Of a stretch of 62,221 nt of DNA, positions 1 to 62,221 are shown in pieces (position 1 is the stretch's first letter; the number at the start of each line of letters is the position of its first letter). The stretch is from a virus. Under the pieces are notes generated by a model, which was given only the letters and a program-made list of their open reading frames with translations, had not been told where the DNA came from and did no database searches. The position numbers and the translations under genes are program-made. The DNA lies in IMG/VR virus record IMGVR_UViG_3300001419_000005, positions 91 to 62,311 of that record, one strand, 5' to 3'.

Positions 1-3
1 TTT

Positions 4-27
4 GGGGGCAGCCCTGCGGCCGCCCCC
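4..27 (-). terminator. Hairpin after the last gene
   Basis: On the minus strand a 10-bp stem (one G-U pair) closes a GCAG loop, just downstream of the stop codon of the 40-306 gene. No U-tract is visible because the contig ends three bases later with AAA. It may be a transcription terminator or an RNA 3' end; the stem is seen, its function is inferred. Confidence 0.45.
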
Positions 28-39
28 TCCGTGGTCCCC

Positions 40-306
40 TCAGGCGCGCACCTGTTCGGTGCCGCCCTTGGGGTAGAACGTGACCTCGAAGCGCCGGCCG
101 ATCTTCGCTGCGTGCTGCCGCGCGAAGGTTTCGGCTTCCTCTCGGGTCATGTTCTCTCGGGCCATCCAGTTGACGGCTCCGGTTTCGAGGTTCCGGATGC
201 CGAACATGACGGTCGCCTCGAGGACCTCTTCCGCCGGTGCCGCCTTCATGGCAGCGAGTTCGGCTTCGAGTTCGTTGACGCGGTCCTGCAGTTCTGCCTT
301 AAGCAT
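40..306 (-). CDS. Small hypothetical protein with N-terminal coiled coil
   Basis: An 88-residue protein that I do not recognise. Residues 1-25 are rich in Leu, Glu and Ala in a heptad-like pattern and probably form a short coiled coil. The rest is mixed alpha/beta and ends in a basic stretch. The ATG at 306 is preceded by AAGGAA at good spacing, which supports this start. It is the last gene in the direction of transcription, about 870 bases beyond the giant virion gene, and probably depends on the promoter-like element at 972-993. A hairpin follows directly after the stop. It could be a small virion or host-takeover protein; nothing in the sequence decides. Confidence 0.7.
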   Translation of the reverse strand: MLKAELQDRVNELEAELAAMKAAPAEEVLEATVMFGIRNLETGAVNWMARENMTREEAETFARQHAAKIGRRFEVTFYPKGGTEQVRA

Positions 307-354
307 GGTGTTCCTTTCGGTTGAAGTGTTGAAGCGGAGGGTTCCTGCCCCCCA

Positions 355-472
355 GCCGCCAATGCAGTTAGCCGAGCTTGCGAGGCTTGCCGCCTTGCCG
401 CCTTGGCTATCGAGTGCAGCTCTGCTATCGTGCAGCTGCTGCCGCCAATGCAGCCCGCCGAGCTTGCGAGGC
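355..472. repeat. Two copies of a 32-bp direct repeat
   Basis: Positions 355-386 and 441-472 match at 29 of 32 bases. They share GCCGCCAATGCAG, then differ by three bases, then share GCCGAGCTTGCGAGGC. The copies are 86 bp apart, in the non-coding stretch upstream of the last gene. Function unknown. Confidence 0.7.
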
Positions 473-604
473 CGGTGGCTGAGTGGGCTGCCTCGGCCAT
501 CGACTCATTGAGCGAAAGAAGCAGGTAACCACACGTCTACACCTTAGCCACCAGCAGTACATTAGACGAGAGGCAGCCCGCGAAGGCAGCGATGCAGCGG
601 CGAT

Positions 605-697
605 GTTGGTGGCAAAGGGGCGAAGCCCCGCTTGGGTGTGTGCGACCGACGAGTCCGCGAGGAGGGAGCTGTGTTGGTGGCCGAGAGGCGAAGCCTC
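605..697. repeat. Two 25-nt hairpin units with a compensatory change
   Basis: 605-629 and 673-697 are the same unit with four differences. Each ends in a 5-bp stem with a three-base loop (stems 617-629 and 685-697). Two of the four differences fall on opposite sides of the stem and change a G-C pair into an A-T pair, so pairing is kept. This suggests the fold matters. On the minus strand the first hairpin is followed by TTT. Confidence 0.55.
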
Positions 698-896
698 GAG
701 GTTCTTGAAGAGGGGGGTTATGGGGGGAAACTAAAAAGATTAAAAGAGAAGATAGCCGCCTGTGTATTCCCAGGGGGTAAGTCGATTTCCCCGATCCCGA
801 GTCGAAGGCGCAGCAGCTCCACTGATGTAGCAACTACCACTGGTAAGCCACTGATAGACTGCTATGAGCTCTGGGTTGGTAGCTAAGGGGATACTG

Positions 897-1073
897 AGAC
901 GGAAGCTAAGCAGTCTAGGTAGCTCCTTAGACACCAACTATATTATGTATTACTAATATACTTCTTAGTATATACTACTAAGCCATACAACCTTTACGGC
1001 ATCAAAAACCCACTCTACACTCTTCCCATCCAGCGCCTGCCAACGTGGCAGTGACACGCAGACGGAAGCTAAG
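897..1073. repeat. 14-bp direct repeat flanking the promoter-like element
   Basis: AGACGGAAGCTAAG occurs exactly at 897-910 and at 1060-1073, on either side of the 972-993 element, with partial similarity continuing beyond (TCTAGG versus CTTAGG). It could be a protein binding site or an origin repeat; only the repetition itself is seen. Confidence 0.55.
972..993 (-). promoter_or_regulatory. Phage RNA polymerase promoter-like element, copy 1
   Basis: A 22-bp sequence with minus-strand core GGTTGTATGGCTTAGTAG, identical to copies at 47654-47675 and 61576-61597. All copies lie between genes and in the same orientation relative to transcription. The match to copy 2 extends upstream: GGTTTTTGA recurs at the same distance (1002-1010 here). 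On the minus strand CTTAGTA at the 3' side of the element forms an inverted repeat with a TACTAAG just beyond. Length, placement and the presence of a T7-type RNA polymerase make a phage promoter the best explanation. The exact start site is not known. Confidence 0.65.
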
Positions 1074-1110
1074 AGGCTTAGGGTGTTATCGTATAAATAT
1101 TATAATAAGT

Positions 1111-1161
1111 CCCCCTAAGTCGGGGCGGCCCAGCCGGCATTGCTGCCAACCAGACCGCCCC
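1111..1161 (-). terminator. Structured 3' end of the giant virion gene
   Basis: In minus-strand RNA, GGGGCGG (1155-1161) pairs with CCGCCCC (1122-1128) around an inner GGCA/TGCC hairpin. A second CCCC/GGGG hairpin (1112-1125) competes with it, and AT-rich sequence follows. It lies 14 bases after the stop of the giant gene. The structure is visible; termination or processing there is inferred. Confidence 0.45.
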
Positions 1162-1174
1162 CACAAGGAGAGTA

Positions 1175-4100
1175 TCACTTTCCTAACTTGTCCGCCAGGG
1201 AGCCACCTGCGGATCCCGGTCCCATCGCGTTCCCCTTAGGAGTCGCAATGGTACCTGAGAGGCCGGAGGATCCTCCCTGAGGCGTTCCAGCCCCGCTTAC
1301 TCCCGGAGATGAGTCTCCAGTCGTCTGCGGAGTTTTGGGCGATTCAAAGCCCGCTACGTAGTCAGCCTTCAATTTGGCATAGTCCCTAGCTCGGCCCTTG
1401 AGACGAGTCTGCTTAGGAGCCGGCCCCCGGTATTCGGGGACTGCATTGAAGTTCCCCAGGATCTGGAGATTCTTCGGACGATGCGATTGAGGCGTACCAC
1501 TGGCGTCCTTGAAGTCACCAGTCGCTCCTCGGAGCCCCGCCACCAGAAGGGGACGGAATTCCGCGGGACCGTACTTGTACAAGAACTCCTTAGCCTGACT
1601 CGCAGCCTCAGCGGGGTTGCCCTCAAGGAGAGCGCTGCCGCCCTGCTTCACCAGATCGGTGAACGCAGTGATGCTCTGGATCATCATAGACGGTCCAGGC
1701 ATGCCGGGGGTGTTCATACCGAAGGAGCGCTCCTGGGCCTTAGAGCCAAAGACCGCGCCTCCGCTGAGCTTCCCGACAGAGGAAGTCAGACTATTCATAA
1801 TCATATCAGTTAGGAACGACCCGGCCCCAAAGACAGGCATACGAGCAAGAGCGGTGGTCATCTGCCCAGGGGCATCAGTCCGCCAGTCCTCCGCGATCGC
1901 CTCCGGGGAGTCGCCGTTCTTCATCCTGTTCAGCGAGTACCACATGACCTCACCGAAGTAGAGAGGCATGAGCATAGCCGCGGTGGCACCGAGGCCGGTA
2001 GCCGCCAGGCCAGCCATGACTTCTCGCATGAACAGAATAGAATATTGTGATAGCTGCTGCCACATACGGACAACGGGGCTCGTGTTCAAGTTGGTCGTAC
2101 CAACTCGGGGCTCCATGTTCGTCTTGGCAACTTGGTTGAAGAGAAGCTGCTGGAGGCCAGTAGCCGCCTTGCCGGACTTGAGAGACTCCTTGCCTCTTCC
2201 GAGGCCAGGCTCCCAAGCGACAGCATCAAACATCTCTTCATACTTCAGGAACGTGTTATCAGGCATATAGTCTTCAGCCAGCTCAGACACCCGCCGAGCC
2301 ATCTCCGGAGAGAGTAGACCCAGGCCGTGCATCTGAGTAGCCACGTCAGCCTTCACACCGTTCTCCTTCGCAAGGCGTCGAATCAGCTTGGCGTCAATAG
2401 TGCCCTCAGGGTTGGAGGCAATCCAATCGTTGAGAGCGTCAGCCAGCTTCATGGCCTTAGAGTTTCCGTCGGCGTCCGTGACCAGCATCTTCCGGAGAAG
2501 CTGCTGAGCAGGGATCATGGCCGCCTCACGCTGAGCGAGCTGCACTCGTTCAAACGCGAAGGAGCCCAAACGACGGATCTTCTTGTTAGCCTTGTCGTGG
2601 AAGCTTTCCTTGAGCGAGGGGTCCAGGGCCATTGCAGCCGAGGCCTCGTCGCCCATGTTCCAGATGTGACCGAAGCCAAGCTTCGTCATATGGTAGGGCA
2701 TGGTGATACCGATGGCGTGCATCGAATCCCGCATGGCCCCCATGTCACCGGCGTACTTTGGAAGAGTCATCTTCGTTCCGTCGGTGAACATCTTAGCTGC
2801 ACGATTGACCAAGCCAGCCGTGCCTTCCACAATGAGGGACGCAGTCGTCCAGTTAGGCGTGGTCGCAAGACCGACCGCCGTCTGAATCGTAGGAGCAACA
2901 GCTTCGAGGAAGTCATTGCCCGACTCATCCTTATACGAAGGGTTACGGCCCTGGGCAAGCCTGTACTGAGACTCGAGGTTCTCAATCTCCTTGATCGCAG
3001 CGCGCTGCTGAGAATCGGAGAGCTTGACCATGGTACCGTCCTGCGAGACACGCGCCCGATGGACGCGAGCCTTAAGAGCATTCAGGAGATCGCCATAACC
3101 GAAGCCGGTAATGCCGTAGTACTCCTGATTAAAGAACTTGTCCGTGACTCCATGATCGAAGGCCATAAAGGTCTTCAATACATTAATAGGAGTACGGTTC
3201 AGACCCCGACCAGCAACACCGTCGTTCAAGATACGTCGGAAGTCACCGCCGCTCATGAAGCGGTTGTTAGCGAAGGAGTAACCACCGTGACGACTGCGAT
3301 ACAACATCTTCATTGCTTCGTAGTCGGCCGGCGAGGATACTTCCCTACCCGAGGCAAGTACCGCACGGAACTTAGCTCGGTCCTCCGGATCGGGGAAGTC
3401 CCGATCAAGGTGGCGCATATAGAAGGGGACATTCTTACTGTCCGTGAACACAGCGGGGTCAACGCGCCCCTGCATGGCCTGCTTGTAGACATCCCGCAAC
3501 TGAGTGGGCATATCCTTAGCGTGCCACTGACCGGCCTCCATTTTCTCTTGGAGAACCTGAGACGCCAGCCAGAACTCGTCAGAACGATCACCGCCATCAA
3601 AGCCGATGTCGTACTTGCTTTCATCAATGTTCAGCTTGCCTTCGTCAATAATAATATCAACGAGATCCGAACCATAGACGGAGTCCAGGGTATCGACATG
3701 GCGAGCCCGATCGGTGGGAGACATTGCTGACTTCCACGGAGCGAAGATGCCATAGTCGTGCATGAATTGTGCATTCACGAACCCCTGTCGTTCCTCGGGA
3801 ACGGAGGGATCATATTCAAGTCGTCGAATCTGCTCTTGGCGGATGCCGTCACCAACCTTGATGGACATCTCGCGCATAGCAGAATCTTCCTTGATGATCT
3901 GGCTAAGCTGAATAGGCAGCTGGCGATTCCCGTCACCGACGAGACTATCGACCACCCACTTATCCATCTCACCAGTTTGATGCGCGTTCTTATACGCACG
4001 GTCGTACAGCTTAGCGAATTCACGCGAAGCAGTCTCGACCAGGTTGGCGGCATGCGGGTTCACACGCCCCAACTCATCCAGAGCCTCGGTATTATCCGGA

Positions 4101-7100
4101 TGGCCGATGAAGGTTTCTTCAAACGCATCATCAACCATACGAACGAACTCAGGGTCCTGGATCTTCTGAGCCATCTCAAAGAGTTCAATGGACGCCGACA
4201 TCGGCTTGCCATACAGCGCTCGCTGAAGCGTCTGGATCTCCTGCTGCGACATGCCCATACTAAAAGCCTGAGCAGCGGAACGCTCCTCGAAGCCAAGAGT
4301 ATTGTTGAGCATCTGAGCCGCCCAGTTGATCTCATCCGTCATCGAACGCCACGCCGAAGAGGTGCCCTGCAAAGCAATGCCCTCACCGACAAACATAGCC
4401 GCACGTCGGAACTTAGAGTCACCCACGGTCTCGCGACGACCAGCGATCTTCCCGTCAATCATATGATCAACGATAAGCTTCTTCTCGTCCTCAGTGAAAC
4501 CGTCTAGGCGAACTCGACCGAACTCTTCGTGAGTAGCCGGGTCACCATCTGCAATCTTACGGGCAATCTTTGCACGCTCTTCGATCGTGAGACCGGAGTC
4601 GCGCATAGCATACCTCGTCTTCTTGCGGGTGCCCTCACCAAGCAGCGTCCTTTGGACACCAGCGATGGATCGCTCAGAAGGAGTCGCGTGCCCAAGCTCC
4701 GCCAAGCGGTTCTTGAGAGACTCAATCTTATTGCGGATCATCGGTAGATCTTCTTCAGACGCTGTTCGTGATTCGTCCATCGCCTCAGTCAACGCCTTGC
4801 GAAGGGCGTCCTCTGTGTTGATGTTCGAAGAGTGATTAAACCACATTTCGTTAAATGCCTTACGACCCGACCACAGCACAGGCTCCGCAGTGTTAGCAAT
4901 GCGGCCCAGGCGCTCAAGGACCGTAGCGGGCTTAAGCCTGTCGGCTCTAATGCCCTTAGCCTCGATCTTAGGGGTCTCGTAGATCTTTGCGATCTTACGA
5001 ATACGATCACCGTAACCGGCGCGATACAAAGCAGTAAACTCTTCACCGAAGTTCTTAGTCACCTCAGTATCGATCGTACGTGAAAGCAAATACCAGGACA
5101 TCATCTGAGCTGCGAACTCCTGCGACGCAACACCCTGACGGTGAGAGTCACCGCTCTTGAGGTCGTCGTAGAACTTCTTAAACAACTCATTGCCCTTCTT
5201 GTCTCCATGGATAGCAACAAACGCGTCATTGAAAGTCTTCAAGTCCTCGGGCGTACCCTGAAGGATACGGCGATGGAACTGAGACCTCATCGACGTGAGG
5301 GCATGGGACGACGGTCCGCCGCCCTTGGCTCCCTTACCAAGTGCCATCCCACGGTGGACGATAGCGTGTCCAATTTCATGAACAACAATATCAAACACCT
5401 CCATGGCCTCCATGCCTCTCATATCCTTAAGGATAGAGACGCGATGAAGCATCTGCTGCGAGCTGTCAATCATAGACCGCATCTTAGCAGTACCAGCTTC
5501 GCCGGTGAACTGGAACTTGATCCCAGGGAGGAGATCCCCCAGGAGGTCCATGTTCATAGCCATCATCAAACCGAATTCGCGAGCAGCGTCTTCATCCTTA
5601 AAGACACCCGCCTTCTTAAACTCATCAATCAGAGTGTTCAAAGCCGGGTAACGCTTTTCACGAATTACCTTATCAAACTCATTAGCAAGAGTTCGGCCAT
5701 TGCTAAAGATAGGCCCAGAGTTATCCGGGACACCCTCAGCAATTAGCTTACCCTCCTGCTCAGTTTCCATATCATCGAGAACTCGACCAGCCGACGCATC
5801 GGTAATCAGATCGCGCTCAGGCATGTTAGCCATAACGGCTTCCAGCTTAGCTCGGTTAACACCTCGCGTGTTATAGTCCAGCTCGTCTCCCATGATAGCA
5901 GCAATGTCCTCTCGGAACGTGCCTTCTACTTCAGAGTTGAGACGAGATTCGATAATATTAAAGTTATCATAAAACTTCTTGCCCATGCCTTCCGTAAAGT
6001 CCGATCGACGCAGGAAAGACACGGGAGGAACAGAGCCCTTTATTCCCTCGGCCATGTTTCTCTTGGCTCGGGAAGAATACTTAGCAATAGAGGCCATCTT
6101 CATCTCGTCCTTACCAGAGAGATGATATGCCCACGCCGCGTGAGCAGCGTCTGCGTTCCAGCGAACCTCTCCGTCCTCATCTGCGGATTTCAGGTGAGAC
6201 ATGTCGAAGACGCCGGAGTTCTCGTAAATACCCAAGATTTGACTACCCCGGATATAAGCAAGGGCATCAAGCCCAGACGAACCGGAGATAGAATCATCAA
6301 AAGACATCCACCGGTTAGCGCCGTCCGTGACTTCGCCAATTCCCTTACGGGCGGCGTCGATACGATCCTGGCTAACCTTACCTTCGCGGTCAGGGTGGAG
6401 ATGTGAGAAGGCTCTAGACCTATACTCACGAGCGCCCATCTGATCCACGAGGTTGAGCTTCTCCATCTTCATTTCAAGCATCGACGCAAACCACAGACGA
6501 CGAATCATCGGCTGAGACTTGGGGTCAATACCAGAAGCACGGAGCTGGCCCATAGTACGCCAGAGAAGAGTCTTCATTGGAACGCGGCTCAGAGTAAGAT
6601 CGCGGCCAAGGGAATCGATGTAAGCCGCAGGCCTACGCTTTCCGTCCTCAACCTGGAGAACCTTAAGGTCCCCCTCAGTAATCATATCTTGCAGCAATTC
6701 CTGAGTAAGTTCTTCTGGCTTCGAGATACCAAAGAGCTTACGGGCCAGGCCCATAGCTTCGGGATCCTTCATCAGGGTTTCACGAACAGACCCAAGACCC
6801 ATCAACGTAGTAATGTTAGCAGGCATAAAGGACTCATCGACAAACCCTTCCTGCCACTCCTTCAGCCTGGCTTCGTAGTACGATCCGTCCGCATCGTCCT
6901 CAAGACGCCTAGCGGCGTACTCGTTAAACTTAAACGCAGCTTCTTCAGCGTCCACCCCGAACTTGGTCATAATAAACCAATGCCCGAAACGGACAGACTC
7001 TTCAGCCGCGCCCATGCCAATACCAAAGTCATTGGAGAAAACAGACTTCGCCATAATGCCGGTGATCAACGCGCCGGACGTAATGTTACTACCCTCAAGA

Positions 7101-10100
7101 ACAATACCTTCTCGAGGAGCAGGCCCGAGCAGCGCATCAGCGTGCATCCAGTTCCCAGTGGGGTCGTTCACGTACAGCTCTCTAAGAGCCTGCAAGAACG
7201 AACCAGCGGGATAGGCGGTTCCAGTATCAGGAATAATCTGCACGTCTCGCGTGCCAGCTTCCTTCTTAGCAGCAATCTCAGTCTCGCCCATGAGCTCTTC
7301 CAGATAAGACTGGATGTCTCGTTGGACGGTATCCATAAAGCCCTTCTGGCCTTCTATAGTCTTAAGGTCAAAGCCTTCACCGTTTTCGGTGGACTTCAAC
7401 TTAGACGTACCTGAGGTCATGCCTTGCTTCACGGCTCTCTCTACGTGCATCAATCGGAAGACTCGCCCAAAGGAGTCCATGTCCGTGATCGGGATGCCAA
7501 TAGAGTTGCTGTAATCATTGACTTCGCGCCACGTCCAGTTGCGAAGCCATTCCTTATCATTCTCGATTCTCATACCGTCGTTACCGCGAGGGGCAACGGG
7601 CTGAGGATTCTCGATCATGAATGTACTCAATTTATTTGCGATCTTCAGGGGAGACGGCACAGCCATCTCGCCAAGAGTAATCGCAGGGCCAGATACTTCG
7701 CCCTTCATGGCGGCCTTAATCTTATCGCGCATCACGATATCAGACGTGCGGCGAAGACGGAAGGCCTGGAGCTGAGGAATGCCGGCATCAGTCATGATAC
7801 CTTCATCGCCCTGCCCAAACAGAGTCTGAGTCCGAGTAGAGGGGACTTGACTACGGATATCATCCCAGAGGATGTCCGAAAGCTCCTCAGGCATCTCACC
7901 GTTCTGTTGTCGGTAATCAGCTCGCCATTCCTGGCGGATCTCTTCCATCTTCTCTCGGATACCCGTAGCTCGGCTCTCATTAGCAGCCCAGTCACGGTAG
8001 AAGCCTTCAACAGTCGGCTCCACGTAATCCTTGATCGGAGGGTTCTGAACCCCCAGGAAGTCGATCATCATATCCTGAACAACAAGCTGAGCAGCCACCA
8101 GATTGCGGTCCTCGGCAGACATCTCATTCCAGCCCCTTGCATGCTCAGCATCGAGCTCCCAGATAGGAGCTGCGTGCTCGTCAGACACGGCTCGGTACAC
8201 CGGCCGGATAGACCGGTCGGAGTCGTTAGGATTAACCCAACCCTTGCCTCCCTGCCCTGCCCCGGTCCAACCACGTCCAGCGGACGAGTGAATCGAAGAG
8301 TGCAGACGTAGTCCGGCTTCGTGAGCAAGCTTCATCTTTGGATCTAGATCGTCAGCAGTAAGACCAACACTCTTAAGAGCACTGTCGGCCTCTGCGTTTC
8401 GCATCCTATATCCAACACTATTCATTGCACGGATGGTGAGCTCATCTCGCCGCGTCAGCCAGTTCTCGAGGAAATCTCGGAGGGCCAGCTCAGGCGTATC
8501 AGACTCTGCCATAACTTCGCGCATCTTAACTGCAATATTTTCTTCAGCCACCTTGATCTGGTCCACAGTAGCCGCACCACTCTTAATGAGCATGAGGTTC
8601 TTCATGTGCCAGCGCCCAACAGTAGCGAGGAATTCATCGCCATAATCGTTGGACCAACCACGACGCTTCGCAACGGCGACAGCTTTTTCCTTTACCTGCC
8701 GCTGGAAGTTCTCGTAGTTCTCTCGGTTAGCCTTTTCGTTTCGCTCTTCCCGAGCTGCTTTATCCTGAGGGGATTCGTCGCCCTCCGGCGCAGGCTCCCT
8801 CTCCCATGCCGTATCTTCCATACTGCGCTGAGCGTAGAGATCATCATACGTAATGTTACGCATTTCGACTTCGCCCCTCTGAACCACAGTAGAGTCGCTA
8901 CCGGCGTCACGCCCTCTGTGCTCAATCTGAAGATCAAGATCAGGGTTAAACGCATCCGCGTGGAGGGAGTTAAGGTTACGAATAGAATCACGGAAAGTCT
9001 TGGCGTCGGGCGTCTTAAGAATCTTGCCCATCATACCGCCTTCGCCCTTCCACTTCTTACCGGCCTTATCTGCAAAGGCCCAACCAAGGACGCTCGCAGT
9101 CTGGTAGAGAATAGAGTTAGGCTGTCGGTTACCCGACTTCGCGTCAGCTTCGAGCTTCTTCGCCAGATCGGGGAAAGCTTCCTCGACCATGCCTCGGAAT
9201 TCAGCAGCTGCTGGAGTGTCAATACTAAAAGCTTCCTCAAGGAAGTCAGCAATGGCTCCAGACATAGCATCGCCACCGGCGCCGTAAGATCGGGTCATAA
9301 CAGGACGCTTCATGAGCTTGTCCCGAAGGAACTTCTTCATGCGGCCCTGAGCAGCAGTACCTGGATCATCAGCCTTAGCCTCTTCTCCAATTTCCTGCTT
9401 ACTACCAAACTTACCAATAGAATCAAACAAGTGATTCCACATATCTGCGCCGTCAGCAAATACTTCCTCATTTCCAAAGCGTCCGCTACCAAAAGCGGTC
9501 TCGCTAAAGCCCGTACCCTCAGACCCTTCTATTCTACCCTGGAGCCGGCCTTGGCTCTTAGCAAAGCGAGGCTCAGCCGGGATATCGATCATCCCATCCC
9601 AGACAGTGGAGTAGAAGTCGGCAGCTACAACTGCCAGGCCCTCTTCGTCAAGCTTAGCGCTGACGTTCTGAGCCAGAGCTTCGGCCTTGAGCATCTCCAT
9701 TCGAATGTCCCCGTTGAGGAAACCATCCTTAGGATCCCAGCCCATAGCCGTCTTAACTTCGTCGATACCACGAGCAATGTCGTAGTCCGAATCAATAATA
9801 TTTTTAACATTAGCATCAGACTTACCGTAAGCCGCCTGCTGACGAGCAGCAAAGACAGCGGCGTTGAACAAGCCCTTAGCCAGAGACACAGCCTGTGAAG
9901 CCGCGTCCCACGAGTTGAGGATCTCATCGAACTGCTTAGTAGAAAGCGTACCGCCTTCAAACTTAGCCTTTCGGATTTCTTCATCAACCTTGCGAACAGC
10001 GGTATCCAGCTCAATCAGGGTCAGCATCTCTGCTGCCTCACGGAGCTCTGCTTCGCCCTTGCTGCCGCCCTTCTCGGCCAGCGCCAAAAGCTTTCGCTTC

Positions 10101-13100
10101 TCGCCGACCTTCAGGCTCTTCTTAATGCCGGCAGCATCAGCTGCCTTCTTCAGGGCTTCGCCCTTAAGGTTGGCAATGTGCTCAGGGATTTCAATCTCTT
10201 CCCCTTCGGCTGCCTTACCCCGAAGATCATTAGCAACAATAGCATCCCGCATGTCCTTCAAACTCTCAAGACCAATGGCACGAGCAAAAGCGTCCATGCC
10301 GTCAAACTGCCGGAAGATCATACCGGAGCGGATGTTAAGCCAGTCGGTAATACCGCCGGGCACCGTAGCCAGAGTCTGCCAGCCAGCGCCCAGGCCGTCC
10401 AGCGATCCTGCGCCCTGTGAGTTACGCATAACCATGGGACCAATGGCACCCATGTTATTGAGAGCAACGCCCTCCTGCATAATCAACGTAAGGTCATCGT
10501 GGATCCCCTGATGGAGATGCACTGGCTCCTGAAGCATTCGAGAGTAGTAATCATCCATTTTTTGCTTAATGTCGCCACTCCAATCACGAACAGGAGACCC
10601 GAGAGCCTTTGCGTCACGAGACACCAAGTGCAGCCCACGGTCCTTCTGCTCGAAGGGGTGCTTAGGAACATTAGCCTGGATCTCTTCCGCAGAAGCGTTC
10701 TTAAGGTTAGTGTAGAACTCAATAATATCGTTGAGCTCTTCATGAGAGAATTCCCGAGGGGTCCCGTCCGGGTTGAACAGGATCTGCCTCTCGCCCTCTC
10801 TAAGCATGAACTCTTCAATAAACTTGACCTGCTTCTGAACCTTCAGGTTACCCGTGGGGTTCTGAGTTCGGTCAGCACTGAATCGAACGTGAGCATAGGT
10901 CTCGCCACGAGTGCCGACCTTAGTGTCTGCCTTAATCTCAGCGGCCGTGTCTCCAGTCAGGGACGCACCGTCTCGGTACATCCCGATCAAAGCCAGGCCA
11001 GCCTGATTACCACGAACGAAAGACTGGGAGCCATTAACAAGATCCATGGGGCTATCAAACCCGAGATCCTTAGCAGCCAGCTTTGCAATCATAGGAGCGA
11101 CAGTGCTCTTCCATTCTTCAGTAGGGGAGCTACCTCGCTGAGGCACGGGGATACCATGCCGCTTGAAGATAGCGTTTCTGTTCTCGACGGAGATACCGTG
11201 GTTACCGAAGAGCGCATTTCGAGCGCCCAGATACAGGGCGTCCTCTTCCGTTCTAAGGTAAGCCGCCCAGCCTTCTTCCCCGAGCTCCTGTCGCTTAGCG
11301 GCAGCAGCTTCCTGGGACACAGCTCGGTACGGAGCAAGCATCTCTTGTTCGAGATAATCAATTTCATTAACAGTCTTAATCTTGCTGTTGTACTGCGCCA
11401 GCCGGATACGATCCTCGAGATCGGCTTCGCCATTCTTGACCTTGCCTTCGAGGCGCGCCATCTCGGCACGAGCAGCAGCAGAACGAGCAGTGTTGAAGTC
11501 AGCGTCGACACGAGCAAGGCGTTCTTCCGCAATGCGGCGAACCTCAGCAAGGTCGTACTTATTGGTGCCCACGCCGGAAGTTCCCCGAGCAGGACCAAAG
11601 ACTGCATCACGGAGGTTGACACCTGCGTCTGACTCAGGCCCAAAGAGGGGCCGAGCAATCGCGAGCATCTCTACTTCGCCAATGAACCTATCATGTCCAC
11701 CAGCTCGTAGTTCCTCCATGTGCTTATTAACTTCATTCAACACATTCATAAAGTAGAGACGCTGCCCCTCGCGGTCAACCCCGAGGATCAGCATCTGATC
11801 AATATTCAGCTTACCGGCCGAAAGTTGATCGTCTACCTGCTGGATAAACCTGTGATACCCCACGAGGGCGGTAAGCTCTTCGATGTCCAGTCCCTTTACG
11901 GCGTCAGCGTTCTCTGCGGGATAGCCGAACTTCGAGTGAAGCTCCTGCCGGAGAGTCAGCTTCTTCTGGTTCTTATGCACCTTAGCAACCTCTCCCTCGA
12001 CGTCCTTAATCATGTCCCCAAGCGATCGCTCGGTAGAGATGTTAGCGACATCGAAGGTCTCATGCAGAGTCTTCAGGTTTTCAATAGCCTTATCAAAATA
12101 GGCCGTGCCTTCAAGGAAGGCCTTATTATCACGGAACTGGTAATCGCGGAGACTACCACCTCCGACAAGAAGCTTAAGCTCCTGAGCCGTGCGGTAAGCC
12201 GCAGCGGGCCCAGCAGCCTTATGTTCTTCAATCTGCTTAGCAATAGCCTCATAGCTGCCTCGAGTAAACCGGCTCGCCAAGAAGACGGCGTTCGGATCCT
12301 CAGTAAGGCCCTTGAAGTTATTACCCTGTCCGTGACGACGAGCCGTGCGGATAGCGTTGTGCGCTCCGCCCAGATCAATCATATCGGAATCACCATTATC
12401 GAAAGACCGAGCAAACTCCGGATCAAGTTCCACCAGCGCGTGGCGGAGAACTTCGACCGGCATTTCCTCAAAGCCTTCCTTCTCAAAGCCGTCAACGACG
12501 TCATGTGCTCGGGACTCGACCGCACCGAGCATTCGGTGGGATACGACCTGAGCAGCAATAGCGTCGACTTCGACTTCGTCAACATCTAGTCTCTGTGCAA
12601 TAGCCTTACGGACAGCGGCCTGGGCCTCTTCCGCAGTATGCACCTTCTGAGAAGCTTCGGCCTGGGCCTTCTTAGCCACCTTCTTAACCGGAGGAGGCTC
12701 AGGCACAGTAACCCGCTCGAATTCGACAGGAGCATTCTTGGCTTCTTCAACCTTCTGCGCAGCCTCATCGACCTTCTTTTGAGCGGCTGCCTTAGCCTCA
12801 GCCTCAGCGCCAGCACGCTCACGACGCAGGGCATCGATATCAGCCTCAGCATCCTCGCGAGCATCAGAACCCTTCTTGTAGTCAGGAGTATCCTCAAATC
12901 GTGAGGGGCCCTCAGGCTCTCCCTCAGCGGCTTCAGTCTCAGCCTTAGCCTTCGCTTCAGCCTCAGCCTCGGCTTCTTCGGCTTCGATCCTAGCCTTCTC
13001 AGCCTTAGCTTCCGCGAGAGCCTTTTCCTGCTCTTCGAGTTGCTTCTGCTTGGCGGCTTGGGCCTCTGCTTCGCGCTTTGCGTTTTCCTTCTCAGCGGCC

Positions 13101-15181
13101 TCTTCGGCCTCTTTCTTTTCCTTGAGACGCTGATCTTCGGCCTTCTTAGCTTCGGCCTTAGATGCCGCCCGGTCTGCAGCCGCTTGGCGCGCCTCAGCCC
13201 GAGCATCGTCAACAGCCTTGTTGGCTGCAATCAGATCGTCAATCACAGGGTCAGCGGCTTCGGCCGTTTCCTGTGAAGCCTTACCGAGACCTTCCGCCGA
13301 CTTATCCTCAACCTTGTGCTCTTGAACAATAGCACCGGTCTGGATATCATCGCGGGCAACCTCGTCTTCAGCCTTAGCTCGATCCGTCTCAGTCTTGCCC
13401 TTAGCAATCTGCCTCTCCAGCTCCTGACGACGCAGGTGCCGAGCCGCGACTGCATCGGGCTTTACAAATTCATCTTTAATAATATCATGCGCAGCTTCTC
13501 GAATGATAGCTGCCTTTTCTTCTGGCGTGCCTTCAAGGTCGTCCAGATCCACCTCATCACGCATACGGGCTGCCACCTTATGAGGGGCAACTCCCGCGCG
13601 CCCAGCATCTCTCTCGATGCCGGCAGACGTAGAGGTCACAATAGCTTCGTCTTCGATCCCGCTCTTGGCGAGGATCTTCCGGGTAATCCCAGCAGTCACA
13701 GCAGATGATGCTGCTTCCTTGTTAGACTTGCCTCGGACACCTTCAAGGTTGCCGGCCAAGCCCTTAAGGCTTTTGTCGGCCATTGCCGTCAGGCCCTTGA
13801 AGCCTACACGAAGAGCGGAGCCCAGGGTAACCGCACCCGCCACGCCCATGAGGCCGCGAAGAGCGACCTGATCGAAGCTGCGGATTGAGGCCATCTGGCC
13901 CTTGCCGTAGACCACGCTGTTGAGATCATCGATGTTCTGGGTATTCATAAGGAAGGCACCCACGCCACCGGCAACGCCGTCAGCAGAAGCACCAGCCAAG
14001 AAGGTCACCCAGTTATCGTACTCGTCCATATTGTTCCAGGCGTATCGGAGCCGAGACGCAGTGGTCTTCAGTTCCTTGCCCTTACGAGCGGCCTTGAAGG
14101 CCTTGACTCCGGGGACAACAAAGTCACCCAGGACGCGGGTCGGCAGAAGGCGGCCGGCGGTAGCCAGTCCCTTAGCTGCCTTGTGAGTTGCGAGAGCGCG
14201 GTTCGTGAGAGAGCCCGCCTTAGCGGCGCCGCTCACGTACACACTCGCGCCACCGGAGGGGATCGCCAGCAGAAGCGCCATGCCGACCTCACCGATGGTA
14301 TCAGGATCATTAATAATAGTAGGAAGCATCTGCCCGAAGTTCTCAAGCATACCGCCCCAGTCATCCGCCGAGGCGTGCTGCTGGAACTTGGCTTCCTTAT
14401 AGAGACGGTTCATCCCGTAGATGAGCGCGTCTTGGTTTGTGAATCGGGACATGGTATCCCGCTTCATCCCAGCGGCCTGAATAAGGTAGCGACCAGCCTC
14501 CGAGGAGTTCATCGCTTCCCAGGCATTATCCTGAGCTTCGGCAGTCCAGGTGGGATCAACCCGCTTGGTAACCATATCCGAAATATCATCATACGTAAAG
14601 AGCGACTGGAACGGGCTGCTGAGGGTGTCGCCCCAGCTGCCTTCCTTGCTCGTATCCACGCCCCGAGCCTCAGCAGCAGCGAGGAACTCGGGAGAGTTCG
14701 TTAGGCCGAGGATCTTAGCGACGTCGGAGTTCTGCCCCGCGTCGTGCATAAACTGGTTCCGGGCACGGAGATCCGTACCGAGGAAACCCCAGTGCTCGTC
14801 AGACGTCATAGAGCGCGCTTGCTCCCAGGCTCCTTCGTGGATCGACTCGACCCAGAAGTCATTGTTGGAAGCGTGACGCTCCGCTTCGGTAGCAACGTCA
14901 AGGCGGATCTTTTCCCAGGCCTCGATGTCTTCGCTAGCCCCGGAGGACATAGCCTTACCGAAGGCCTCCATCCGCTCATTGAATTGACGGAGGGCGCCAG
15001 TGCCGGTAGTAAGTCCGATTTGAGTCATCTCATCGGTATAGCGGGCACCAGTAATAATACTATTATGCTGACTAGCTGCATGGGCCTTGAGCTGAGCGTC
15101 AAGGTCCAGCTTTGCCTTCTCCTCGTCTACCGGCGCAATGCCGTTAGTGACGGGGTTCGGGACAGGGTTAAATTGAGACAT
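1175..15181 (-). CDS. Giant internal virion protein with zincin metallopeptidase motif
   Basis: A single uninterrupted frame of 4,668 residues, against about 1,318 for T7 gp16. Its place after the gp14-like and gp15-like genes suggests it fills the gp16 role: ejected with the DNA to span the envelope. Visible parts are hydrophobic stretches near residues 300-330 and 440-470; a long Ala/Glu/Lys-rich charged helix at about 650-850; many charged helical segments; a metallopeptidase signature HEIGH at 3268-3272 with a candidate third zinc ligand, E3355, in QEFAAQ; and a hydrophobic, probably membrane-inserting helix pair near 4374-4405. I see no lytic transglycosylase or RNA polymerase motif. Giant zincin-bearing phage proteins of this kind resemble 'polyvalent proteins' that co-enter with DNA and counter host defence; that role is inference. 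Confidence 0.85.
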   Translation of the reverse strand: MSQFNPVPNPVTNGIAPVDEEKAKLDLDAQLKAHAASQHNSIITGARYTDEMTQIGLTTGTGALRQFNERMEAFGKAMSSGASEDIEAWEKIRLDVATEAERHASNNDFWVESIHEGAWEQARSMTSDEHWGFLGTDLRARNQFMHDAGQNSDVAKILGLTNSPEFLAAAEARGVDTSKEGSWGDTLSSPFQSLFTYDDISDMVTKRVDPTWTAEAQDNAWEAMNSSEAGRYLIQAAGMKRDTMSRFTNQDALIYGMNRLYKEAKFQQHASADDWGGMLENFGQMLPTIINDPDTIGEVGMALLLAIPSGGASVYVSGAAKAGSLTNRALATHKAAKGLATAGRLLPTRVLGDFVVPGVKAFKAARKGKELKTTASRLRYAWNNMDEYDNWVTFLAGASADGVAGGVGAFLMNTQNIDDLNSVVYGKGQMASIRSFDQVALRGLMGVAGAVTLGSALRVGFKGLTAMADKSLKGLAGNLEGVRGKSNKEAASSAVTAGITRKILAKSGIEDEAIVTSTSAGIERDAGRAGVAPHKVAARMRDEVDLDDLEGTPEEKAAIIREAAHDIIKDEFVKPDAVAARHLRRQELERQIAKGKTETDRAKAEDEVARDDIQTGAIVQEHKVEDKSAEGLGKASQETAEAADPVIDDLIAANKAVDDARAEARQAAADRAASKAEAKKAEDQRLKEKKEAEEAAEKENAKREAEAQAAKQKQLEEQEKALAEAKAEKARIEAEEAEAEAEAKAKAETEAAEGEPEGPSRFEDTPDYKKGSDAREDAEADIDALRRERAGAEAEAKAAAQKKVDEAAQKVEEAKNAPVEFERVTVPEPPPVKKVAKKAQAEASQKVHTAEEAQAAVRKAIAQRLDVDEVEVDAIAAQVVSHRMLGAVESRAHDVVDGFEKEGFEEMPVEVLRHALVELDPEFARSFDNGDSDMIDLGGAHNAIRTARRHGQGNNFKGLTEDPNAVFLASRFTRGSYEAIAKQIEEHKAAGPAAAYRTAQELKLLVGGGSLRDYQFRDNKAFLEGTAYFDKAIENLKTLHETFDVANISTERSLGDMIKDVEGEVAKVHKNQKKLTLRQELHSKFGYPAENADAVKGLDIEELTALVGYHRFIQQVDDQLSAGKLNIDQMLILGVDREGQRLYFMNVLNEVNKHMEELRAGGHDRFIGEVEMLAIARPLFGPESDAGVNLRDAVFGPARGTSGVGTNKYDLAEVRRIAEERLARVDADFNTARSAAARAEMARLEGKVKNGEADLEDRIRLAQYNSKIKTVNEIDYLEQEMLAPYRAVSQEAAAAKRQELGEEGWAAYLRTEEDALYLGARNALFGNHGISVENRNAIFKRHGIPVPQRGSSPTEEWKSTVAPMIAKLAAKDLGFDSPMDLVNGSQSFVRGNQAGLALIGMYRDGASLTGDTAAEIKADTKVGTRGETYAHVRFSADRTQNPTGNLKVQKQVKFIEEFMLREGERQILFNPDGTPREFSHEELNDIIEFYTNLKNASAEEIQANVPKHPFEQKDRGLHLVSRDAKALGSPVRDWSGDIKQKMDDYYSRMLQEPVHLHQGIHDDLTLIMQEGVALNNMGAIGPMVMRNSQGAGSLDGLGAGWQTLATVPGGITDWLNIRSGMIFRQFDGMDAFARAIGLESLKDMRDAIVANDLRGKAAEGEEIEIPEHIANLKGEALKKAADAAGIKKSLKVGEKRKLLALAEKGGSKGEAELREAAEMLTLIELDTAVRKVDEEIRKAKFEGGTLSTKQFDEILNSWDAASQAVSLAKGLFNAAVFAARQQAAYGKSDANVKNIIDSDYDIARGIDEVKTAMGWDPKDGFLNGDIRMEMLKAEALAQNVSAKLDEEGLAVVAADFYSTVWDGMIDIPAEPRFAKSQGRLQGRIEGSEGTGFSETAFGSGRFGNEEVFADGADMWNHLFDSIGKFGSKQEIGEEAKADDPGTAAQGRMKKFLRDKLMKRPVMTRSYGAGGDAMSGAIADFLEEAFSIDTPAAAEFRGMVEEAFPDLAKKLEADAKSGNRQPNSILYQTASVLGWAFADKAGKKWKGEGGMMGKILKTPDAKTFRDSIRNLNSLHADAFNPDLDLQIEHRGRDAGSDSTVVQRGEVEMRNITYDDLYAQRSMEDTAWEREPAPEGDESPQDKAAREERNEKANRENYENFQRQVKEKAVAVAKRRGWSNDYGDEFLATVGRWHMKNLMLIKSGAATVDQIKVAEENIAVKMREVMAESDTPELALRDFLENWLTRRDELTIRAMNSVGYRMRNAEADSALKSVGLTADDLDPKMKLAHEAGLRLHSSIHSSAGRGWTGAGQGGKGWVNPNDSDRSIRPVYRAVSDEHAAPIWELDAEHARGWNEMSAEDRNLVAAQLVVQDMMIDFLGVQNPPIKDYVEPTVEGFYRDWAANESRATGIREKMEEIRQEWRADYRQQNGEMPEELSDILWDDIRSQVPSTRTQTLFGQGDEGIMTDAGIPQLQAFRLRRTSDIVMRDKIKAAMKGEVSGPAITLGEMAVPSPLKIANKLSTFMIENPQPVAPRGNDGMRIENDKEWLRNWTWREVNDYSNSIGIPITDMDSFGRVFRLMHVERAVKQGMTSGTSKLKSTENGEGFDLKTIEGQKGFMDTVQRDIQSYLEELMGETEIAAKKEAGTRDVQIIPDTGTAYPAGSFLQALRELYVNDPTGNWMHADALLGPAPREGIVLEGSNITSGALITGIMAKSVFSNDFGIGMGAAEESVRFGHWFIMTKFGVDAEEAAFKFNEYAARRLEDDADGSYYEARLKEWQEGFVDESFMPANITTLMGLGSVRETLMKDPEAMGLARKLFGISKPEELTQELLQDMITEGDLKVLQVEDGKRRPAAYIDSLGRDLTLSRVPMKTLLWRTMGQLRASGIDPKSQPMIRRLWFASMLEMKMEKLNLVDQMGAREYRSRAFSHLHPDREGKVSQDRIDAARKGIGEVTDGANRWMSFDDSISGSSGLDALAYIRGSQILGIYENSGVFDMSHLKSADEDGEVRWNADAAHAAWAYHLSGKDEMKMASIAKYSSRAKRNMAEGIKGSVPPVSFLRRSDFTEGMGKKFYDNFNIIESRLNSEVEGTFREDIAAIMGDELDYNTRGVNRAKLEAVMANMPERDLITDASAGRVLDDMETEQEGKLIAEGVPDNSGPIFSNGRTLANEFDKVIREKRYPALNTLIDEFKKAGVFKDEDAAREFGLMMAMNMDLLGDLLPGIKFQFTGEAGTAKMRSMIDSSQQMLHRVSILKDMRGMEAMEVFDIVVHEIGHAIVHRGMALGKGAKGGGPSSHALTSMRSQFHRRILQGTPEDLKTFNDAFVAIHGDKKGNELFKKFYDDLKSGDSHRQGVASQEFAAQMMSWYLLSRTIDTEVTKNFGEEFTALYRAGYGDRIRKIAKIYETPKIEAKGIRADRLKPATVLERLGRIANTAEPVLWSGRKAFNEMWFNHSSNINTEDALRKALTEAMDESRTASEEDLPMIRNKIESLKNRLAELGHATPSERSIAGVQRTLLGEGTRKKTRYAMRDSGLTIEERAKIARKIADGDPATHEEFGRVRLDGFTEDEKKLIVDHMIDGKIAGRRETVGDSKFRRAAMFVGEGIALQGTSSAWRSMTDEINWAAQMLNNTLGFEERSAAQAFSMGMSQQEIQTLQRALYGKPMSASIELFEMAQKIQDPEFVRMVDDAFEETFIGHPDNTEALDELGRVNPHAANLVETASREFAKLYDRAYKNAHQTGEMDKWVVDSLVGDGNRQLPIQLSQIIKEDSAMREMSIKVGDGIRQEQIRRLEYDPSVPEERQGFVNAQFMHDYGIFAPWKSAMSPTDRARHVDTLDSVYGSDLVDIIIDEGKLNIDESKYDIGFDGGDRSDEFWLASQVLQEKMEAGQWHAKDMPTQLRDVYKQAMQGRVDPAVFTDSKNVPFYMRHLDRDFPDPEDRAKFRAVLASGREVSSPADYEAMKMLYRSRHGGYSFANNRFMSGGDFRRILNDGVAGRGLNRTPINVLKTFMAFDHGVTDKFFNQEYYGITGFGYGDLLNALKARVHRARVSQDGTMVKLSDSQQRAAIKEIENLESQYRLAQGRNPSYKDESGNDFLEAVAPTIQTAVGLATTPNWTTASLIVEGTAGLVNRAAKMFTDGTKMTLPKYAGDMGAMRDSMHAIGITMPYHMTKLGFGHIWNMGDEASAAMALDPSLKESFHDKANKKIRRLGSFAFERVQLAQREAAMIPAQQLLRKMLVTDADGNSKAMKLADALNDWIASNPEGTIDAKLIRRLAKENGVKADVATQMHGLGLLSPEMARRVSELAEDYMPDNTFLKYEEMFDAVAWEPGLGRGKESLKSGKAATGLQQLLFNQVAKTNMEPRVGTTNLNTSPVVRMWQQLSQYSILFMREVMAGLAATGLGATAAMLMPLYFGEVMWYSLNRMKNGDSPEAIAEDWRTDAPGQMTTALARMPVFGAGSFLTDMIMNSLTSSVGKLSGGAVFGSKAQERSFGMNTPGMPGPSMMIQSITAFTDLVKQGGSALLEGNPAEAASQAKEFLYKYGPAEFRPLLVAGLRGATGDFKDASGTPQSHRPKNLQILGNFNAVPEYRGPAPKQTRLKGRARDYAKLKADYVAGFESPKTPQTTGDSSPGVSGAGTPQGGSSGLSGTIATPKGNAMGPGSAGGSLADKLGK

Positions 15182-15233
15182 TATACTTTCCTTTTTGTTC
15201 TACCCACAACGGGGTGAAGTAAATAGAAAACCA

Positions 15234-15255
15234 CGCCTCCTCGGTAGAGGAGACG
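15234..15255 (-). other. Intergenic hairpin, TACC-loop family
   Basis: A 9-bp stem closes a TACC loop (minus strand) between the gp15-like and giant virion genes. One pair is G-U in minus-strand RNA and would be an A-C mismatch in plus-strand RNA, so the fold belongs to the transcript. Similar hairpins lie at 21767, 30955 and 32853. Possible RNase processing or stability element. Confidence 0.55.
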
Positions 15256-15266
15256 CAGTTAGATTA

Positions 15267-18200
15267 TTAGTCAATAGCGCCAAGGAATCTGGCGGCGTCA
15301 TGAATAATTGTGTTTTGGTTGTCTACCTTCACAGGCTTGCCGCTAAGCGTAGCGTGCCCGCCGATGAGTGTTCCCACGTTTCCGGTCCTCTTCTTCCCGC
15401 GCACGAAAGTACGAGGATCGCCCTTAGTCCTGTCTTCGACCATAGTAGGCCCAAACAGGGGGATAGGAAGTCCAGAAATATTCTCTACAGTCCGGCCAAT
15501 AAACTTCAGGTTATCTAGAGTATATCTAGTCTGAGTATCATAGCCCAGCTGAGTCTCTCGGAGATTAGCCGGATCCACATCAGCTCGGAAGGTACTGTCA
15601 ACATCAAGATCGTAGGGACTGAGATGCTGGATAACCGCGTCGTTATCAGGGAACAGCATAGTCATAAGCGCAAGCTTGGCGGCCCACTTAGGGGGATTGG
15701 TATCCCACATGGTGAACCCCTGTGCCTTAGCGATTTCCTGAGTCTTCTTCCAGAGATCGTGATCTGGAGGCAGAGTACCAGCGCGGATCTGCTCGGCAAC
15801 ATCCCGAACAGCCTGAGCATCCTCTTCGTCGATCGGCACACCGGCCTTCTTAAAGGTCGTGATCGTTTCATCGATCTGGTTGCCAAACGCGAGGCGTTCA
15901 TCCTTAGTAGCTTGTCCAGTAACAAAGCCACGGAAAGGGGCCGAGTGATCAGCAAGATGACGTCGGTTGTTAGAGTCGGCCAGCCACTGATGGGCAGCCT
16001 CTGTACTTTCGCCGGCGTCATGGATTGCCTGAACCTGCTGCTCGTAGAAGACGTCCCCCGTCGAGCCCTCTCGATGGTTGAACATCCAATCCCACGTGCC
16101 TCCTGCAATGGAGCCAATAGTGGTTCTACTATATTCTTCATTAAAATCATCAAGACCCATCATGCCTTCCTGCATGGCGTCAGTAAAGTCGCCGGTAAAG
16201 GGGGCAGCGGGCTTCGTGTTTCTAAGGCCATCTCCTGAGTACAGCGAGGGGAGAGAAATAATCTCCGTTCGGACTACATCCCCATCCTCATTACGGATAG
16301 GCTCAGCAGCGTACCCATCCAGGCCAAGCTGATTACTGATATCCAGAGCCATCTGAGTTGTGACTTCAGGATCTCTTAGCATCCACTGTTGAGTGAGATC
16401 ATTGTACTGAATAACTCCCGCTGCCTCTGCGGCAGAGGTAATACGCTGAGCGCCAACCTTGTCCCCGACAGAGTCGATTCGCTGATTAGCAACGTCGACA
16501 TCAATGCCGCTGTAGTCTCCTCCGAATATTGACCAATCAAGAGGATTGAGCAGAGTGTTTCTAGCGCCGCTCTGAGCTTGACTGGTTCCGGGCTGGATAG
16601 AAAGAGCAGCACCGAAGAGAGTAGAAACCCCAGGGCCCCACGTCTCTACCATCTGCGTCTTCTTATCATACTCCAGGGGAATGCTTCCTCTCTGAACAAC
16701 GGCGCTTTCAAGGAGTTGGCCGATTCTAGTTTGGTCTCCATCCTGGAAAGCTCTCGACAGCATGATACGAAGATCATCAGGCATTTCGTAACTAGCTCCG
16801 AGTTCGTTCTGGACTGCCTTAAGGACAGCATCAGATGTTACTCGGTAAGCAGAAGCTGCGGGAAAGATAGATCTAGCAACAGCTCCAGCGTGGACCGCCT
16901 CATCGAGAAACTCTTCGGAAACGCGATTGTCGCTGGTATAAGCCTTTGAGCGGACCATGCTTGACATAGTCTCGGCAACAATACTACTGTGTTGTCCGGT
17001 AGGCTTATAAAAACCGTCCTCGTCAAGAGCGAGATAAGGGAGCATAGCTCCGATCTGAGCATTGCTGACAGCTTCGGGATCGCCTACATTGTCAAGACTG
17101 AAAGAGATTCCGCCGTTGTTCTGATCCACGTTAACCTGCCAGGGAGTGTCCTCAGCAGCCGTAGACAGAATCAAAGCGAGGTGATCATGACCAAGATCAG
17201 GGTTATTAATATACTCCTGATAGGCCGTGACCCACTTATCAATCATTTGTGCTCGAGCTTCAGGACCCTTCTGCCAAGTAGCTTGAGTGATAAAGTCAGT
17301 TCCCATCATACCAAAGGCTTGAGCCTTGGGATCACTGGGATCAAACTTACCGCCCGTGTTGGCATCGATAAGAGAAAGGCGAGGAGAGTCCCCACCCTTA
17401 GAGGCAGCCACAAAGGGATCAGCTGTGATCCGCTTTCTAGCCTCGGTTGAGTCCGTAGTAGGACCATGCTTTTCCAGCTGGAACTTGGCTGCCTTGTCCT
17501 GCTCGTTCTGGCGCTGCTGCTTAGCAGCTCGGAACGTGGACATACCAACCTTAATCTGATCTTCCAGGTACTTAGAAAACTCCTCCGAATCAGGGTCCAT
17601 GCCGACAAACGCGGCAACCCCTTCGTAGTCTGTCACCGCCACCGCATTCATCATTTCGGCAGCTTCGTCAGTAGTCATAGTAGCGTCCAGCTGGAACGCA
17701 CCAACGGAGACCTTTCCAAGGTAATCACCGAGGATAGGCTGCCTCTGTCCATACGTCATGGGACGCTGTCCATTATTAATCATGGCTCGCATTCCGGCGA
17801 AGCCATCGGCAACGCGCGTGAAGCCAACCTCAGGATCCGTAGCGCTGACCCAATCCACCGAGGCAATCCGAGGGGACTGCGTGATGGCGGTCTTCTGCTT
17901 CAGGTCCTGGTCCGCAACCTCCATAGCCACAGCCTTGTTATAGGTGGGCTCGAGGGTGCGCCGGAGAGTCTGGCTGAGCATGTCGGCATAGGGGCCTTCG
18001 AACTTGCCGGACTGCTGGTTATAGGATTCCCACAAAGCCGCGCCGCCCTCGCCGCTGTAAGAGGCCATAGAAGCGAGAGCAGTCTGCTCCCACTCCTCGT
18101 ACCCCACACTAGGCGGGAGCTCCATGTTGAGCCTCTCCAGGCCTCCTGAGGACTCCCAGGCTTCGATCGTATGCTGAGCCGAAGCCGACACAGACTGCGC

Positions 18201-18866
18201 CCAGAGGGCAGCGTCGCCGAGCTGGGCAGACTTGATCTGCTCCGCCCTGGCGGTGTCCTTGCCGTGCTTCTTAAGAATCGACTCGTAGAGCCGATCAGTG
18301 TTAGCCTGAGCATCGGCAATAGGCACGCCCATTGCAATCTGCTGCTCACGCGAACGCTGGGCCCAAGCGAGGTCTCCATTGAAGTCGAGGTTCTGAGCCG
18401 CGATGCGGTTGTTCGCAACCTCGCCTTCATACTGGGCGCGATACCGGTCGTTCAACCAGCCGCCCTTATATTCATTTTGAATATCCTGAATAGACTTGAG
18501 CTTCGCCTCGTCGTTGAGGTAGCCCGGAGCCTCGGGATTAGTCCACTCATCCGCGGACTGCATGGTAGCAATCTTCTTCTTCATCTCAGTGAGACGAGCG
18601 TCGTCGATCTGGTTACCAAGCCTGTCAACCCCTGCCATAGTCTGGCTAATTCCCTGGACCACGTCCAGAGCGTTAACCAACCCAGTGCTCGTATTAAAGC
18701 TAGAGCTCTGGCCGACCTTGACAGTAGCAGTCTTGCCACTCATCGTAGCGCCCTTACCGGGCTGGACCTTCTGGCCCTGCACACCGGCGGCTTCTCCTAC
18801 GACATTCTCAAGAGGATTACCCCCGAGACGGCCTGGCCCTTTGTCTTTCTTGTATGGGTTTCTCAT
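15267..18866 (-). CDS. Internal virion protein, gp15-like
   Basis: A 1,199-residue, largely helical, charged and soluble-looking protein, longer than T7 gp15 (747 residues). It begins with a Gly/Lys-rich tail (MRNPYKKDKGPG), then long Ala/Gln/Glu-rich stretches, with no signal peptide or convincing membrane segment. Its start overlaps the stop of the gp14-like gene as ATGA, and the giant gene follows 86 bases later past a hairpin. The trio in this order matches the T7 ejection proteins gp14-gp15-gp16, which form the inner core and trans-envelope channel. Assignment rests mainly on context, length class and composition; no catalytic motif was recognised. Confidence 0.7.
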   Translation of the reverse strand: MRNPYKKDKGPGRLGGNPLENVVGEAAGVQGQKVQPGKGATMSGKTATVKVGQSSSFNTSTGLVNALDVVQGISQTMAGVDRLGNQIDDARLTEMKKKIATMQSADEWTNPEAPGYLNDEAKLKSIQDIQNEYKGGWLNDRYRAQYEGEVANNRIAAQNLDFNGDLAWAQRSREQQIAMGVPIADAQANTDRLYESILKKHGKDTARAEQIKSAQLGDAALWAQSVSASAQHTIEAWESSGGLERLNMELPPSVGYEEWEQTALASMASYSGEGGAALWESYNQQSGKFEGPYADMLSQTLRRTLEPTYNKAVAMEVADQDLKQKTAITQSPRIASVDWVSATDPEVGFTRVADGFAGMRAMINNGQRPMTYGQRQPILGDYLGKVSVGAFQLDATMTTDEAAEMMNAVAVTDYEGVAAFVGMDPDSEEFSKYLEDQIKVGMSTFRAAKQQRQNEQDKAAKFQLEKHGPTTDSTEARKRITADPFVAASKGGDSPRLSLIDANTGGKFDPSDPKAQAFGMMGTDFITQATWQKGPEARAQMIDKWVTAYQEYINNPDLGHDHLALILSTAAEDTPWQVNVDQNNGGISFSLDNVGDPEAVSNAQIGAMLPYLALDEDGFYKPTGQHSSIVAETMSSMVRSKAYTSDNRVSEEFLDEAVHAGAVARSIFPAASAYRVTSDAVLKAVQNELGASYEMPDDLRIMLSRAFQDGDQTRIGQLLESAVVQRGSIPLEYDKKTQMVETWGPGVSTLFGAALSIQPGTSQAQSGARNTLLNPLDWSIFGGDYSGIDVDVANQRIDSVGDKVGAQRITSAAEAAGVIQYNDLTQQWMLRDPEVTTQMALDISNQLGLDGYAAEPIRNEDGDVVRTEIISLPSLYSGDGLRNTKPAAPFTGDFTDAMQEGMMGLDDFNEEYSRTTIGSIAGGTWDWMFNHREGSTGDVFYEQQVQAIHDAGESTEAAHQWLADSNNRRHLADHSAPFRGFVTGQATKDERLAFGNQIDETITTFKKAGVPIDEEDAQAVRDVAEQIRAGTLPPDHDLWKKTQEIAKAQGFTMWDTNPPKWAAKLALMTMLFPDNDAVIQHLSPYDLDVDSTFRADVDPANLRETQLGYDTQTRYTLDNLKFIGRTVENISGLPIPLFGPTMVEDRTKGDPRTFVRGKKRTGNVGTLIGGHATLSGKPVKVDNQNTIIHDAARFLGAID

Positions 18867-19504
18867 GATTGCAGTCCCTTAAGACCAGAGGCCATGTCGA
18901 GGCCGGAGCTAATACCGCCAAAGATTCCCTGAGTAATCGCACCGGACGAGCTAGGCTTAATACCAATGTTGCCGGGAATGAACGCAGCTGACTGATCCGC
19001 GTCAATGCCGCGGCTCTGCTGGTTCATCTGATTCTCAAAGTTTTGTACGACAGCAGCTTCCTGCTCGTAGTTCTTCATACTAATTTGATAGTTCCTGTCT
19101 CGCTCGGCCTGGAGGGCCTGACGCGAGAGGAGCTTAGCGGTGCCGCCTGAGGCGCCGCCCTGCTTGCCCATGATCTGCGAGGCCAGTGAAGCCTGAGCCG
19201 AACGGCTCTGCTGGTAGACCTGCTCACGGGCATCGGCTGTCATCTTCTGGTTCTGCCACTGAGCGTAGAACCTATTCGCCAGAGCAGCGTCGTAGATCTT
19301 TTGGTCCTGGATCCGCTTGTTGACGTTGGACTGAGCAATAGCTTCAGTCTGTCGGTCGTTAGCAAGCTGACCAAGGAAGTTGTTCTGCATGGTCTGATGC
19401 TTCTGCTGAAGGTACTGAGCTTCTTGCTGCTTCGCCTTCTGCATCCCGCCCATGATTCCGCCAGCAACGCCGACGGCGGCCATTCCGGCCAACATAATAC
19501 CCAT
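18863..19504 (-). CDS. Internal virion protein, gp14-like
   Basis: A 213-residue protein with a short hydrophobic Met/Gly/Ala N-terminus (MGIMLAGMAAVGVAGGIMGGM) followed by a long Gln-rich helical region, the usual look of T7 gp14-type proteins that insert in the outer membrane during ejection. The ATG at 19504 has GAGG upstream, so I prefer it to a TTG two codons earlier. It overlaps the next gene by ATGA and starts three bases after the sulfotransferase stop. It probably works with the two larger internal virion proteins. Confidence 0.7.
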   Translation of the reverse strand: MGIMLAGMAAVGVAGGIMGGMQKAKQQEAQYLQQKHQTMQNNFLGQLANDRQTEAIAQSNVNKRIQDQKIYDAALANRFYAQWQNQKMTADAREQVYQQSRSAQASLASQIMGKQGGASGGTAKLLSRQALQAERDRNYQISMKNYEQEAAVVQNFENQMNQQSRGIDADQSAAFIPGNIGIKPSSSGAITQGIFGGISSGLDMASGLKGLQS

Positions 19505-19506
19505 AG

Positions 19507-19965
19507 TCAATACCTCATGTAATTGATTATTTCGTCGATTCTCTCATCCAGATCCTCAGTACGGACCCGGAGATGTGGAATTGATAAATATAGATTGAGA
19601 GCTTCAGCTGACCTGTCGCGGAAATCTTCCGCCGACCAGGCGATACCAAGGGTAGCTAGCAGCTCCCGCTCTCTAACCATTTGCTTCTCAATAGAGGCAA
19701 TCTGGCTGTCTCTGTCTCGTTCAAGTATTACCATCTTCTCGATGTCAGCATAGCGTGCGGACAGAGGCCACACCTTTACGATGACGTCTTCGAGAGATTG
19801 GTAGTTCTGAAAATGAGTTTCATAGTATCCTTGGGGGTTACCCTCCGCCGGCATCGTCTCGTCAATCGAGGGATCCCAGTGAACAGGCAGTCCCGCCTCG
19901 TGCATCATCCGCATAGTAAAGGATGTACCGGAGCGGGGTCCAACTCCCATTATGGCCCGGATCAT
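19507..19965 (-). CDS. Compact sulfotransferase-family protein
   Basis: A 152-residue protein with the ordered hallmarks of PAPS-dependent sulfotransferases. The 5'-phosphosulfate loop GVGPRSGTSF is at residues 7-16. A NPQGYYE segment (44-50) resembles the family's NP-x-GY-x-E. The 3'-phosphate site RDRDSQIAS is at 83-91 with Arg83 and Ser91. A C-terminal RTEDL (135-139) is also present. It is shorter than typical cellular enzymes (about 250-300 residues) but keeps all the nucleotide-binding parts. It overlaps the large terminase gene by ATGA and lies just before the internal virion genes, so it is probably expressed late. Its acceptor is unknown: a virion protein, a host surface glycan or a small molecule are all possible. 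Confidence 0.75.
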   Translation of the reverse strand: MIRAIMGVGPRSGTSFTMRMMHEAGLPVHWDPSIDETMPAEGNPQGYYETHFQNYQSLEDVIVKVWPLSARYADIEKMVILERDRDSQIASIEKQMVRERELLATLGIAWSAEDFRDRSAEALNLYLSIPHLRVRTEDLDERIDEIINYMRY

Positions 19966-21743
19966 CGTCCGAACCTCCGCTGCAACTTAGCGAGCGGGGA
20001 CTCGGCAGGCTGTGACACGTTCTTATACTTGTCGTGAGCCAACCGAACTGCGCCCGAAGCAGCTTCGCCCAGCAGCCAGATGCCGCGTTGCGAATCGTTC
20101 TTCATCATTTTCCAGGACTCGTCCAGCCTACGTTGCTTGGCAGCTTCCACTGCCTTGTCAACGTCCACGCCGAGCGACTCCTCAAAGTACTGAACCGTAG
20201 CGGCCAGTGCATCAATTCTATCGTCATGCGACAGGGCCCCGCGCTCTCGGTAGAGGCGAGTCATCTGACGCTGAGTCTCTTCCTGCTTGATAGAGCGGGG
20301 AGACATGACCAGGCGGTGGGCACCCATGACGGGCTCCATCGCGGCGAGGATACGTTCCTCCTTCTGGCCGAACACAGTGTAACCTTCGATACCAACCGGG
20401 CGGGGACACATCTCCCCAATGACCGGCCGGAGCAGGTTACCGAACATGCCGTCACCGAAGTTCTCTTCGTAACGGATCAGGTTCAGGTTAGGGTACTCGT
20501 TGACCACCTTAGCGATCTTCTTAAGGAAAGGAAGCTCATAGCCGCCTTCGTACCCAATACATTCGTGAATAAAAATATAGCCGTTACCAGCTGAGGCTAC
20601 CACCACAGCCGTCTCATCCCGACCGCGACCCGAGGGGTCGATCGTCATGACGGTCTGCTGGTAGTTCTTGTACTCGTTGCTGATGTACATAGGCTCGGTA
20701 ATGAAGTCGCCCTGCAGGCCGTAGGAGGTATACTCCTTGGTAGGCTTGCTGGACCACACGATCTTCTCTGGATGCACATCCTTGTCCAGGTCCACCACAA
20801 CCAGGTCGGCCAGCCGCAGCGGGAACTTGTCCGCATCAGCGAGGCTGGTGTCAAGGTTATAGTGCAGGGAATAGAGCGTAGGGCCGACCTTAAGGAGTCG
20901 GCTCTGGAGCAGCTCGTCGTCGAAACGCTCGGGTTGCGTCGCCTTCCCAATACCCAGGCCCTCAGCTTGGAGCTCGTAGATGAACTCGTCGCAGTCCTGG
21001 ATCTGCCCGAAGATGTCCGGATCGGGCATCACGGCAGGGAACTTGTGGCAGGCATAGGCTTCTCGCATCTTCTTATAGATAGACTCGGAGCTCTGGGGCG
21101 TACCCAGGATTCGGATGCCGCCACCCACGTTTCGGATCTGTTCGATTTCCCACACCTTATGCAGGAGCTTCTCTCGGGCCTCCGCCGTGTTGGCGTTGCC
21201 CTCAATCTCCACGTCATCCATGATGACCCAGTCAGCGTGACTACCCGTGATCTGACCAGAAATACCTCGTGCGAACACAGAGGCATCCTGACCGATGCGG
21301 GTACGCGATTCAACATTAAAACCAAATGCCGAGTCCTTGGTGTTAGGACCAGGAATCAGGTGAGCCAACTGAGGCACCAGCGCAATCGTGTTGCGAGTCA
21401 TTGAAATAAACTCAGTGGACTTGTTACCCGTGGCCGACAGAACCATGACCACCGTGTTGGGGTCACGGAGCAGGAGCCACGTGGTGAAGATCGACGTGAG
21501 CACAGACTTACCCGCACCACGTCCGGCCTGAAGCTGGAAGGACTCGGGGCCGTACTGCAGCCGATAGGCCATGGCATACTGAAGCCGCGTGGGCTCGCCC
21601 ATGCCGAGATACTTCATGGCGACGTACAGGAAGTTCCTGAAGTCCATCACCATGTCAGGGTCCACGTTAGAGGGGATCAGCTCAGGGTTAATCCTAAGCC
21701 AAGGCCGCTCTTCGTCGGGGACCATGTTTGATCGGTCGTACAT
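19962..21743 (-). CDS. terL: Terminase large subunit (gp19-like)
   Basis: A 593-residue packaging motor, close to T7 gp19 (586 residues). The ATPase domain shows a Walker A loop QAGRGAGKS (72-80), coupling motif LSATG (101-105) and Walker B VIMDDVE (172-178). The C-terminal nuclease half shows MTIDPSGRGRDETA with the first catalytic Asp and a late SHDDRIDAL. It docks on the portal, pumps DNA into the prohead and cuts at the end. The ATG has AAGGAGATTAT before it. It is preceded by the small subunit, with an intergenic hairpin between. Confidence 0.95.
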   Translation of the reverse strand: MYDRSNMVPDEERPWLRINPELIPSNVDPDMVMDFRNFLYVAMKYLGMGEPTRLQYAMAYRLQYGPESFQLQAGRGAGKSVLTSIFTTWLLLRDPNTVVMVLSATGNKSTEFISMTRNTIALVPQLAHLIPGPNTKDSAFGFNVESRTRIGQDASVFARGISGQITGSHADWVIMDDVEIEGNANTAEAREKLLHKVWEIEQIRNVGGGIRILGTPQSSESIYKKMREAYACHKFPAVMPDPDIFGQIQDCDEFIYELQAEGLGIGKATQPERFDDELLQSRLLKVGPTLYSLHYNLDTSLADADKFPLRLADLVVVDLDKDVHPEKIVWSSKPTKEYTSYGLQGDFITEPMYISNEYKNYQQTVMTIDPSGRGRDETAVVVASAGNGYIFIHECIGYEGGYELPFLKKIAKVVNEYPNLNLIRYEENFGDGMFGNLLRPVIGEMCPRPVGIEGYTVFGQKEERILAAMEPVMGAHRLVMSPRSIKQEETQRQMTRLYRERGALSHDDRIDALAATVQYFEESLGVDVDKAVEAAKQRRLDESWKMMKNDSQRGIWLLGEAASGAVRLAHDKYKNVSQPAESPLAKLQRRFGR

Positions 21744-21766
21744 ATAATCTCCTTGTTAAAAGGCGG

Positions 21767-21786
21767 GAGCCCCCGGTAGGAGGCCC
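21767..21786 (-). other. Intergenic hairpin, TACC-loop family
   Basis: An 8-bp stem with a TACC loop in the transcript between the small and large terminase genes. Two of its pairs are G-U and exist only in minus-strand RNA. Same family as 15234, 30955 and 32853. Confidence 0.5.
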
Positions 21787-21792
21787 TCGCTA

Positions 21793-22005
21793 TTAGTTAC
21801 CAAACTTAAACGGCATGTCAATCTTGTCTGCAGCAGCATCAATAGCTTCCACGTCCAGGTTATCAACAGCGGCCTGATTATCAGTAATAACGCCGCGCAC
21901 CACCTGGTACAGACCGGGCGTGCACTTCTCTGGATCCTGAAGATCCCTCATCAACGTATCGATCAAGGTGTCGTTCAGTTCCTGAATCTTATTTTTTCTT
22001 GCCAT
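21793..22005 (-). CDS. Terminase small subunit-like (gp18-like)
   Basis: A 70-residue helical protein (MARKNKIQELNDTLIDTL...) directly upstream of the large terminase. T7 gp18 is 89 residues and has the same position and the same look: a leading helix with ELNDTLIDTL-type repeats, then a short stretch ending near a 'VVRGVITDN' helix. It would recognise concatemeric DNA for packaging. AAGGAAGC lies upstream of the ATG. Assignment is by position, size and general resemblance. Confidence 0.7.
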   Translation of the reverse strand: MARKNKIQELNDTLIDTLMRDLQDPEKCTPGLYQVVRGVITDNQAAVDNLDVEAIDAAADKIDMPFKFGN

Positions 22006-22067
22006 GCATAGCTTCCTTTTTAGCAGCCCTTGCTTCTGCTGGCCTCACGCGAGGCAGCTGCTTTAGA

Positions 22068-22277
22068 TTAGGAGTCTTTTTCTTTTGACTTCTCAAGCAG
22101 AGTAATCCTTGTTTCATGGTGTTGAATATGGTTTCGAATATCGTGGATACTTCGCCGATTGGTATCTGTTTCCTTGATAACATTATCCAGCTTATTTTCA
22201 ATAGCCGGAATCTTCCATACCCTCATTAGCACAAAGCCCACCATCCCTGTAATCAGATACAGGAAATATTCAATCAT
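22068..22277 (-). CDS. Small membrane-anchored coiled-coil protein, candidate spanin or holin partner
   Basis: A 69-residue protein with one N-terminal membrane helix (about residues 4-22, MIEYFLYLITGMVGFVLM) followed by a charged coiled coil (ENKLDNVIKETDTNRRSIHDIRNH...). The ATG at 22277 has a strong AGGAGGAAG site, so I choose it over an ATG five codons earlier. The layout is like inner-membrane spanins or small holin accessories, and it sits beside another membrane protein and a secreted protein. Direct proof of a lysis role is lacking. Confidence 0.6.
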   Translation of the reverse strand: MIEYFLYLITGMVGFVLMRVWKIPAIENKLDNVIKETDTNRRSIHDIRNHIQHHETRITLLEKSKEKDS

Positions 22278-22295
22278 TACTTCCTCCTGCATCGT

Positions 22296-22703
22296 CTACC
22301 TCCCTCGCGCGATCGAAGACCCGCCAAGATAGAAGCCAACAGCGGCCAGCAAAGCAGCACGCAGCTCAGGCAGTACAACAATGCCAGTAAGGCGATCCCA
22401 GCCTCCCGTGAAGAGTCCGAGGAAGTCCCAAGGGGCTCGCTCGGACTCGACGAAGGTGGGCATTCCAATGAGTCCACCGATGAAGGGGGCGATAGCCACG
22501 ACCCAGAGGACTGTGAAGACGAGCACCCGACGGCCGATATGAGAACCACGCACAGCAGCGCGATCAGCGGAATCGTCAGCCACAGTTTGCTTCTGCAGCA
22601 GCATCTCGGTAGTCTTCTGCTGGTTCTCAATGGACGTAGCCATAAAACGAAAGATGAAGCCCGCAAGGCCACCACCCAACATACTGATAAGTTCCAAACT
22701 CAT
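22296..22703 (-). CDS. Three-helix membrane protein, candidate holin
   Basis: A 135-residue protein with about three hydrophobic segments: near residues 4-20, 60-85 (VLVFTVLWVVAIAPFIGGLIG) and 112-130 (ALLAAVGFYLGGSS). A charged Gln/Lys stretch lies between the first two. It overlaps the upstream secreted-protease gene by ATGA, which also fixes the start at 22703. Size, topology and position between the fibre genes and the terminase, where T7 holin lies, suggest a holin. No holin signature motif was recognised. Confidence 0.55.
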   Translation of the reverse strand: MSLELISMLGGGLAGFIFRFMATSIENQQKTTEMLLQKQTVADDSADRAAVRGSHIGRRVLVFTVLWVVAIAPFIGGLIGMPTFVESERAPWDFLGLFTGGWDRLTGIVVLPELRAALLAAVGFYLGGSSIARGR

Positions 22704-23323
22704 CGCAAAATCCAATCTTTGTTAAAAGGTCTAAACCACCAATCCGTTGTATCTCGCATCTCCCAACCTCCGTTGGTGACGCCAATCCAGCCGTCCGTAC
22801 CGTGAGCTTCTTGCACGAGGTTCAACCATGCGTTAAAAGCCTCACCGTAGAATCCTGCATTGTCGAGAACGCGGACAAGGTGCTTTTGAAAATTAGTCGT
22901 ATCACATCCGATATGTACGGGCGGCTCAGGGTCCCAAGTGCAGAACGCTGCATGAAACCAAACCGCCCCGTTTTCAGCGATAAGTTTGTGATCGCCCGCG
23001 AGCCACATAATGGCTGCCGCAGACCATGCACCTACTTCGCTCCCCGCGATAGTTACCAATCGAGGATGAGCTTCCATTCTCCAATAGAGCTCAAGTCCAG
23101 CATAGGCGTGGCCGCCGCCGCTGTCAATGGTCAGGAGGATCACACGGTTGCCAGCTCTCGAGGAGAGAAGCTCCCAAAGCATGACATCCGTAGGATCAAC
23201 AGTACCGATATAACGAGCGGAGACGCTTGCGCTGTCCTCGTCCGTAACCTCGAACCAACCTGCTCCCGCAGACGAGCATAGCGATGCAACGAGCACCGCA
23301 GCTCCCATCAAAAAGTTTCTCAT
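22700..23323 (-). CDS. Secreted ClpP/SDH-fold serine protease-like protein
   Basis: A 207-residue protein with a clear Sec signal peptide (MRNFLMGAAVLVASLCSSAGA, cleavage after about residue 21). The mature part has the ClpP/crotonase-like order: an oxyanion segment TIDSGGGHAYAG (65-76), a nucleophile candidate Ser101 in GAWSAAAIMWLAG and a His124 in VWFHAAF. Cys128 and Cys140 could form a disulfide. This layout resembles periplasmic ClpP-class proteins, not cytosolic prohead proteases. The ATG at 23323 has AAGGATATT upstream. It leads a cassette with two membrane proteins, following a strong hairpin, so a role in envelope breakdown or exclusion is suggested but not shown. Confidence 0.65.
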   Translation of the reverse strand: MRNFLMGAAVLVASLCSSAGAGWFEVTDEDSASVSARYIGTVDPTDVMLWELLSSRAGNRVILLTIDSGGGHAYAGLELYWRMEAHPRLVTIAGSEVGAWSAAAIMWLAGDHKLIAENGAVWFHAAFCTWDPEPPVHIGCDTTNFQKHLVRVLDNAGFYGEAFNAWLNLVQEAHGTDGWIGVTNGGWEMRDTTDWWFRPFNKDWILR

Positions 23324-23377
23324 GGTAATATCCTTTTTCTTTCTGGTATGTAAACTACTTGTTAAATTTTTAAAGAA

Positions 23378-23409
23378 GGGACCGGGGGACACAGCTGACC
23401 CCCGGCCCC
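23378..23409 (-). terminator. Strong hairpin between fibre and lysis-like cassette
   Basis: In minus-strand RNA an 11-bp stem (GGGGCCGGGGG with CCCCCGGTCCC, one G-U) closes a ten-base loop and is followed by TTCTTTAAAAATTT. This is the most terminator-like structure between the fibre genes and the membrane/protease cassette, and could set a lower level for the latter. Confidence 0.6.
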
Positions 23410-23410
23410 A

Positions 23411-23479
23411 CTATGATAAGTTCCGACGCTGCGTGTGCCCGTGCATGGGCTGACAGCACTGCATGAAAAGCGTAACCAT
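23411..23479 (-). CDS. Possible 22-codon peptide before the hairpin
   Basis: ATG at 23479 to TAG at 23411 encodes MVTLFMQCCQPMHGHTQRRN and two more residues, ending just before the 23378-23409 hairpin. GGAG lies 11 bases upstream, which is loose spacing. It may be a leader peptide or chance; listed because it fills an otherwise empty 140-base gap. Confidence 0.2.
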   Translation of the reverse strand: MVTLFMQCCQPMHGHTQRRNLS

Positions 23480-23536
23480 TATGGCGTTCGCTCCACGACA
23501 GCTGCTACAGCAGCAAGATCGGTCCTAAGGTTCAAA

Positions 23537-25642
23537 TTAAATTCCACCCCAAGTCGGGAATCCGTTAGGCTCGGGGATAGTCTCTGCGGGATACAGGGTA
23601 TACCAGTTATCCGGCAGGTTGTTAGCGACAGCTAGGGTAAAGCTATTAGCCCATCTGTGACCCACCTTACCGCCATCCGACGCCCCAGTTGCGGCGCCGC
23701 CGATCTGGTTCAGGTTAGCCCAATCAAAGTAGCTAGGCTGGTCAGCTCCTCCTGGAGTAAGCACAGTATTGTTGACTGTATCTGACGTAGCATATGGGCC
23801 GCCAACCGTAATAATATTACCTACGGTATTAGTTGCGACATAGCCGAGGCCTACGTCCTCCTTAGTAGTAGTCCAGTCACCGCAAAGGTTATTTGTGATG
23901 TACTTAGTCTCAGCATACCGAGAAGGATAATAATCAAGTCGGTATGAGTTGCTTTGAGTACTAAGACCAGAATCTTCTTGGTTATGCAAGATCGTGTTAT
24001 TTCTAACGCTTTGGGTCTGAGTGTAAGGAACTCCGGGGGGATATGGACTACTATTAAAGGACACAGTAGCTTGACCGGACGGCACAATATCAGGCGCATA
24101 GTTATGGAGGACGAGATTGTTCTCGAACTTAAAGACTCCGCCTGCTCTGATCGCTCCTGAGTTTGGCCCGAATGCCTGATGGGAGAAAGCTCGCTGACAA
24201 TCAAGGAACAAGTTATGACGAACCGTAGCATTCATCCAAGCACCCTGATACAGGGAGCATCCCTGACCGTGATTGGCCGCGGGGATATTAAAGAAGTTAT
24301 CTTCAATCAGGGTATGAGCTACTGGGTCACCATTTTGGGCCGTAGTAAAGCCTTGAATCAGGACAGCAGAGCTCTTCGCTGTATTCCTAAACTGGTTCCG
24401 AACAATCTGAGATCCTTCAGAAGCAGAGATAGCCCGATACACAATATTATCAAACTTGCAATCCGCAACGTCAATCTTAGTGTCACTAGCTCCAATGAAG
24501 GAACCTGTACTAGTGTGGAAGATACAGTTGTTCATCGAGCTGGCCGAATTCGTTGGACCAGCGCACTGGTACATATAACCACCGCCTCCACAGTACCACT
24601 CAGTGCGGTTGAAGGTTGTGCTATTCGTACTACCCGTAAGATCTTCCCAAGTTTGGAAAGGAATGGGATACGAAACGTCAGTAAGTGTACTTTCCGCGTA
24701 AGGCTGGTAGAACAGCTTGCTCTGGCTGAGGTCAACAACATACTGACCATCTTCAGTCACAAGACTTTCGTCGCCTGTAATAGCGAAAGTAACATACCCA
24801 GCATAAATAAGGCCATCCTCCGCAAAGGTTACCGTACCGGTTCCCGAGTCATACGTGAAAGACGTTTCTGCGACAATGTTATTTGCCGAGAGGTACATCA
24901 TAGTCCACGACGCAGGATCGGTAGCGGCGTTGTACACAGCTTCAAAGGCAGCCTTATCAGCCGTATCCAGGATCTGAAATCCCGTAACAACACCGCTGTA
25001 CGTAACAATCGGATCTCCTTCAGCACCTGTACCGGAAGTCCAGGGCCAGGTATCTGAAGTATTATCAGGACCAGTTAGAGTACTGCTGGTGACTGAAGCC
25101 CAGTCGGGAACATTACAATGCACAATACCAGGGGTATTAGTCTGGTTAGCCTTAATAACTTCAATCCAATTTGAGTTGGCAGTCTGAGCTGCATACTTCA
25201 TACCCACGGGTGGCGTAGGCCACGCAGCGAGGAAGGGAGGCTCAGGTGCGTCTCCATCGAAGAGCTTAGTGTTACCGCTGAGGGTAACCCAAGAAATAGC
25301 ACCAAGCGAACTGAGATCTGATTCCTTCACAGCACCAAGCCCGGTAAAAGATATACCAAGCCCACCATTAATGATTCCGTCGTTTACAGTAAGAGAAGAC
25401 CCGGAGGAATTCTTAACTGACAACGAAGAACCGGAGGGGGCAGCTTGCGCCTCCGCGAGGGAGGGAGCAAAGGACTTACCGGCAAGATCAAGATTACCGC
25501 CATGGGTGGCGCTATCATCGACGAGAGCCTGCAAGTCGGCCATGGTTAGCTTTGCAACAGGACCATCATGCCCAATGGTTGTTCCATCGGCGGTAACGCT
25601 CCATGTTGTATAATCTAAAGTAAATCTATTGCGATTAGTCAT
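23537..25642 (-). CDS. Tail fibre/tailspike-like protein with beta-helix region
   Basis: A 701-residue protein. Its first 25 residues (MTNRNRFTLDYTTWSV, then TADGTTIG) closely resemble the start of the 27847-30924 protein, so they are probably a shared anchor to the tail. The middle (about 330-560) has short repeated turns such as NQFRNT, EDNFFNIP, RHNLFLDC and ENNLVLHN, the pattern of a right-handed parallel beta-helix found in tailspikes and polysaccharide lyases. Its ATG overlaps the previous stop as TAATG. A capsule or lipopolysaccharide-binding or degrading spike is the likely role; catalytic residues are not assigned. Confidence 0.65.
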   Translation of the reverse strand: MTNRNRFTLDYTTWSVTADGTTIGHDGPVAKLTMADLQALVDDSATHGGNLDLAGKSFAPSLAEAQAAPSGSSLSVKNSSGSSLTVNDGIINGGLGISFTGLGAVKESDLSSLGAISWVTLSGNTKLFDGDAPEPPFLAAWPTPPVGMKYAAQTANSNWIEVIKANQTNTPGIVHCNVPDWASVTSSTLTGPDNTSDTWPWTSGTGAEGDPIVTYSGVVTGFQILDTADKAAFEAVYNAATDPASWTMMYLSANNIVAETSFTYDSGTGTVTFAEDGLIYAGYVTFAITGDESLVTEDGQYVVDLSQSKLFYQPYAESTLTDVSYPIPFQTWEDLTGSTNSTTFNRTEWYCGGGGYMYQCAGPTNSASSMNNCIFHTSTGSFIGASDTKIDVADCKFDNIVYRAISASEGSQIVRNQFRNTAKSSAVLIQGFTTAQNGDPVAHTLIEDNFFNIPAANHGQGCSLYQGAWMNATVRHNLFLDCQRAFSHQAFGPNSGAIRAGGVFKFENNLVLHNYAPDIVPSGQATVSFNSSPYPPGVPYTQTQSVRNNTILHNQEDSGLSTQSNSYRLDYYPSRYAETKYITNNLCGDWTTTKEDVGLGYVATNTVGNIITVGGPYATSDTVNNTVLTPGGADQPSYFDWANLNQIGGAATGASDGGKVGHRWANSFTLAVANNLPDNWYTLYPAETIPEPNGFPTWGGI

Positions 25643-27777
25643 TAGGGCATATCTCCTGCAATGTAGAATTCCATTACAAGCGTAGTCGCCTCAGACCCCG
25701 ACGGAACGGTATCCGGCAAAGAAATGAAATTCATGTAGGGAGCCTGTGAATCTCCGATATAAGCCGGAGAATATTTTTCGGTGATATCAGTCACGGCGCC
25801 AACTGTTCTTGTCCACCTAATATCATATTCTTTCGTAAAGGCCAGACCGTCGTCGCTATTATTAGCCCAAACACCATGTTCAGCAGTCGCAGCATTGCCA
25901 TCCCAATATTCAGGGAAATCTTCCGCCATTGCTTCGCCGTATATCCAGCGGGGCTGTTCCCCGGCTGTAAGGAAGGGCCAAGAGTCTGGGGCCATCACCC
26001 ACTTTCCGACAGAGGTAGATCCGGTGTAATTACCAGAAGCATCGTACTGTAGAGTAACAGTCTGCTGGAGACCGGAAGCAGTGGCAGGCCGCGTCGTAAT
26101 ATTACCATTGGCTAGGTTTTGAATGTACTGATGGAACTGGGCGGCGGTAATCTCGTAGCCCAAGCCATCGGTCATTGAGCTCTGAACAGAACCGCTAATG
26201 CTAATAATCATACCAGCAGTATGGAGATCGTAAAGAACCTGCTTCATGGTCAGCCAGCCGTAGCCGAGCGAGTTGCCCGATCCGTCCTTGCCAATCAAGA
26301 TGTTCAGATCTCCTGCGTTGTTCCAACGGATCACACAGTGAATCTCTGTGGTCGCAGGATCCCAAGTGTTGGCGTTAGGTCCGACCGTAGCCGTTCCATC
26401 ACCAGCCGTGAGATTATAAATGGTAGTGTTTGCACTGACGACCAGAGGATCACCGTTCTCATCAAGACCACTATATCCCACGGAGTTCTTCCAGTACCCC
26501 ATGTAGGCCATGTCGGTATACGCTTCAGCATTCGCTCCGGTCAAGGGATCTCCATTAAGACCATAGGTCTCCATAGGAATTGCCTCGCCGTATGGCTTCA
26601 TACCGTAGCTATTGAACAGATCAATAAGACGGTCATCACCCGTAGTGAACGGGGGATTAGCACCATTGATACCACTACCGCCGGTAATCATGCCCTTGGT
26701 ATTCAAGAAGATCTTGGCACCGACATCGAGACCAACGGTGTCAAAGCCCATGCTGTAGAGACCAGCGAGCTCAGGAGCAAACCAGTTGTTGTAAGCCTCA
26801 TCAGAGGCCGAGTAACCTGGGTTCTGTTCATCAACATAATCAAAGCCAGTGCTTGCAAGGAAGCCCGGCGAGTTACCCGTTCCTGTCCAAGCGGGGTTAT
26901 GCCCGAGGAAGGTTCGGTCGTTTGTTTCCATATCAGCCGCATCATAGAACGCACGGTATCCGAAGTACACGCCCACTTCAGGGGTGCCACCTTCAGCCGT
27001 CACAAAATCCTTGGTTGCCTGAACCGCGTAGGACCAAGCTGCCTCGGAGTCGCCGGGCGTACCGCTGATCCCATCAACAGTGAACGGGCTCGAGGAAGTT
27101 ACCGCGGTGGTAATATCATCAGCGTCCTGGATATACTTTGCTTCAGTGAATCCCAAGCCTGTGTACGGGTTAGAGTTGTAGTACGGCTGGTTGCCCTGAT
27201 AGTTAGTAAAGCCAGCAATGTTCCAGTAGTGCATTCTTTCAAAACCACGTCCCGCCATAACAGCAGCGGTATCGTTAGCGTACTTAAGACGACCGTTGGT
27301 ATTAGGGTCGGACATATCCGATCCTGCAAGAGGTGTACGTCGATATAGATGACTATTAACGCCCCAGTGCATTCCTTCTGCATTTGTCGTAGAAGGAGCA
27401 ATAAGATCGCTCGTCGAAGAGTTACCGAAACCGAAGGCGGCAATAGGACGTCGGTCGACTGCAAAGTCATAGCCGACAAAGGTGGCGTTAGTTCCGGACC
27501 ACGTAATAGGGTTAAGGGAATCATCGTATGGTGTGGTGAAGCCCGCATCGGAGTAAGCCTCGATGTCGTAGAGCTTGCCCTCCACCATCGTGCTATAGTC
27601 CGTGATAGGGTTAGCGGAATCTCCGGTCTCAAAGACCTTGAGATAGATCTCACCACCACCAGAGGTGGCCGTCGTAAAGTCTTTCGAAAATAGGACCGCC
27701 GAGCCGTCAGCCTGAGCGGTCAAAGTGAACGTCACGCTTTCGCCCGCAGGCGTAGTAAATGTAAGTGAATTAGCCAT
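25642..27777 (-). CDS. Adhesion protein with barrel-like hydrolase-type region
   Basis: A 711-residue protein. The first 100 residues are beta-rich (MANSLTFTTPAGESVTFTL...). Residues about 115-560 alternate strands and helices with segments such as GFDTVGLDVGAKIF and LIDLFNSYGMKPYGEAIP, which look like beta-alpha units of a TIM barrel with an acidic residue at a strand end, as in many glycoside hydrolases. No family could be named. SD AAGGAG precedes the ATG. Lying between two beta-helix-type fibre proteins, it may be a surface-glycan-degrading spike; this is inferred from fold-like patterning only. Confidence 0.55.
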   Translation of the reverse strand: MANSLTFTTPAGESVTFTLTAQADGSAVLFSKDFTTATSGGGEIYLKVFETGDSANPITDYSTMVEGKLYDIEAYSDAGFTTPYDDSLNPITWSGTNATFVGYDFAVDRRPIAAFGFGNSSTSDLIAPSTTNAEGMHWGVNSHLYRRTPLAGSDMSDPNTNGRLKYANDTAAVMAGRGFERMHYWNIAGFTNYQGNQPYYNSNPYTGLGFTEAKYIQDADDITTAVTSSSPFTVDGISGTPGDSEAAWSYAVQATKDFVTAEGGTPEVGVYFGYRAFYDAADMETNDRTFLGHNPAWTGTGNSPGFLASTGFDYVDEQNPGYSASDEAYNNWFAPELAGLYSMGFDTVGLDVGAKIFLNTKGMITGGSGINGANPPFTTGDDRLIDLFNSYGMKPYGEAIPMETYGLNGDPLTGANAEAYTDMAYMGYWKNSVGYSGLDENGDPLVVSANTTIYNLTAGDGTATVGPNANTWDPATTEIHCVIRWNNAGDLNILIGKDGSGNSLGYGWLTMKQVLYDLHTAGMIISISGSVQSSMTDGLGYEITAAQFHQYIQNLANGNITTRPATASGLQQTVTLQYDASGNYTGSTSVGKWVMAPDSWPFLTAGEQPRWIYGEAMAEDFPEYWDGNAATAEHGVWANNSDDGLAFTKEYDIRWTRTVGAVTDITEKYSPAYIGDSQAPYMNFISLPDTVPSGSEATTLVMEFYIAGDMP

Positions 27778-27806
27778 TTGGCTCTCCTTGTAAAGTTAAT
27801 TAAAGT

Positions 27807-27834
27807 CCCCACCTCTCCGCTAAGAGAAGCGAGG
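27807..27834 (-). other. Intergenic hairpin
   Basis: An 11-bp stem (three G-U pairs in minus-strand RNA) with loop TTAGCG lies between two adhesion genes. Same class of transcript-specific hairpin as 40704-40731, which has loop TTAAGT. Confidence 0.5.
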
Positions 27835-27846
27835 GAAGGGTTAAGG

Positions 27847-30800
27847 TCATGTTGATTTAATAAGACCGAAGGGAATAACCTCGGTAACACTGTCTGCCGT
27901 AAGAAAGCAAGTCAAGGACTTACCCACGTCCCCATTCTGAACAGTATAGCTAGAGGCTATACTTACCACCGTACTCCCAAGCATCCACTTGTAAGATCTC
28001 GGGGCAGCGTCGTTTTCTAGCAGTTCTCCTTCATAGTCAAGAGCAACTACGTCAGCAGGAACCTTTCGAGTTGCGTTATTTGATGAAGGAGGAATACGAA
28101 AGCGATTAAAGGGAAGCACCGTAGTAATGGTTTCGCTGCCAGTGATTCCCGTTTCAATGGCATCAATAGGATGAGGCAACGAGCTGGAAGTTCGAGGGTT
28201 ACCCTTAATATCATAAGGAAGAACCGAACCGAGATCCAGAGTAACTGGGTCGCTTACAAGCGACGTATGCAGCAGTCCCCCGTTTTCGATAGCCCCATAC
28301 TTAGAAACGCCCCATTCCTTATTACCGGAATTAGAAACGTAGCCAGCCACCATAGTATTACTAGCGTCGGGGACTACGTTAGGGTTACCGAGCCGGGTCG
28401 TACTAAAAGTACCAACCGTACCCAGAGCCGAGTCCTTGAACTGAACGTCAAAAGCGCCAGGAGGGCTGGAGCCGTTTGAATTGCCATCAGTCTGCGAAAT
28501 CGAGGAGCCTTCAATATGGAGATGGATATTCGCCGCATCTGCTTCTCGCCCTGCTGTAGTCAGGTTCACGTAGTTATCCATGTTTGTTCCCTTAATACCA
28601 AGCCGCATAGGAACTGGCTTCTCAATCTTGAAGAGAAAATCAGCCTTGACATCCTTAGGATCCAAGAACAAAGCATTAGAGAAGACGCAGTCCGAAACTG
28701 CGCCACTCGCTTGGAACAGGAACTGCTGTTCCATGACTGAAGTGTAGTCGTGAAATAGCGTATTGTTCATTGTGGCGGGTGAGTTGGCTGTTTGTACCCC
28801 ATCCTGGTGAGCCCAGAATAGTGGACAGACTCGATCGCCTGCTTGCAGATCCATGGTAAGGATGTTGTCAACAAACGCCTGAGCGAGAAGACCGTTGGCA
28901 GGGGTGTCCGTCACTGGGTTTAAACCACCCGAGCTATAGTACGCCGCGACAGTATCTGTGTTAATATCAAGACCCCTGGCGGCAAACAATGGAACACCAT
29001 CTGGGTTGTCATACCGAGCGGAATTGTACATTCGCATGTATGGTAGGGCCGGATCGAGCGGGTCGATGCCGTCTCCAATGGGAGAGGACGGCCTGCTGTT
29101 AGACCAAGACATTAGGGCCTTTCCGTTGCCGTCAATAACTCGGCTACCAACAATAGCGGGGTATGGGTTTCTTCCCCAGTCAGCATCGTCAACATACGTA
29201 AGACAGGACGTGGTGGAGTTATACGTCTTGGCAACAAACGTCCTGCCAGCTGGGGTCAGAGGCTGCCCACTCTTCCACACAAAGAAATCAAAGTCGTAAA
29301 AGCGAGTACCATCGACGCAGGCGCCGTAAGTGCCTCCAGCGTCTGAGCTCTGTGTGTATCTAGGAGGCCATGTCGTAGGGGGCGTAACAAAATATGCGCG
29401 CCACTCTAGGATGTTCTTACCAGCATTAGTTACCTCAGCATCCGTAGCGTAAAACGTACCGTCCTCAGCTACCCACGTAATCCGACTGATCTCGCAAGTA
29501 CCACGCGTGATGCTATCGTTACCAACGGAGTCAACGTAGTCGTAATAGTACTTACCATTTACGTCAATGCCTCCAGTACTGAGACCAAAGCCGTTCGATA
29601 CATAGCGTTCAGTATCGAGGTCAGTCCCTTGGGCATTAGGCCCATAGGAGGTAATGTGTCTGAAGTTGTTTACGCCAGCCTCAGCTGCGGTCGTTAGGAA
29701 GTAAAGCGTATCCCACCAAATAGCACCATCGCAATTAAAGATGGAGCTTAGGCCGCCGCCGACGATTGTATTGATGAAGGTATTATAGATTCCTACATTA
29801 AGACGAGCGTTAGCATCCTCGCCTCTAAACAGCGCCTGCTCGTATGGGTTCTGAGTGGAGGCTCCTGGGTCATCCGCCTGGTCCGACCTAAGAGCCGGGC
29901 TCTGGCGTCCAGTAGGCATCTTTCTATAACTCATGCTCGAATCTTTAATAGTACATCCATTAAAGACCAGAGGAATAAAATCCGCAGATGCAAGCTTAAA
30001 GGCCAAGTTGTTATACATATCAAGCGTGATATTTTCAAACAGAATAGGATCCCCGTTGCGCAGACTACAAGTAGTCCACGTAGGATCAAAACTGTCTGCA
30101 TCAGCCGAGGTAGTACCGGGGAAGTTCTCCGATAAGATAATAGTCACATCATTCTTGTCCCCCGTCGACGACCTAATTCTCCGGTAACCCGCAGTAAGAG
30201 GATCCGTTGCGTCTAGAGCAGGGTAGGTAGTAACACTTTGAATCACATAGAGCCCAGGAGTAAGAACAAAATCAATCGCCTTATGCTGGGTATTGTTATC
30301 TTGGTTGTACCTACAGATATGCGAATGAAGGTTAGGTGAGTACAAGGTACCATCAGGCTCCGTGTAGTCAATTCTTGTGTTCTTAGTTAGGTCAAGGTCT
30401 GCAGCGTTAAGATTAACCGTGTGAATCTTCGTAGCATCTTCCATGACTCGAATCGTCCGTGAGACAACACGAGCAGGAATAACCGATGGGGATCGTGGGA
30501 TAGCCTCGGCGTACAGAGTACGATCTTCGTAGTCCGTAGGGGCTGTATTAGAGTTATCAATACGAACCCAGTATCCCTGTACCTTTGTTCCATCGGGCAT
30601 AATGCGCTGAGTAATATCAGTGACAGTTTGTGCCGAAGCACCACCGTAGTAGAAGTTTACCTGTTCAATACCAGTAGAGTCGTAAGTATCTGCAGAAGCG
30701 CAGGCATACAGTGCAGCGTCGTCTGCCACGTAGAATGTTTCAGGAAGGAACAGATGTACAATCGTAGCTTGATCAGCTTCAGTAAGCGTAGGGGAAGACT

Positions 30801-30924
30801 TGGTATAGTTAGCATCCCCATTCCAGACTACAGTGCTTACAGGCGCTGAGACACCAATGGTCTCTCCATCGGCGCTTACCTGCCAAAACGTATCTGTAAT
30901 ACTAAATCTGTTTTTATTAGCCAT
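27847..30924 (-). CDS. Large tail fibre/spike protein with Ig-like C-terminus
   Basis: A 1,025-residue protein, started at 30924 where AAGGAGAGCCAA precedes ATG. The N-terminus (MANKNRFSITDTFWQV, SADGETIG) matches the anchor of the 23537-25642 protein. The central part has beta-helix-like turns (ENITLDMYNNLAF, FNGCTIKDSS, YNTFINTIVGG). The last about 70 residues (SYKWMLGSTVVSIASSYTV..GKSLTCFL) resemble a bacterial Ig-like domain. Probably a surface-exposed receptor-binding or degrading spike sharing an attachment site with its paralogue. Confidence 0.65.
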   Translation of the reverse strand: MANKNRFSITDTFWQVSADGETIGVSAPVSTVVWNGDANYTKSSPTLTEADQATIVHLFLPETFYVADDAALYACASADTYDSTGIEQVNFYYGGASAQTVTDITQRIMPDGTKVQGYWVRIDNSNTAPTDYEDRTLYAEAIPRSPSVIPARVVSRTIRVMEDATKIHTVNLNAADLDLTKNTRIDYTEPDGTLYSPNLHSHICRYNQDNNTQHKAIDFVLTPGLYVIQSVTTYPALDATDPLTAGYRRIRSSTGDKNDVTIILSENFPGTTSADADSFDPTWTTCSLRNGDPILFENITLDMYNNLAFKLASADFIPLVFNGCTIKDSSMSYRKMPTGRQSPALRSDQADDPGASTQNPYEQALFRGEDANARLNVGIYNTFINTIVGGGLSSIFNCDGAIWWDTLYFLTTAAEAGVNNFRHITSYGPNAQGTDLDTERYVSNGFGLSTGGIDVNGKYYYDYVDSVGNDSITRGTCEISRITWVAEDGTFYATDAEVTNAGKNILEWRAYFVTPPTTWPPRYTQSSDAGGTYGACVDGTRFYDFDFFVWKSGQPLTPAGRTFVAKTYNSTTSCLTYVDDADWGRNPYPAIVGSRVIDGNGKALMSWSNSRPSSPIGDGIDPLDPALPYMRMYNSARYDNPDGVPLFAARGLDINTDTVAAYYSSGGLNPVTDTPANGLLAQAFVDNILTMDLQAGDRVCPLFWAHQDGVQTANSPATMNNTLFHDYTSVMEQQFLFQASGAVSDCVFSNALFLDPKDVKADFLFKIEKPVPMRLGIKGTNMDNYVNLTTAGREADAANIHLHIEGSSISQTDGNSNGSSPPGAFDVQFKDSALGTVGTFSTTRLGNPNVVPDASNTMVAGYVSNSGNKEWGVSKYGAIENGGLLHTSLVSDPVTLDLGSVLPYDIKGNPRTSSSLPHPIDAIETGITGSETITTVLPFNRFRIPPSSNNATRKVPADVVALDYEGELLENDAAPRSYKWMLGSTVVSIASSYTVQNGDVGKSLTCFLTADSVTEVIPFGLIKST

Positions 30925-30954
30925 TTGGCTCTCCTTGTAAACGTAAAGAAAAGC

Positions 30955-30978
30955 TCCGCCTCCCGGTAGGGAGACGAA
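30955..30978 (-). other. Intergenic hairpin, TACC-loop family
   Basis: A 10-bp stem with a TACC loop in minus-strand RNA, two G-U pairs, between two adhesion genes. Nearly identical core (CTCCCTACCGGGAG) to the 32853 and 15234 hairpins. Confidence 0.55.
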
Positions 30979-30986
30979 GATTAGAG

Positions 30987-32825
30987 TTAAACTATAGGAC
31001 CGTCGTAGGCACGCCATCCAGAGATATCTCCCTGGTCGGCTGCGTAGAAAGCTAGGACTCGTATCGGGGTTCCGGAGTAGCTTACCGTACCAGACGTAAA
31101 GTCGATGTTAGGCCTATTGTTTCCGGTTGTCGTCTGAGTAACAGACTGCCAGCCATTTGCTACATCCCAAACGTAAGCGTGAGGGAAGGAAGAAAGCACG
31201 GTATCAGCGTTCCATCCGCCTGAAACAGTATTCGCAATTCGGAAATTGCCGGCGGAAGTACCAAAGGTTTCTACAACAATGTTATTCCCAGAAGCACCTG
31301 TTCCGTTCCACGCCGTCGGTGTGTTCACGTAGGTAACAGCTCCTCCGGACGCACCATAAGCGTAAGTCAGGGGTTCGGTATCCCAGTCATTCGATGAAGG
31401 CTGTACCGTACCGAAGTCCACCACAGCGGTAGCGGAGGGCTCCCACTGGTTGGAAGCCGTAACTGTACATGTAATAGCCGTTCCATCTAGACCAGTAGTG
31501 TCGAGAGTCGCCGTCGTTGCACCAGTGCTCCACAAGTACGTAAGCGTGGGTGTATCGGTTCCGGCAACGCCGTCATCGGTAATCGACACCACGGTACCAT
31601 CCGATGGATCAAATGCGGAGGGGGAGGGCGTTCCCGTAAAGGAAGCGACTACTCCCGAGCCTTCGAAGAATGTCACATCCCCGGTGATCAGCTGATCGCC
31701 CGCGGAGTACGCATAAGCATACAGCTGAGTATCCGCCGGGGGATTCGACGTCACGTCGTCAGCGGGGTTAGCCCCTGGCGCCGTAAAGAGTTTAATATCC
31801 ACCACATCAACAATATTCGTATCGGTGACAGCCACCGCGACCATAGGTGCGGGGCTCTGCGAGTTGACAATCTTGCCGTTGACGTAAGCCGTAGCTACCG
31901 CACCGCACTTGATAGTCGCGCCGTAAGGCACGAGCGCAAGGTTGAGCGTAGCACCGGAGCCGCCGACAGGGACCAGAGGTCCGTTGTCCAGCTGATAGGC
32001 CCAGGCGTACTGGTACGAAGGGGTGACGCCCTGGGGCCAGTCTTCGACTGTCCACTGAGGCGTTGCATACGCAGCACCTGCGTAGGTCTGTCCGTCCCAA
32101 GTAGCCTCGGGGGGACCGTCCTGCGCGAGGTTCGTGATATCCACCGAAAGGGTGCCGCTCGGGTCAACCTCATCTTTGAGGAGAACATTCGAGCTGACGA
32201 CCACGCCCACACCGGAATCTTCCAGGAAGGCTTGGATATAATAGTTCTCTGTGCTTGAGGTCCAGCCACCGACAATGGTGAAGACCTGCGTACCGCCCTC
32301 GGGCTCCGTCACAGCCCCCAAAGAGGTCGTGGCATCAGGCGAGCCAGGGGTACTATAGTCATCCCACGTCACAATAGGAGTGGCGATGGCTGGGTCGAGC
32401 GTATTAATCAACGAGAGCGTCACGATGAGGTCATCCCCACTGCGAGTAAGGCTCAGGTTGTTGTAAGCAGGATCAATAAAGCTATAGCCCTGGCTCAGTT
32501 GGTAGCTCATGGTCTCCAGAGCACCAAGATCAGAAGCACTCACTCGGGTAAAGCACCCCAAGAGTACTTGAAGAGCCGCATCTTGGGACGGGTAGATACC
32601 CACCAGCTGCTTTTGATTAATAATCAGTAGCCAGGTGTCCCCGTTGTCAAACTTTTTGATCTGAAAACTGCGCACATATCGCGGCTTCTTTGTAGAAGAG
32701 GCCACACGCCGCCAATCAAAACCGCCGGAAGATGCAAACTCGTAGCTGTCTTCGATAACACGATTTCCGCCGTTCAAAACGTAGTCGCCATTAGCGTCTA
32801 CTTGATAATTGTATACAAAAGGCAT
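30987..32825 (-). CDS. Tail protein with Ig-like domains
   Basis: A 612-residue protein starting MPFVYNYQVDANGDYVLNGG; ATG at 32825 has AAAAAGGAGGGC upstream. The first about 110 residues are a compact mixed domain. From about 130 on there are several beta-rich segments with Ig/PKD-like signatures (TLTYLWSTGATTATLDT, AITCTVTASNQWEPS, YQYAWAYQL..GATIKCGAVATAYVNG). The C-terminus ends SGWRAYDGPIV. Ig-like modules on phage tails commonly bind cell-surface sugars weakly. It sits in the six-gene adhesion block. Confidence 0.6.
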   Translation of the reverse strand: MPFVYNYQVDANGDYVLNGGNRVIEDSYEFASSGGFDWRRVASSTKKPRYVRSFQIKKFDNGDTWLLIINQKQLVGIYPSQDAALQVLLGCFTRVSASDLGALETMSYQLSQGYSFIDPAYNNLSLTRSGDDLIVTLSLINTLDPAIATPIVTWDDYSTPGSPDATTSLGAVTEPEGGTQVFTIVGGWTSSTENYYIQAFLEDSGVGVVVSSNVLLKDEVDPSGTLSVDITNLAQDGPPEATWDGQTYAGAAYATPQWTVEDWPQGVTPSYQYAWAYQLDNGPLVPVGGSGATLNLALVPYGATIKCGAVATAYVNGKIVNSQSPAPMVAVAVTDTNIVDVVDIKLFTAPGANPADDVTSNPPADTQLYAYAYSAGDQLITGDVTFFEGSGVVASFTGTPSPSAFDPSDGTVVSITDDGVAGTDTPTLTYLWSTGATTATLDTTGLDGTAITCTVTASNQWEPSATAVVDFGTVQPSSNDWDTEPLTYAYGASGGAVTYVNTPTAWNGTGASGNNIVVETFGTSAGNFRIANTVSGGWNADTVLSSFPHAYVWDVANGWQSVTQTTTGNNRPNIDFTSGTVSYSGTPIRVLAFYAADQGDISGWRAYDGPIV

Positions 32826-32852
32826 GTAGCCCTCCTTTTTATAAGTTAGAAA

Positions 32853-32878
32853 CTCCCACACCCGGTAGGGCATAGGAG
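32853..32878 (-). other. Intergenic hairpin, TACC-loop family
   Basis: An 11-bp stem with TACC loop, three of its pairs G-U in minus-strand RNA only, between the collagen-like fibre and the Ig-like tail protein. Confidence 0.55.
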
Positions 32879-32889
32879 ATATAGGTTAG

Positions 32890-34269
32890 TTAGATCAGGA
32901 TCGGTGTGTCGGTGCTGTCCTGCCAGCGGGTACGGATACCCAGGATGGAGCCAGAGCCGAAGTTGCTAGTTGAGTCTGTGTCCGTTCGACCGATGAACAG
33001 TGAGTTGCCCGCACCGGAGAGGTACAGGAAGAAGCCGAACTGACCAACGGAGGTACCGCCCCGGTACTCGACGGACCCGGTACCATCGTACCCACGGATC
33101 AGCTCAACCTCGACGTTGATCGAGTTGGCGTCCAGGAGGTTGGCACCTGTCCACAGTGCAGTGGCGGTGTAGGGGTAGGTGTAGTCATCCGTCAGCTCCT
33201 CGTACGCCTCGTAGATGGGACGTCCGTCCGCACTCGTACCAACGACGGTCGCCGTGTAGGTGAGCTGGTTGGCTGCGGTCAGGGGAGTAGCACGGTCGCA
33301 CCAGATCGGGTTGCCCCCGCCGCCCGACTGAGCAGCCGGGGCCCATTTCACGCCGTCCCACACGAGGGCGTCGTTCAGGGTAGGGGTTGTTGTAGATGTA
33401 TCCACGTCAGAGAGGTCGTCGAGGGAGGACGCTCCGCCACCATCGGCACCATCGGCACCATCAGCACCAGCGGGCCCAGTAGGACCCTGAGGTCCAGTGT
33501 CTCCTTGAGGTCCAGTAGCACCGGTGGGACCAATAGGACCCTGAGGGCCAGTAGCACCGGCAGCTCCATCGGAGCCATCAGCACCAGCGGGACCAGTAGG
33601 ACCCTGGGGACCAGTAGCACCAACGTCACCACGAGGGATCGTGATGTCGAAGATAGCCGCTGCAGTCGTGCCTGAGTTGACCACGGCTGCGTCAGTGCCA
33701 GGGGCACCGGTAGTCGTTGTACCAACATCAAGCGTAGCTGCATCGCCCTGAGGACCCTCGGGTCCAGCAGTGCCGGCATCAAGGGTGACGAGCGCTTCAG
33801 TGAGTTCCTGAAGGGCGTTAATCTCCTGCTCCTTCTGTGCTTCGAGCTGGGTCGACGTAAGCCGGGAGCCAGGCTGGAACTCGACGATCGCGGTAGTCAC
33901 GTCCGTTGAGCGCTGCACAGCGAGAGGAGTCGTAGCGTCGACCGTGAGGTCGGCGGTGTATGTATAACCAGCGACAGGCGTGGCAGCCCCAGTCGGGATA
34001 GTCACGCTGTCGATCTGCTGCCCGGTAGAGTCAACCGTGTAGGAATCCTCGGGGAGGACTCGGATCAGTCGCTGGGCCTCAGCAGAGAAGTTGGAGGCAA
34101 CGGAGAGTTCCGCGCCGTCCGAATCCCGGATGACCGTTTGGACATCTAGGTGGACCTGAAGCTGTGAGGCGTCAGGCAAATTATCGCTCAGGGTCAGCGT
34201 AGCATAAGAGTAGCTAGCCGACACCGAGGTATATACTACCTCAAGAGTGAGGTTATTAATCTTAGCCAT
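32890..34269 (-). CDS. T7-type tail fibre N-domain with collagen-like shaft
   Basis: A 459-residue fibre. Residues 1-160 form a T7 gp17 N-terminal-like tail-binding domain; its end LAVQRSTDVTTAIVEFQPGS..TSTQLEAQ matches the family's R-T...F-GS-L...DLN block and is paralogous to the protein at 36359-37297. Residues about 214-277 are Gly-X-Y collagen-like repeats (GPQGPTGPAGADG). The C-terminal about 150 residues are beta-rich with a Gly/Ser patch and would form the tip. The ATG at 34269 is used, not the upstream alternative, because it leaves no overlap and gives the conserved N-terminus. Confidence 0.75.
   Translation of the reverse strand: MAKINNLTLEVVYTSVSASYSYATLTLSDNLPDASQLQVHLDVQTVIRDSDGAELSVASNFSAEAQRLIRVLPEDSYTVDSTGQQIDSVTIPTGAATPVAGYTYTADLTVDATTPLAVQRSTDVTTAIVEFQPGSRLTSTQLEAQKEQEINALQELTEALVTLDAGTAGPEGPQGDAATLDVGTTTTGAPGTDAAVVNSGTTAAAIFDITIPRGDVGATGPQGPTGPAGADGSDGAAGATGPQGPIGPTGATGPQGDTGPQGPTGPAGADGADGADGGGASSLDDLSDVDTSTTTPTLNDALVWDGVKWAPAAQSGGGGNPIWCDRATPLTAANQLTYTATVVGTSADGRPIYEAYEELTDDYTYPYTATALWTGANLLDANSINVEVELIRGYDGTGSVEYRGGTSVGQFGFFLYLSGAGNSLFIGRTDTDSTSNFGSGSILGIRTRWQDSTDTPILI
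33436..33630 (-). repeat. Collagen-like Gly-X-Y coding repeat
   Basis: About 21 Gly-X-Y triplets coded in tandem, with repeated GGACCAGTAGGACCCTG-like units visible on the plus strand. Such tracts form trimeric shafts and readily gain or lose triplets by recombination. Confidence 0.85.
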
Positions 34270-34273
34270 TGCT

Positions 34274-36355
34274 TTACCTCGAGTAGAGTTTAAAGTCGAT
34301 GATGTCACCTTCGGTGTAGAAGTCTAGCCAACGATTTACAGCGTTGGGGACTGCGATTTCCTTAGGGTTCATCAAAAAGATCGGTCGGAACCGAGAGAAG
34401 CTGAGGGTTGGGTCAGCGTTGGGGTAATACGCCGCACTAGTAGAAGGAATCATACTGCTCGCGTCATTAAGATCTCTAGTGTTTTCCCCCCAGGCGAGGG
34501 AGCGCATCCACTTTCCAGTAGTCTGGTTGTAAATACGCAGCTCGACGTAGTCGCTTCGGTCGAAGAAGTCTTCTTGGAAGTCCCCGTCGTAGTTCTTAAA
34601 GTCGCCGTTAGTGCAATTATAGTCATCCATCTGGAATGTTTGGCAACCGTCTCGGTAGTACCTTGGGAGCTTCGACTGCCTATACCTAACTAGGCTAGTA
34701 TTGCCTGATGGCAGGAAGCTAGTTATGGTACCGGGCGTGCAATTAAAGTCCGCCTGCGGCTCCATAATATTGAGACCGTTACGAGCCCCAACTACAACGC
34801 CAATTTCCTGCCAAAGTAGTCTAGCTTCAGTAAAAGGCTTGCGGTGAACAATCTCGATCTCACCAGGGAGGGTCAACATTCCTTGCATCCGGGACAGTTT
34901 ATTGTCACCAGTGAAGTGATCAGCCGACGTAAAGAAGTCAGCTCGTCGGAAGTTATCCTTAATGTAATCATATCCAGTATACTGAATATAAGCCGCGTCC
35001 TCCTGAGAACGGGCGGGCTCGCTCATGTAAGCCAGGAACTTCGAGTACTCAGGATCAAAGATAGTCCATTCCTCGTTCCCGAACGGCGCGCCAGTGTAGT
35101 TATTCCAGGGGAGCGTGCGCATCATGATGCCGCCGCCGTGGGCACAACCGTAGTCGTTAACGGTAGAGCCCCACATAAATCTAGCCCCTGAAGTCTGGTT
35201 AGGATTACAGCCGCCCCACAGGTTATCAAACCGGAGCTTCTTCCAGTCGCCGCTCATAGTCTTCCAGCGAATGTGGGAGATCTGTGTGTCAGCACCGAAG
35301 AAGTTTTCTTGGTTAACCTCGTTGAGGGCAGGCTCGATAGAATTCCAATTAGCAATAGAAGGGGTCCACAGTACGTCGGGATCCCAAGCGCTTGAGCTGA
35401 GCCCTTGCGGGAATGTCTCAATGTCAAAGCTGCCATTCTGAAGGTAATCCATGTAGCCATTGTTGCCAGCCTGAGTCTGTCCGGTTTCCGAATAGCTATG
35501 GCAATCCAGCTCAAGGAGAATGTCGGCGTGGTCAATAGTACAATCGAATTCATCTACGGTTGGATAGCCAGCCAAGGTTTCTGGGTCAAGCCAGAACCTA
35601 AAGTTCGAGAGACCGAGAGCATTGGTATAGTCAGGCCCGCCGGCGCAGGACCCTCTTCTTCGGGGGGGATCGAGGAAGCCATTGGCTTCTTTCGCCCACC
35701 CATCAAAGGACTGAAATCTAGGCATGTACAAAGGAGTACTGCCTTGAGCATTGTAGTCCCATGGGGTGTACGCAGCTCCAGCTTCTGAAATATCGAGCCT
35801 CCACTCAGCGACGGCTCCACCCAGACCTACATCCGGCATGTTCATGCAGGGGAAGTATGTGATGTCGTCAGTGTTTGAGAAAACACCACCAAGGTCATCT
35901 TGTTGGTAGGGCGTAAACTGAAAGAAGTCGGAAGTAATAGTCAGAGCCGACACATGGCCAACTCCGGCATTGTCTCCATACCCGCTAACGTCCCAGCTCG
36001 ACGAGCCAGTTCGAGCATCGGGCGCAAACTGCGCCCCCTGCCCCATCTGCGCGTCCGTCAAAGACCGGAGGGTCCCTGGGGTGTGAAGCTTATCAGTATC
36101 ATAGTCGCTAAAATAGAGCGGAACAAAATGCGTGTAGTCAGTAGCGACTGATGGCAGGGGCCAATAGTCACCGTTGATCTTATTAGTCAGTCCGGGCTCA
36201 TAGCTCGGTACTGGCCAAACCAGCACGGCCTCACTCCCGGTCCATACGTAGACTTCTTCCACAACCTTATCGTTGCTTCCGTCGTAAACGTACATCTCCT
36301 TGGGGTAGACCCAGCTGGAATCTGTCTTAATTGCAAATTCCTGTGGGGTAGTCAT
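34274..36355 (-). CDS. Large virion/adhesion protein of unknown family
   Basis: A 693-residue protein (MTTPQEFAIKTDSSWVYPKEMYVYDGSNDKVV...) rich in Trp, Tyr, Asn and Asp, with no signal peptide, membrane segment or long coiled coil. The first about 60 residues (KEMYVYDGSNDKVVEEVYVWTGSEAVLVW) look like a small beta domain common at the start of tail tip proteins. The remainder has an extracellular, beta-sandwich-like composition. It lies between two genes with T7-type fibre anchors, so it may form a complex with one of them. I do not recognise its family. Confidence 0.6.
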   Translation of the reverse strand: MTTPQEFAIKTDSSWVYPKEMYVYDGSNDKVVEEVYVWTGSEAVLVWPVPSYEPGLTNKINGDYWPLPSVATDYTHFVPLYFSDYDTDKLHTPGTLRSLTDAQMGQGAQFAPDARTGSSSWDVSGYGDNAGVGHVSALTITSDFFQFTPYQQDDLGGVFSNTDDITYFPCMNMPDVGLGGAVAEWRLDISEAGAAYTPWDYNAQGSTPLYMPRFQSFDGWAKEANGFLDPPRRRGSCAGGPDYTNALGLSNFRFWLDPETLAGYPTVDEFDCTIDHADILLELDCHSYSETGQTQAGNNGYMDYLQNGSFDIETFPQGLSSSAWDPDVLWTPSIANWNSIEPALNEVNQENFFGADTQISHIRWKTMSGDWKKLRFDNLWGGCNPNQTSGARFMWGSTVNDYGCAHGGGIMMRTLPWNNYTGAPFGNEEWTIFDPEYSKFLAYMSEPARSQEDAAYIQYTGYDYIKDNFRRADFFTSADHFTGDNKLSRMQGMLTLPGEIEIVHRKPFTEARLLWQEIGVVVGARNGLNIMEPQADFNCTPGTITSFLPSGNTSLVRYRQSKLPRYYRDGCQTFQMDDYNCTNGDFKNYDGDFQEDFFDRSDYVELRIYNQTTGKWMRSLAWGENTRDLNDASSMIPSTSAAYYPNADPTLSFSRFRPIFLMNPKEIAVPNAVNRWLDFYTEGDIIDFKLYSR

Positions 36356-36358
36356 TTA

Positions 36359-37297
36359 TCAAACCTCATATCGAATGAAGAGATCCCCAACCTGGCGGTA
36401 CGTAGCGGTCTGCCAGGCTGCGGGAGGGGCCCCCGAGCCAGTGGCGATTTCCACAGCTCGTCGGGCGACGTAGTCAGCACCGTCGTAGCTAATGGTATCG
36501 CCTTCAGCGGCGGGGGAGATAGTAGAGAGGTCAACGTCGGCGAGTTCGCCAATGTCCATGTCAGGGATAGTCCCTGCAGGGTCGGCGCCCACGTCCGCAT
36601 AGTCGAGGACGACGTTACCGGTTTCGCCGTTGACCGAGAGGACCTCATTGAGGCCTCCCGTAGTGGAGTCAGTGATGACTCCGTCAGCGCCGATCGTGAG
36701 GATCGCGCCGTCGTTAGTCAGGTTAATGTTTACATCACCGAGGTTGTTGATCGACTCAGTGCCAAGGTCGACTTCCGAAGAATCGGAGGAGGTACCGAAG
36801 ACGGTCTGCTCCTGAGCCGCGAAGAGCAGCTGCTGGACCCCAGCGTTGAGCTGGCCCGAGGAGAGTCGGGAGCCGGCCTGGAAGTCTACGACTGGGTTAC
36901 TAACATTCACCGAGCGCCGAACCTTTACGGGGTTCACGGCGTTGATCAGGGTGAAGTCGGGGTAGACATAATCAGTCTCGACGCCTTGCCCATCCGTCAC
37001 AGTGACAGTTGCACCCGAAAGGGCAACGCCGTCAACAGTGACAGCCTGAGCGCCGGTGGAGAAGGTGAGGTAAACCTCGTCCAGGTTGTAGATCTGCTCA
37101 CGAATGGAAGCCGTAAGCTCCGCAGTCTGAACAGGATCCCCGCCTGGGGTCTCAACGGTGACCACTTCCCAGCGCACACGAATCTGCGACTGGTCAGGGA
37201 AGTCATCCGAAGTTTGGATAGTTGCATAGGAAAAAGTGTTGCCCGCAGGAGGTGAGGTATACTCAACCTCGAGGGACACGCCGTCTGTATAAGCCAT
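36359..37297 (-). CDS. Short T7-type tail fibre adaptor
   Basis: A 312-residue protein, started at 37297 where GGAGG sits five bases upstream. Residues 1-170 are a T7 gp17 N-terminal-like domain: MAYTDGVSLEVEYTSPP, later VKVRRSVNVSNPVVDFQAGS and SSGQLNAGVQQLLFAAQEQ. The remainder is short and has no receptor-binding-sized domain, so it may serve as an adaptor onto which other fibre proteins dock. It is a paralogue of the N-terminus of 32890-34269. Confidence 0.75.
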   Translation of the reverse strand: MAYTDGVSLEVEYTSPPAGNTFSYATIQTSDDFPDQSQIRVRWEVVTVETPGGDPVQTAELTASIREQIYNLDEVYLTFSTGAQAVTVDGVALSGATVTVTDGQGVETDYVYPDFTLINAVNPVKVRRSVNVSNPVVDFQAGSRLSSGQLNAGVQQLLFAAQEQTVFGTSSDSSEVDLGTESINNLGDVNINLTNDGAILTIGADGVITDSTTGGLNEVLSVNGETGNVVLDYADVGADPAGTIPDMDIGELADVDLSTISPAAEGDTISYDGADYVARRAVEIATGSGAPPAAWQTATYRQVGDLFIRYEV

Positions 37298-37368
37298 GTT
37301 GGCCTCCATTAGGTTAGGGGTAAAAGGCCAGGCCTTCCGCTAGGGAAGCCCAGCCGCACAAGGGGAGA

Positions 37369-39993
37369 TCAGCGGTTAAAGGAAGAGTACTTCTCGTTGA
37401 AGATACCCTTCAGCTGAATCTGTGTAATGTTCACCGGGTTCGGTGTAGTAGAAACAATCTCAATTATCGACTCGTCTGCATTACCAAAGATCTTGGCTAT
37501 GCTCTCACCGCGTACTTCGCGGTTAGACATGGTCAGAGGATCAAGTCCCAACGTCTCGTCCAGCTCCATAGGAGTGAACGTCGTCGGGACATGGCGTCGA
37601 CCACGGATCTCAGTCTCAACATAGTACTGGCCCGAGTTCGAGTGCTGCGTATGCATAGACCTCAAGCTAAGGAGGCCGTCGATCACGTTGTTCTGCTGGT
37701 CCCTCTGGTAGAGGGGAGACAGAGTAATGACCATAGAATAGTTTCGTCCGAGATAGAGCGTAAGCCCGTCATCGAGGCGACCGGAGATCTTGACATGAGT
37801 CTCGCCCGGGGTGTCCCGGTTGAATTCCTTAGTAGTCAGGATGATGCCACCCTCATTGAACTTCTCGGTCATACCCTCGGGGGTAGGCTCGTAGCCCGTG
37901 ATGACAACATCGTTGTCCTTATCAGCGGTATGAGGGAAGACAACCTCAGTCGTGTTGGTGGAGTCGTCGTATGTAGACGTAACGCCTTCCTCCACGATCA
38001 AGGTCTCGGCATCGTCAAGCCACACATGGCTACCAGCATCCTCTCGGAACCGCTGGGAGTACATGGAATAGACGTTATCTTCATCCTTGGTAAGGAAGTA
38101 GATCTCCTCTTCGTGAGCCTTCATGGACTCAATGTTCTTGTCGTAATTGAGACGGAAGAAGGCATTCTGCAACAGCTGATCGCCTTGGAAGCGGTTGGTG
38201 TAGCAGTACACATCACCTCGGTGGTCGCTATCAGTCATGAGCAGCGTTTCGTATGCGTTACACACAGCAAGAGAACCGTAGTTCACCGGCAGGTAGTTAG
38301 GCACATGCTTTGAGACCTCAGCCGCTCGCTGCACAGTCACAGCGGAGCTTGGCATGTAAATATACAATCTCCTATCATCAAAGAAGTACACCTGGTTACC
38401 CATGAGCAGCGGGTCAGTCACCGACGAGGTCGAGTAGAATGACTCAGAGGACAGGGCAGCAGTGTACGGAGTGATCTGGTTCTCGGATCCCTCAAGAGCG
38501 AACTGAACATCAGCGCCAGTGTTGACAAAGATGTACGACTCGAAGGGGGTGAGCGAGACCACAGGGGTATACTTATTCGAGGACAGCTGGACGTCGATGG
38601 GATCAGTGTCCACCACCAACGAAGGATCAGCCAGGAAGAAGTTACCGTAGTCGTTCGTCTCCGAGGAGAACACCGTATCCCCGATGGCATACCACAGCCG
38701 GTTACGGAAGATAGCCATGGCGGTGATCGGAGCCTGAGCTCCGTTCTTCCACGCCGTGGGACCGGGATTGCTGTCAGAGTCACCTGCAACACGAGTGTCG
38801 TAGGTACCAGCTTCGAGGTTCCAGGTGTTACCACCACCGGTAGGGATGAGCACGCAGGGCATGCGGTTGTTGTCCAGCCTAGAGAAGGCATCTGGAGAAC
38901 GAATCTTCATAAGGTATGGGGACTCAGTGGACGAGCGTACGATGTAGTAGCCCGGCTCAGATCCGCCATATCCGTTTTCGAAATAATAAATCTTACCCTT
39001 ACCACCATCGCCGACACCTCTGCCGTTAGCCCCATCGCCGAGCTCGTCGGCATACAAGGCGGCAAGCATAGTCTCAGCACCATTCCACGCCAGTACATCA
39101 TCTCCCGGAGGAGGCAGCTTCACGTGGCTGATATCAGGGAGGGACTGACCGAGGTACGACTTCGAGGAGTCAGGGTACCGGAAGTCCTGGACAGAGATCC
39201 GAGCCGTGACCCGGCCGGAGTCCACCCAGTGAGTGGCTCCACCGTAGTTAGCATCGGTGTTATTCGTCGAGGAGATGTCAGCCTTCGCTCGCCAGATAGT
39301 AGCGCCAGTGCCCAGGGCAGGCTTATAGACTTCCTGTCCGCCGGCGTAGGCTCGGCCTTCAACCCAGATAAGGGCGGTGCCCTCGGGGTCCGTAGCAGAG
39401 GCCGTCTCGTAAGTGACAGGCTTACCAAGGACATCGTCGTTGGCAGTCTCAACACCATCGAGGCCGAACAGCTTACCGTCAGCGTCCGAGCTGTACCCGG
39501 TATGCACCAGTTTGTTGAGGATCAGTAGGCGAGGACCGATCGAGATGATCGACAACGCTTCTTTTGCCTCATTGGTACCATTACCATAGCGGATGTACTC
39601 CGCCAGGCCAACGTCGGGCGTGATCTGAACGATCTCTCTAAGAGTAGGACTGCCGCCGTTGTGCGTCATCTCATGCACGAAGATCAAAGGATCTCCAGGC
39701 GACGACTTGTAGTCAATAGAGATAAGGTACACTAGGTTCGGGGTCAGATCAAACCAGTAGTGGAACATGTCCTCCGACGTAGCCGGAAGACCCAGGTCAC
39801 CCTTGGTGGTAAAGGTGGTATTATTAACGTGTCTGCAAGGAACATGGCGAGTGCCCGGCCGCTTCTCAGCTGACCGCTCCACCGTGATGACGGTGTTGAT
39901 GAGCTCCTGTGCTTCTGTGGGGAGGCGCTTAGTAGCAGCCTGACGTCCCACGCCGTCCTTCAGAGAACGGATGAACAAGTTGACAGGTGGCAA
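37369..39993 (-). CDS. Tail tubular protein B (gp12-like)
   Basis: An 874-residue nozzle protein, in size and position like T7 gp12 (794 residues). It starts LPPVNLFIRSLKDGVGRQA, with 'VSRQ'-like GVGRQA and a following 'RPGTRHV' typical of the family's N-terminal region. The start codon is TTG at 39993, supported by AGGAGG seven bases upstream; no ATG in frame fits. It follows tail tubular protein A by 11 bases. It forms the distal tail tube and carries the fibres. Confidence 0.85.
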   Translation of the reverse strand: MPPVNLFIRSLKDGVGRQAATKRLPTEAQELINTVITVERSAEKRPGTRHVPCRHVNNTTFTTKGDLGLPATSEDMFHYWFDLTPNLVYLISIDYKSSPGDPLIFVHEMTHNGGSPTLREIVQITPDVGLAEYIRYGNGTNEAKEALSIISIGPRLLILNKLVHTGYSSDADGKLFGLDGVETANDDVLGKPVTYETASATDPEGTALIWVEGRAYAGGQEVYKPALGTGATIWRAKADISSTNNTDANYGGATHWVDSGRVTARISVQDFRYPDSSKSYLGQSLPDISHVKLPPPGDDVLAWNGAETMLAALYADELGDGANGRGVGDGGKGKIYYFENGYGGSEPGYYIVRSSTESPYLMKIRSPDAFSRLDNNRMPCVLIPTGGGNTWNLEAGTYDTRVAGDSDSNPGPTAWKNGAQAPITAMAIFRNRLWYAIGDTVFSSETNDYGNFFLADPSLVVDTDPIDVQLSSNKYTPVVSLTPFESYIFVNTGADVQFALEGSENQITPYTAALSSESFYSTSSVTDPLLMGNQVYFFDDRRLYIYMPSSAVTVQRAAEVSKHVPNYLPVNYGSLAVCNAYETLLMTDSDHRGDVYCYTNRFQGDQLLQNAFFRLNYDKNIESMKAHEEEIYFLTKDEDNVYSMYSQRFREDAGSHVWLDDAETLIVEEGVTSTYDDSTNTTEVVFPHTADKDNDVVITGYEPTPEGMTEKFNEGGIILTTKEFNRDTPGETHVKISGRLDDGLTLYLGRNYSMVITLSPLYQRDQQNNVIDGLLSLRSMHTQHSNSGQYYVETEIRGRRHVPTTFTPMELDETLGLDPLTMSNREVRGESIAKIFGNADESIIEIVSTTPNPVNITQIQLKGIFNEKYSSFNR

Positions 39994-40004
39994 GGCTCAC
40001 CTCC

Positions 40005-40673
40005 TCAAGTAGTAGGATCGTTGGGACCAGTTCGGAACTGATCCGTGTTATAATATTGGTTACGGCCGTATAGCATCTTGAGAACAGGCAGCGTACCATC
40101 CCGGAGGATAGAGTATGACTTATCCTGAGCGTCCTCGCCCTTAGCCTTGGCCGTGTACTTCATCTCGAGCTGAGCGAGATAGTTGTCCGTACCGGCGTCA
40201 CCGTTGGAGAGCATCTGGTACTCTCGGGACGCCTGCATAACGACTGCCTTCTGGATTGCAGTAGACATATCTTCCCAGTCCATGGTGACAATGTACTTAA
40301 GGTTGTACACTTCGCCGTTACTGTGAGGGAACACGTCGGTATCATCCGTCAGGTTATAGAGGTAGCCGCCTCTAGAGACGACACGACAGATGGCACCAAC
40401 CTGAGGCTCGGTCACGGCCTTGGGAGGGTTAAGCATAGTACAGTCGATCGAATCAGCGCGAAGCTTAATTCGTCCGGTGAGGCCCGTAGCCACCTGCTCA
40501 ACGAGCTGGTTCTCTGCGAGTCCTCTCTGCTGGTAGTCAGCAGTCTTCTGGTCCAGCAAGAATTCTGCAATGCTGGTATCAATGCCGCTCTGATTATTCA
40601 AGTCAGCGACAATCATTTCTCCACTGTAAAGAAGCATGGAGTTGATTGCATCTAGTCTAGTCATAGCTCCCAT
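40005..40673 (-). CDS. Tail tubular protein A (gp11-like)
   Basis: A 222-residue protein (T7 gp11 is 196) with the typical start MTRLDAINSMLLYSGE and a later 'TSIAEFLLDQKTADYQQRGLAENQ' block characteristic of gatekeeper proteins that join portal to nozzle. The ATG at 40673 has AGGAG at good spacing; a second ATG nine bases in is less well placed. It is separated from the capsid gene by a terminator and a second hairpin. Confidence 0.88.
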   Translation of the reverse strand: MGAMTRLDAINSMLLYSGEMIVADLNNQSGIDTSIAEFLLDQKTADYQQRGLAENQLVEQVATGLTGRIKLRADSIDCTMLNPPKAVTEPQVGAICRVVSRGGYLYNLTDDTDVFPHSNGEVYNLKYIVTMDWEDMSTAIQKAVVMQASREYQMLSNGDAGTDNYLAQLEMKYTAKAKGEDAQDKSYSILRDGTLPVLKMLYGRNQYYNTDQFRTGPNDPTT

Positions 40674-40703
40674 AAGGAAACTCCTTTATAATAAATTTAA
40701 AAG

Positions 40704-40731
40704 CCAAGCCCCCCACTTAAGAGGAGCTTAG
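40704..40731 (-). other. Intergenic hairpin before tail tubular A
   Basis: An 11-bp stem (three G-U pairs in minus-strand RNA) with loop TTAAGT, followed by GGCTTTTAAATTT. Same type as 27807-27834; could be a processing site between capsid and tail messages. Confidence 0.5.
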
Positions 40732-40790
40732 CGACGGGGGTCCCAGTCGCCTAGATAGCAGCGACCCAGCCATGGTAGCTGGCACAAAGA

Positions 40791-40818
40791 CGGGACCCGA
40801 GGTTTCCCCCGGGTCCCG
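40791..40818 (-). terminator. Terminator-like hairpin after the capsid gene
   Basis: A perfect 9-bp stem CGGGACCCG/CGGGTCCCG with a ten-base loop, then TCTTTG on the minus strand, about 70 bases after the capsid stop. T7 has its main late terminator (T-phi) in the same place, after gene 10. Confidence 0.65.
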
Positions 40819-40888
40819 CTAGATCTGTTGATCACCTACTCTCTGTGTGTAATGGAGAAATAACCCATAGCACTAACAGAGAATAGTA

Positions 40889-42112
40889 TCAGACCGTGTT
40901 GATGTATTCCTGAGTCATGTTGAGGTCGGAACGAAGCGCAGCCTTGGTGACCGAGCCCGCAGGTGCGGTCGTGACGACAGCAGCACACTCGGGACGAAGC
41001 ACACCCGTGCCACCCATCATGCTGGCGACGGTGAAGACGGTGTTGCGACGGATGTCGTCAACGGTGTCGACCTTGAGGCCAGTGCTGTTGAGCTGAGCGA
41101 CGGCCTTGGGCTGCCAGATGACAGCCTTCACGCCGGCGGTACCAAACTTCAGGTTGTATCGGCTTTCACCGATCTCGTCCTGGACCGCCGTATCGGCGTC
41201 GAAGTTGGGGAGGTGGTTCGTCTTGATGATCGTCACACCCATGTACTCGAGACGGTCCGAGAGGCTCATCATGCCGTCACGGAGACCAGCACCGAGACCA
41301 CCGGCGTCAGCCACGCCACCGAAGAACGGACGGCCAGAGCCACCGACGAGGTCGGCAGCTTCGCGGGCCACGCCGAGCGCGCGGATGTCGTGGAAGGTAC
41401 GGGGATCGACCGCGCAGAAGACGGAACCAGTGTCGGCGTCGATCTCCTGGAGGTGGACCATGAAGTCCTCAAGCTTGCTGAGGAGCAGCAGCGCCGCCGA
41501 AGCGTCACCGGTGCCGAGGTTCGCGAAGGCCGCGTCCGCGTAGAGCGGGCTGTCGGCGAGCGAGTTGCGCCAGCCGGAAGCGACCGAGGCGAGACGGGGA
41601 TCGTCGGCGAGGACGCCTTCGGCGGCCGCACGGACGAGGTACGCACCGACCTGGAGGTCACGCGCGTTGGCGAGGGTCTGACCAGCCTGTCGCGCGAGTT
41701 CCGAACGGTACTCCCACTGGCTGATCATGAGGTCGATGTTGTCAAGCTCGAAGTGGGTCGCGATGGGACGGGCGTCCAGCTGGACCGCGATGGTCTTCGA
41801 GGTGTGCTCGTTGGTGTTACCAACCAGCTCTTCACCAGCACCCCAGGCGGGCTTGAGAGCGACGGTACCCATGATCGGGAACTCGGCGACTCGGCCGCTG
41901 GCGATGGTGCGGCTCTCGGTGGCGGAGCCGAAGCAACGGTACTGCTCATACGCAGTCATCACTTCGCCCGACCAGATGGGGAGCCAGAGCTTGTTGGTTC
42001 CGGCGGAACCGCCGGTGGTGGCCGAAAGGTCGGCGGCCGCGTCACGTCCGAAGACGCCGTGGACATCAAAGGCGACGTTAGTGCCGACGCCCGAAGAGGG
42101 GGAAACTGCCAT
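40889..42112 (-). CDS. Major capsid protein (gp10-like)
   Basis: A 407-residue protein of HK97-fold major capsid size, between scaffold and tail tubular A as in T7. It starts MAVSPSSGVGTNVAFDVHGVFGRDAAA and contains a long helix-like segment and the typical 'SGEVMTAYEQ' early region of marine podovirus capsids. AAGGATT lies upstream of the ATG. A 143-base leader separates it from the scaffold gene and a terminator follows it, which suits a highly expressed message. Confidence 0.9.
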   Translation of the reverse strand: MAVSPSSGVGTNVAFDVHGVFGRDAAADLSATTGGSAGTNKLWLPIWSGEVMTAYEQYRCFGSATESRTIASGRVAEFPIMGTVALKPAWGAGEELVGNTNEHTSKTIAVQLDARPIATHFELDNIDLMISQWEYRSELARQAGQTLANARDLQVGAYLVRAAAEGVLADDPRLASVASGWRNSLADSPLYADAAFANLGTGDASAALLLLSKLEDFMVHLQEIDADTGSVFCAVDPRTFHDIRALGVAREAADLVGGSGRPFFGGVADAGGLGAGLRDGMMSLSDRLEYMGVTIIKTNHLPNFDADTAVQDEIGESRYNLKFGTAGVKAVIWQPKAVAQLNSTGLKVDTVDDIRRNTVFTVASMMGGTGVLRPECAAVVTTAPAGSVTKAALRSDLNMTQEYINTV

Positions 42113-42255
42113 TGTAGTTAATCCTTAGTTGAAACATTAAATCAATAATAAAGTAATCTGATTAGTAGCTATACTTTGATGGTGGCTGGGGGTTATCCTA
42201 GTCAAGGGCCCTCCGCAACCAGCGAACAGGGGCTCGGGCACAACGGCCCAGCATG

Positions 42256-43116
42256 TCAGCTGATCTTGGTCCAGTCAGTCATCGCCGCTCGGCTATTGAC
42301 CTGATTAGTATAAGTCGCGTCCTTCCCATACTTTGGGTCGGCACGCAGTGCAGCAAACTCATTGACCGAGCCGAAGCCACGGATCGCTTCGCTTGCTGCG
42401 GGGTTCGCAGTAGTAACCTTGTGCGTCATCTCCTGCGCCTTAGGGGCAGAAGCTGCTGCTCGATCGTACTGCGCTTCGAGGCCACGAAGAGTGACTTCCC
42501 AAGCTGGGCCTGCGAGCCCGGCGTTGACCTGCTCACGTGCGGTCTCGTCCAGGTTATTCGACGCCCAACCAAAGATCTTCGCGATCCTCTCATCACCTCC
42601 GACCACCTCAGCAGCAGCAGTCATTCCCTGCTTAAGCTGGCTCTTGTGGGCGGAGACAAAGTCGTTAATAATATTATCGTTAAAACCGAGGGCCTTCAGC
42701 TCAGCACGAGACTCAGGGGTGACGTCACCGCCACGCATGATCTCGGTCTTCCACTGGCCCCACTTCTCCTCAGACACACCGGTAGGTTCAGCGGCAGGCT
42801 CTGGCTCGGGTTCGGGCTCAGAGATCTGCAGCGTCTCCGGGGCAGGTGCCTCCGGCTCCGGTGCGACTTCGGGTTCAGGAGTAGCTTCTTCAGCAGGCGC
42901 GGCTGCGCCGGCGTGGAACTGCTTCTCCATCTCCATGTAACTCTTAGCGAAAGCTTCCATGTTCACCGAACCATCGGCATTCTGGAACTTCGCGGGGACA
43001 CCTTCCATGTGAGCGGTGCCCTTAGCGGCCATAGCCGCATCATATTCTGGTGTGCCAGGCGAAGGCGCAACAGGCGCGACTTCGGTGGCTTCCGGGGTAG
43101 GGGTTTCTTCAGACAT
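42256..43116 (-). CDS. Scaffolding protein (gp9-like)
   Basis: A 286-residue acidic protein with a Pro/Glu-rich, low-complexity N-terminal half (residues about 1-115, many PEPE-type motifs) and a helical C-terminal half with basic patches. Composition, size and position immediately upstream of the capsid gene are those of T7-type scaffolds, which direct prohead assembly and then leave. AAGGAGATTAT precedes the ATG. Confidence 0.85.
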   Translation of the reverse strand: MSEETPTPEATEVAPVAPSPGTPEYDAAMAAKGTAHMEGVPAKFQNADGSVNMEAFAKSYMEMEKQFHAGAAAPAEEATPEPEVAPEPEAPAPETLQISEPEPEPEPAAEPTGVSEEKWGQWKTEIMRGGDVTPESRAELKALGFNDNIINDFVSAHKSQLKQGMTAAAEVVGGDERIAKIFGWASNNLDETAREQVNAGLAGPAWEVTLRGLEAQYDRAAASAPKAQEMTHKVTTANPAASEAIRGFGSVNEFAALRADPKYGKDATYTNQVNSRAAMTDWTKIS

Positions 43117-43140
43117 ATAATCTCCTTGTGTAAAAATCTA

Positions 43141-43758
43141 TTACTTCTTCTTCTTGATCATAGAGTATGCCTGGGCAACAATCCCAGCATACTCATCTGC
43201 GTCTGCAATACTAAACAGACCGGTAAGCACATCAGTTGCGTACGACGCGGTGGGGATAGCAGCAGCAAAGTCAGCCTTAGCCGCACCGCTCAGCTGAAGA
43301 ATAAAGTCCTCAAGAAGAGCTTCGCGATCTCCACCGGGGATAGCATTTTCGTAAATAAGCTTTGCCCACCCGGGATACTTAGCGATCATAAGACTGAGAT
43401 AGGTAACTTCGTCGGGCACGGTAAACACGGGGCCCGTCTTATCAGCGATTGTGGTGTTTTGAGCGAGAGTGCTCTTCCTTTCAGGAAGGAGATCATCGAT
43501 GCTTTCCTCTTGGTACTTATCTCGGATGGTAGCATCCACGGCAGTATAATCAAAGGAGGTTGCAGCGTCTGCTGCAATAGCAAGAAAACTGTAGTCTTCT
43601 TGAGTAGCCACATCGATATCACTCGCGGGAGTGAAGGTGATTCCTGCATCAGTAGCCATCTGCTCCTGATCCGCCGTACCAAGCCCGTTGAGATAAGACT
43701 CAAGCGCCGACCGGCGTCCCCGGACATCAGCCGGGAGGTTTGTAAAGATAAATGCCAT
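43141..43758 (-). CDS. Unknown virion-region protein
   Basis: A 205-residue, mostly helical, slightly acidic protein with a Lys-rich tail (MIKKKK). No signal peptide or membrane segment, and no family recognised. It lies between a small basic protein and the scaffold, and its ATG overlaps the preceding stop as TAATG, so it is translated with the capsid-assembly genes. It may be a minor capsid or assembly factor. Confidence 0.75.
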   Translation of the reverse strand: MAFIFTNLPADVRGRRSALESYLNGLGTADQEQMATDAGITFTPASDIDVATQEDYSFLAIAADAATSFDYTAVDATIRDKYQEESIDDLLPERKSTLAQNTTIADKTGPVFTVPDEVTYLSLMIAKYPGWAKLIYENAIPGGDREALLEDFILQLSGAAKADFAAAIPTASYATDVLTGLFSIADADEYAGIVAQAYSMIKKKK

Positions 43759-44036
43759 TATTTCTTTTTAGCCTTTCCGCCCGCACCTTGGCGAGCTCGG
43801 TTCTTGCTTCGGGCTTCAGAGGTAGTTCCTCCACCCTTCTTGTGGGAGACATCCTTGCCATCACCATTGCCGTAGGTACCTGCTTCGCGATTCTTCTTAT
43901 TGAGATCGGCGCGGTACTTCTTACGGGCCGGAGTCGAATGATACTTCTTATCATACGCCGCCTTCTTGGCCTTGGCCTTAGGATTCTGTGCATAATACTT
44001 ACTGGACTTAGACTTGCCGCCAGCTTTATCAGCCAT
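43758..44036 (-). CDS. Small, very basic protein of the capsid cluster
   Basis: A 92-residue protein rich in Lys, Gly, Asn and Tyr, with the run YYAQNPKAKAKKAAYDKKYH and a C-terminal KNRARQGAGGKAKKK. Similar basic proteins sit next to the portal in many marine T7-like phages. Its charge fits binding to DNA or to acidic scaffold. The ATG at 44036 overlaps the portal stop as TGATG, with AGGAGGT upstream inside the portal gene; I prefer it to the in-frame GTG one codon before. Confidence 0.8.
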   Translation of the reverse strand: MADKAGGKSKSSKYYAQNPKAKAKKAAYDKKYHSTPARKKYRADLNKKNREAGTYGNGDGKDVSHKKGGGTTSEARSKNRARQGAGGKAKKK

Positions 44037-45700
44037 CACATACCTCCTTGTGGCATGCCTGGGGTAAGCCCAGCTTGGTTCATCTGTTCAGTTATCATAC
44101 TGCCAGCCTGAGCAGCACCGGCAGCGCCTGCTGCCTCGCCCATGACTCCTGCCGCAGCGCCGAGGCCCTGCTGTGCAACGCCAGCCGCAGCCTGCTGCTG
44201 CATCTGCTGTGCCTGGAGAGCCATCTGTTCCTGCTGCATCTCTTCCTTCGACTGCACCCAGTTGCGGGGGTCGAAGCCAAGGGCACCAACGAGAGCTCGG
44301 CCGTACTCTTCCCACTGGAACAGCGCAGCTGCATCATCGGGGAGGTTACGAATCATTTCACCAAGCTGCATGAGCTTCTGAAGATCCGAGTCGTTGGACA
44401 GAGCCTGGAGACCGGTAGTAATACTAACCTCCAACCTACCCTCGGGAGTAAACTCCTGAGCAAGGCGAGGATCAATGTCACCGTTCTCAACCATGAGGAA
44501 CACAGCACGTCGGACGATGGGCTCCATGAGATCCTTAGCGATAGCCGAGAAGGCACCGCCAAGAACTTCTTCGAGCTGCTGTCCAGCCATGCGAACCTCA
44601 GTAGCAGTCACTCGCTCAGCCTGTCGGACTTGGCCCGACTCGTTGAGGAATGCCTTAGCAACAGTCATACGCATTTCCTGCACGGCCTGAGAGACAGCCT
44701 GCATCTGGTAGCGCAGGGTGTCAGCCGGAGACAGGACCGTCACGTCATCAGGACGGACGGAGAGCCAGGCGCCGTTGGGCTGACCGACAACGTCGTCCAG
44801 CTCAGAGGGCCCGGTGGGGTTCATAATCATCCAGAAAGTAGACGAAGCCGCCTGCCCCTGGAGCATGGTCTCAGTAAGAGCTTCGAGGGTTTGGATGTCC
44901 CCGAAGTTCTCCTCCACATGGGAGCGACCATAGTTCTCGCTGATCACACCGGACCAGCGGAGAGGGATGATGGGGCAGACAGAGTACTTGCCCTCATCAA
45001 TGAACGTGCCATCGGAGTACTCCTTGTGAGAGTACCACACGTCTTCCTCTTCGTCGTGCACCCAGCGGCACAAGATAGTCTTGTAGCCGGTGCGCGAGAA
45101 GGGAGCGTCGCCGGAGTATCCTCCGCCTCCGCCGTAGTGCAGATCGTAGTCGCCCGCAGGCTCGCTTGGATCTGCCAATTCATATTCAAGATACATAATC
45201 TCTCGGACCATACCCTTGACGTCCCGACGCACCTGGTACTGATCCAGACGGACCAGCCGGTAGGTGAAGTCATCCTCCATGATGAGGATAGCATCGCCGA
45301 CGACGATGAGAGACTGGAGAAGCTGGAACACCGTGCTTCGCAGGTTCTCCGAAGAGAGCTTGCGGTACACCTGGTAGCTCAGGCTTTCCATCAGGGTATA
45401 CGCTTCAGGATCAGGTTCCGTACCATCCTTAAGGGAGAACTGGAAGAAAGGCATATCGTTCAGCGGCATCAGCGCGCTGAGGATACGACTTGCCATACCA
45501 GTAACACCCTTAGCTGTAGCAGACGAGAACGGCTGGGGCAGTGCGAACTGCTCAGTCCAATTCTCAGGCGGCAGGAGCTGGGGGATAGAAAGCTGAGCGC
45601 ATTCGCGAGCGCGAACGAGCTTGGCTCTACGGTCCATGTCCATAGTCGTGAAGCGATTGGCGAGAGTATCCTCAGGATAGTTACCTGCAAGATTCGCCAT
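44036..45700 (-). CDS. Portal / head-tail connector (gp8-like)
   Basis: A 554-residue protein (T7 gp8 is 536). Recognisable parts are the early RARECAQLSIPQLLPPENW block, 'KGVTGMASRILSALMPLNDMPFFQF' and the later 'ERVTATEVRMAGQQLEEVLGG' helix shared by T7-type portals. A Gln/Ala/Met-rich C-terminal tail ends in a Gly-rich tip. It forms the twelve-part ring through which DNA is packed and to which terminase and tail dock. Confidence 0.92.
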   Translation of the reverse strand: MANLAGNYPEDTLANRFTTMDMDRRAKLVRARECAQLSIPQLLPPENWTEQFALPQPFSSATAKGVTGMASRILSALMPLNDMPFFQFSLKDGTEPDPEAYTLMESLSYQVYRKLSSENLRSTVFQLLQSLIVVGDAILIMEDDFTYRLVRLDQYQVRRDVKGMVREIMYLEYELADPSEPAGDYDLHYGGGGGYSGDAPFSRTGYKTILCRWVHDEEEDVWYSHKEYSDGTFIDEGKYSVCPIIPLRWSGVISENYGRSHVEENFGDIQTLEALTETMLQGQAASSTFWMIMNPTGPSELDDVVGQPNGAWLSVRPDDVTVLSPADTLRYQMQAVSQAVQEMRMTVAKAFLNESGQVRQAERVTATEVRMAGQQLEEVLGGAFSAIAKDLMEPIVRRAVFLMVENGDIDPRLAQEFTPEGRLEVSITTGLQALSNDSDLQKLMQLGEMIRNLPDDAAALFQWEEYGRALVGALGFDPRNWVQSKEEMQQEQMALQAQQMQQQAAAGVAQQGLGAAAGVMGEAAGAAGAAQAGSMITEQMNQAGLTPGMPQGGM

Positions 45701-45706
45701 TAGTTA

Positions 45707-46045
45707 TTACTCCGGTCGGGGGTTAATAGAAGTGTTCTTCGCCAGAGCTTCAGCGAATCCACCGGCAGCCATATTATCTGCTGCCTCTTCTTCCTCATCC
45801 TGCGCCGTGATCTCACCTTGGATGGCGAGCTCACCCTGCTGGATGGCAAGTTCCTCGGCGCCCTTCTGAGCGGCGAGCTTTTCTTCACGGGCCTCTTCAT
45901 ACTCACGCTGTGACGCTTCGTACTCCATAGCCCGCTGGTACTTCTCATCCTCAAGCCGCGCCTGGAACTGCTGTTCCTCGAGCTGCAGCTGGCGGTACTG
46001 CTCTTCAGTCATGCCGCCGTCAACTTTAACTGGTCCACCACCCAT
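45707..46045 (-). CDS. Glu/Gln-rich coiled-coil protein upstream of the portal
   Basis: A 112-residue protein dominated by a long Gln/Glu/Arg helix (residues about 12-75, EEQYRQLQLEEQQFQARLEDEKYQ...), almost certainly a coiled coil. A good AAGGAGG lies before the ATG. Position before the portal and composition suggest a small head-assembly or internal protein; the family is not recognised. Confidence 0.75.
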   Translation of the reverse strand: MGGGPVKVDGGMTEEQYRQLQLEEQQFQARLEDEKYQRAMEYEASQREYEEAREEKLAAQKGAEELAIQQGELAIQGEITAQDEEEEAADNMAAGGFAEALAKNTSINPRPE

Positions 46046-46056
46046 GGTGTACCTCC

Positions 46057-46968
46057 TTAGACTGGTCGACTGCTGCCGCCGCCGTAGTCAATGCGGGTCT
46101 TCTTCTGACCCCCACCAATACTGCCGTGGCTCTGTCGAGCAAGGTTTTGTTTATCTTCTTCAATAGATTTCTGAATAGCCTGCTTGCCCTTGGCTGCTTC
46201 AGCAGCGAGAGCGTCAGACTTCAGCTGTGCCTGAGCTTCCTGGTTCTGGAAGGACTCAGCTTGTGCCCGTGCAGCTTCAGCCCGGAGCGTGCGCTCGTCG
46301 GTGATGGCCTGCAGGGACATGTCTCGAACTTGGTTAGTCATTTTGTTCTGGAAATTCTTCAGACCACCGAACACCTCATAGGGGTCGATGATTCCAGCAT
46401 CGGCTGACGCTCTCATCTGAGCGCCGGTCTCTGCGCCAAAGGCTTCTTCCCAGAAGGTATCCTGATTCAGGTCTCGGCTGAGGTATCCAAAGGGATCCTC
46501 AATGCCAGCGCCTGCATCTTCGAAGGCCTGCCGGTTCGCTCGGTCCACCGCCATAGCGGAAGAGCTGTCGAACGTGTCGGCATTGACAACCTCGCCGGTG
46601 ACGGGGTCGACATAGTCAGCCATCATAGGCGTGGCCCCGGGGGTGTTCCCCATGGCCTCGTCAAGCATACCCATGGCGCGCATCTTATCTTGGATGCCTC
46701 GCTCAACTGCAGCAGCATGCTCACCTCTCGAGGAGAATCGTCTCTCACCACTGAGACCACCGAGGATCTCATCGGCCTGGATAAGACCACCGGCCTGTCG
46801 GCCGAGGACCTCAGCCATGCTGTCTTCCGGGATCGCACTGAGTTTGTTCTCGTGCACACCAGTAAGACGCTGGACAACTGAGTTGCCCCGGGCCAGGTGA
46901 TGGTCAGACATTCTCTGGTATAGAGACTTGAGTGCGGCTGTCTCGAATCGTTCTGGTTCTTCAGCCAT
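46057..46968 (-). CDS. Unknown virion-region protein
   Basis: A 303-residue protein, started at 46968 (MAEEPERFETAALKSLYQRMSDHH), where it overlaps the preceding 63-residue frame by eight bases and AAGGAC lies upstream. It is charged and helical, ending in a Gln/Ala-rich helix and a basic Gly/Ser tail. Its place at the start of the head cluster suggests a minor head protein; I do not recognise it. Confidence 0.75.
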   Translation of the reverse strand: MAEEPERFETAALKSLYQRMSDHHLARGNSVVQRLTGVHENKLSAIPEDSMAEVLGRQAGGLIQADEILGGLSGERRFSSRGEHAAAVERGIQDKMRAMGMLDEAMGNTPGATPMMADYVDPVTGEVVNADTFDSSSAMAVDRANRQAFEDAGAGIEDPFGYLSRDLNQDTFWEEAFGAETGAQMRASADAGIIDPYEVFGGLKNFQNKMTNQVRDMSLQAITDERTLRAEAARAQAESFQNQEAQAQLKSDALAAEAAKGKQAIQKSIEEDKQNLARQSHGSIGGGQKKTRIDYGGGSSRPV

Positions 46969-47152
46969 TGTTGTTGTCCTTATTCTGTCGCCTGTACTCC
47001 ATCTCAATGCGAGTGGCGATCTCCTCAGTCCACTGAGCAATCAGTGCCAGCTCATGCGTCTCCTGAGGAGTCGTCTTGGGCGTCACTTCCGGCTTCCAGC
47101 TTCTTACTAGAGGAGCGAGATCTCTTGGATCCCATAGATTGAATTTGTTCAT
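46961..47152 (-). CDS. Small hypothetical protein
   Basis: A 63-residue frame (MNKFNLWDPRDLAPLVRSWK...) whose stop overlaps the next start by eight bases (ATGGCTGA), a sign of translational coupling. Its upstream ribosome site is weak. It overlaps the 47052-47264 frame by 101 bases in another frame. Both appear real, but one may be an artefact. Confidence 0.55.
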   Translation of the reverse strand: MNKFNLWDPRDLAPLVRSWKPEVTPKTTPQETHELALIAQWTEEIATRIEMEYRRQNKDNNNG

Positions 47153-47264
47153 TAATCTTATCCAGTTCAGTAAAGATGGAGCCGAGCAAAAGCTTCAGGT
47201 CCCCTGCGGCAAGGGGCTGGGTGTTAGCCGAGACCCGCCGCTGCCAATACTTAGCGTCATACAT
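47052..47264 (-). CDS. Small hypothetical protein with basic C-terminal half
   Basis: A 70-residue frame (MYDAKYWQRRVSANTQPLAAGDLKLLLGSIF...) with a helical first half and a Ser/Lys-rich second half. It starts 39 bases after the terminator at 47303-47332. Its ribosome site (GGATAA) is weak. The long overlap with the next frame is unusual in this genome. Confidence 0.55.
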   Translation of the reverse strand: MYDAKYWQRRVSANTQPLAAGDLKLLLGSIFTELDKINEQIQSMGSKRSRSSSKKLEAGSDAQDDSSGDA

Positions 47265-47302
47265 TTATAATTATCCATTTCGTGTTTAGAGAGAACTGTA
47301 AA

Positions 47303-47332
47303 AGGGCCCCCGGGATTAAACCCGAGGACCCT
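47303..47332 (-). terminator. Terminator after the Cys-rich gene
   Basis: A 12-bp stem in minus-strand RNA (AGGGTCCTCGGG with CCCGGGGGCCCT, two G-U pairs), a six-base loop and then TTTT. It starts ten bases after the stop of the Cys-rich gene, so that gene forms a short transcription unit and the head genes depend on read-through. Confidence 0.7.
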
Positions 47333-47341
47333 AGAAAGGAA

Positions 47342-47569
47342 TCAACCATTGAGAAGGCGGCTGATTTGATCGCGGAGCTCCAGTAGCTCAGCTTCCAGTC
47401 GGCGCACCGTCAGATCGAGGGGCTCCGAGAACATGTGGCTCTCAGCCGACATGCTCTCAGGACACCCAAAGGTACAGGACTCACAGTCGAAGCTGTCTTC
47501 AGCTCCGCAGACCCCATTGCCGCTACACTCGAGCGGCTCTGGGCAGCCATCAGGCTTTGAACATTCCAT
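47342..47569 (-). CDS. Small cysteine-rich protein
   Basis: A 75-residue protein with seven cysteines in its first 36 residues (positions 3, 9, 15, 21, 29, 32, 36), spaced as in small metal-binding or disulfide-stabilised folds, followed by a Leu/Glu/Arg helix (about 50-72). GGAG precedes the ATG. It is the first gene after promoter-like copy 2 and is followed by a strong terminator, so it should be abundantly and separately made. No family recognised. Confidence 0.7.
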   Translation of the reverse strand: MECSKPDGCPEPLECSGNGVCGAEDSFDCESCTFGCPESMSAESHMFSEPLDLTVRRLEAELLELRDQISRLLNG

Positions 47570-47653
47570 AATACTCTCCTTAATTAAATTAGCATTTGAT
47601 AAGCTAAGGCTTCCTACATAGTGGGAGACCTTAGATTGTCTATTTTTTGCTAC

Positions 47654-47675
47654 ATACTACTAAGCCATACAACCT
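47654..47675 (-). promoter_or_regulatory. Phage RNA polymerase promoter-like element, copy 2
   Basis: The same 22-bp sequence as at 972-993 and 61576-61597. Similarity to copy 1 extends upstream to 47692, where GGTTTTTGA overlaps the stop codon of the exonuclease gene. It separates the DNA-metabolism block from the virion block, as expected of a late promoter. Confidence 0.7.
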
Positions 47676-47683
47676 TCCTGGGG

Positions 47684-48481
47684 TCAAAAACCGGGGGTCC
47701 AGAGGATGGGTTCCCAGTCCTCCGTGACCTCTCCGTCCCTCAGGATCCGGACACAGCGGGCCTGGGATAGGGCATATTCCTCCCCGTGACCCAGGCTCCA
47801 GCCGTACTTATCCTCGAGCAGCTCACTCCGAGTGCCGGAGATCTGCTTGCCCGTGGACTTGGACTTCCACTTGACAGTATCGTACTCAATGTCACAGTAG
47901 TACTGCAGGATGGCGGCGGACCACTCTTCAGGGGGCCGCTCGTCAAGGAACTTGGTGGCAGCCTTGGCACCACACCGGTGGATACCAGGGATATTATCAG
48001 CCGAGTCTCCCTTCAGCCACTGCTCACAGAAGTTTCGGTGGGCATCAAGCTGCGAGAACACCACCGGGAAGCCAGTCTTCTCTGGGTCCCAGAAGAGACC
48101 AGGTACAGACTGGAGGTCCTTGTCCTTGGTGACACAGGCAGTACCGTGTCGGGACATGAACACTCCCAGGATATCATCCGCCTCAAGGCGGGGCTTCTTG
48201 ATGGTGTCATAGTGTTCCGTGATCCACTCGATGGTGGCACGGAGGTGAGTAGGCGAAGCCTTGGCGTCGCGATGCGCCTTGTAGGCAGGCCAGAAGTCTC
48301 GTCTATAATTGTCATCTCGTCCACACGAGAAGGCGACAATCTGAGGGCCGAGCCCAGGATCCCATAGGCTCAGGTCTTGCGTGAGCCGCTCCTCCATGTG
48401 CTCGATACCATGGTTCTCGAAGTGACACGCTGCCTTGAAGGCAAGCAGATCACCGTCAACAATACTAGCGTAATCAGTCAT
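47684..48481 (-). CDS. 5'-3' exonuclease, FEN family (gp6-like)
   Basis: A 265-residue protein (T7 gp6 is 300). The start at 48481 (MTDYASIVDGDLLAF) is used because GGAG lies nine bases upstream, inside the previous gene. It has the flap-endonuclease core: an N-terminal IVDGD, YRRDFWPAYKAHRD, the acidic RLEADDIL, CVTKDKDL and the helix-three-turn-helix GDSADNIPGIHRCGAK. It degrades host DNA to nucleotides and removes primers. Confidence 0.85.
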   Translation of the reverse strand: MTDYASIVDGDLLAFKAACHFENHGIEHMEERLTQDLSLWDPGLGPQIVAFSCGRDDNYRRDFWPAYKAHRDAKASPTHLRATIEWITEHYDTIKKPRLEADDILGVFMSRHGTACVTKDKDLQSVPGLFWDPEKTGFPVVFSQLDAHRNFCEQWLKGDSADNIPGIHRCGAKAATKFLDERPPEEWSAAILQYYCDIEYDTVKWKSKSTGKQISGTRSELLEDKYGWSLGHGEEYALSQARCVRILRDGEVTEDWEPILWTPGF

Positions 48482-49199
48482 CGTCATCATCTCCAAGCTT
48501 GTCCTCGAGGTCATCAAGGAGATCATCAAGTTCCCGAGCGATCTTTTCCTGGTCAACGGGGCGGTTTTCGAGCTGGGCATTACACCCTTCGCAGTCACAC
48601 ACCGCATCCTTGTCACCAGGGAAAGCAATCAGGTTCTTCATAACAGCAGCAGCCCACTTCCGGATATCTTCCGGGGAGCCCTCGTTCCTAACCACGTAGT
48701 CAAACATCTGTTCGGCCAGGGTAGGCTCTCCGATCAGGGTGTTAGCCAGCATCTCTGACTCGTGCGTGCGCCACTCGGCATCAGCCTCGGGCAGCTCGCG
48801 GCTGCCTGGGGTCAGAAAGAAAGTATAGCCGCCACTCTTTGAGATTAGAGTGTGCTCATTCTCGTAGCGGACATCGTCTGCGATCACAAGCAGGGGCTTC
48901 TCGCTCTTGTCGTTCTCGAAGTGTCCTTGCCGCACGTCACTGAGGTCCTCGAGCCACCGCTTGAGCCAGTGCCTCGGGTCCTCTGCTCTCATCTCTGCGC
49001 CGTGGGTCTGGCAGAACTCCCGATACTTCTCAGGGTTCTCTTCCTTACCATAGCCACGTTCCTTAGCTTCCCTCTTGAGGGGACCAGCAAAGGGAAGCAC
49101 AACGACTTCCCATCCCATACGCTCCGCCTCAGTCTTAAGGGCATCAGTCGTGAAGGACTTACCAACACGAGCAGGCCCAGCGAATCCAACTACTTGCAT
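48474..49199 (-). CDS. Deoxynucleoside monophosphate kinase-like P-loop protein
   Basis: A 241-residue protein with a P-loop FAGPARVGKS (6-15) and the LVIADDVRYENE segment typical of phage dNMP kinases, which phosphorylate dNMPs towards dNTPs. It ends in a strongly acidic tail (DDLEDKLGDDDDD) and has a CDCEGC segment near residue 205 that may bind metal. It overlaps both neighbours. Together with exonuclease and RNR it would recycle host DNA into phage DNA. Confidence 0.75.
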   Translation of the reverse strand: MQVVGFAGPARVGKSFTTDALKTEAERMGWEVVVLPFAGPLKREAKERGYGKEENPEKYREFCQTHGAEMRAEDPRHWLKRWLEDLSDVRQGHFENDKSEKPLLVIADDVRYENEHTLISKSGGYTFFLTPGSRELPEADAEWRTHESEMLANTLIGEPTLAEQMFDYVVRNEGSPEDIRKWAAAVMKNLIAFPGDKDAVCDCEGCNAQLENRPVDQEKIARELDDLLDDLEDKLGDDDDD

Positions 49200-49645
49200 T
49201 TGTAATCCTCCGAACTAATAAACAATTCGTCGGTCACCGCCGTATCGGGCAGCTCCCAACCATAGTATGCCGCTGCTGCTCGTACTTCCTTGACGCACCC
49301 GTTGGGGCGCCAGTCAGGGAACAGCCAGCGGAAGCCATACCACCAAAGGATCGTCTCGTATGAGACCATCCGGGAGGTAGGCATAGGTATCCCAGGCATG
49401 GTGGTCTCTCCGATGTATACGGAGTCTACCTTATTGAACTGGTTGGTGGCAGAGTAGGCTCTCTCGAGCGTGTCTGTCTTGTACCAGTTGGCTTTCTCGG
49501 CGTCGACATGGAGCGAGAGGTCCCCGACTTCAAGGGTGACGTGTGTCCTACGGACGTGACGCCCCATCCATCGGGCCCTCCAGCAAGTACCGACCCACCC
49601 AGTAAGCCAGATCTCCTTCGGCTGGCTCAGTGTGTATCGGCCCAT
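49190..49645 (-). CDS. Hypothetical protein between DNA polymerase and kinase
   Basis: A 151-residue protein rich in Trp and Tyr (MGRYTLSQPKEIWLTGWVGTCW...), no membrane segment and no known motif. It overlaps the end of the polymerase gene by 19 bases and the kinase start by ten. A downstream start is possible. Function unknown; the context is nucleotide and DNA metabolism. Confidence 0.65.
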   Translation of the reverse strand: MGRYTLSQPKEIWLTGWVGTCWRARWMGRHVRRTHVTLEVGDLSLHVDAEKANWYKTDTLERAYSATNQFNKVDSVYIGETTMPGIPMPTSRMVSYETILWWYGFRWLFPDWRPNGCVKEVRAAAAYYGWELPDTAVTDELFISSEDYKCK

Positions 49646-51429
49646 GATGCTCCAATCTGATACTCCGCTTCCACGGGCATCTTAATGTCCAGGCGTTGGC
49701 CTGCCTCGAGTGCCGAGGCAATGACAATCTCTCCAGCCTGCTCAGCAATATCCTTGGGACAGGAGTACTGCAGCTCATCGTGGACGTATGCCATTTGCTT
49801 AACAATATTATAACCGAACTCCTTGGTCAGGTTCTTGTGGGCAACGATCATCCAGTACTTACTGACGATCGCGCCTGCGCCCTGGAGCAAGGTGTTCAAT
49901 GCTGCATGAGGTGAGCGCACCGGGACCTTGCGGCCGTCGGGTAGCGTCACGTTGTTGTAGGTCTCAGCCTCGTCGCCCACTGCGGTGAGCAGCTGCTTCA
50001 GAGCAGGGAGGTTCTCCAGGAACTGATTCTTGAGAGCCTTACCCTGTCGTGCTGAGCCGCCCACAATCTGTCCGACCTTGGCATCGCCGGCTCCATAGAG
50101 GAAGCCATAGATAAAGGTCTTCGCTTGGTTGCGGGACTCGAGACCGGCAGCCTGCTGGTTAGCCGTGTGGATGTCACCATTGAGGATGAGATCCGCGTAG
50201 GCTCCTCCGTCGAAGCCATGCATGTAGTGTGCTAGCATGCGCAGCTCCAGCCCGGAGAGGTCGGCACCGAGGACAACGTCCCCTGTATGGTGCGGAACCC
50301 AGAGGCTGCGAGCCCGGTGGTCACCCGAGACCTGCGCCATGTTGGGGCCAGCGTGCGTGCATCTACCAGTGGTAGCGCCTTGCACGTTGATGCCTCCATG
50401 GACACGCCCGTCGGGTGAGACATGGGCTCGTTCATTCCAATCCTTTACCTGTCCCTCGAGCTTAGTGATGTCTCGGTAGGTCAGGATGTAATTGCACTCA
50501 GGCATGGTCTCCTTGTACTTGTTAAGCACAATGGTATCACACTGAGGGCTTCCCTTCTCGGTCATCGGGGGCTTGAACCCACCGTTGTACTTCTCGTTCA
50601 GCCGCTCGTACACCTGAAGGTGACTGCCTGGGTTGAACTCAGTGACCCTGGGCTTCAGGGGCTTGCCCGTCTTCTCGGAGATCCGTTCCTCTACGAGAGT
50701 AGGGAACACCTGTCGGAGGTTGTCCAAGGCCTCAGCCTTAGCCATCATCAGCTCTGCTTCCAGTCGCTCTCCTCCGTCAGCATCATAGCCCCAGCCGTTC
50801 TCCACTTGCTGGGCGCAGATCTTGGTGGCGATCTCTTCGAGTGCATAGGGCTTAAGGTTGCGCTGCAACCAGGCCCACTGCTTCTTCAGGACCTTGGCGT
50901 TAACCTTGACGTCCTGCTCGCAATAGTCCATCATGAACGAAAGATACTCGTGTTCGCTGACGGTGTCGTTGGGTGGGCCGGAGAATGAGTTGTACTTAGC
51001 CCACTTCATCAGTTCGCCGTGCTCTTCCTTGGGGGTACGCTCTTGCGCCATCCGCAGCAGCGTGCCAGCAAAGTCAGTCTTCGGCTCTCCGAGGGCATCG
51101 CCCCAGGCAGCCAGCCCGTGCCCTGCGATGGGGTTCTTACGGAACCTATCAGGGTACATCATCTTGGAGATGACCAGGGTGTCGGTCATCTTGCAGGTCA
51201 AGGTGATGCCTAGAAGCCTCTCAACCACGGGGTTGTCGAACATGATAATGTTATGTCCGATCAACTCTTTGGCAGTGAGTAGCTTCGCCCTGAACTTATC
51301 CATCTCATCCTGCTTGAATCGAAACAATTCGCCAGTGTCGTAGTCCATCATCACGGCGAGCCAGATCTTATCTGTCTCTACCATGAAGCCATTGGACTCG
51401 ATGTCGTACACGAATCTTTTGTTACTCAT
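49627..51429 (-). CDS. DNA polymerase, family A, T7 type
   Basis: A 600-residue enzyme. The 3'-5' exonuclease domain begins YDIESNG (Asp9, Glu11). The polymerase shows motif A GADLSGLELRMLAHYM (Asp390), motif B AKTFIYGFLYGAGD (Lys437, Tyr441) and motif C YVHDELQ (Asp551, Glu552). Tyr441 is at the site equivalent to E. coli Phe762 and T7 Tyr526. It lacks the long insertion between about residues 250 and 265 where T7 polymerase binds thioredoxin, which accounts for most of its shorter length. It overlaps the primase-helicase gene by ATGA. Confidence 0.95.
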   Translation of the reverse strand: MSNKRFVYDIESNGFMVETDKIWLAVMMDYDTGELFRFKQDEMDKFRAKLLTAKELIGHNIIMFDNPVVERLLGITLTCKMTDTLVISKMMYPDRFRKNPIAGHGLAAWGDALGEPKTDFAGTLLRMAQERTPKEEHGELMKWAKYNSFSGPPNDTVSEHEYLSFMMDYCEQDVKVNAKVLKKQWAWLQRNLKPYALEEIATKICAQQVENGWGYDADGGERLEAELMMAKAEALDNLRQVFPTLVEERISEKTGKPLKPRVTEFNPGSHLQVYERLNEKYNGGFKPPMTEKGSPQCDTIVLNKYKETMPECNYILTYRDITKLEGQVKDWNERAHVSPDGRVHGGINVQGATTGRCTHAGPNMAQVSGDHRARSLWVPHHTGDVVLGADLSGLELRMLAHYMHGFDGGAYADLILNGDIHTANQQAAGLESRNQAKTFIYGFLYGAGDAKVGQIVGGSARQGKALKNQFLENLPALKQLLTAVGDEAETYNNVTLPDGRKVPVRSPHAALNTLLQGAGAIVSKYWMIVAHKNLTKEFGYNIVKQMAYVHDELQYSCPKDIAEQAGEIVIASALEAGQRLDIKMPVEAEYQIGASWADTH

Positions 51430-53141
51430 CCGGACTCCTCCTTAAATGGGTCGATGTTGGGGACGATCTTGCCGTCCTCCTCTTCGAACTCCACGTCACG
51501 GAGTCGTCCAGTAGTACGGTCATAGTAGAATGCCGAGGCGGGCCCCACCCGTCCGGTCATACGGTTCTTCAGGACTCGGACAGTCGTGGTATTAGCCTTG
51601 ACTTCGTCTGGGTCCTGCCTGTTTCTTTCCAGCATGATCACTGCGTCAGGCACGGAGGCGAGAGAGCCGGCGCCCTTGAGGTCCTGTAGGGTACCTCGGC
51701 TGCCTTCCTCGTGCGCCTTGTCTGACTTCTTCAGCTGGCTGACGATGTGGATACGCACACCAGTGCGCTCCGCCAGGGACTCGAGACCGCTCATGACATT
51801 GTCAATGATGATCCGCTCGTTCTGGTTATCGTCAGTGAGCATAGCGTTAGCTAGGGCAGTGATATGGTCGAGGATGATTACGTCACACTCGAGGGACACT
51901 GCCATGTACTCAATGCGGCCGAGGATATTATCCATGGCCTTGCGTCCCATGTGGTTATACATGTAGAGGTTAGTGTCGTTAAGGCTGGCGCGTGCTGCGT
52001 CATACTCCTCCTGGTCAAAGCCAGCAAACTCTACTGCCATGGGGTGCTTGCCTTCCTTCTCTCGGACATGGTTCATGATCTCCATAGCTCGGACAACCCG
52101 GACAGGGCTGTTGATCTTAAGGGAGATCAAATCATCGAGAGTCTCGGAAGGGCTCTCCTCGAGCATGACCATACCAACTGAACGTCCAGCGTCCAGGTGA
52201 TACGCAGCCAGCTCTCGGAGGATGGTGCTCTTGCCGGAGCCAGTGCCGCTGGCCCAGAGGGTCAGGTCAGACTTGGCGTTGCCGACAAGGAACTTGTTAA
52301 GGGACTCCCACGGGTACGGGATCACGCTGTCCATGTCCACGTCGGTGCGTGTGATGCTGGACACGTGCATGATCTCGTCCGGGGAGTAGGGTGACGCCTG
52401 CCAAATTGCGCTGACGACTTGCTTGGACTGTCCATTCATCAAGCAATCGTTTGCGTCCTTCAACGGAAGGGCGGCAATCTTAGCCTTGCCCGGAGGCAGG
52501 ATGGCTGCGACTACCTTAGCTGCGGACTGGCCGGCGTCGTCATTATCAAACATAATAATGATCTCGTTATAGCTGGCGAGGAACTCAAGGTTATCCTTGA
52601 TGGATCGCTCAGCTGACTGCACACCATTGGGAAGGGAGACGACAGGCCAACCGTTGTTAACTTGGTACACCGTCATCGCATCAATCTCTCCCTCGGTGAC
52701 AACAATCTTCTTGCCGCCCCGTTCCCATAGGTGCTGGCCGAACAACTCGGCACCTCGTGGGGTGCCCTTCCACTTGAAGTCTTTAGGATCTTCTTGGCGG
52801 ACGTGTTGGCCGATCAACTCTCGGTTCTTGTACACAGGTGCGATGTGGAAAGCTCCGCTGTCTCGGCGAGCGATCGTGTACCCAAACTTACGGCAAGTCT
52901 TTTCTTCAATTCCCCGTGACGGGATCGCTTCGTACTCTCCGACGAGTGGCGTCCACGGCTTGGGCTCTCTTTCAACGGGGGTGTTCATCTCATTGTTTCC
53001 TTTGACGTAATGTTTACAGGCAAAGCAGAACTTATGCCCGTCAGAATACACGGCCAGGTTGTCACCTGACCTGTCGTTACCCATCTCCCTACACTTAGGG
53101 CAAGGTTCTTCGCCGACCTTGTAGCTTTCCTCATCTGTCAT
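51426..53141 (-). CDS. Primase-helicase (gp4-like)
   Basis: A 571-residue protein, T7 gp4 size (566). The zinc finger is at Cys14, Cys17, Cys39, Cys42; the TOPRIM primase core shows VVTEGEIDA (Glu150) and MFDNDDAG (197-204); the RecA-like helicase has Walker A GTGSGKST (299-306) and a DVIILDH Walker B. An internal ATG at codon 52 (position 52988) has AAAGGA upstream and would give a form without the zinc finger, as T7 gp4B does. It overlaps RusA and polymerase genes by ATGA. Confidence 0.95.
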   Translation of the reverse strand: MTDEESYKVGEEPCPKCREMGNDRSGDNLAVYSDGHKFCFACKHYVKGNNEMNTPVEREPKPWTPLVGEYEAIPSRGIEEKTCRKFGYTIARRDSGAFHIAPVYKNRELIGQHVRQEDPKDFKWKGTPRGAELFGQHLWERGGKKIVVTEGEIDAMTVYQVNNGWPVVSLPNGVQSAERSIKDNLEFLASYNEIIIMFDNDDAGQSAAKVVAAILPPGKAKIAALPLKDANDCLMNGQSKQVVSAIWQASPYSPDEIMHVSSITRTDVDMDSVIPYPWESLNKFLVGNAKSDLTLWASGTGSGKSTILRELAAYHLDAGRSVGMVMLEESPSETLDDLISLKINSPVRVVRAMEIMNHVREKEGKHPMAVEFAGFDQEEYDAARASLNDTNLYMYNHMGRKAMDNILGRIEYMAVSLECDVIILDHITALANAMLTDDNQNERIIIDNVMSGLESLAERTGVRIHIVSQLKKSDKAHEEGSRGTLQDLKGAGSLASVPDAVIMLERNRQDPDEVKANTTTVRVLKNRMTGRVGPASAFYYDRTTGRLRDVEFEEEDGKIVPNIDPFKEESG

Positions 53142-53527
53142 GTTAGCTCCCAGTACTCAACAGTAAAGTAACCTTCTTCCCTTTCGGTATCCTCACACCA
53201 TTGCTTGGTGATACGGAGGTCACGGATCTGTTGATCATCTATCCATAGCCGCTCATTCATAGCGTCTAGGATAGCCTTGGCGTAGTTATCAACGTCAGCC
53301 TTAGGGACTACCAGCTTGGTAGTCTTAGGCTTTGTAACGTAACAATTAATCTCGACCCTTAGCGGCTCCCCAGTGGGCTCGTAGCCCACCGGGAGAGCGC
53401 AAGGGACGATACCTGTGCACCTCTCTTTGAATACCTTGTAAGGTCCTGTGAAGTAAGCGTGCCCGAACTTAGAGATACGGGGTCGGCTTGCTGCAATAGG
53501 GTTCAGAGGGAATTCAAACAGTGGCAT
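53138..53527 (-). CDS. RusA-type Holliday junction resolvase
   Basis: A 129-residue protein with the RusA catalytic block KADVDNYAKAILDAMN..LWIDDQQI (Asp78, Asp80, Lys84, Asp97/98), the same spacing as E. coli RusA (120 residues). It would cut branched DNA before packaging, the job of T7 gp3 endonuclease, which I do not see in this genome. It overlaps the primase-helicase start by ATGA. Confidence 0.88.
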   Translation of the reverse strand: MPLFEFPLNPIAASRPRISKFGHAYFTGPYKVFKERCTGIVPCALPVGYEPTGEPLRVEINCYVTKPKTTKLVVPKADVDNYAKAILDAMNERLWIDDQQIRDLRITKQWCEDTEREEGYFTVEYWELT

Positions 53528-53538
53528 GTGCTATCCAA

Positions 53539-54078
53539 TCAGAAGGGGATGCCGTCGTCATCGTCACCCTCGGCCTGTACTTCAGGCTGGGAGGGGGCGG
53601 ACTCATTGGTGAATCCACCTTCCACCGCATCAAACGGGCTGCCTCCGGAGAGGTCTCGTTCCTGCTTGGCGATGATCTGCACGGCGCTGAGGTAGAAACT
53701 CACAGCGTCGGGGCGGTTACGTGCCGGGACGGGACCCGAGACACGGACCTTGACGGTGTCGCCACCCATGGGGTCGGCTTCAGTGAGCTGACCGTTCGCG
53801 TCATAGACTCGGTCCATGCGCGTCTTGTTCTCACGGGTGAACGCCGTCGTCTTAAACTTCATAAACTCCCGGTCAGTACCGGCCTGCTTACCCATGCCGT
53901 TGATGTGAGCGTCAGCTCCGGCGAGCTCAGTGATCTGAGCCTTCAGTTCTGGGGTGAGCCAAACCACAACCTGGTGGCTCAGCGCCCCAGCGTAGTCGTC
54001 AGGCTGTCCGACGGACGCCCACTTGACTTCAACTTCGGGGGTGTTAAACATGTTGTTCTTCTTACTCGTGTATGCCAT
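53539..54078 (-). CDS. Single-stranded DNA-binding protein (gp2.5-like role)
   Basis: A 179-residue protein with a beta-rich core and a flexible Gln/Glu/Pro-rich tail ending DDDDGIPF, the acidic plus hydrophobic tip by which SSBs recruit replication partners. Basic N-terminus MAYTSKKNNMFNTPEVEVKWASV. AAAAGGA precedes the ATG. The 120-base upstream gap contains the inverted repeat 54177-54197 shared with the RNA polymerase gene. Confidence 0.8.
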   Translation of the reverse strand: MAYTSKKNNMFNTPEVEVKWASVGQPDDYAGALSHQVVVWLTPELKAQITELAGADAHINGMGKQAGTDREFMKFKTTAFTRENKTRMDRVYDANGQLTEADPMGGDTVKVRVSGPVPARNRPDAVSFYLSAVQIIAKQERDLSGGSPFDAVEGGFTNESAPSQPEVQAEGDDDDGIPF

Positions 54079-54131
54079 CTTGGAAAATCCTTTTGCTAAA
54101 ACTTTAGGCTTCTAGCGCAACCTTGTGGAAA

Positions 54132-54146
54132 GTGACACAGCGTCAC
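54132..54146. promoter_or_regulatory. Short palindrome in the SSB leader
   Basis: GTGAC-ACAGC-GTCAC, a perfect 5-bp inverted repeat, followed on the minus strand by TTT and preceded by TTTTTT. Operator or weak terminator; too short to decide. Confidence 0.3.
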
Positions 54147-54176
54147 AAAAAATCGATCTCATAAAAGCTGAAAAAT

Positions 54177-54197
54177 TTTTCAACCAAAATTTGAAAA
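54177..54197 (-). promoter_or_regulatory. Inverted repeat TTTTCAA-N7-TTGAAAA upstream of SSB
   Basis: A perfect 7-bp inverted repeat with a 7-base spacer, abutting the stop codon of the metallophosphoesterase gene. An equivalent with the same arms and spacer length lies at 58391-58411 upstream of the RNA polymerase gene, and similarity extends outside the arms. Possible operator or RNA control element. Confidence 0.55.
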
Positions 54198-54890
54198 TTA
54201 CCTGTACTCTTCGAGGTGCAGCGGTTCGAAAGCTGCGTACTCCCCGTCGAGCACGATGCCGCAACCCAGGAGCGGGCGCTTGCTGTAGATCTTACTGTAG
54301 TTCATGTATGGACTGCGGGGATCTGTACCGCAGCCTACCTGGAGCCCGAAGTACCTTGACTTCTGGTTGGCTCCGTAACAGACACCAGCCTGGGCATGGA
54401 AGTGACCCTGTACAACAGAGGTAAACTCCATGCCAGCGTTGAGGAACGCAGCGTTCTGCTGGTTGCTTCGACCCTTGTCACCGTGGCGGTAGATAACGCC
54501 GTCGATCTCTAGGTCGTAGTGCCGAGGATGGACGGTCCACCCCTTGGGCAGGTCCATCAGCTGTCCGAGCGACAGCATCATAGACGGAGGGAGTCCCGCT
54601 TCCCTGGCCTGGCGTGCAGGCAGGGCCGTGTGATTACCTGTGAGGTATTCAACGTCGGGGAAGACTTCGGCCAACTCAGCAACCTGAGCTCGTGCCATGT
54701 CCAGCTCACGCTCGATGGACTCGAGGCCGAACTCATTCTGATGGAATGAAATAGCATGGAAGTCTGCGAGGTCGCCGATGTGGACTACGCGATCACACTC
54801 CCATGCAGTATACATATCCTCCAGGAAGGTGGGGTAGCTGTCCAGCATAGCCGGGCAATGGGTGTCGCCAATAACAAGTACTCTACTCAT
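54198..54890 (-). CDS. Metallophosphoesterase
   Basis: A 230-residue calcineurin-like phosphoesterase with all the metal-binding blocks: GDTH (8-11), GDLAD (39-43), GNHT (85-88), RHGD (135-138) and GHFH (162-165). The usual GNHE/D is GNHT here. Such enzymes act on nucleotides, DNA ends or phosphoproteins; placed among replication genes it may process DNA or dNTP-like substrates. It overlaps the upstream gene by one base (TGATG). Confidence 0.85.
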   Translation of the reverse strand: MSRVLVIGDTHCPAMLDSYPTFLEDMYTAWECDRVVHIGDLADFHAISFHQNEFGLESIERELDMARAQVAELAEVFPDVEYLTGNHTALPARQAREAGLPPSMMLSLGQLMDLPKGWTVHPRHYDLEIDGVIYRHGDKGRSNQQNAAFLNAGMEFTSVVQGHFHAQAGVCYGANQKSRYFGLQVGCGTDPRSPYMNYSKIYSKRPLLGCGIVLDGEYAAFEPLHLEEYR

Positions 54891-55243
54891 CAGAGGTCCT
54901 CCTCAGGCCCGCTGAGCCATTCGACCGGGTCGCCGATGTAGTATCGTGCCCGCCACCCACGCTGGGTGCGGTAGGCCTGATACTCGGAGCGCCACTGCTG
55001 TGCAACGGACGGTCCCACGAACTCATAGTACTCGCCGTTGACCATGTCGCTATAGCCTTGGCGGGCATGAACATCGACATTGCCCAGCCGATGGTTAACC
55101 TGAGTCTCGTTGAGCTCAGCATCGTCATAGTTGTACGGCACCAGAGGAGTACCGTCGGGCAGCTGAGTGGCTGCCTTGCTGGGCATGATCTCGAGCCGTG
55201 TGCCGGCGAGACGCCCAGACTTGAACTTCATATCATAACTCAT
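54890..55243 (-). CDS. Hypothetical protein
   Basis: A 117-residue protein (MSYDMKFKSGRLAGTRLEIMPSKAAT...) with a Tyr/Trp-rich C-terminal half. Its start overlaps the previous stop as ATGA. No family recognised; it is in the replication operon. Confidence 0.72.
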   Translation of the reverse strand: MSYDMKFKSGRLAGTRLEIMPSKAATQLPDGTPLVPYNYDDAELNETQVNHRLGNVDVHARQGYSDMVNGEYYEFVGPSVAQQWRSEYQAYRTQRGWRARYYIGDPVEWLSGPEEDL

Positions 55244-55602
55244 TCATTGTCTCCATCTTCGTCGTCCTTGTCGGACTCAATGTCGTCAAGCATATTATCA
55301 ATCCAATCTCGCAGCTCATCTTCGGACATATCTCCGAGCATCTTTTCGATACTGTCCTCAGTAAGCAGCTGATCTTCATCGACATACTTAATATCAAAGT
55401 CTACATCCATATAGACTTCGTCAACGTCAGGCTTATCGCTTGCGTGGCTCACAAGCATATCAATAACCATGAAGGGCCAGTCCAGGTTAGGCACGCCAAG
55501 CATGACTTGCGTCTTCTTCTTGGCGTCCACCCTTTCCTGGGCCCACTTGGCGAACTTCTCGATGTCGCCTTCGCAGTGTAGATCAAACCGTACTGGCTTC
55601 AT
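55240..55602 (-). CDS. Very acidic hypothetical protein
   Basis: A 120-residue protein with a neutral first 60 residues and a strongly Asp/Glu-rich second half (VDEVYMDVDFDIKYVDEDQ, later DNMLDDIESDKDDEDGDNE). Such acidic small phage proteins often mimic DNA and inhibit host nucleases or polymerase; that is only a suggestion here. ATGA overlap with the previous gene. Confidence 0.72.
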   Translation of the reverse strand: MKPVRFDLHCEGDIEKFAKWAQERVDAKKKTQVMLGVPNLDWPFMVIDMLVSHASDKPDVDEVYMDVDFDIKYVDEDQLLTEDSIEKMLGDMSEDELRDWIDNMLDDIESDKDDEDGDNE

Positions 55603-55979
55603 GCCAGGTCCTTCCTGCTAATAACCCATCCCTTAGGGATGACATGAATCTGCCCGCCTGCTTGTCCATCTTCGATGATGGTAGACATGACGGACAGGGT
55701 GGTGGTAGTCTCGCGAACGAGTACCCCTGCAGTGAGAATCTTAGAGGGCTCCTGTTTAGCAGCCTCATAGAGATCCTCTGCTTCGGTCCAGCTAGCGTCG
55801 CCCTTACAAAAGGCGTCGCCCCAGATGATAGCCACGAAGCGGGGGCTATCATAGTGGCTCTTCAGCCAGGCTTCGGCTTCCTCAACCGAACAGGTATTCT
55901 GCTCTGAGGACTCCGTTGATGTCGAGGCTTCCGGTGGGTGGGCTAGGCTCGACCTCACACCCGAGCTGCTGCTCAGCAT
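55599..55979 (-). CDS. Hypothetical protein overlapping the RNA polymerase 3' end
   Basis: The frame from about 55885 down to 55599 reads as a compact protein (VEEAEAWLKSHYDSPRFVAIIWGDAF...IPKGWVISRKDLA). There is no ATG, GTG or TTG at the RNA polymerase stop, so the start must lie inside that gene: ATG at 55979 (given) or GTG at 55958, neither with a good ribosome site. Start uncertain by tens of codons. Function unknown. Confidence 0.55.
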   Translation of the reverse strand: MLSSSSGVRSSLAHPPEASTSTESSEQNTCSVEEAEAWLKSHYDSPRFVAIIWGDAFCKGDASWTEAEDLYEAAKQEPSKILTAGVLVRETTTTLSVMSTIIEDGQAGGQIHVIPKGWVISRKDLA

Positions 55980-58374
55980 ACGCCGTGAGCTGTTCGAGCT
56001 GGTTGACTTGGTGAACTTCAAGGAATGTCTCCTTAATGATCTGACGCATGGCAGGAATCTGTGGGGCAGGACACCCATAGCTGTCATGAATCATACTAAA
56101 ATTAATTACACCTGCTTTGTGCATACCCAGGATAGCGAGGCGCATGTGCGCCGCATCAAAGGAGTGGATGAAGTTAGGAGCGATGGCTCCCCTGGCGGAG
56201 GGTCCGTCAGGATTCTTAGTGGGCTCACCGAAGGTGACCTGCTGAATGTACTTCTTCCCGTATAGATGCGAGCGACTGACCTTAGGGACAAACTCTACGT
56301 ACTTATTTACTACAGTCATACCGCCGGGAACTTCCCAGCGCATATGCCTCCCGCTCTCAGAGTAGAGGTCGGAGATGTAGCGGACGTAGTCCTTACCCTT
56401 GTTGCTTTCCACCATGGCACCGTCCAATCCGTGGATGGTGAGGAAGGCCAGCTCATTAACAGCTGCGGCCATCTGATCCTTCGGTACCCAGGAGAGGTGT
56501 CCCTCTTCCCTGGCGTACTTACGAATCCCATGCGGTGTGATACCATAGGCGTCGCACATTGTGGCACGCTTAACGACCTTGCGATTCAGCGTGCCCCAGT
56601 AGTCGACGAACTTTTGACACCACTCGTTCCCTTGGTTCTCCGCCCGGTGTACCATCTCAGTGGTAGCGATGTCTGCTACGTACTGGTACAGATCCTGCGG
56701 CTTATCAACGGGGACGACGTTGGTCAGCTCAGCAATGACTGGATCCCTGCGGATCGCAGACCAATGCTGGCTGCCATTGCACGCGCCGTCGAGCTGGACA
56801 GGATACGAAGTCGTTCCCTCGCGCACGGCCTCGGCGTAATCTAGGATTGACGCCAGCCGTTGGAAGCTAGGATTCTTCTTCTTCGTTTCGTTGTCAGCCC
56901 ACAGCGAGGCTGTCTCTAGTGGGTTGTCGGCTACATAAAGTAACTGGTCGTGGTTGGCATCAACCCAGGCTACTCGGTCATCGAACGAGACCTTGTCTGA
57001 TGCTTCACCTTCCCATCCCTCGGCGCCATCCATGGCGTTGGCTAGGGCCACCTTCTGCCAGTAAAAACCCTCGTCGGTCTGCTGGATAGGGGTGGCGAAC
57101 TTCAGGAGACCTCGGTCGAAGTCACCCGCCTGCGGGCTCAGCATAGAACACACTGAGTACGCACGGCCACGGAAGTCCATGGTGTAGGAGTGATAGAAGA
57201 AGCCGAGAGTGTGGAGTTCCTTGGCGAGGCCAAGGCGTACACTCATCTGCATCCTCTTCTGATCTGACTTATGCCATTCAGACCACATCTCTGCCCGCTC
57301 AGCAATACGTTGCCGGCGGTCATGGAGTTCCTGCTCCGTCTCGTCACCCCTGAGATCGGATACTCGAGGCATAGATACACGATCTAGGTCACGGGGCGGA
57401 AGGTTACAGAACTCCCAGTTATTATTGAACATTGTCTCCATCACATCCAAGACAGGCTTGTTGATGGACCACTCAGTTCTTTGCAGGATATTAAGCGCGT
57501 CGAGATCATGCTGAGTGGGCTTACTTATCCCGTCGATTGTGTCCTTGCGGAGATTCAACTCCAGGGGACCACCAGCCAGCTCGAGCGTGTGCTCTACTGG
57601 CGGGACAATCATTGGACGATAGATCATCTTAAGGAATGCTTCGATAGCATGCAGGTTAACGAGGCGGTCGATGATTGCTTCATCGATGTAGACTACAGTC
57701 TCTGACTTGTAGGCTCCGCCCTTGTTAGTCCTGATCTGTCTCTGCTCTTTGTGGATGACCTTGGATAGCGTAGCGATATGTAGGATATGATTTCCTACCT
57801 CGGCTACCTCTCTTGGTTTCCAATCAATACCGCCCCCGAACTTCTTAGAGAAGGCGTCGCATCTCTTAGGCTCCCAGTTCTTTAGGAAGTGAGACTGCTT
57901 CTTCCAGTCTTCGAGGTTGGTGTCCTTAGCTCTGCGGTACTCGCAGATCTTCTTTACTGCTTTGCCTACCTGCTTAGCCAGGCTCTGGTATGAGTACTTC
58001 AGCTTACCTCCACGGTAGTCTGTTGTCTCATCCAGCGTCTCTTTAGACAGGAGCGTCTGAACAATCTCGGAGATGACAATAGCAGCGAGAGTCTCGGGCT
58101 CTAGGATAAAGAGCGGCGAGAACCATTTCTGAACCTTTACTGCATCGTAGTCAGGCATCTGCTTGAAGTAATCTAGCCATGCCGTGTACGGGGCAGCCGC
58201 CTGGTTAACAAACTCCCAGATGAGCTGCTGCTCTGGCGTACCCGACGACGGGTCATCGTCGTAGGATTTCCAGTATTGTTTAATAGAGTAATCTTCAATT
58301 TCCAATTCGAGCAACGTCTGCATCTGCACACGCTTCTTTCGCTCTTCCTCGGAGAGTGAGAAAAATCTTTCCAT
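55882..58374 (-). CDS. Single-subunit RNA polymerase, T7 type
   Basis: An 830-residue enzyme (T7: 883). Visible blocks are MDFRGRAY (399-406), catalytic Asp529 in QLDGACNGSQHWSAI, the O-helix KVVKRATMCDAYG (Lys602, Tyr610) and HSFDAAHMRLAI followed by MIHDSYG with catalytic Asp764. The ATG at 58374 has GGAGG close upstream. It would read the three repeated promoter-like elements. An AT-rich inverted repeat shared with the SSB gene abuts its ribosome binding site, which suggests control of its translation or transcription. Confidence 0.96.
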   Translation of the reverse strand: MERFFSLSEEERKKRVQMQTLLELEIEDYSIKQYWKSYDDDPSSGTPEQQLIWEFVNQAAAPYTAWLDYFKQMPDYDAVKVQKWFSPLFILEPETLAAIVISEIVQTLLSKETLDETTDYRGGKLKYSYQSLAKQVGKAVKKICEYRRAKDTNLEDWKKQSHFLKNWEPKRCDAFSKKFGGGIDWKPREVAEVGNHILHIATLSKVIHKEQRQIRTNKGGAYKSETVVYIDEAIIDRLVNLHAIEAFLKMIYRPMIVPPVEHTLELAGGPLELNLRKDTIDGISKPTQHDLDALNILQRTEWSINKPVLDVMETMFNNNWEFCNLPPRDLDRVSMPRVSDLRGDETEQELHDRRQRIAERAEMWSEWHKSDQKRMQMSVRLGLAKELHTLGFFYHSYTMDFRGRAYSVCSMLSPQAGDFDRGLLKFATPIQQTDEGFYWQKVALANAMDGAEGWEGEASDKVSFDDRVAWVDANHDQLLYVADNPLETASLWADNETKKKNPSFQRLASILDYAEAVREGTTSYPVQLDGACNGSQHWSAIRRDPVIAELTNVVPVDKPQDLYQYVADIATTEMVHRAENQGNEWCQKFVDYWGTLNRKVVKRATMCDAYGITPHGIRKYAREEGHLSWVPKDQMAAAVNELAFLTIHGLDGAMVESNKGKDYVRYISDLYSESGRHMRWEVPGGMTVVNKYVEFVPKVSRSHLYGKKYIQQVTFGEPTKNPDGPSARGAIAPNFIHSFDAAHMRLAILGMHKAGVINFSMIHDSYGCPAPQIPAMRQIIKETFLEVHQVNQLEQLTAYAEQQLGCEVEPSPPTGSLDINGVLRAEYLFG

Positions 58375-58390
58375 AGAAACCTCCAAAATT

Positions 58391-58411
58391 TTTTCAACCT
58401 ATTTTTGAAAA
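58391..58411 (-). promoter_or_regulatory. Inverted repeat TTTTCAA-N7-TTGAAAA upstream of RNA polymerase
   Basis: Same arms and spacer length as the element at 54177-54197; the full stretch reads AATTTTCAA, seven bases, then TTGAAAAAATTTT directly against GGAGG of the RNA polymerase gene. Its closeness to the ribosome site makes translational control conceivable. Confidence 0.6.
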
Positions 58412-58421
58412 TTCACGTACA

Positions 58422-60308
58422 TCAGATGTTGTCTGCGATCTCGCAGCTTCCACCTGAACAGGCCAACGTCTGACTAGACTTGGTCTCATCCGTGAGTTCA
58501 TAGTTGGTAAGCTTAGACCAGTCCAGCTTAGGCATGGCTGCAAGCGCAGCCTCATAGGTGTCCTTGTCGATGGCTTCCAGAGGAGCCTGCTTATACACGG
58601 CATCCTGCTTGGGCAGGAAGCTGAGACCCTGGGCGATATTCCAGTACTTTGTGTAGAGATCGGACATGATATCCATGTACTCGTCCTCGTTGTAGGTAAT
58701 AGTAACAGAAGGGTTGTGGTCAGTATACATCTGCTTGACCATAGCCCACGTTTCCAGCTGCGCCTTGGCGTTAGGCTCTTGAACCTCTCGGTCAACGCCC
58801 ACTGGGAAAGTGAACACCCAGGTGTTGGCTGGGTTGTTAACTTCGGGCTCACCGGGCACGCCTTGGTCAATCATCAGCTGGCACAGGGGATCCTTACGAT
58901 CCATCCTGACGCGTCGCAGATAATACTGACCCCATCGCTCATGGATGCCGCTGGAGCTGTCCACGAGGATGCTGACGGTCCCTGAGGGCTTCACAGTGGT
59001 GACAGCAGCGGGACGGTTGATGCCCAGCTTCTCTGCCCACAATTCAGCTGTTCGATTAGCCGACCGGCGGAGCTCCTCAAGGGTACTAGGTCCCCAGGTA
59101 CCGTCGGCCATACCAGTAAGAGAGACGCCAAGGAGGGCTTCCTCTTCGGTGTTGTTCTTCCACGCCTTACGGAGGTAAGGGAAGTTGGTACAGCTGGCCT
59201 GGATGCAGCCAATGACGGTTGCAGCCTGGACCTTCTTGACCAGATCGTCCTGGGTGTCCGTACTACGCATGACCACCTCAGTGAGGTTACAGAACTGCAT
59301 AGGACGCAGCGTGATCTCACCGCAGGGGTTGGTGCCGAAGTGATGATCGGCATCACGACCGATGTCTTGGGAGCAGCTCTGGGCTGCCTGGCGGTTGAAG
59401 ATACCTCGCTCGCCGGAGTAGCTCCGGTAGAGGCTAAGGGCTTCTTCCATGAAGACATCCACGGCAGGCTTGTTAGTGTGAACGGCGCTGTTGTTAGACA
59501 GAGCACGATACGGGTGGGTTTCCCACCAGTTGCCGGACTTAGCCAGCGCCATCTCCTTATCGTTGAGATCAGACAGGGAGATCATTGCCGATCGGCGGAC
59601 ACCGCCAACGATCACGCTGTTAGCGATGACGCAGGCCATGTCGTGGATCTCAATGGGTCGGAGGCGGCGGTCCTGGGCCTTGTAGAAAGCGTTGGTAATA
59701 AACCGCAGGCAATCCTCAAGGGGACCAGGGCCGCTTGCACGCCCTCCGAAGGTCTTCAGACGCGCACCGCTCTCCCGGATACCAGAGATATCCCAGGTGG
59801 GGTGCACTCCTCCGAGCAGCGAGGACATGAGTGCCTTGACGGCATCAGCCCAGCCTTGCTTGGAGTCCTTTACTTTAATAATAACTGACTCATCGCGCGT
59901 GATCTGAGGGACCACGGGCCACTTGTCGGTGACACGCTGTTCGACTGAGTAGCCGACGCCGGTGCCACACATGAGCACGAAGAGCAGCTCGGCCATAGCG
60001 ATGGGCGAGTCCAGCTCAAGGTACGAGCAGTTGTAGATACAGGTGTTGTCTCGGTCAGCTGCCGGGCCAGCGGTCATCAGGGACCGCATGCTAGGCATGA
60101 CGTCAAGGTTGTATACCATCTCTCGCAGGTCATAGTCGTATTCGCTCAGGGTAATGTCGCACTTGGCGGCCTGCTCAGTGAGCCAGCCATGCCAGCGGTC
60201 GACGGTTTCGCTCCAGCCCTCACGCCGGCCCAGCTCAGGGTTCCAGCGGGAGTACTTGGAGAGGTGGATATATTCTTGGAGCGGGCTCCATCCATCCGGG
60301 TATTCCAT
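58422..60308 (-). CDS. nrdJ: Class II (cobalamin-dependent) ribonucleotide reductase
   Basis: A 628-residue monomeric reductase of the Lactobacillus leichmannii kind. The radical-site block FGTNPCGEI (Asn327, Cys329, Glu331) and FCN (Cys340) are present, with a partner cysteine at 90 or 94 (NTCIYNC). A C-terminal CSGGSC pair would be re-reduced by thioredoxin-type donors. It makes deoxynucleoside triphosphates using adenosylcobalamin, without oxygen or a second subunit, so the host must have B12. The ATG at 60308 (AGGA upstream) is one base after the dUTPase stop. Confidence 0.93.
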   Translation of the reverse strand: MEYPDGWSPLQEYIHLSKYSRWNPELGRREGWSETVDRWHGWLTEQAAKCDITLSEYDYDLREMVYNLDVMPSMRSLMTAGPAADRDNTCIYNCSYLELDSPIAMAELLFVLMCGTGVGYSVEQRVTDKWPVVPQITRDESVIIKVKDSKQGWADAVKALMSSLLGGVHPTWDISGIRESGARLKTFGGRASGPGPLEDCLRFITNAFYKAQDRRLRPIEIHDMACVIANSVIVGGVRRSAMISLSDLNDKEMALAKSGNWWETHPYRALSNNSAVHTNKPAVDVFMEEALSLYRSYSGERGIFNRQAAQSCSQDIGRDADHHFGTNPCGEITLRPMQFCNLTEVVMRSTDTQDDLVKKVQAATVIGCIQASCTNFPYLRKAWKNNTEEEALLGVSLTGMADGTWGPSTLEELRRSANRTAELWAEKLGINRPAAVTTVKPSGTVSILVDSSSGIHERWGQYYLRRVRMDRKDPLCQLMIDQGVPGEPEVNNPANTWVFTFPVGVDREVQEPNAKAQLETWAMVKQMYTDHNPSVTITYNEDEYMDIMSDLYTKYWNIAQGLSFLPKQDAVYKQAPLEAIDKDTYEAALAAMPKLDWSKLTNYELTDETKSSQTLACSGGSCEIADNI

Positions 60309-60309
60309 C

Positions 60310-60690
60310 TCAGTCCTTTCCAGTTGAACCAAAGCCGCCTTCTCCTCTGACGGTGTCGTCGAGGGCGGTGACTTCGATGGGGTCTACATTCATATAGGGG
60401 ACAACAATAAGTTGTGCGATACGCTCGCCCACGGTAGGGACGTAGCCAGCAATCTTAAGGAGGATCTCACCTCGGTAGTCAGAGTCGATGATACCGACTG
60501 TGTTCTTGAGGTATAGCCCTTCAGACCCGAGGCTGCTGCGGGGTACAACCATGCCGAAGGTGCCTTCGGGGAGTTGGACACGCAGTCCGGTATGCACGGT
60601 GTCGCCATCAATAGCGGCAACAGTTAGGTCGAGGCCAGCGCTGTTGGGCGTGCCTCGTTGGGGCTCGGGGCCCGTGAATGGGAGAATCAT
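60310..60690 (-). CDS. dut: dUTPase
   Basis: A 126-residue trimeric-type dUTP pyrophosphatase. Motif 1 is NSAGLDL, motif 2 PRSSLG, motif 3 VGIIDSDYRGEI, motif 4 GERIAQLIVVP and motif 5 GEGGFGSTG. It keeps uracil out of phage DNA and supplies dUMP. The ATG at 60690 has AAGGAA upstream, so I prefer it to an earlier GTG. Confidence 0.96.
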   Translation of the reverse strand: MILPFTGPEPQRGTPNSAGLDLTVAAIDGDTVHTGLRVQLPEGTFGMVVPRSSLGSEGLYLKNTVGIIDSDYRGEILLKIAGYVPTVGERIAQLIVVPYMNVDPIEVTALDDTVRGEGGFGSTGKD

Positions 60691-60797
60691 AGGTATTCCT
60701 TGGGGCGACACCAGTTGTCGTAGCGGGACCAGAGGTCCGTAATAAAATGCGGTCGGGTCCGCAGCTTGTGAAAATGTCTAATTATCCTTCTCACCAT
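60687..60797 (-). CDS. Tiny 36-residue protein between two overlapping genes
   Basis: A frame of 36 codons (MVRRIIRHFHKLRTRPHFIT, then DLWSRYDNWCRPKEYL). Its ATG overlaps the stop of the 46-residue gene and its TGA overlaps the dUTPase ATG as ATGA, exactly the tiling used throughout this operon. AGGA lies about nine bases upstream. Basic and aromatic. The overlaps at both ends make it likely to be translated. Function unknown. Confidence 0.65.
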   Translation of the reverse strand: MVRRIIRHFHKLRTRPHFITDLWSRYDNWCRPKEYL

Positions 60798-60931
60798 GCG
60801 TGGGGATCCTCGTCGCCAGCATCGTGCCCCGTAGGGGTGACACGGCGGGCTTCTTCTTCTGCTCTCTTAGCAGCTTCAGCGATTGCCTTTGCGCAGTGAT
60901 CGTTTATCGGCCTGTTCTCTTGTGTATTCAT
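60791..60931 (-). CDS. Small hypothetical protein
   Basis: A 46-residue protein (MNTQENRPINDHCAKAIAEA, then AKRAEEEARRVTPTGHDAGD...) with one charged helix. GGAG lies seven bases before the ATG at 60931, inside the end of the preceding gene. It overlaps its neighbours on both sides. Function unknown. Confidence 0.65.
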   Translation of the reverse strand: MNTQENRPINDHCAKAIAEAAKRAEEEARRVTPTGHDAGDEDPHAW

Positions 60932-61277
60932 CGATGTGCTCCAGTAGAGAGTCGACGGATGCCTGCATGACATCGGCGTCTGCTCTTTCGCTGATCTTAA
61001 TAGTTCCGTAATAGAACTCCTTGGTGACGTAAGTAGAAGCGGCAACGTCGCCGTTCTTGCCTTGGTTCTTGATGACGATGAGCAGGGAGTTGAGCTTCTT
61101 GAGCTCAGTACCATTCCAGCCGCCGGCCTCGACGGACCAGCTTGGGGGTCGGCCTGCGTACTCCTTGATCTCGATCTTAGCGCCGAGCGTTTTGAGTTGC
61201 TCGACCTTAGAGTTCAGCATCTTCTGGTAAGAGGAGGCTGACTTCAGCTTTGGATAAATATATTCAGTTTTGTGCAT
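60876..61277 (-). CDS. Hypothetical early-region protein
   Basis: A 133-residue protein (MHKTEYIYPKLKSASSYQKM...), predominantly helical with a short central beta stretch, no recognised motif. ATG at 61277 overlaps the upstream gene by 14 bases and has GAGGAG in front. One of the first genes after promoter-like copy 3; might be a host-takeover protein. Confidence 0.72.
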   Translation of the reverse strand: MHKTEYIYPKLKSASSYQKMLNSKVEQLKTLGAKIEIKEYAGRPPSWSVEAGGWNGTELKKLNSLLIVIKNQGKNGDVAASTYVTKEFYYGTIKISERADADVMQASVDSLLEHIDEYTREQADKRSLRKGNR

Positions 61278-61488
61278 TACGCCACTCCTCGAGCTTAGCT
61301 TCGTACTCAGGAGATTCATGACCGAATTCTTCAGCCATCTCCATAAGTTCGATGCCGAGCTCATAGCGAGTCAGGCCTTTGCCGCGAGTGCGGTTGACGT
61401 CGCCCTTGCCCGTGTCGGTGGCCCTGTAGTTAGGACCTCCATTACGAGCTCGGGCTTGAGCCTTTCTTAGTCTATCATGTGCTGACAT
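61264..61488 (-). CDS. Small basic-then-acidic hypothetical protein
   Basis: A 74-residue protein with a basic first half (MSAHDRLRKAQARARNGGPN...) and an acidic helical second half (ELMEMAEEFGHESPEYEAKLEEW). First gene after promoter-like copy 3. No family recognised. Confidence 0.72.
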   Translation of the reverse strand: MSAHDRLRKAQARARNGGPNYRATDTGKGDVNRTRGKGLTRYELGIELMEMAEEFGHESPEYEAKLEEWRNAQN

Positions 61489-61575
61489 AATAAAACTCCA
61501 CTTGTAAATTCTAAGCTGTAATACTTAGTTGGTGATATAGATATAGAATGTACTCAAGTTCAACTTAGTATTTGA

Positions 61576-61597
61576 ATACTACTAAGCCATACAACCT
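61576..61597 (-). promoter_or_regulatory. Phage RNA polymerase promoter-like element, copy 3
   Basis: Third identical 22-bp copy, in a 131-base gap upstream of the 61264-61488 gene. As in copy 1, CTTAGTA in the element is followed by TACTAAG, giving an inverted repeat, here with a nine-base spacer. Unlike copies 1 and 2 it lacks the upstream GGTTTTTGA. Confidence 0.7.
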
Positions 61598-61619
61598 CAG
61601 CGGCCTTATATCGCCGGTT

Positions 61620-62162
61620 TTACTGGACGCTTCCGTCGTAGTTCTCTCTCCATGCCCAGCAGAAGATAGGCAGTCGACCACATAGAGCGAGCTCGGGCGC
61701 TTGCTCGGGGGTCATAGCGAGGACGTCAGCGAACATGGCGGTGTACAGCGCGGCGTTCGGGTAGATCGCCTTGCCGATCACTTCCCATACTGCATCGGTC
61801 ATCTCATCTCTCTTAATCAGCAAACTAGGCGGAAATTCTGCATCAAATGTGGATAAAACGGGGTCAGGCTCGCCTTCGGTGGCAAAAGAGCCTCCCCAAC
61901 CCGGAATTTTCTGCTTATTTCTCGCCAAAATAGCGATTTCTTGCTTGAAATCCTGGTGGGGCAAGTTCCACAGGCGGCAGGCCTGGGTGATCGGGGCATG
62001 AGCATTGCCGAGAGTCAAAAGTGCGGCTGCAACGGACTCGGGCAGAGGGCGGCCCAGTTGGGCCATAGACTTCGCCAGAACAGTGGACGCATTGTCTCGA
62101 CACGCGAGCAGTCGATGCATATGTTCAGCGGAAGTCCGGATGGAATCTTCGTAAGAGGTCAT
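61620..62162 (-). CDS. Hypothetical protein at the right end
   Basis: A 180-residue mostly helical protein (MTSYEDSIRTSAEHMHRLLACRDN...). AAGGACA precedes the ATG. It is the only gene upstream of promoter-like copy 3, so it must depend on a promoter beyond the contig end or on a host promoter, which suggests an early gene. A short GNAHAPITQA segment faintly recalls citrate synthase family proteins but is far too little for a name. Confidence 0.7.
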   Translation of the reverse strand: MTSYEDSIRTSAEHMHRLLACRDNASTVLAKSMAQLGRPLPESVAAALLTLGNAHAPITQACRLWNLPHQDFKQEIAILARNKQKIPGWGGSFATEGEPDPVLSTFDAEFPPSLLIKRDEMTDAVWEVIGKAIYPNAALYTAMFADVLAMTPEQAPELALCGRLPIFCWAWRENYDGSVQ

Positions 62163-62190
62163 GGTAGGTGTCCTTAGAGGGCTTCATGAT

Positions 62191-62221
62191 AGATCGGAAG
62201 AGCGTCGTGTAGGGAAAGAGG
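62191..62221. other. Illumina adapter sequence, not biological
   Basis: From 62191 the sequence reads AGATCGGAAGAGCGTCGTGT and continues AGGGAAAGAG, which is the reverse complement of the standard TruSeq universal adapter through 62220. The true contig ends at about 62190. Confidence 0.97.

Follow-up and report, generated by a model that had tools for sequence, protein, structure and literature searches.

In an uncultured T7-like phage, a giant gene adjoining the large terminase gene probably encodes a zincin-bearing ejection protein of the type of the phage N4 virion RNA polymerase (RNAP), and in its family the polymerase palm is apparently rearranged. On balance we favour the broader reading that in this lineage of T7-like phages a cysteine-free giant ejection protein brings a T7-family RNAP with a permuted palm into the cell, beside one or two ordinary RNAPs. 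Such a palm, with motif C before motifs A-B and with DxxGR after motif B, would to our knowledge be the first in a single-subunit RNAP; our literature search, of incomplete coverage and thus weak evidence of novelty, returned no report of a permuted single-subunit RNAP or of a virion RNAP in Autographiviridae.

The DNA analysed, hereafter the window, comprises 62,221 nucleotides of a 62,311-base IMG/VR virus record. It belongs to a T7-like phage, in which PHROGs recognise terminase, portal, capsid, tail tubular proteins A and B, DNA polymerase, primase/helicase and a T7-like RNA polymerase. The giant gene is real and conserved. In agreement with the original prediction of one unbroken frame of about 14 kb over more than a fifth of the window, it consists of a single frame that starts with ATG and runs for 4,668 aa without a stop (22.5% of the window; Table 1), while the longest open frame in Markov shuffles (n=200) of the same 14 kb had a mean of 159 aa and a maximum of 278 aa. 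Comparison of its first 717 residues with the 96%-identical copy of L002 gave a dN/dS of 0.021/0.191, indicating purifying selection; on this ground, and because five giants share the motif order described below, we rejected an assembly or frame artefact. The predicted charged helix is present as well, with 85% A/E/K/R/D/Q across 150 residues from about residue 660, but the hydrophobic C-terminal pair described earlier is weak: at a Kyte-Doolittle threshold of 1.5 only residues 299-317 and 439-457 pass, both in the N-terminal part of the protein.

Table 1. Features of the giant gene, its cassette and the RNAP genes (residues are those of the giant protein; positions are those of the window unless a contig is named)
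Feature	Position	Strand	Basis
Giant gene, 4,668 aa, no cysteine	1175..15181	-	ORF call, composition, shuffles
Shine-Dalgarno-like AAAAGGAAAG	15186..15195	-	Upstream of the giant's ATG
N-terminal conserved region, residues 218-458, with two hydrophobic peaks	13808..14530	-	hhalign P=1.5e-5
Charged A/E/K-rich helical stretch, residues ~630-880	12542..13294	-	Composition
RNAP motif C-like segment, residues 1536-1576, IHDD at 1560-1563	10454..10576	-	P=9e-4, P=0.05
RNAP motif B-like segment, residues 1943-1972, KRPVMTRSY at 1958-1966	9266..9355	-	Score 43.5; phrog_414 E=0.0025
Zincin region aligned with the family, residues 3248-3375	5057..5440	-	hhalign P=1.4e-5; alignment A4
HEIGH zinc-binding motif, residues 3268-3272	5366..5380	-	Sequence
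Glu3355, proposed third zinc ligand, within EFxA	5117..5119	-	Invariant in six giants
C-terminal conserved module, residues 4262-4462	1796..2398	-	hhalign P=1.8e-9
Second gene of the cassette (1,199 aa, cysteine-free), proposed to form the periplasmic tunnel (role of gp15 / N4 gp51)	15267..18866	-	Conserved order, cysteine lack
First gene of the cassette (215 aa, cysteine-free), proposed to form the outer-membrane part (role of gp14 / N4 gp52)	18863..19510	-	Hydrophobic N-terminus, cysteine lack
Large terminase subunit, anchor gene adjoining the cassette	19962..21743	-	phrog_38 5e-89
Separate T7-like RNA polymerase of the window phage, ordinary order, 834 aa	55882..58386	-	phrog_414 6.5e-143; DxxGR-A-C by pattern
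Further RNAP gene (L080)	G022 3644-5689		
Further RNAP gene	G004 48633-50558		
Further RNAP gene	G006 30603-32510		

Starting from the terminase, and via alignments led by a relative, five diverged relatives of the giant were reached in IMG/VR (4,225 to 5,003 aa): G003 (4,225 aa), G006 (5,003 aa), G004 (4,286 aa or more, cut by the end of its contig), L064/L074 (4,490 aa) and L075/G022 (4,245 aa). Their contigs stem from uncultured viruses and may be incomplete. With this family the window giant aligns collinearly in hhalign over its N-terminal region, its zincin region and its C-terminal module (Table 1). The full-length window giant and its slices matched no family as a whole in Pfam and PHROGs, scans that used the zincin or the RNAP region of the window giant as a single sequence gave no relative, and neither did a search of genome contigs; the isolate phages searched contain no relative of the giant or of either cassette partner, and solved-structure searches with alignments A1, A2 and A6 returned chance matches only.

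Upstream of the zincin, the relatives have a block of some 600 residues that contains IHDD/LHDD, DGxxNGxxH, R-K/S-FxKxPxMxxPY and DWRxR, in that order. Against a profile of seven T7-like RNAPs this block scores 67.9 for motifs A+B (P=2.3e-7), 37.6 for motif C (P=0.002) and 27.6 for DxxGR (P=0.035), compared with at most 28.3 in 60 column shuffles. The RNA polymerase family phrog_414 is found in all five relatives (best 5.9e-14), the virion RNA polymerase family phrog_2206 in one and Pfam PF00940 in three of the five. Equivalents of T7 R425, D537, R627, K631, Y639, H811 and D812, as read from the alignments, are invariant in the five giants. Between G006 and G004, the RNAP block (dN/dS 0.085/0.72) and the zincin (0.123/1.01) are more constrained than the N-terminal part (0.262/1.20), as expected if both are in use. 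When the block of L064 was compared with isolate phages it matched only ordinary RNAPs, at motifs A-B; its AlphaFold model, based on five sequences, had a pLDDT of 50 and a pTM of 0.33, and Foldseek gave no match to the PDB at E<=0.001. From these sequence comparisons, homology of the giant family to the single-subunit RNAPs appears almost certain.

The five relatives share the motif order C-A-B-DxxGR, whereas DxxGR-A-B-C is the order in T7, in N4 and in the second RNAPs of G004, G006 and G022. An HMM of eleven ordinary RNAPs placed motif C of G003 at residues 1389-1409, A-B at 1464-1605 and DxxGR at 1769-1797. This order would be illusory if only A-B were true RNAP sequence and IHDD and DWRxR were chance look-alikes, the real C and DxxGR having diverged elsewhere in the normal order. 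We judge this improbable: the DxxGR score is indeed about that of the best shuffle, but motif C exceeds all shuffles, the three best local matches of the RNAP profile in the family block are exactly the three catalytic segments, a profile reordered to have C before A-B scores 84.2 versus 67.3 for the natural order, and the giants agree in their order with no significant motif C downstream of B. A mis-joined contig as the source of the order was rejected, given its presence in five giants and the purifying selection. Judged from the alignments, motif C thus very probably precedes A in this family and DxxGR probably follows B, the residual doubt concerning chiefly the position of DxxGR and the window's own copy. 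Permuted polymerase palms are known from a few RNA-virus RNA-dependent RNA polymerases (RdRps) (PMC4666646). The palms of birnaviruses and permutotetraviruses likewise have motif C before A and B, but these enzymes copy RNA and belong to another polymerase family, and the T7-family giants apparently moved DxxGR too. In the relatives, motif C and probably DxxGR would have changed sides around A-B; if true, the fold of the T7 RNAP family tolerates the same rewiring as the RdRps of RNA viruses.

In the window giant itself, the motif B-like segment is the top RNAP match in the entire protein (43.5 versus a shuffled maximum of 31.6), and a slice of the giant reaches phrog_414 (Table 1). The motif C-like segment is weaker than B, with the lower of its two P values coming from one family comparison and the higher from another, and it lies in the same order as in the relatives. 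Motifs A and DxxGR were not placed, the candidate strings having a spacing unlike that of the family, and its polymerase may therefore be decayed. The window also contains one ordinary RNAP gene. Two further RNAP genes of ordinary order (about 830 aa and 635-682 aa) are present in G022, G004 and G006, which amounts to three single-subunit RNAPs per phage with the giant. Three similar intergenic repeats in the window (959-1010, 47641-47692 and 61563-61614) share TACTACTAAGCCATACAACCT and are promoter candidates of the phage RNAP.

The zincin residues could be traced through all six giants. HExxH is conserved in each of them, with a chance expectation of about 0.11 in the window giant, and so is the downstream glutamate of EFxA, 63-87 residues away; the HEIGH motif and Glu3355, a possible third ligand, had been placed exactly in the original prediction. 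The giants thereby show the HExxH plus downstream glutamate of zincin metallopeptidases. In all six the HExxH zincin lies C-terminal to the RNAP block, and in the N4 virion RNAP a zincin domain comes right after the polymerase (PMC12633501, PMC5512222). Zincin profiles of the giants and of ten N4-type virion RNAPs matched with P=2.3e-5 (local) and 6.5e-6 (global), a match partly driven by HExxH, and a full-length profile comparison of the giants with the N4 C-terminal region was not significant. AlphaFold modelled the window zincin region, from an alignment of five sequences, with a mean pLDDT of 38.

The giant is the third gene of a small-medium-giant cassette (215, 1199 and 4668 aa), whose order is fixed in every contig covering it: terminase, a gene of 202-346 aa, a gene of 1,002-1,415 aa and the giant. 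The N-terminus of the 215-aa protein is hydrophobic and rich in Gly/Ala. An extra gene of about 150 aa stands directly after the terminase in the window and several relatives; in the window this conserved gene (152 aa, 19507-19965) starts with GPRSGTSF, which resembles a sulfotransferase P-loop. A comparable small-medium-giant operon is gp52-gp51-gp50 of N4 (Schitoviridae; PMC12633501), with 150, 644 and 3,500 aa in the direction of transcription and the giant last. N4 gp50 resembles the giants further in its size, in the HExxH zincin that comes after its single-subunit RNAP domain and in its long C-terminal part. The giants differ from it in motif order as described above and in their setting, a T7-like genome with an ordinary T7-like RNAP gene of its own, and in sequence they are only marginally similar to N4. 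All five relatives have a single-subunit RNAP domain, of which just motif B and, weakly, motif C are seen in the window giant.

T7 gp14-gp15-gp16 and their counterparts in RHEph01 are also three proteins of rising size, but unlike these internal virion proteins the cassette follows the terminase, and no sequence similarity is detectable in isolate phages. The original assignment to the slot of T7 gp16 holds only loosely: the giant is third in a cassette of small, medium and giant genes, but its gene lies downstream of the large terminase gene and not between gp15 and the fibre. In RHEph01, an isolate close to the window phage by its terminase, the internal virion protein genes sit between tail and fibre, a place where the window has no recognisable counterpart of them. 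The gene order of G004 is portal, scaffold, capsid, tail A, tail B, terminase and cassette, and in its relative G006 the virion structural genes come after the giant. A transglycosylase-bearing gp16 was rejected as the identity of the giant, the Pfam and PHROG scans having revealed no such domain.

The composition of the cassette bears on its fate. The window giant contains no cysteine in 4,668 residues, while 44 were expected from the 0.94% of the window's other proteins (Poisson ~1e-19). Five of the six giants are free of cysteine, the exception being G003 with four, and the cassette partners are likewise free of it in the window and have at most one in the relatives. N4 gp50, gp51 and gp52 have no cysteine either, and the same holds for the gp15/gp16 analogs of RHEph01. 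As it extends across a single cassette of more than 6,000 residues, this lack is a strong pointer to ejected virion proteins, likely because these pass through the oxidising periplasm; it is a pointer and not proof, since some virion proteins that are not ejected (N4 gp56 and gp57) also lack cysteine. An ejection cassette entirely devoid of cysteine offers a simple sequence signature of proteins that must cross the periplasm; we found no report on cysteine-free ejection proteins in a literature search of incomplete coverage. That the giant is a non-virion cytoplasmic protein, made late or early and merely adjoining the terminase, is very unlikely: the position after the terminase, unlike that in T7, would suit such a protein, but the cassette order is fixed and cysteine is absent throughout the cassette, unlike in the phage's other proteins.

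Polyvalent proteins with metallopeptidase (MPTase) domains have been described, the N4-type virion RNAPs among them (Iyer et al. 2017, PMC5512222). The giant resembles them in exceeding 2,000 aa, in its late/packaging neighbourhood and in joining a zincin to an unrelated enzyme domain; it differs in that no catalogued LPD or effector domain was detected and in the rearranged RNAP motif order of its family. This likeness in size, zincin and late position would also fit an ejected polyvalent or DarB-like counter-defence protein, in which the RNAP-like segment is a non-transcribing remnant, at least in the window phage, whose giant has just motif B and weakly C and which already encodes a T7-like RNAP. 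We consider this unlikely, although less so than the two alternatives above, since no catalytic residue of any motif varies among five diverged relatives, the RNAP block is strongly constrained between G006 and G004, and Pfam and PHROG scans of the window giant recognised no LPD, ART, helicase or other effector domain. There is no evidence here for a counter-defence role of the giant, and the earlier comparison with DarB gives way to an N4 virion-RNAP-like identity because a single-subunit RNAP domain is present. The original reading as an injected, protease-bearing protein is supported by the relatives, the gene order, the lack of cysteine and the zincin motif, but had missed the RNAP domain.

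T7-like phages are otherwise taken to depend on the host RNAP for transcription of their first genes. For the N4-like ejection protein favoured here, homology, gene order and composition are shown, and from the analogy with N4 we infer roles of the giant and its cassette in packaging, ejection, channel formation, early transcription and proteolysis. The giant would be made late and packaged together with its two smaller partners, the 215-aa protein serving as the outer-membrane part of a channel and the 1,199-aa protein as its periplasmic tunnel. Most likely it would be expelled last, in extended form, through the channel of its partners and refold in the cell. There its RNAP domain would transcribe the genes that enter first, at a time when the phage's T7-like polymerase does not yet exist, and the downstream zincin would cut either the giant itself or a host protein. 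If true, virion transcription in the style of N4 extends to T7-like phages.

Other parts of the window showed some further features. Between the fibre genes and the terminase, four large genes (701, 711, 1056 and 628 aa; 23537-32873) are without PHROG match, as is a 540-aa frame on the plus strand (42253-43875) opposite the probable scaffold gene, which is probably spurious. The region 22700-23392 has a weak yet significant match in PHROGs to head maturation (ClpP-type) proteases, which is unusual in a T7-like phage.
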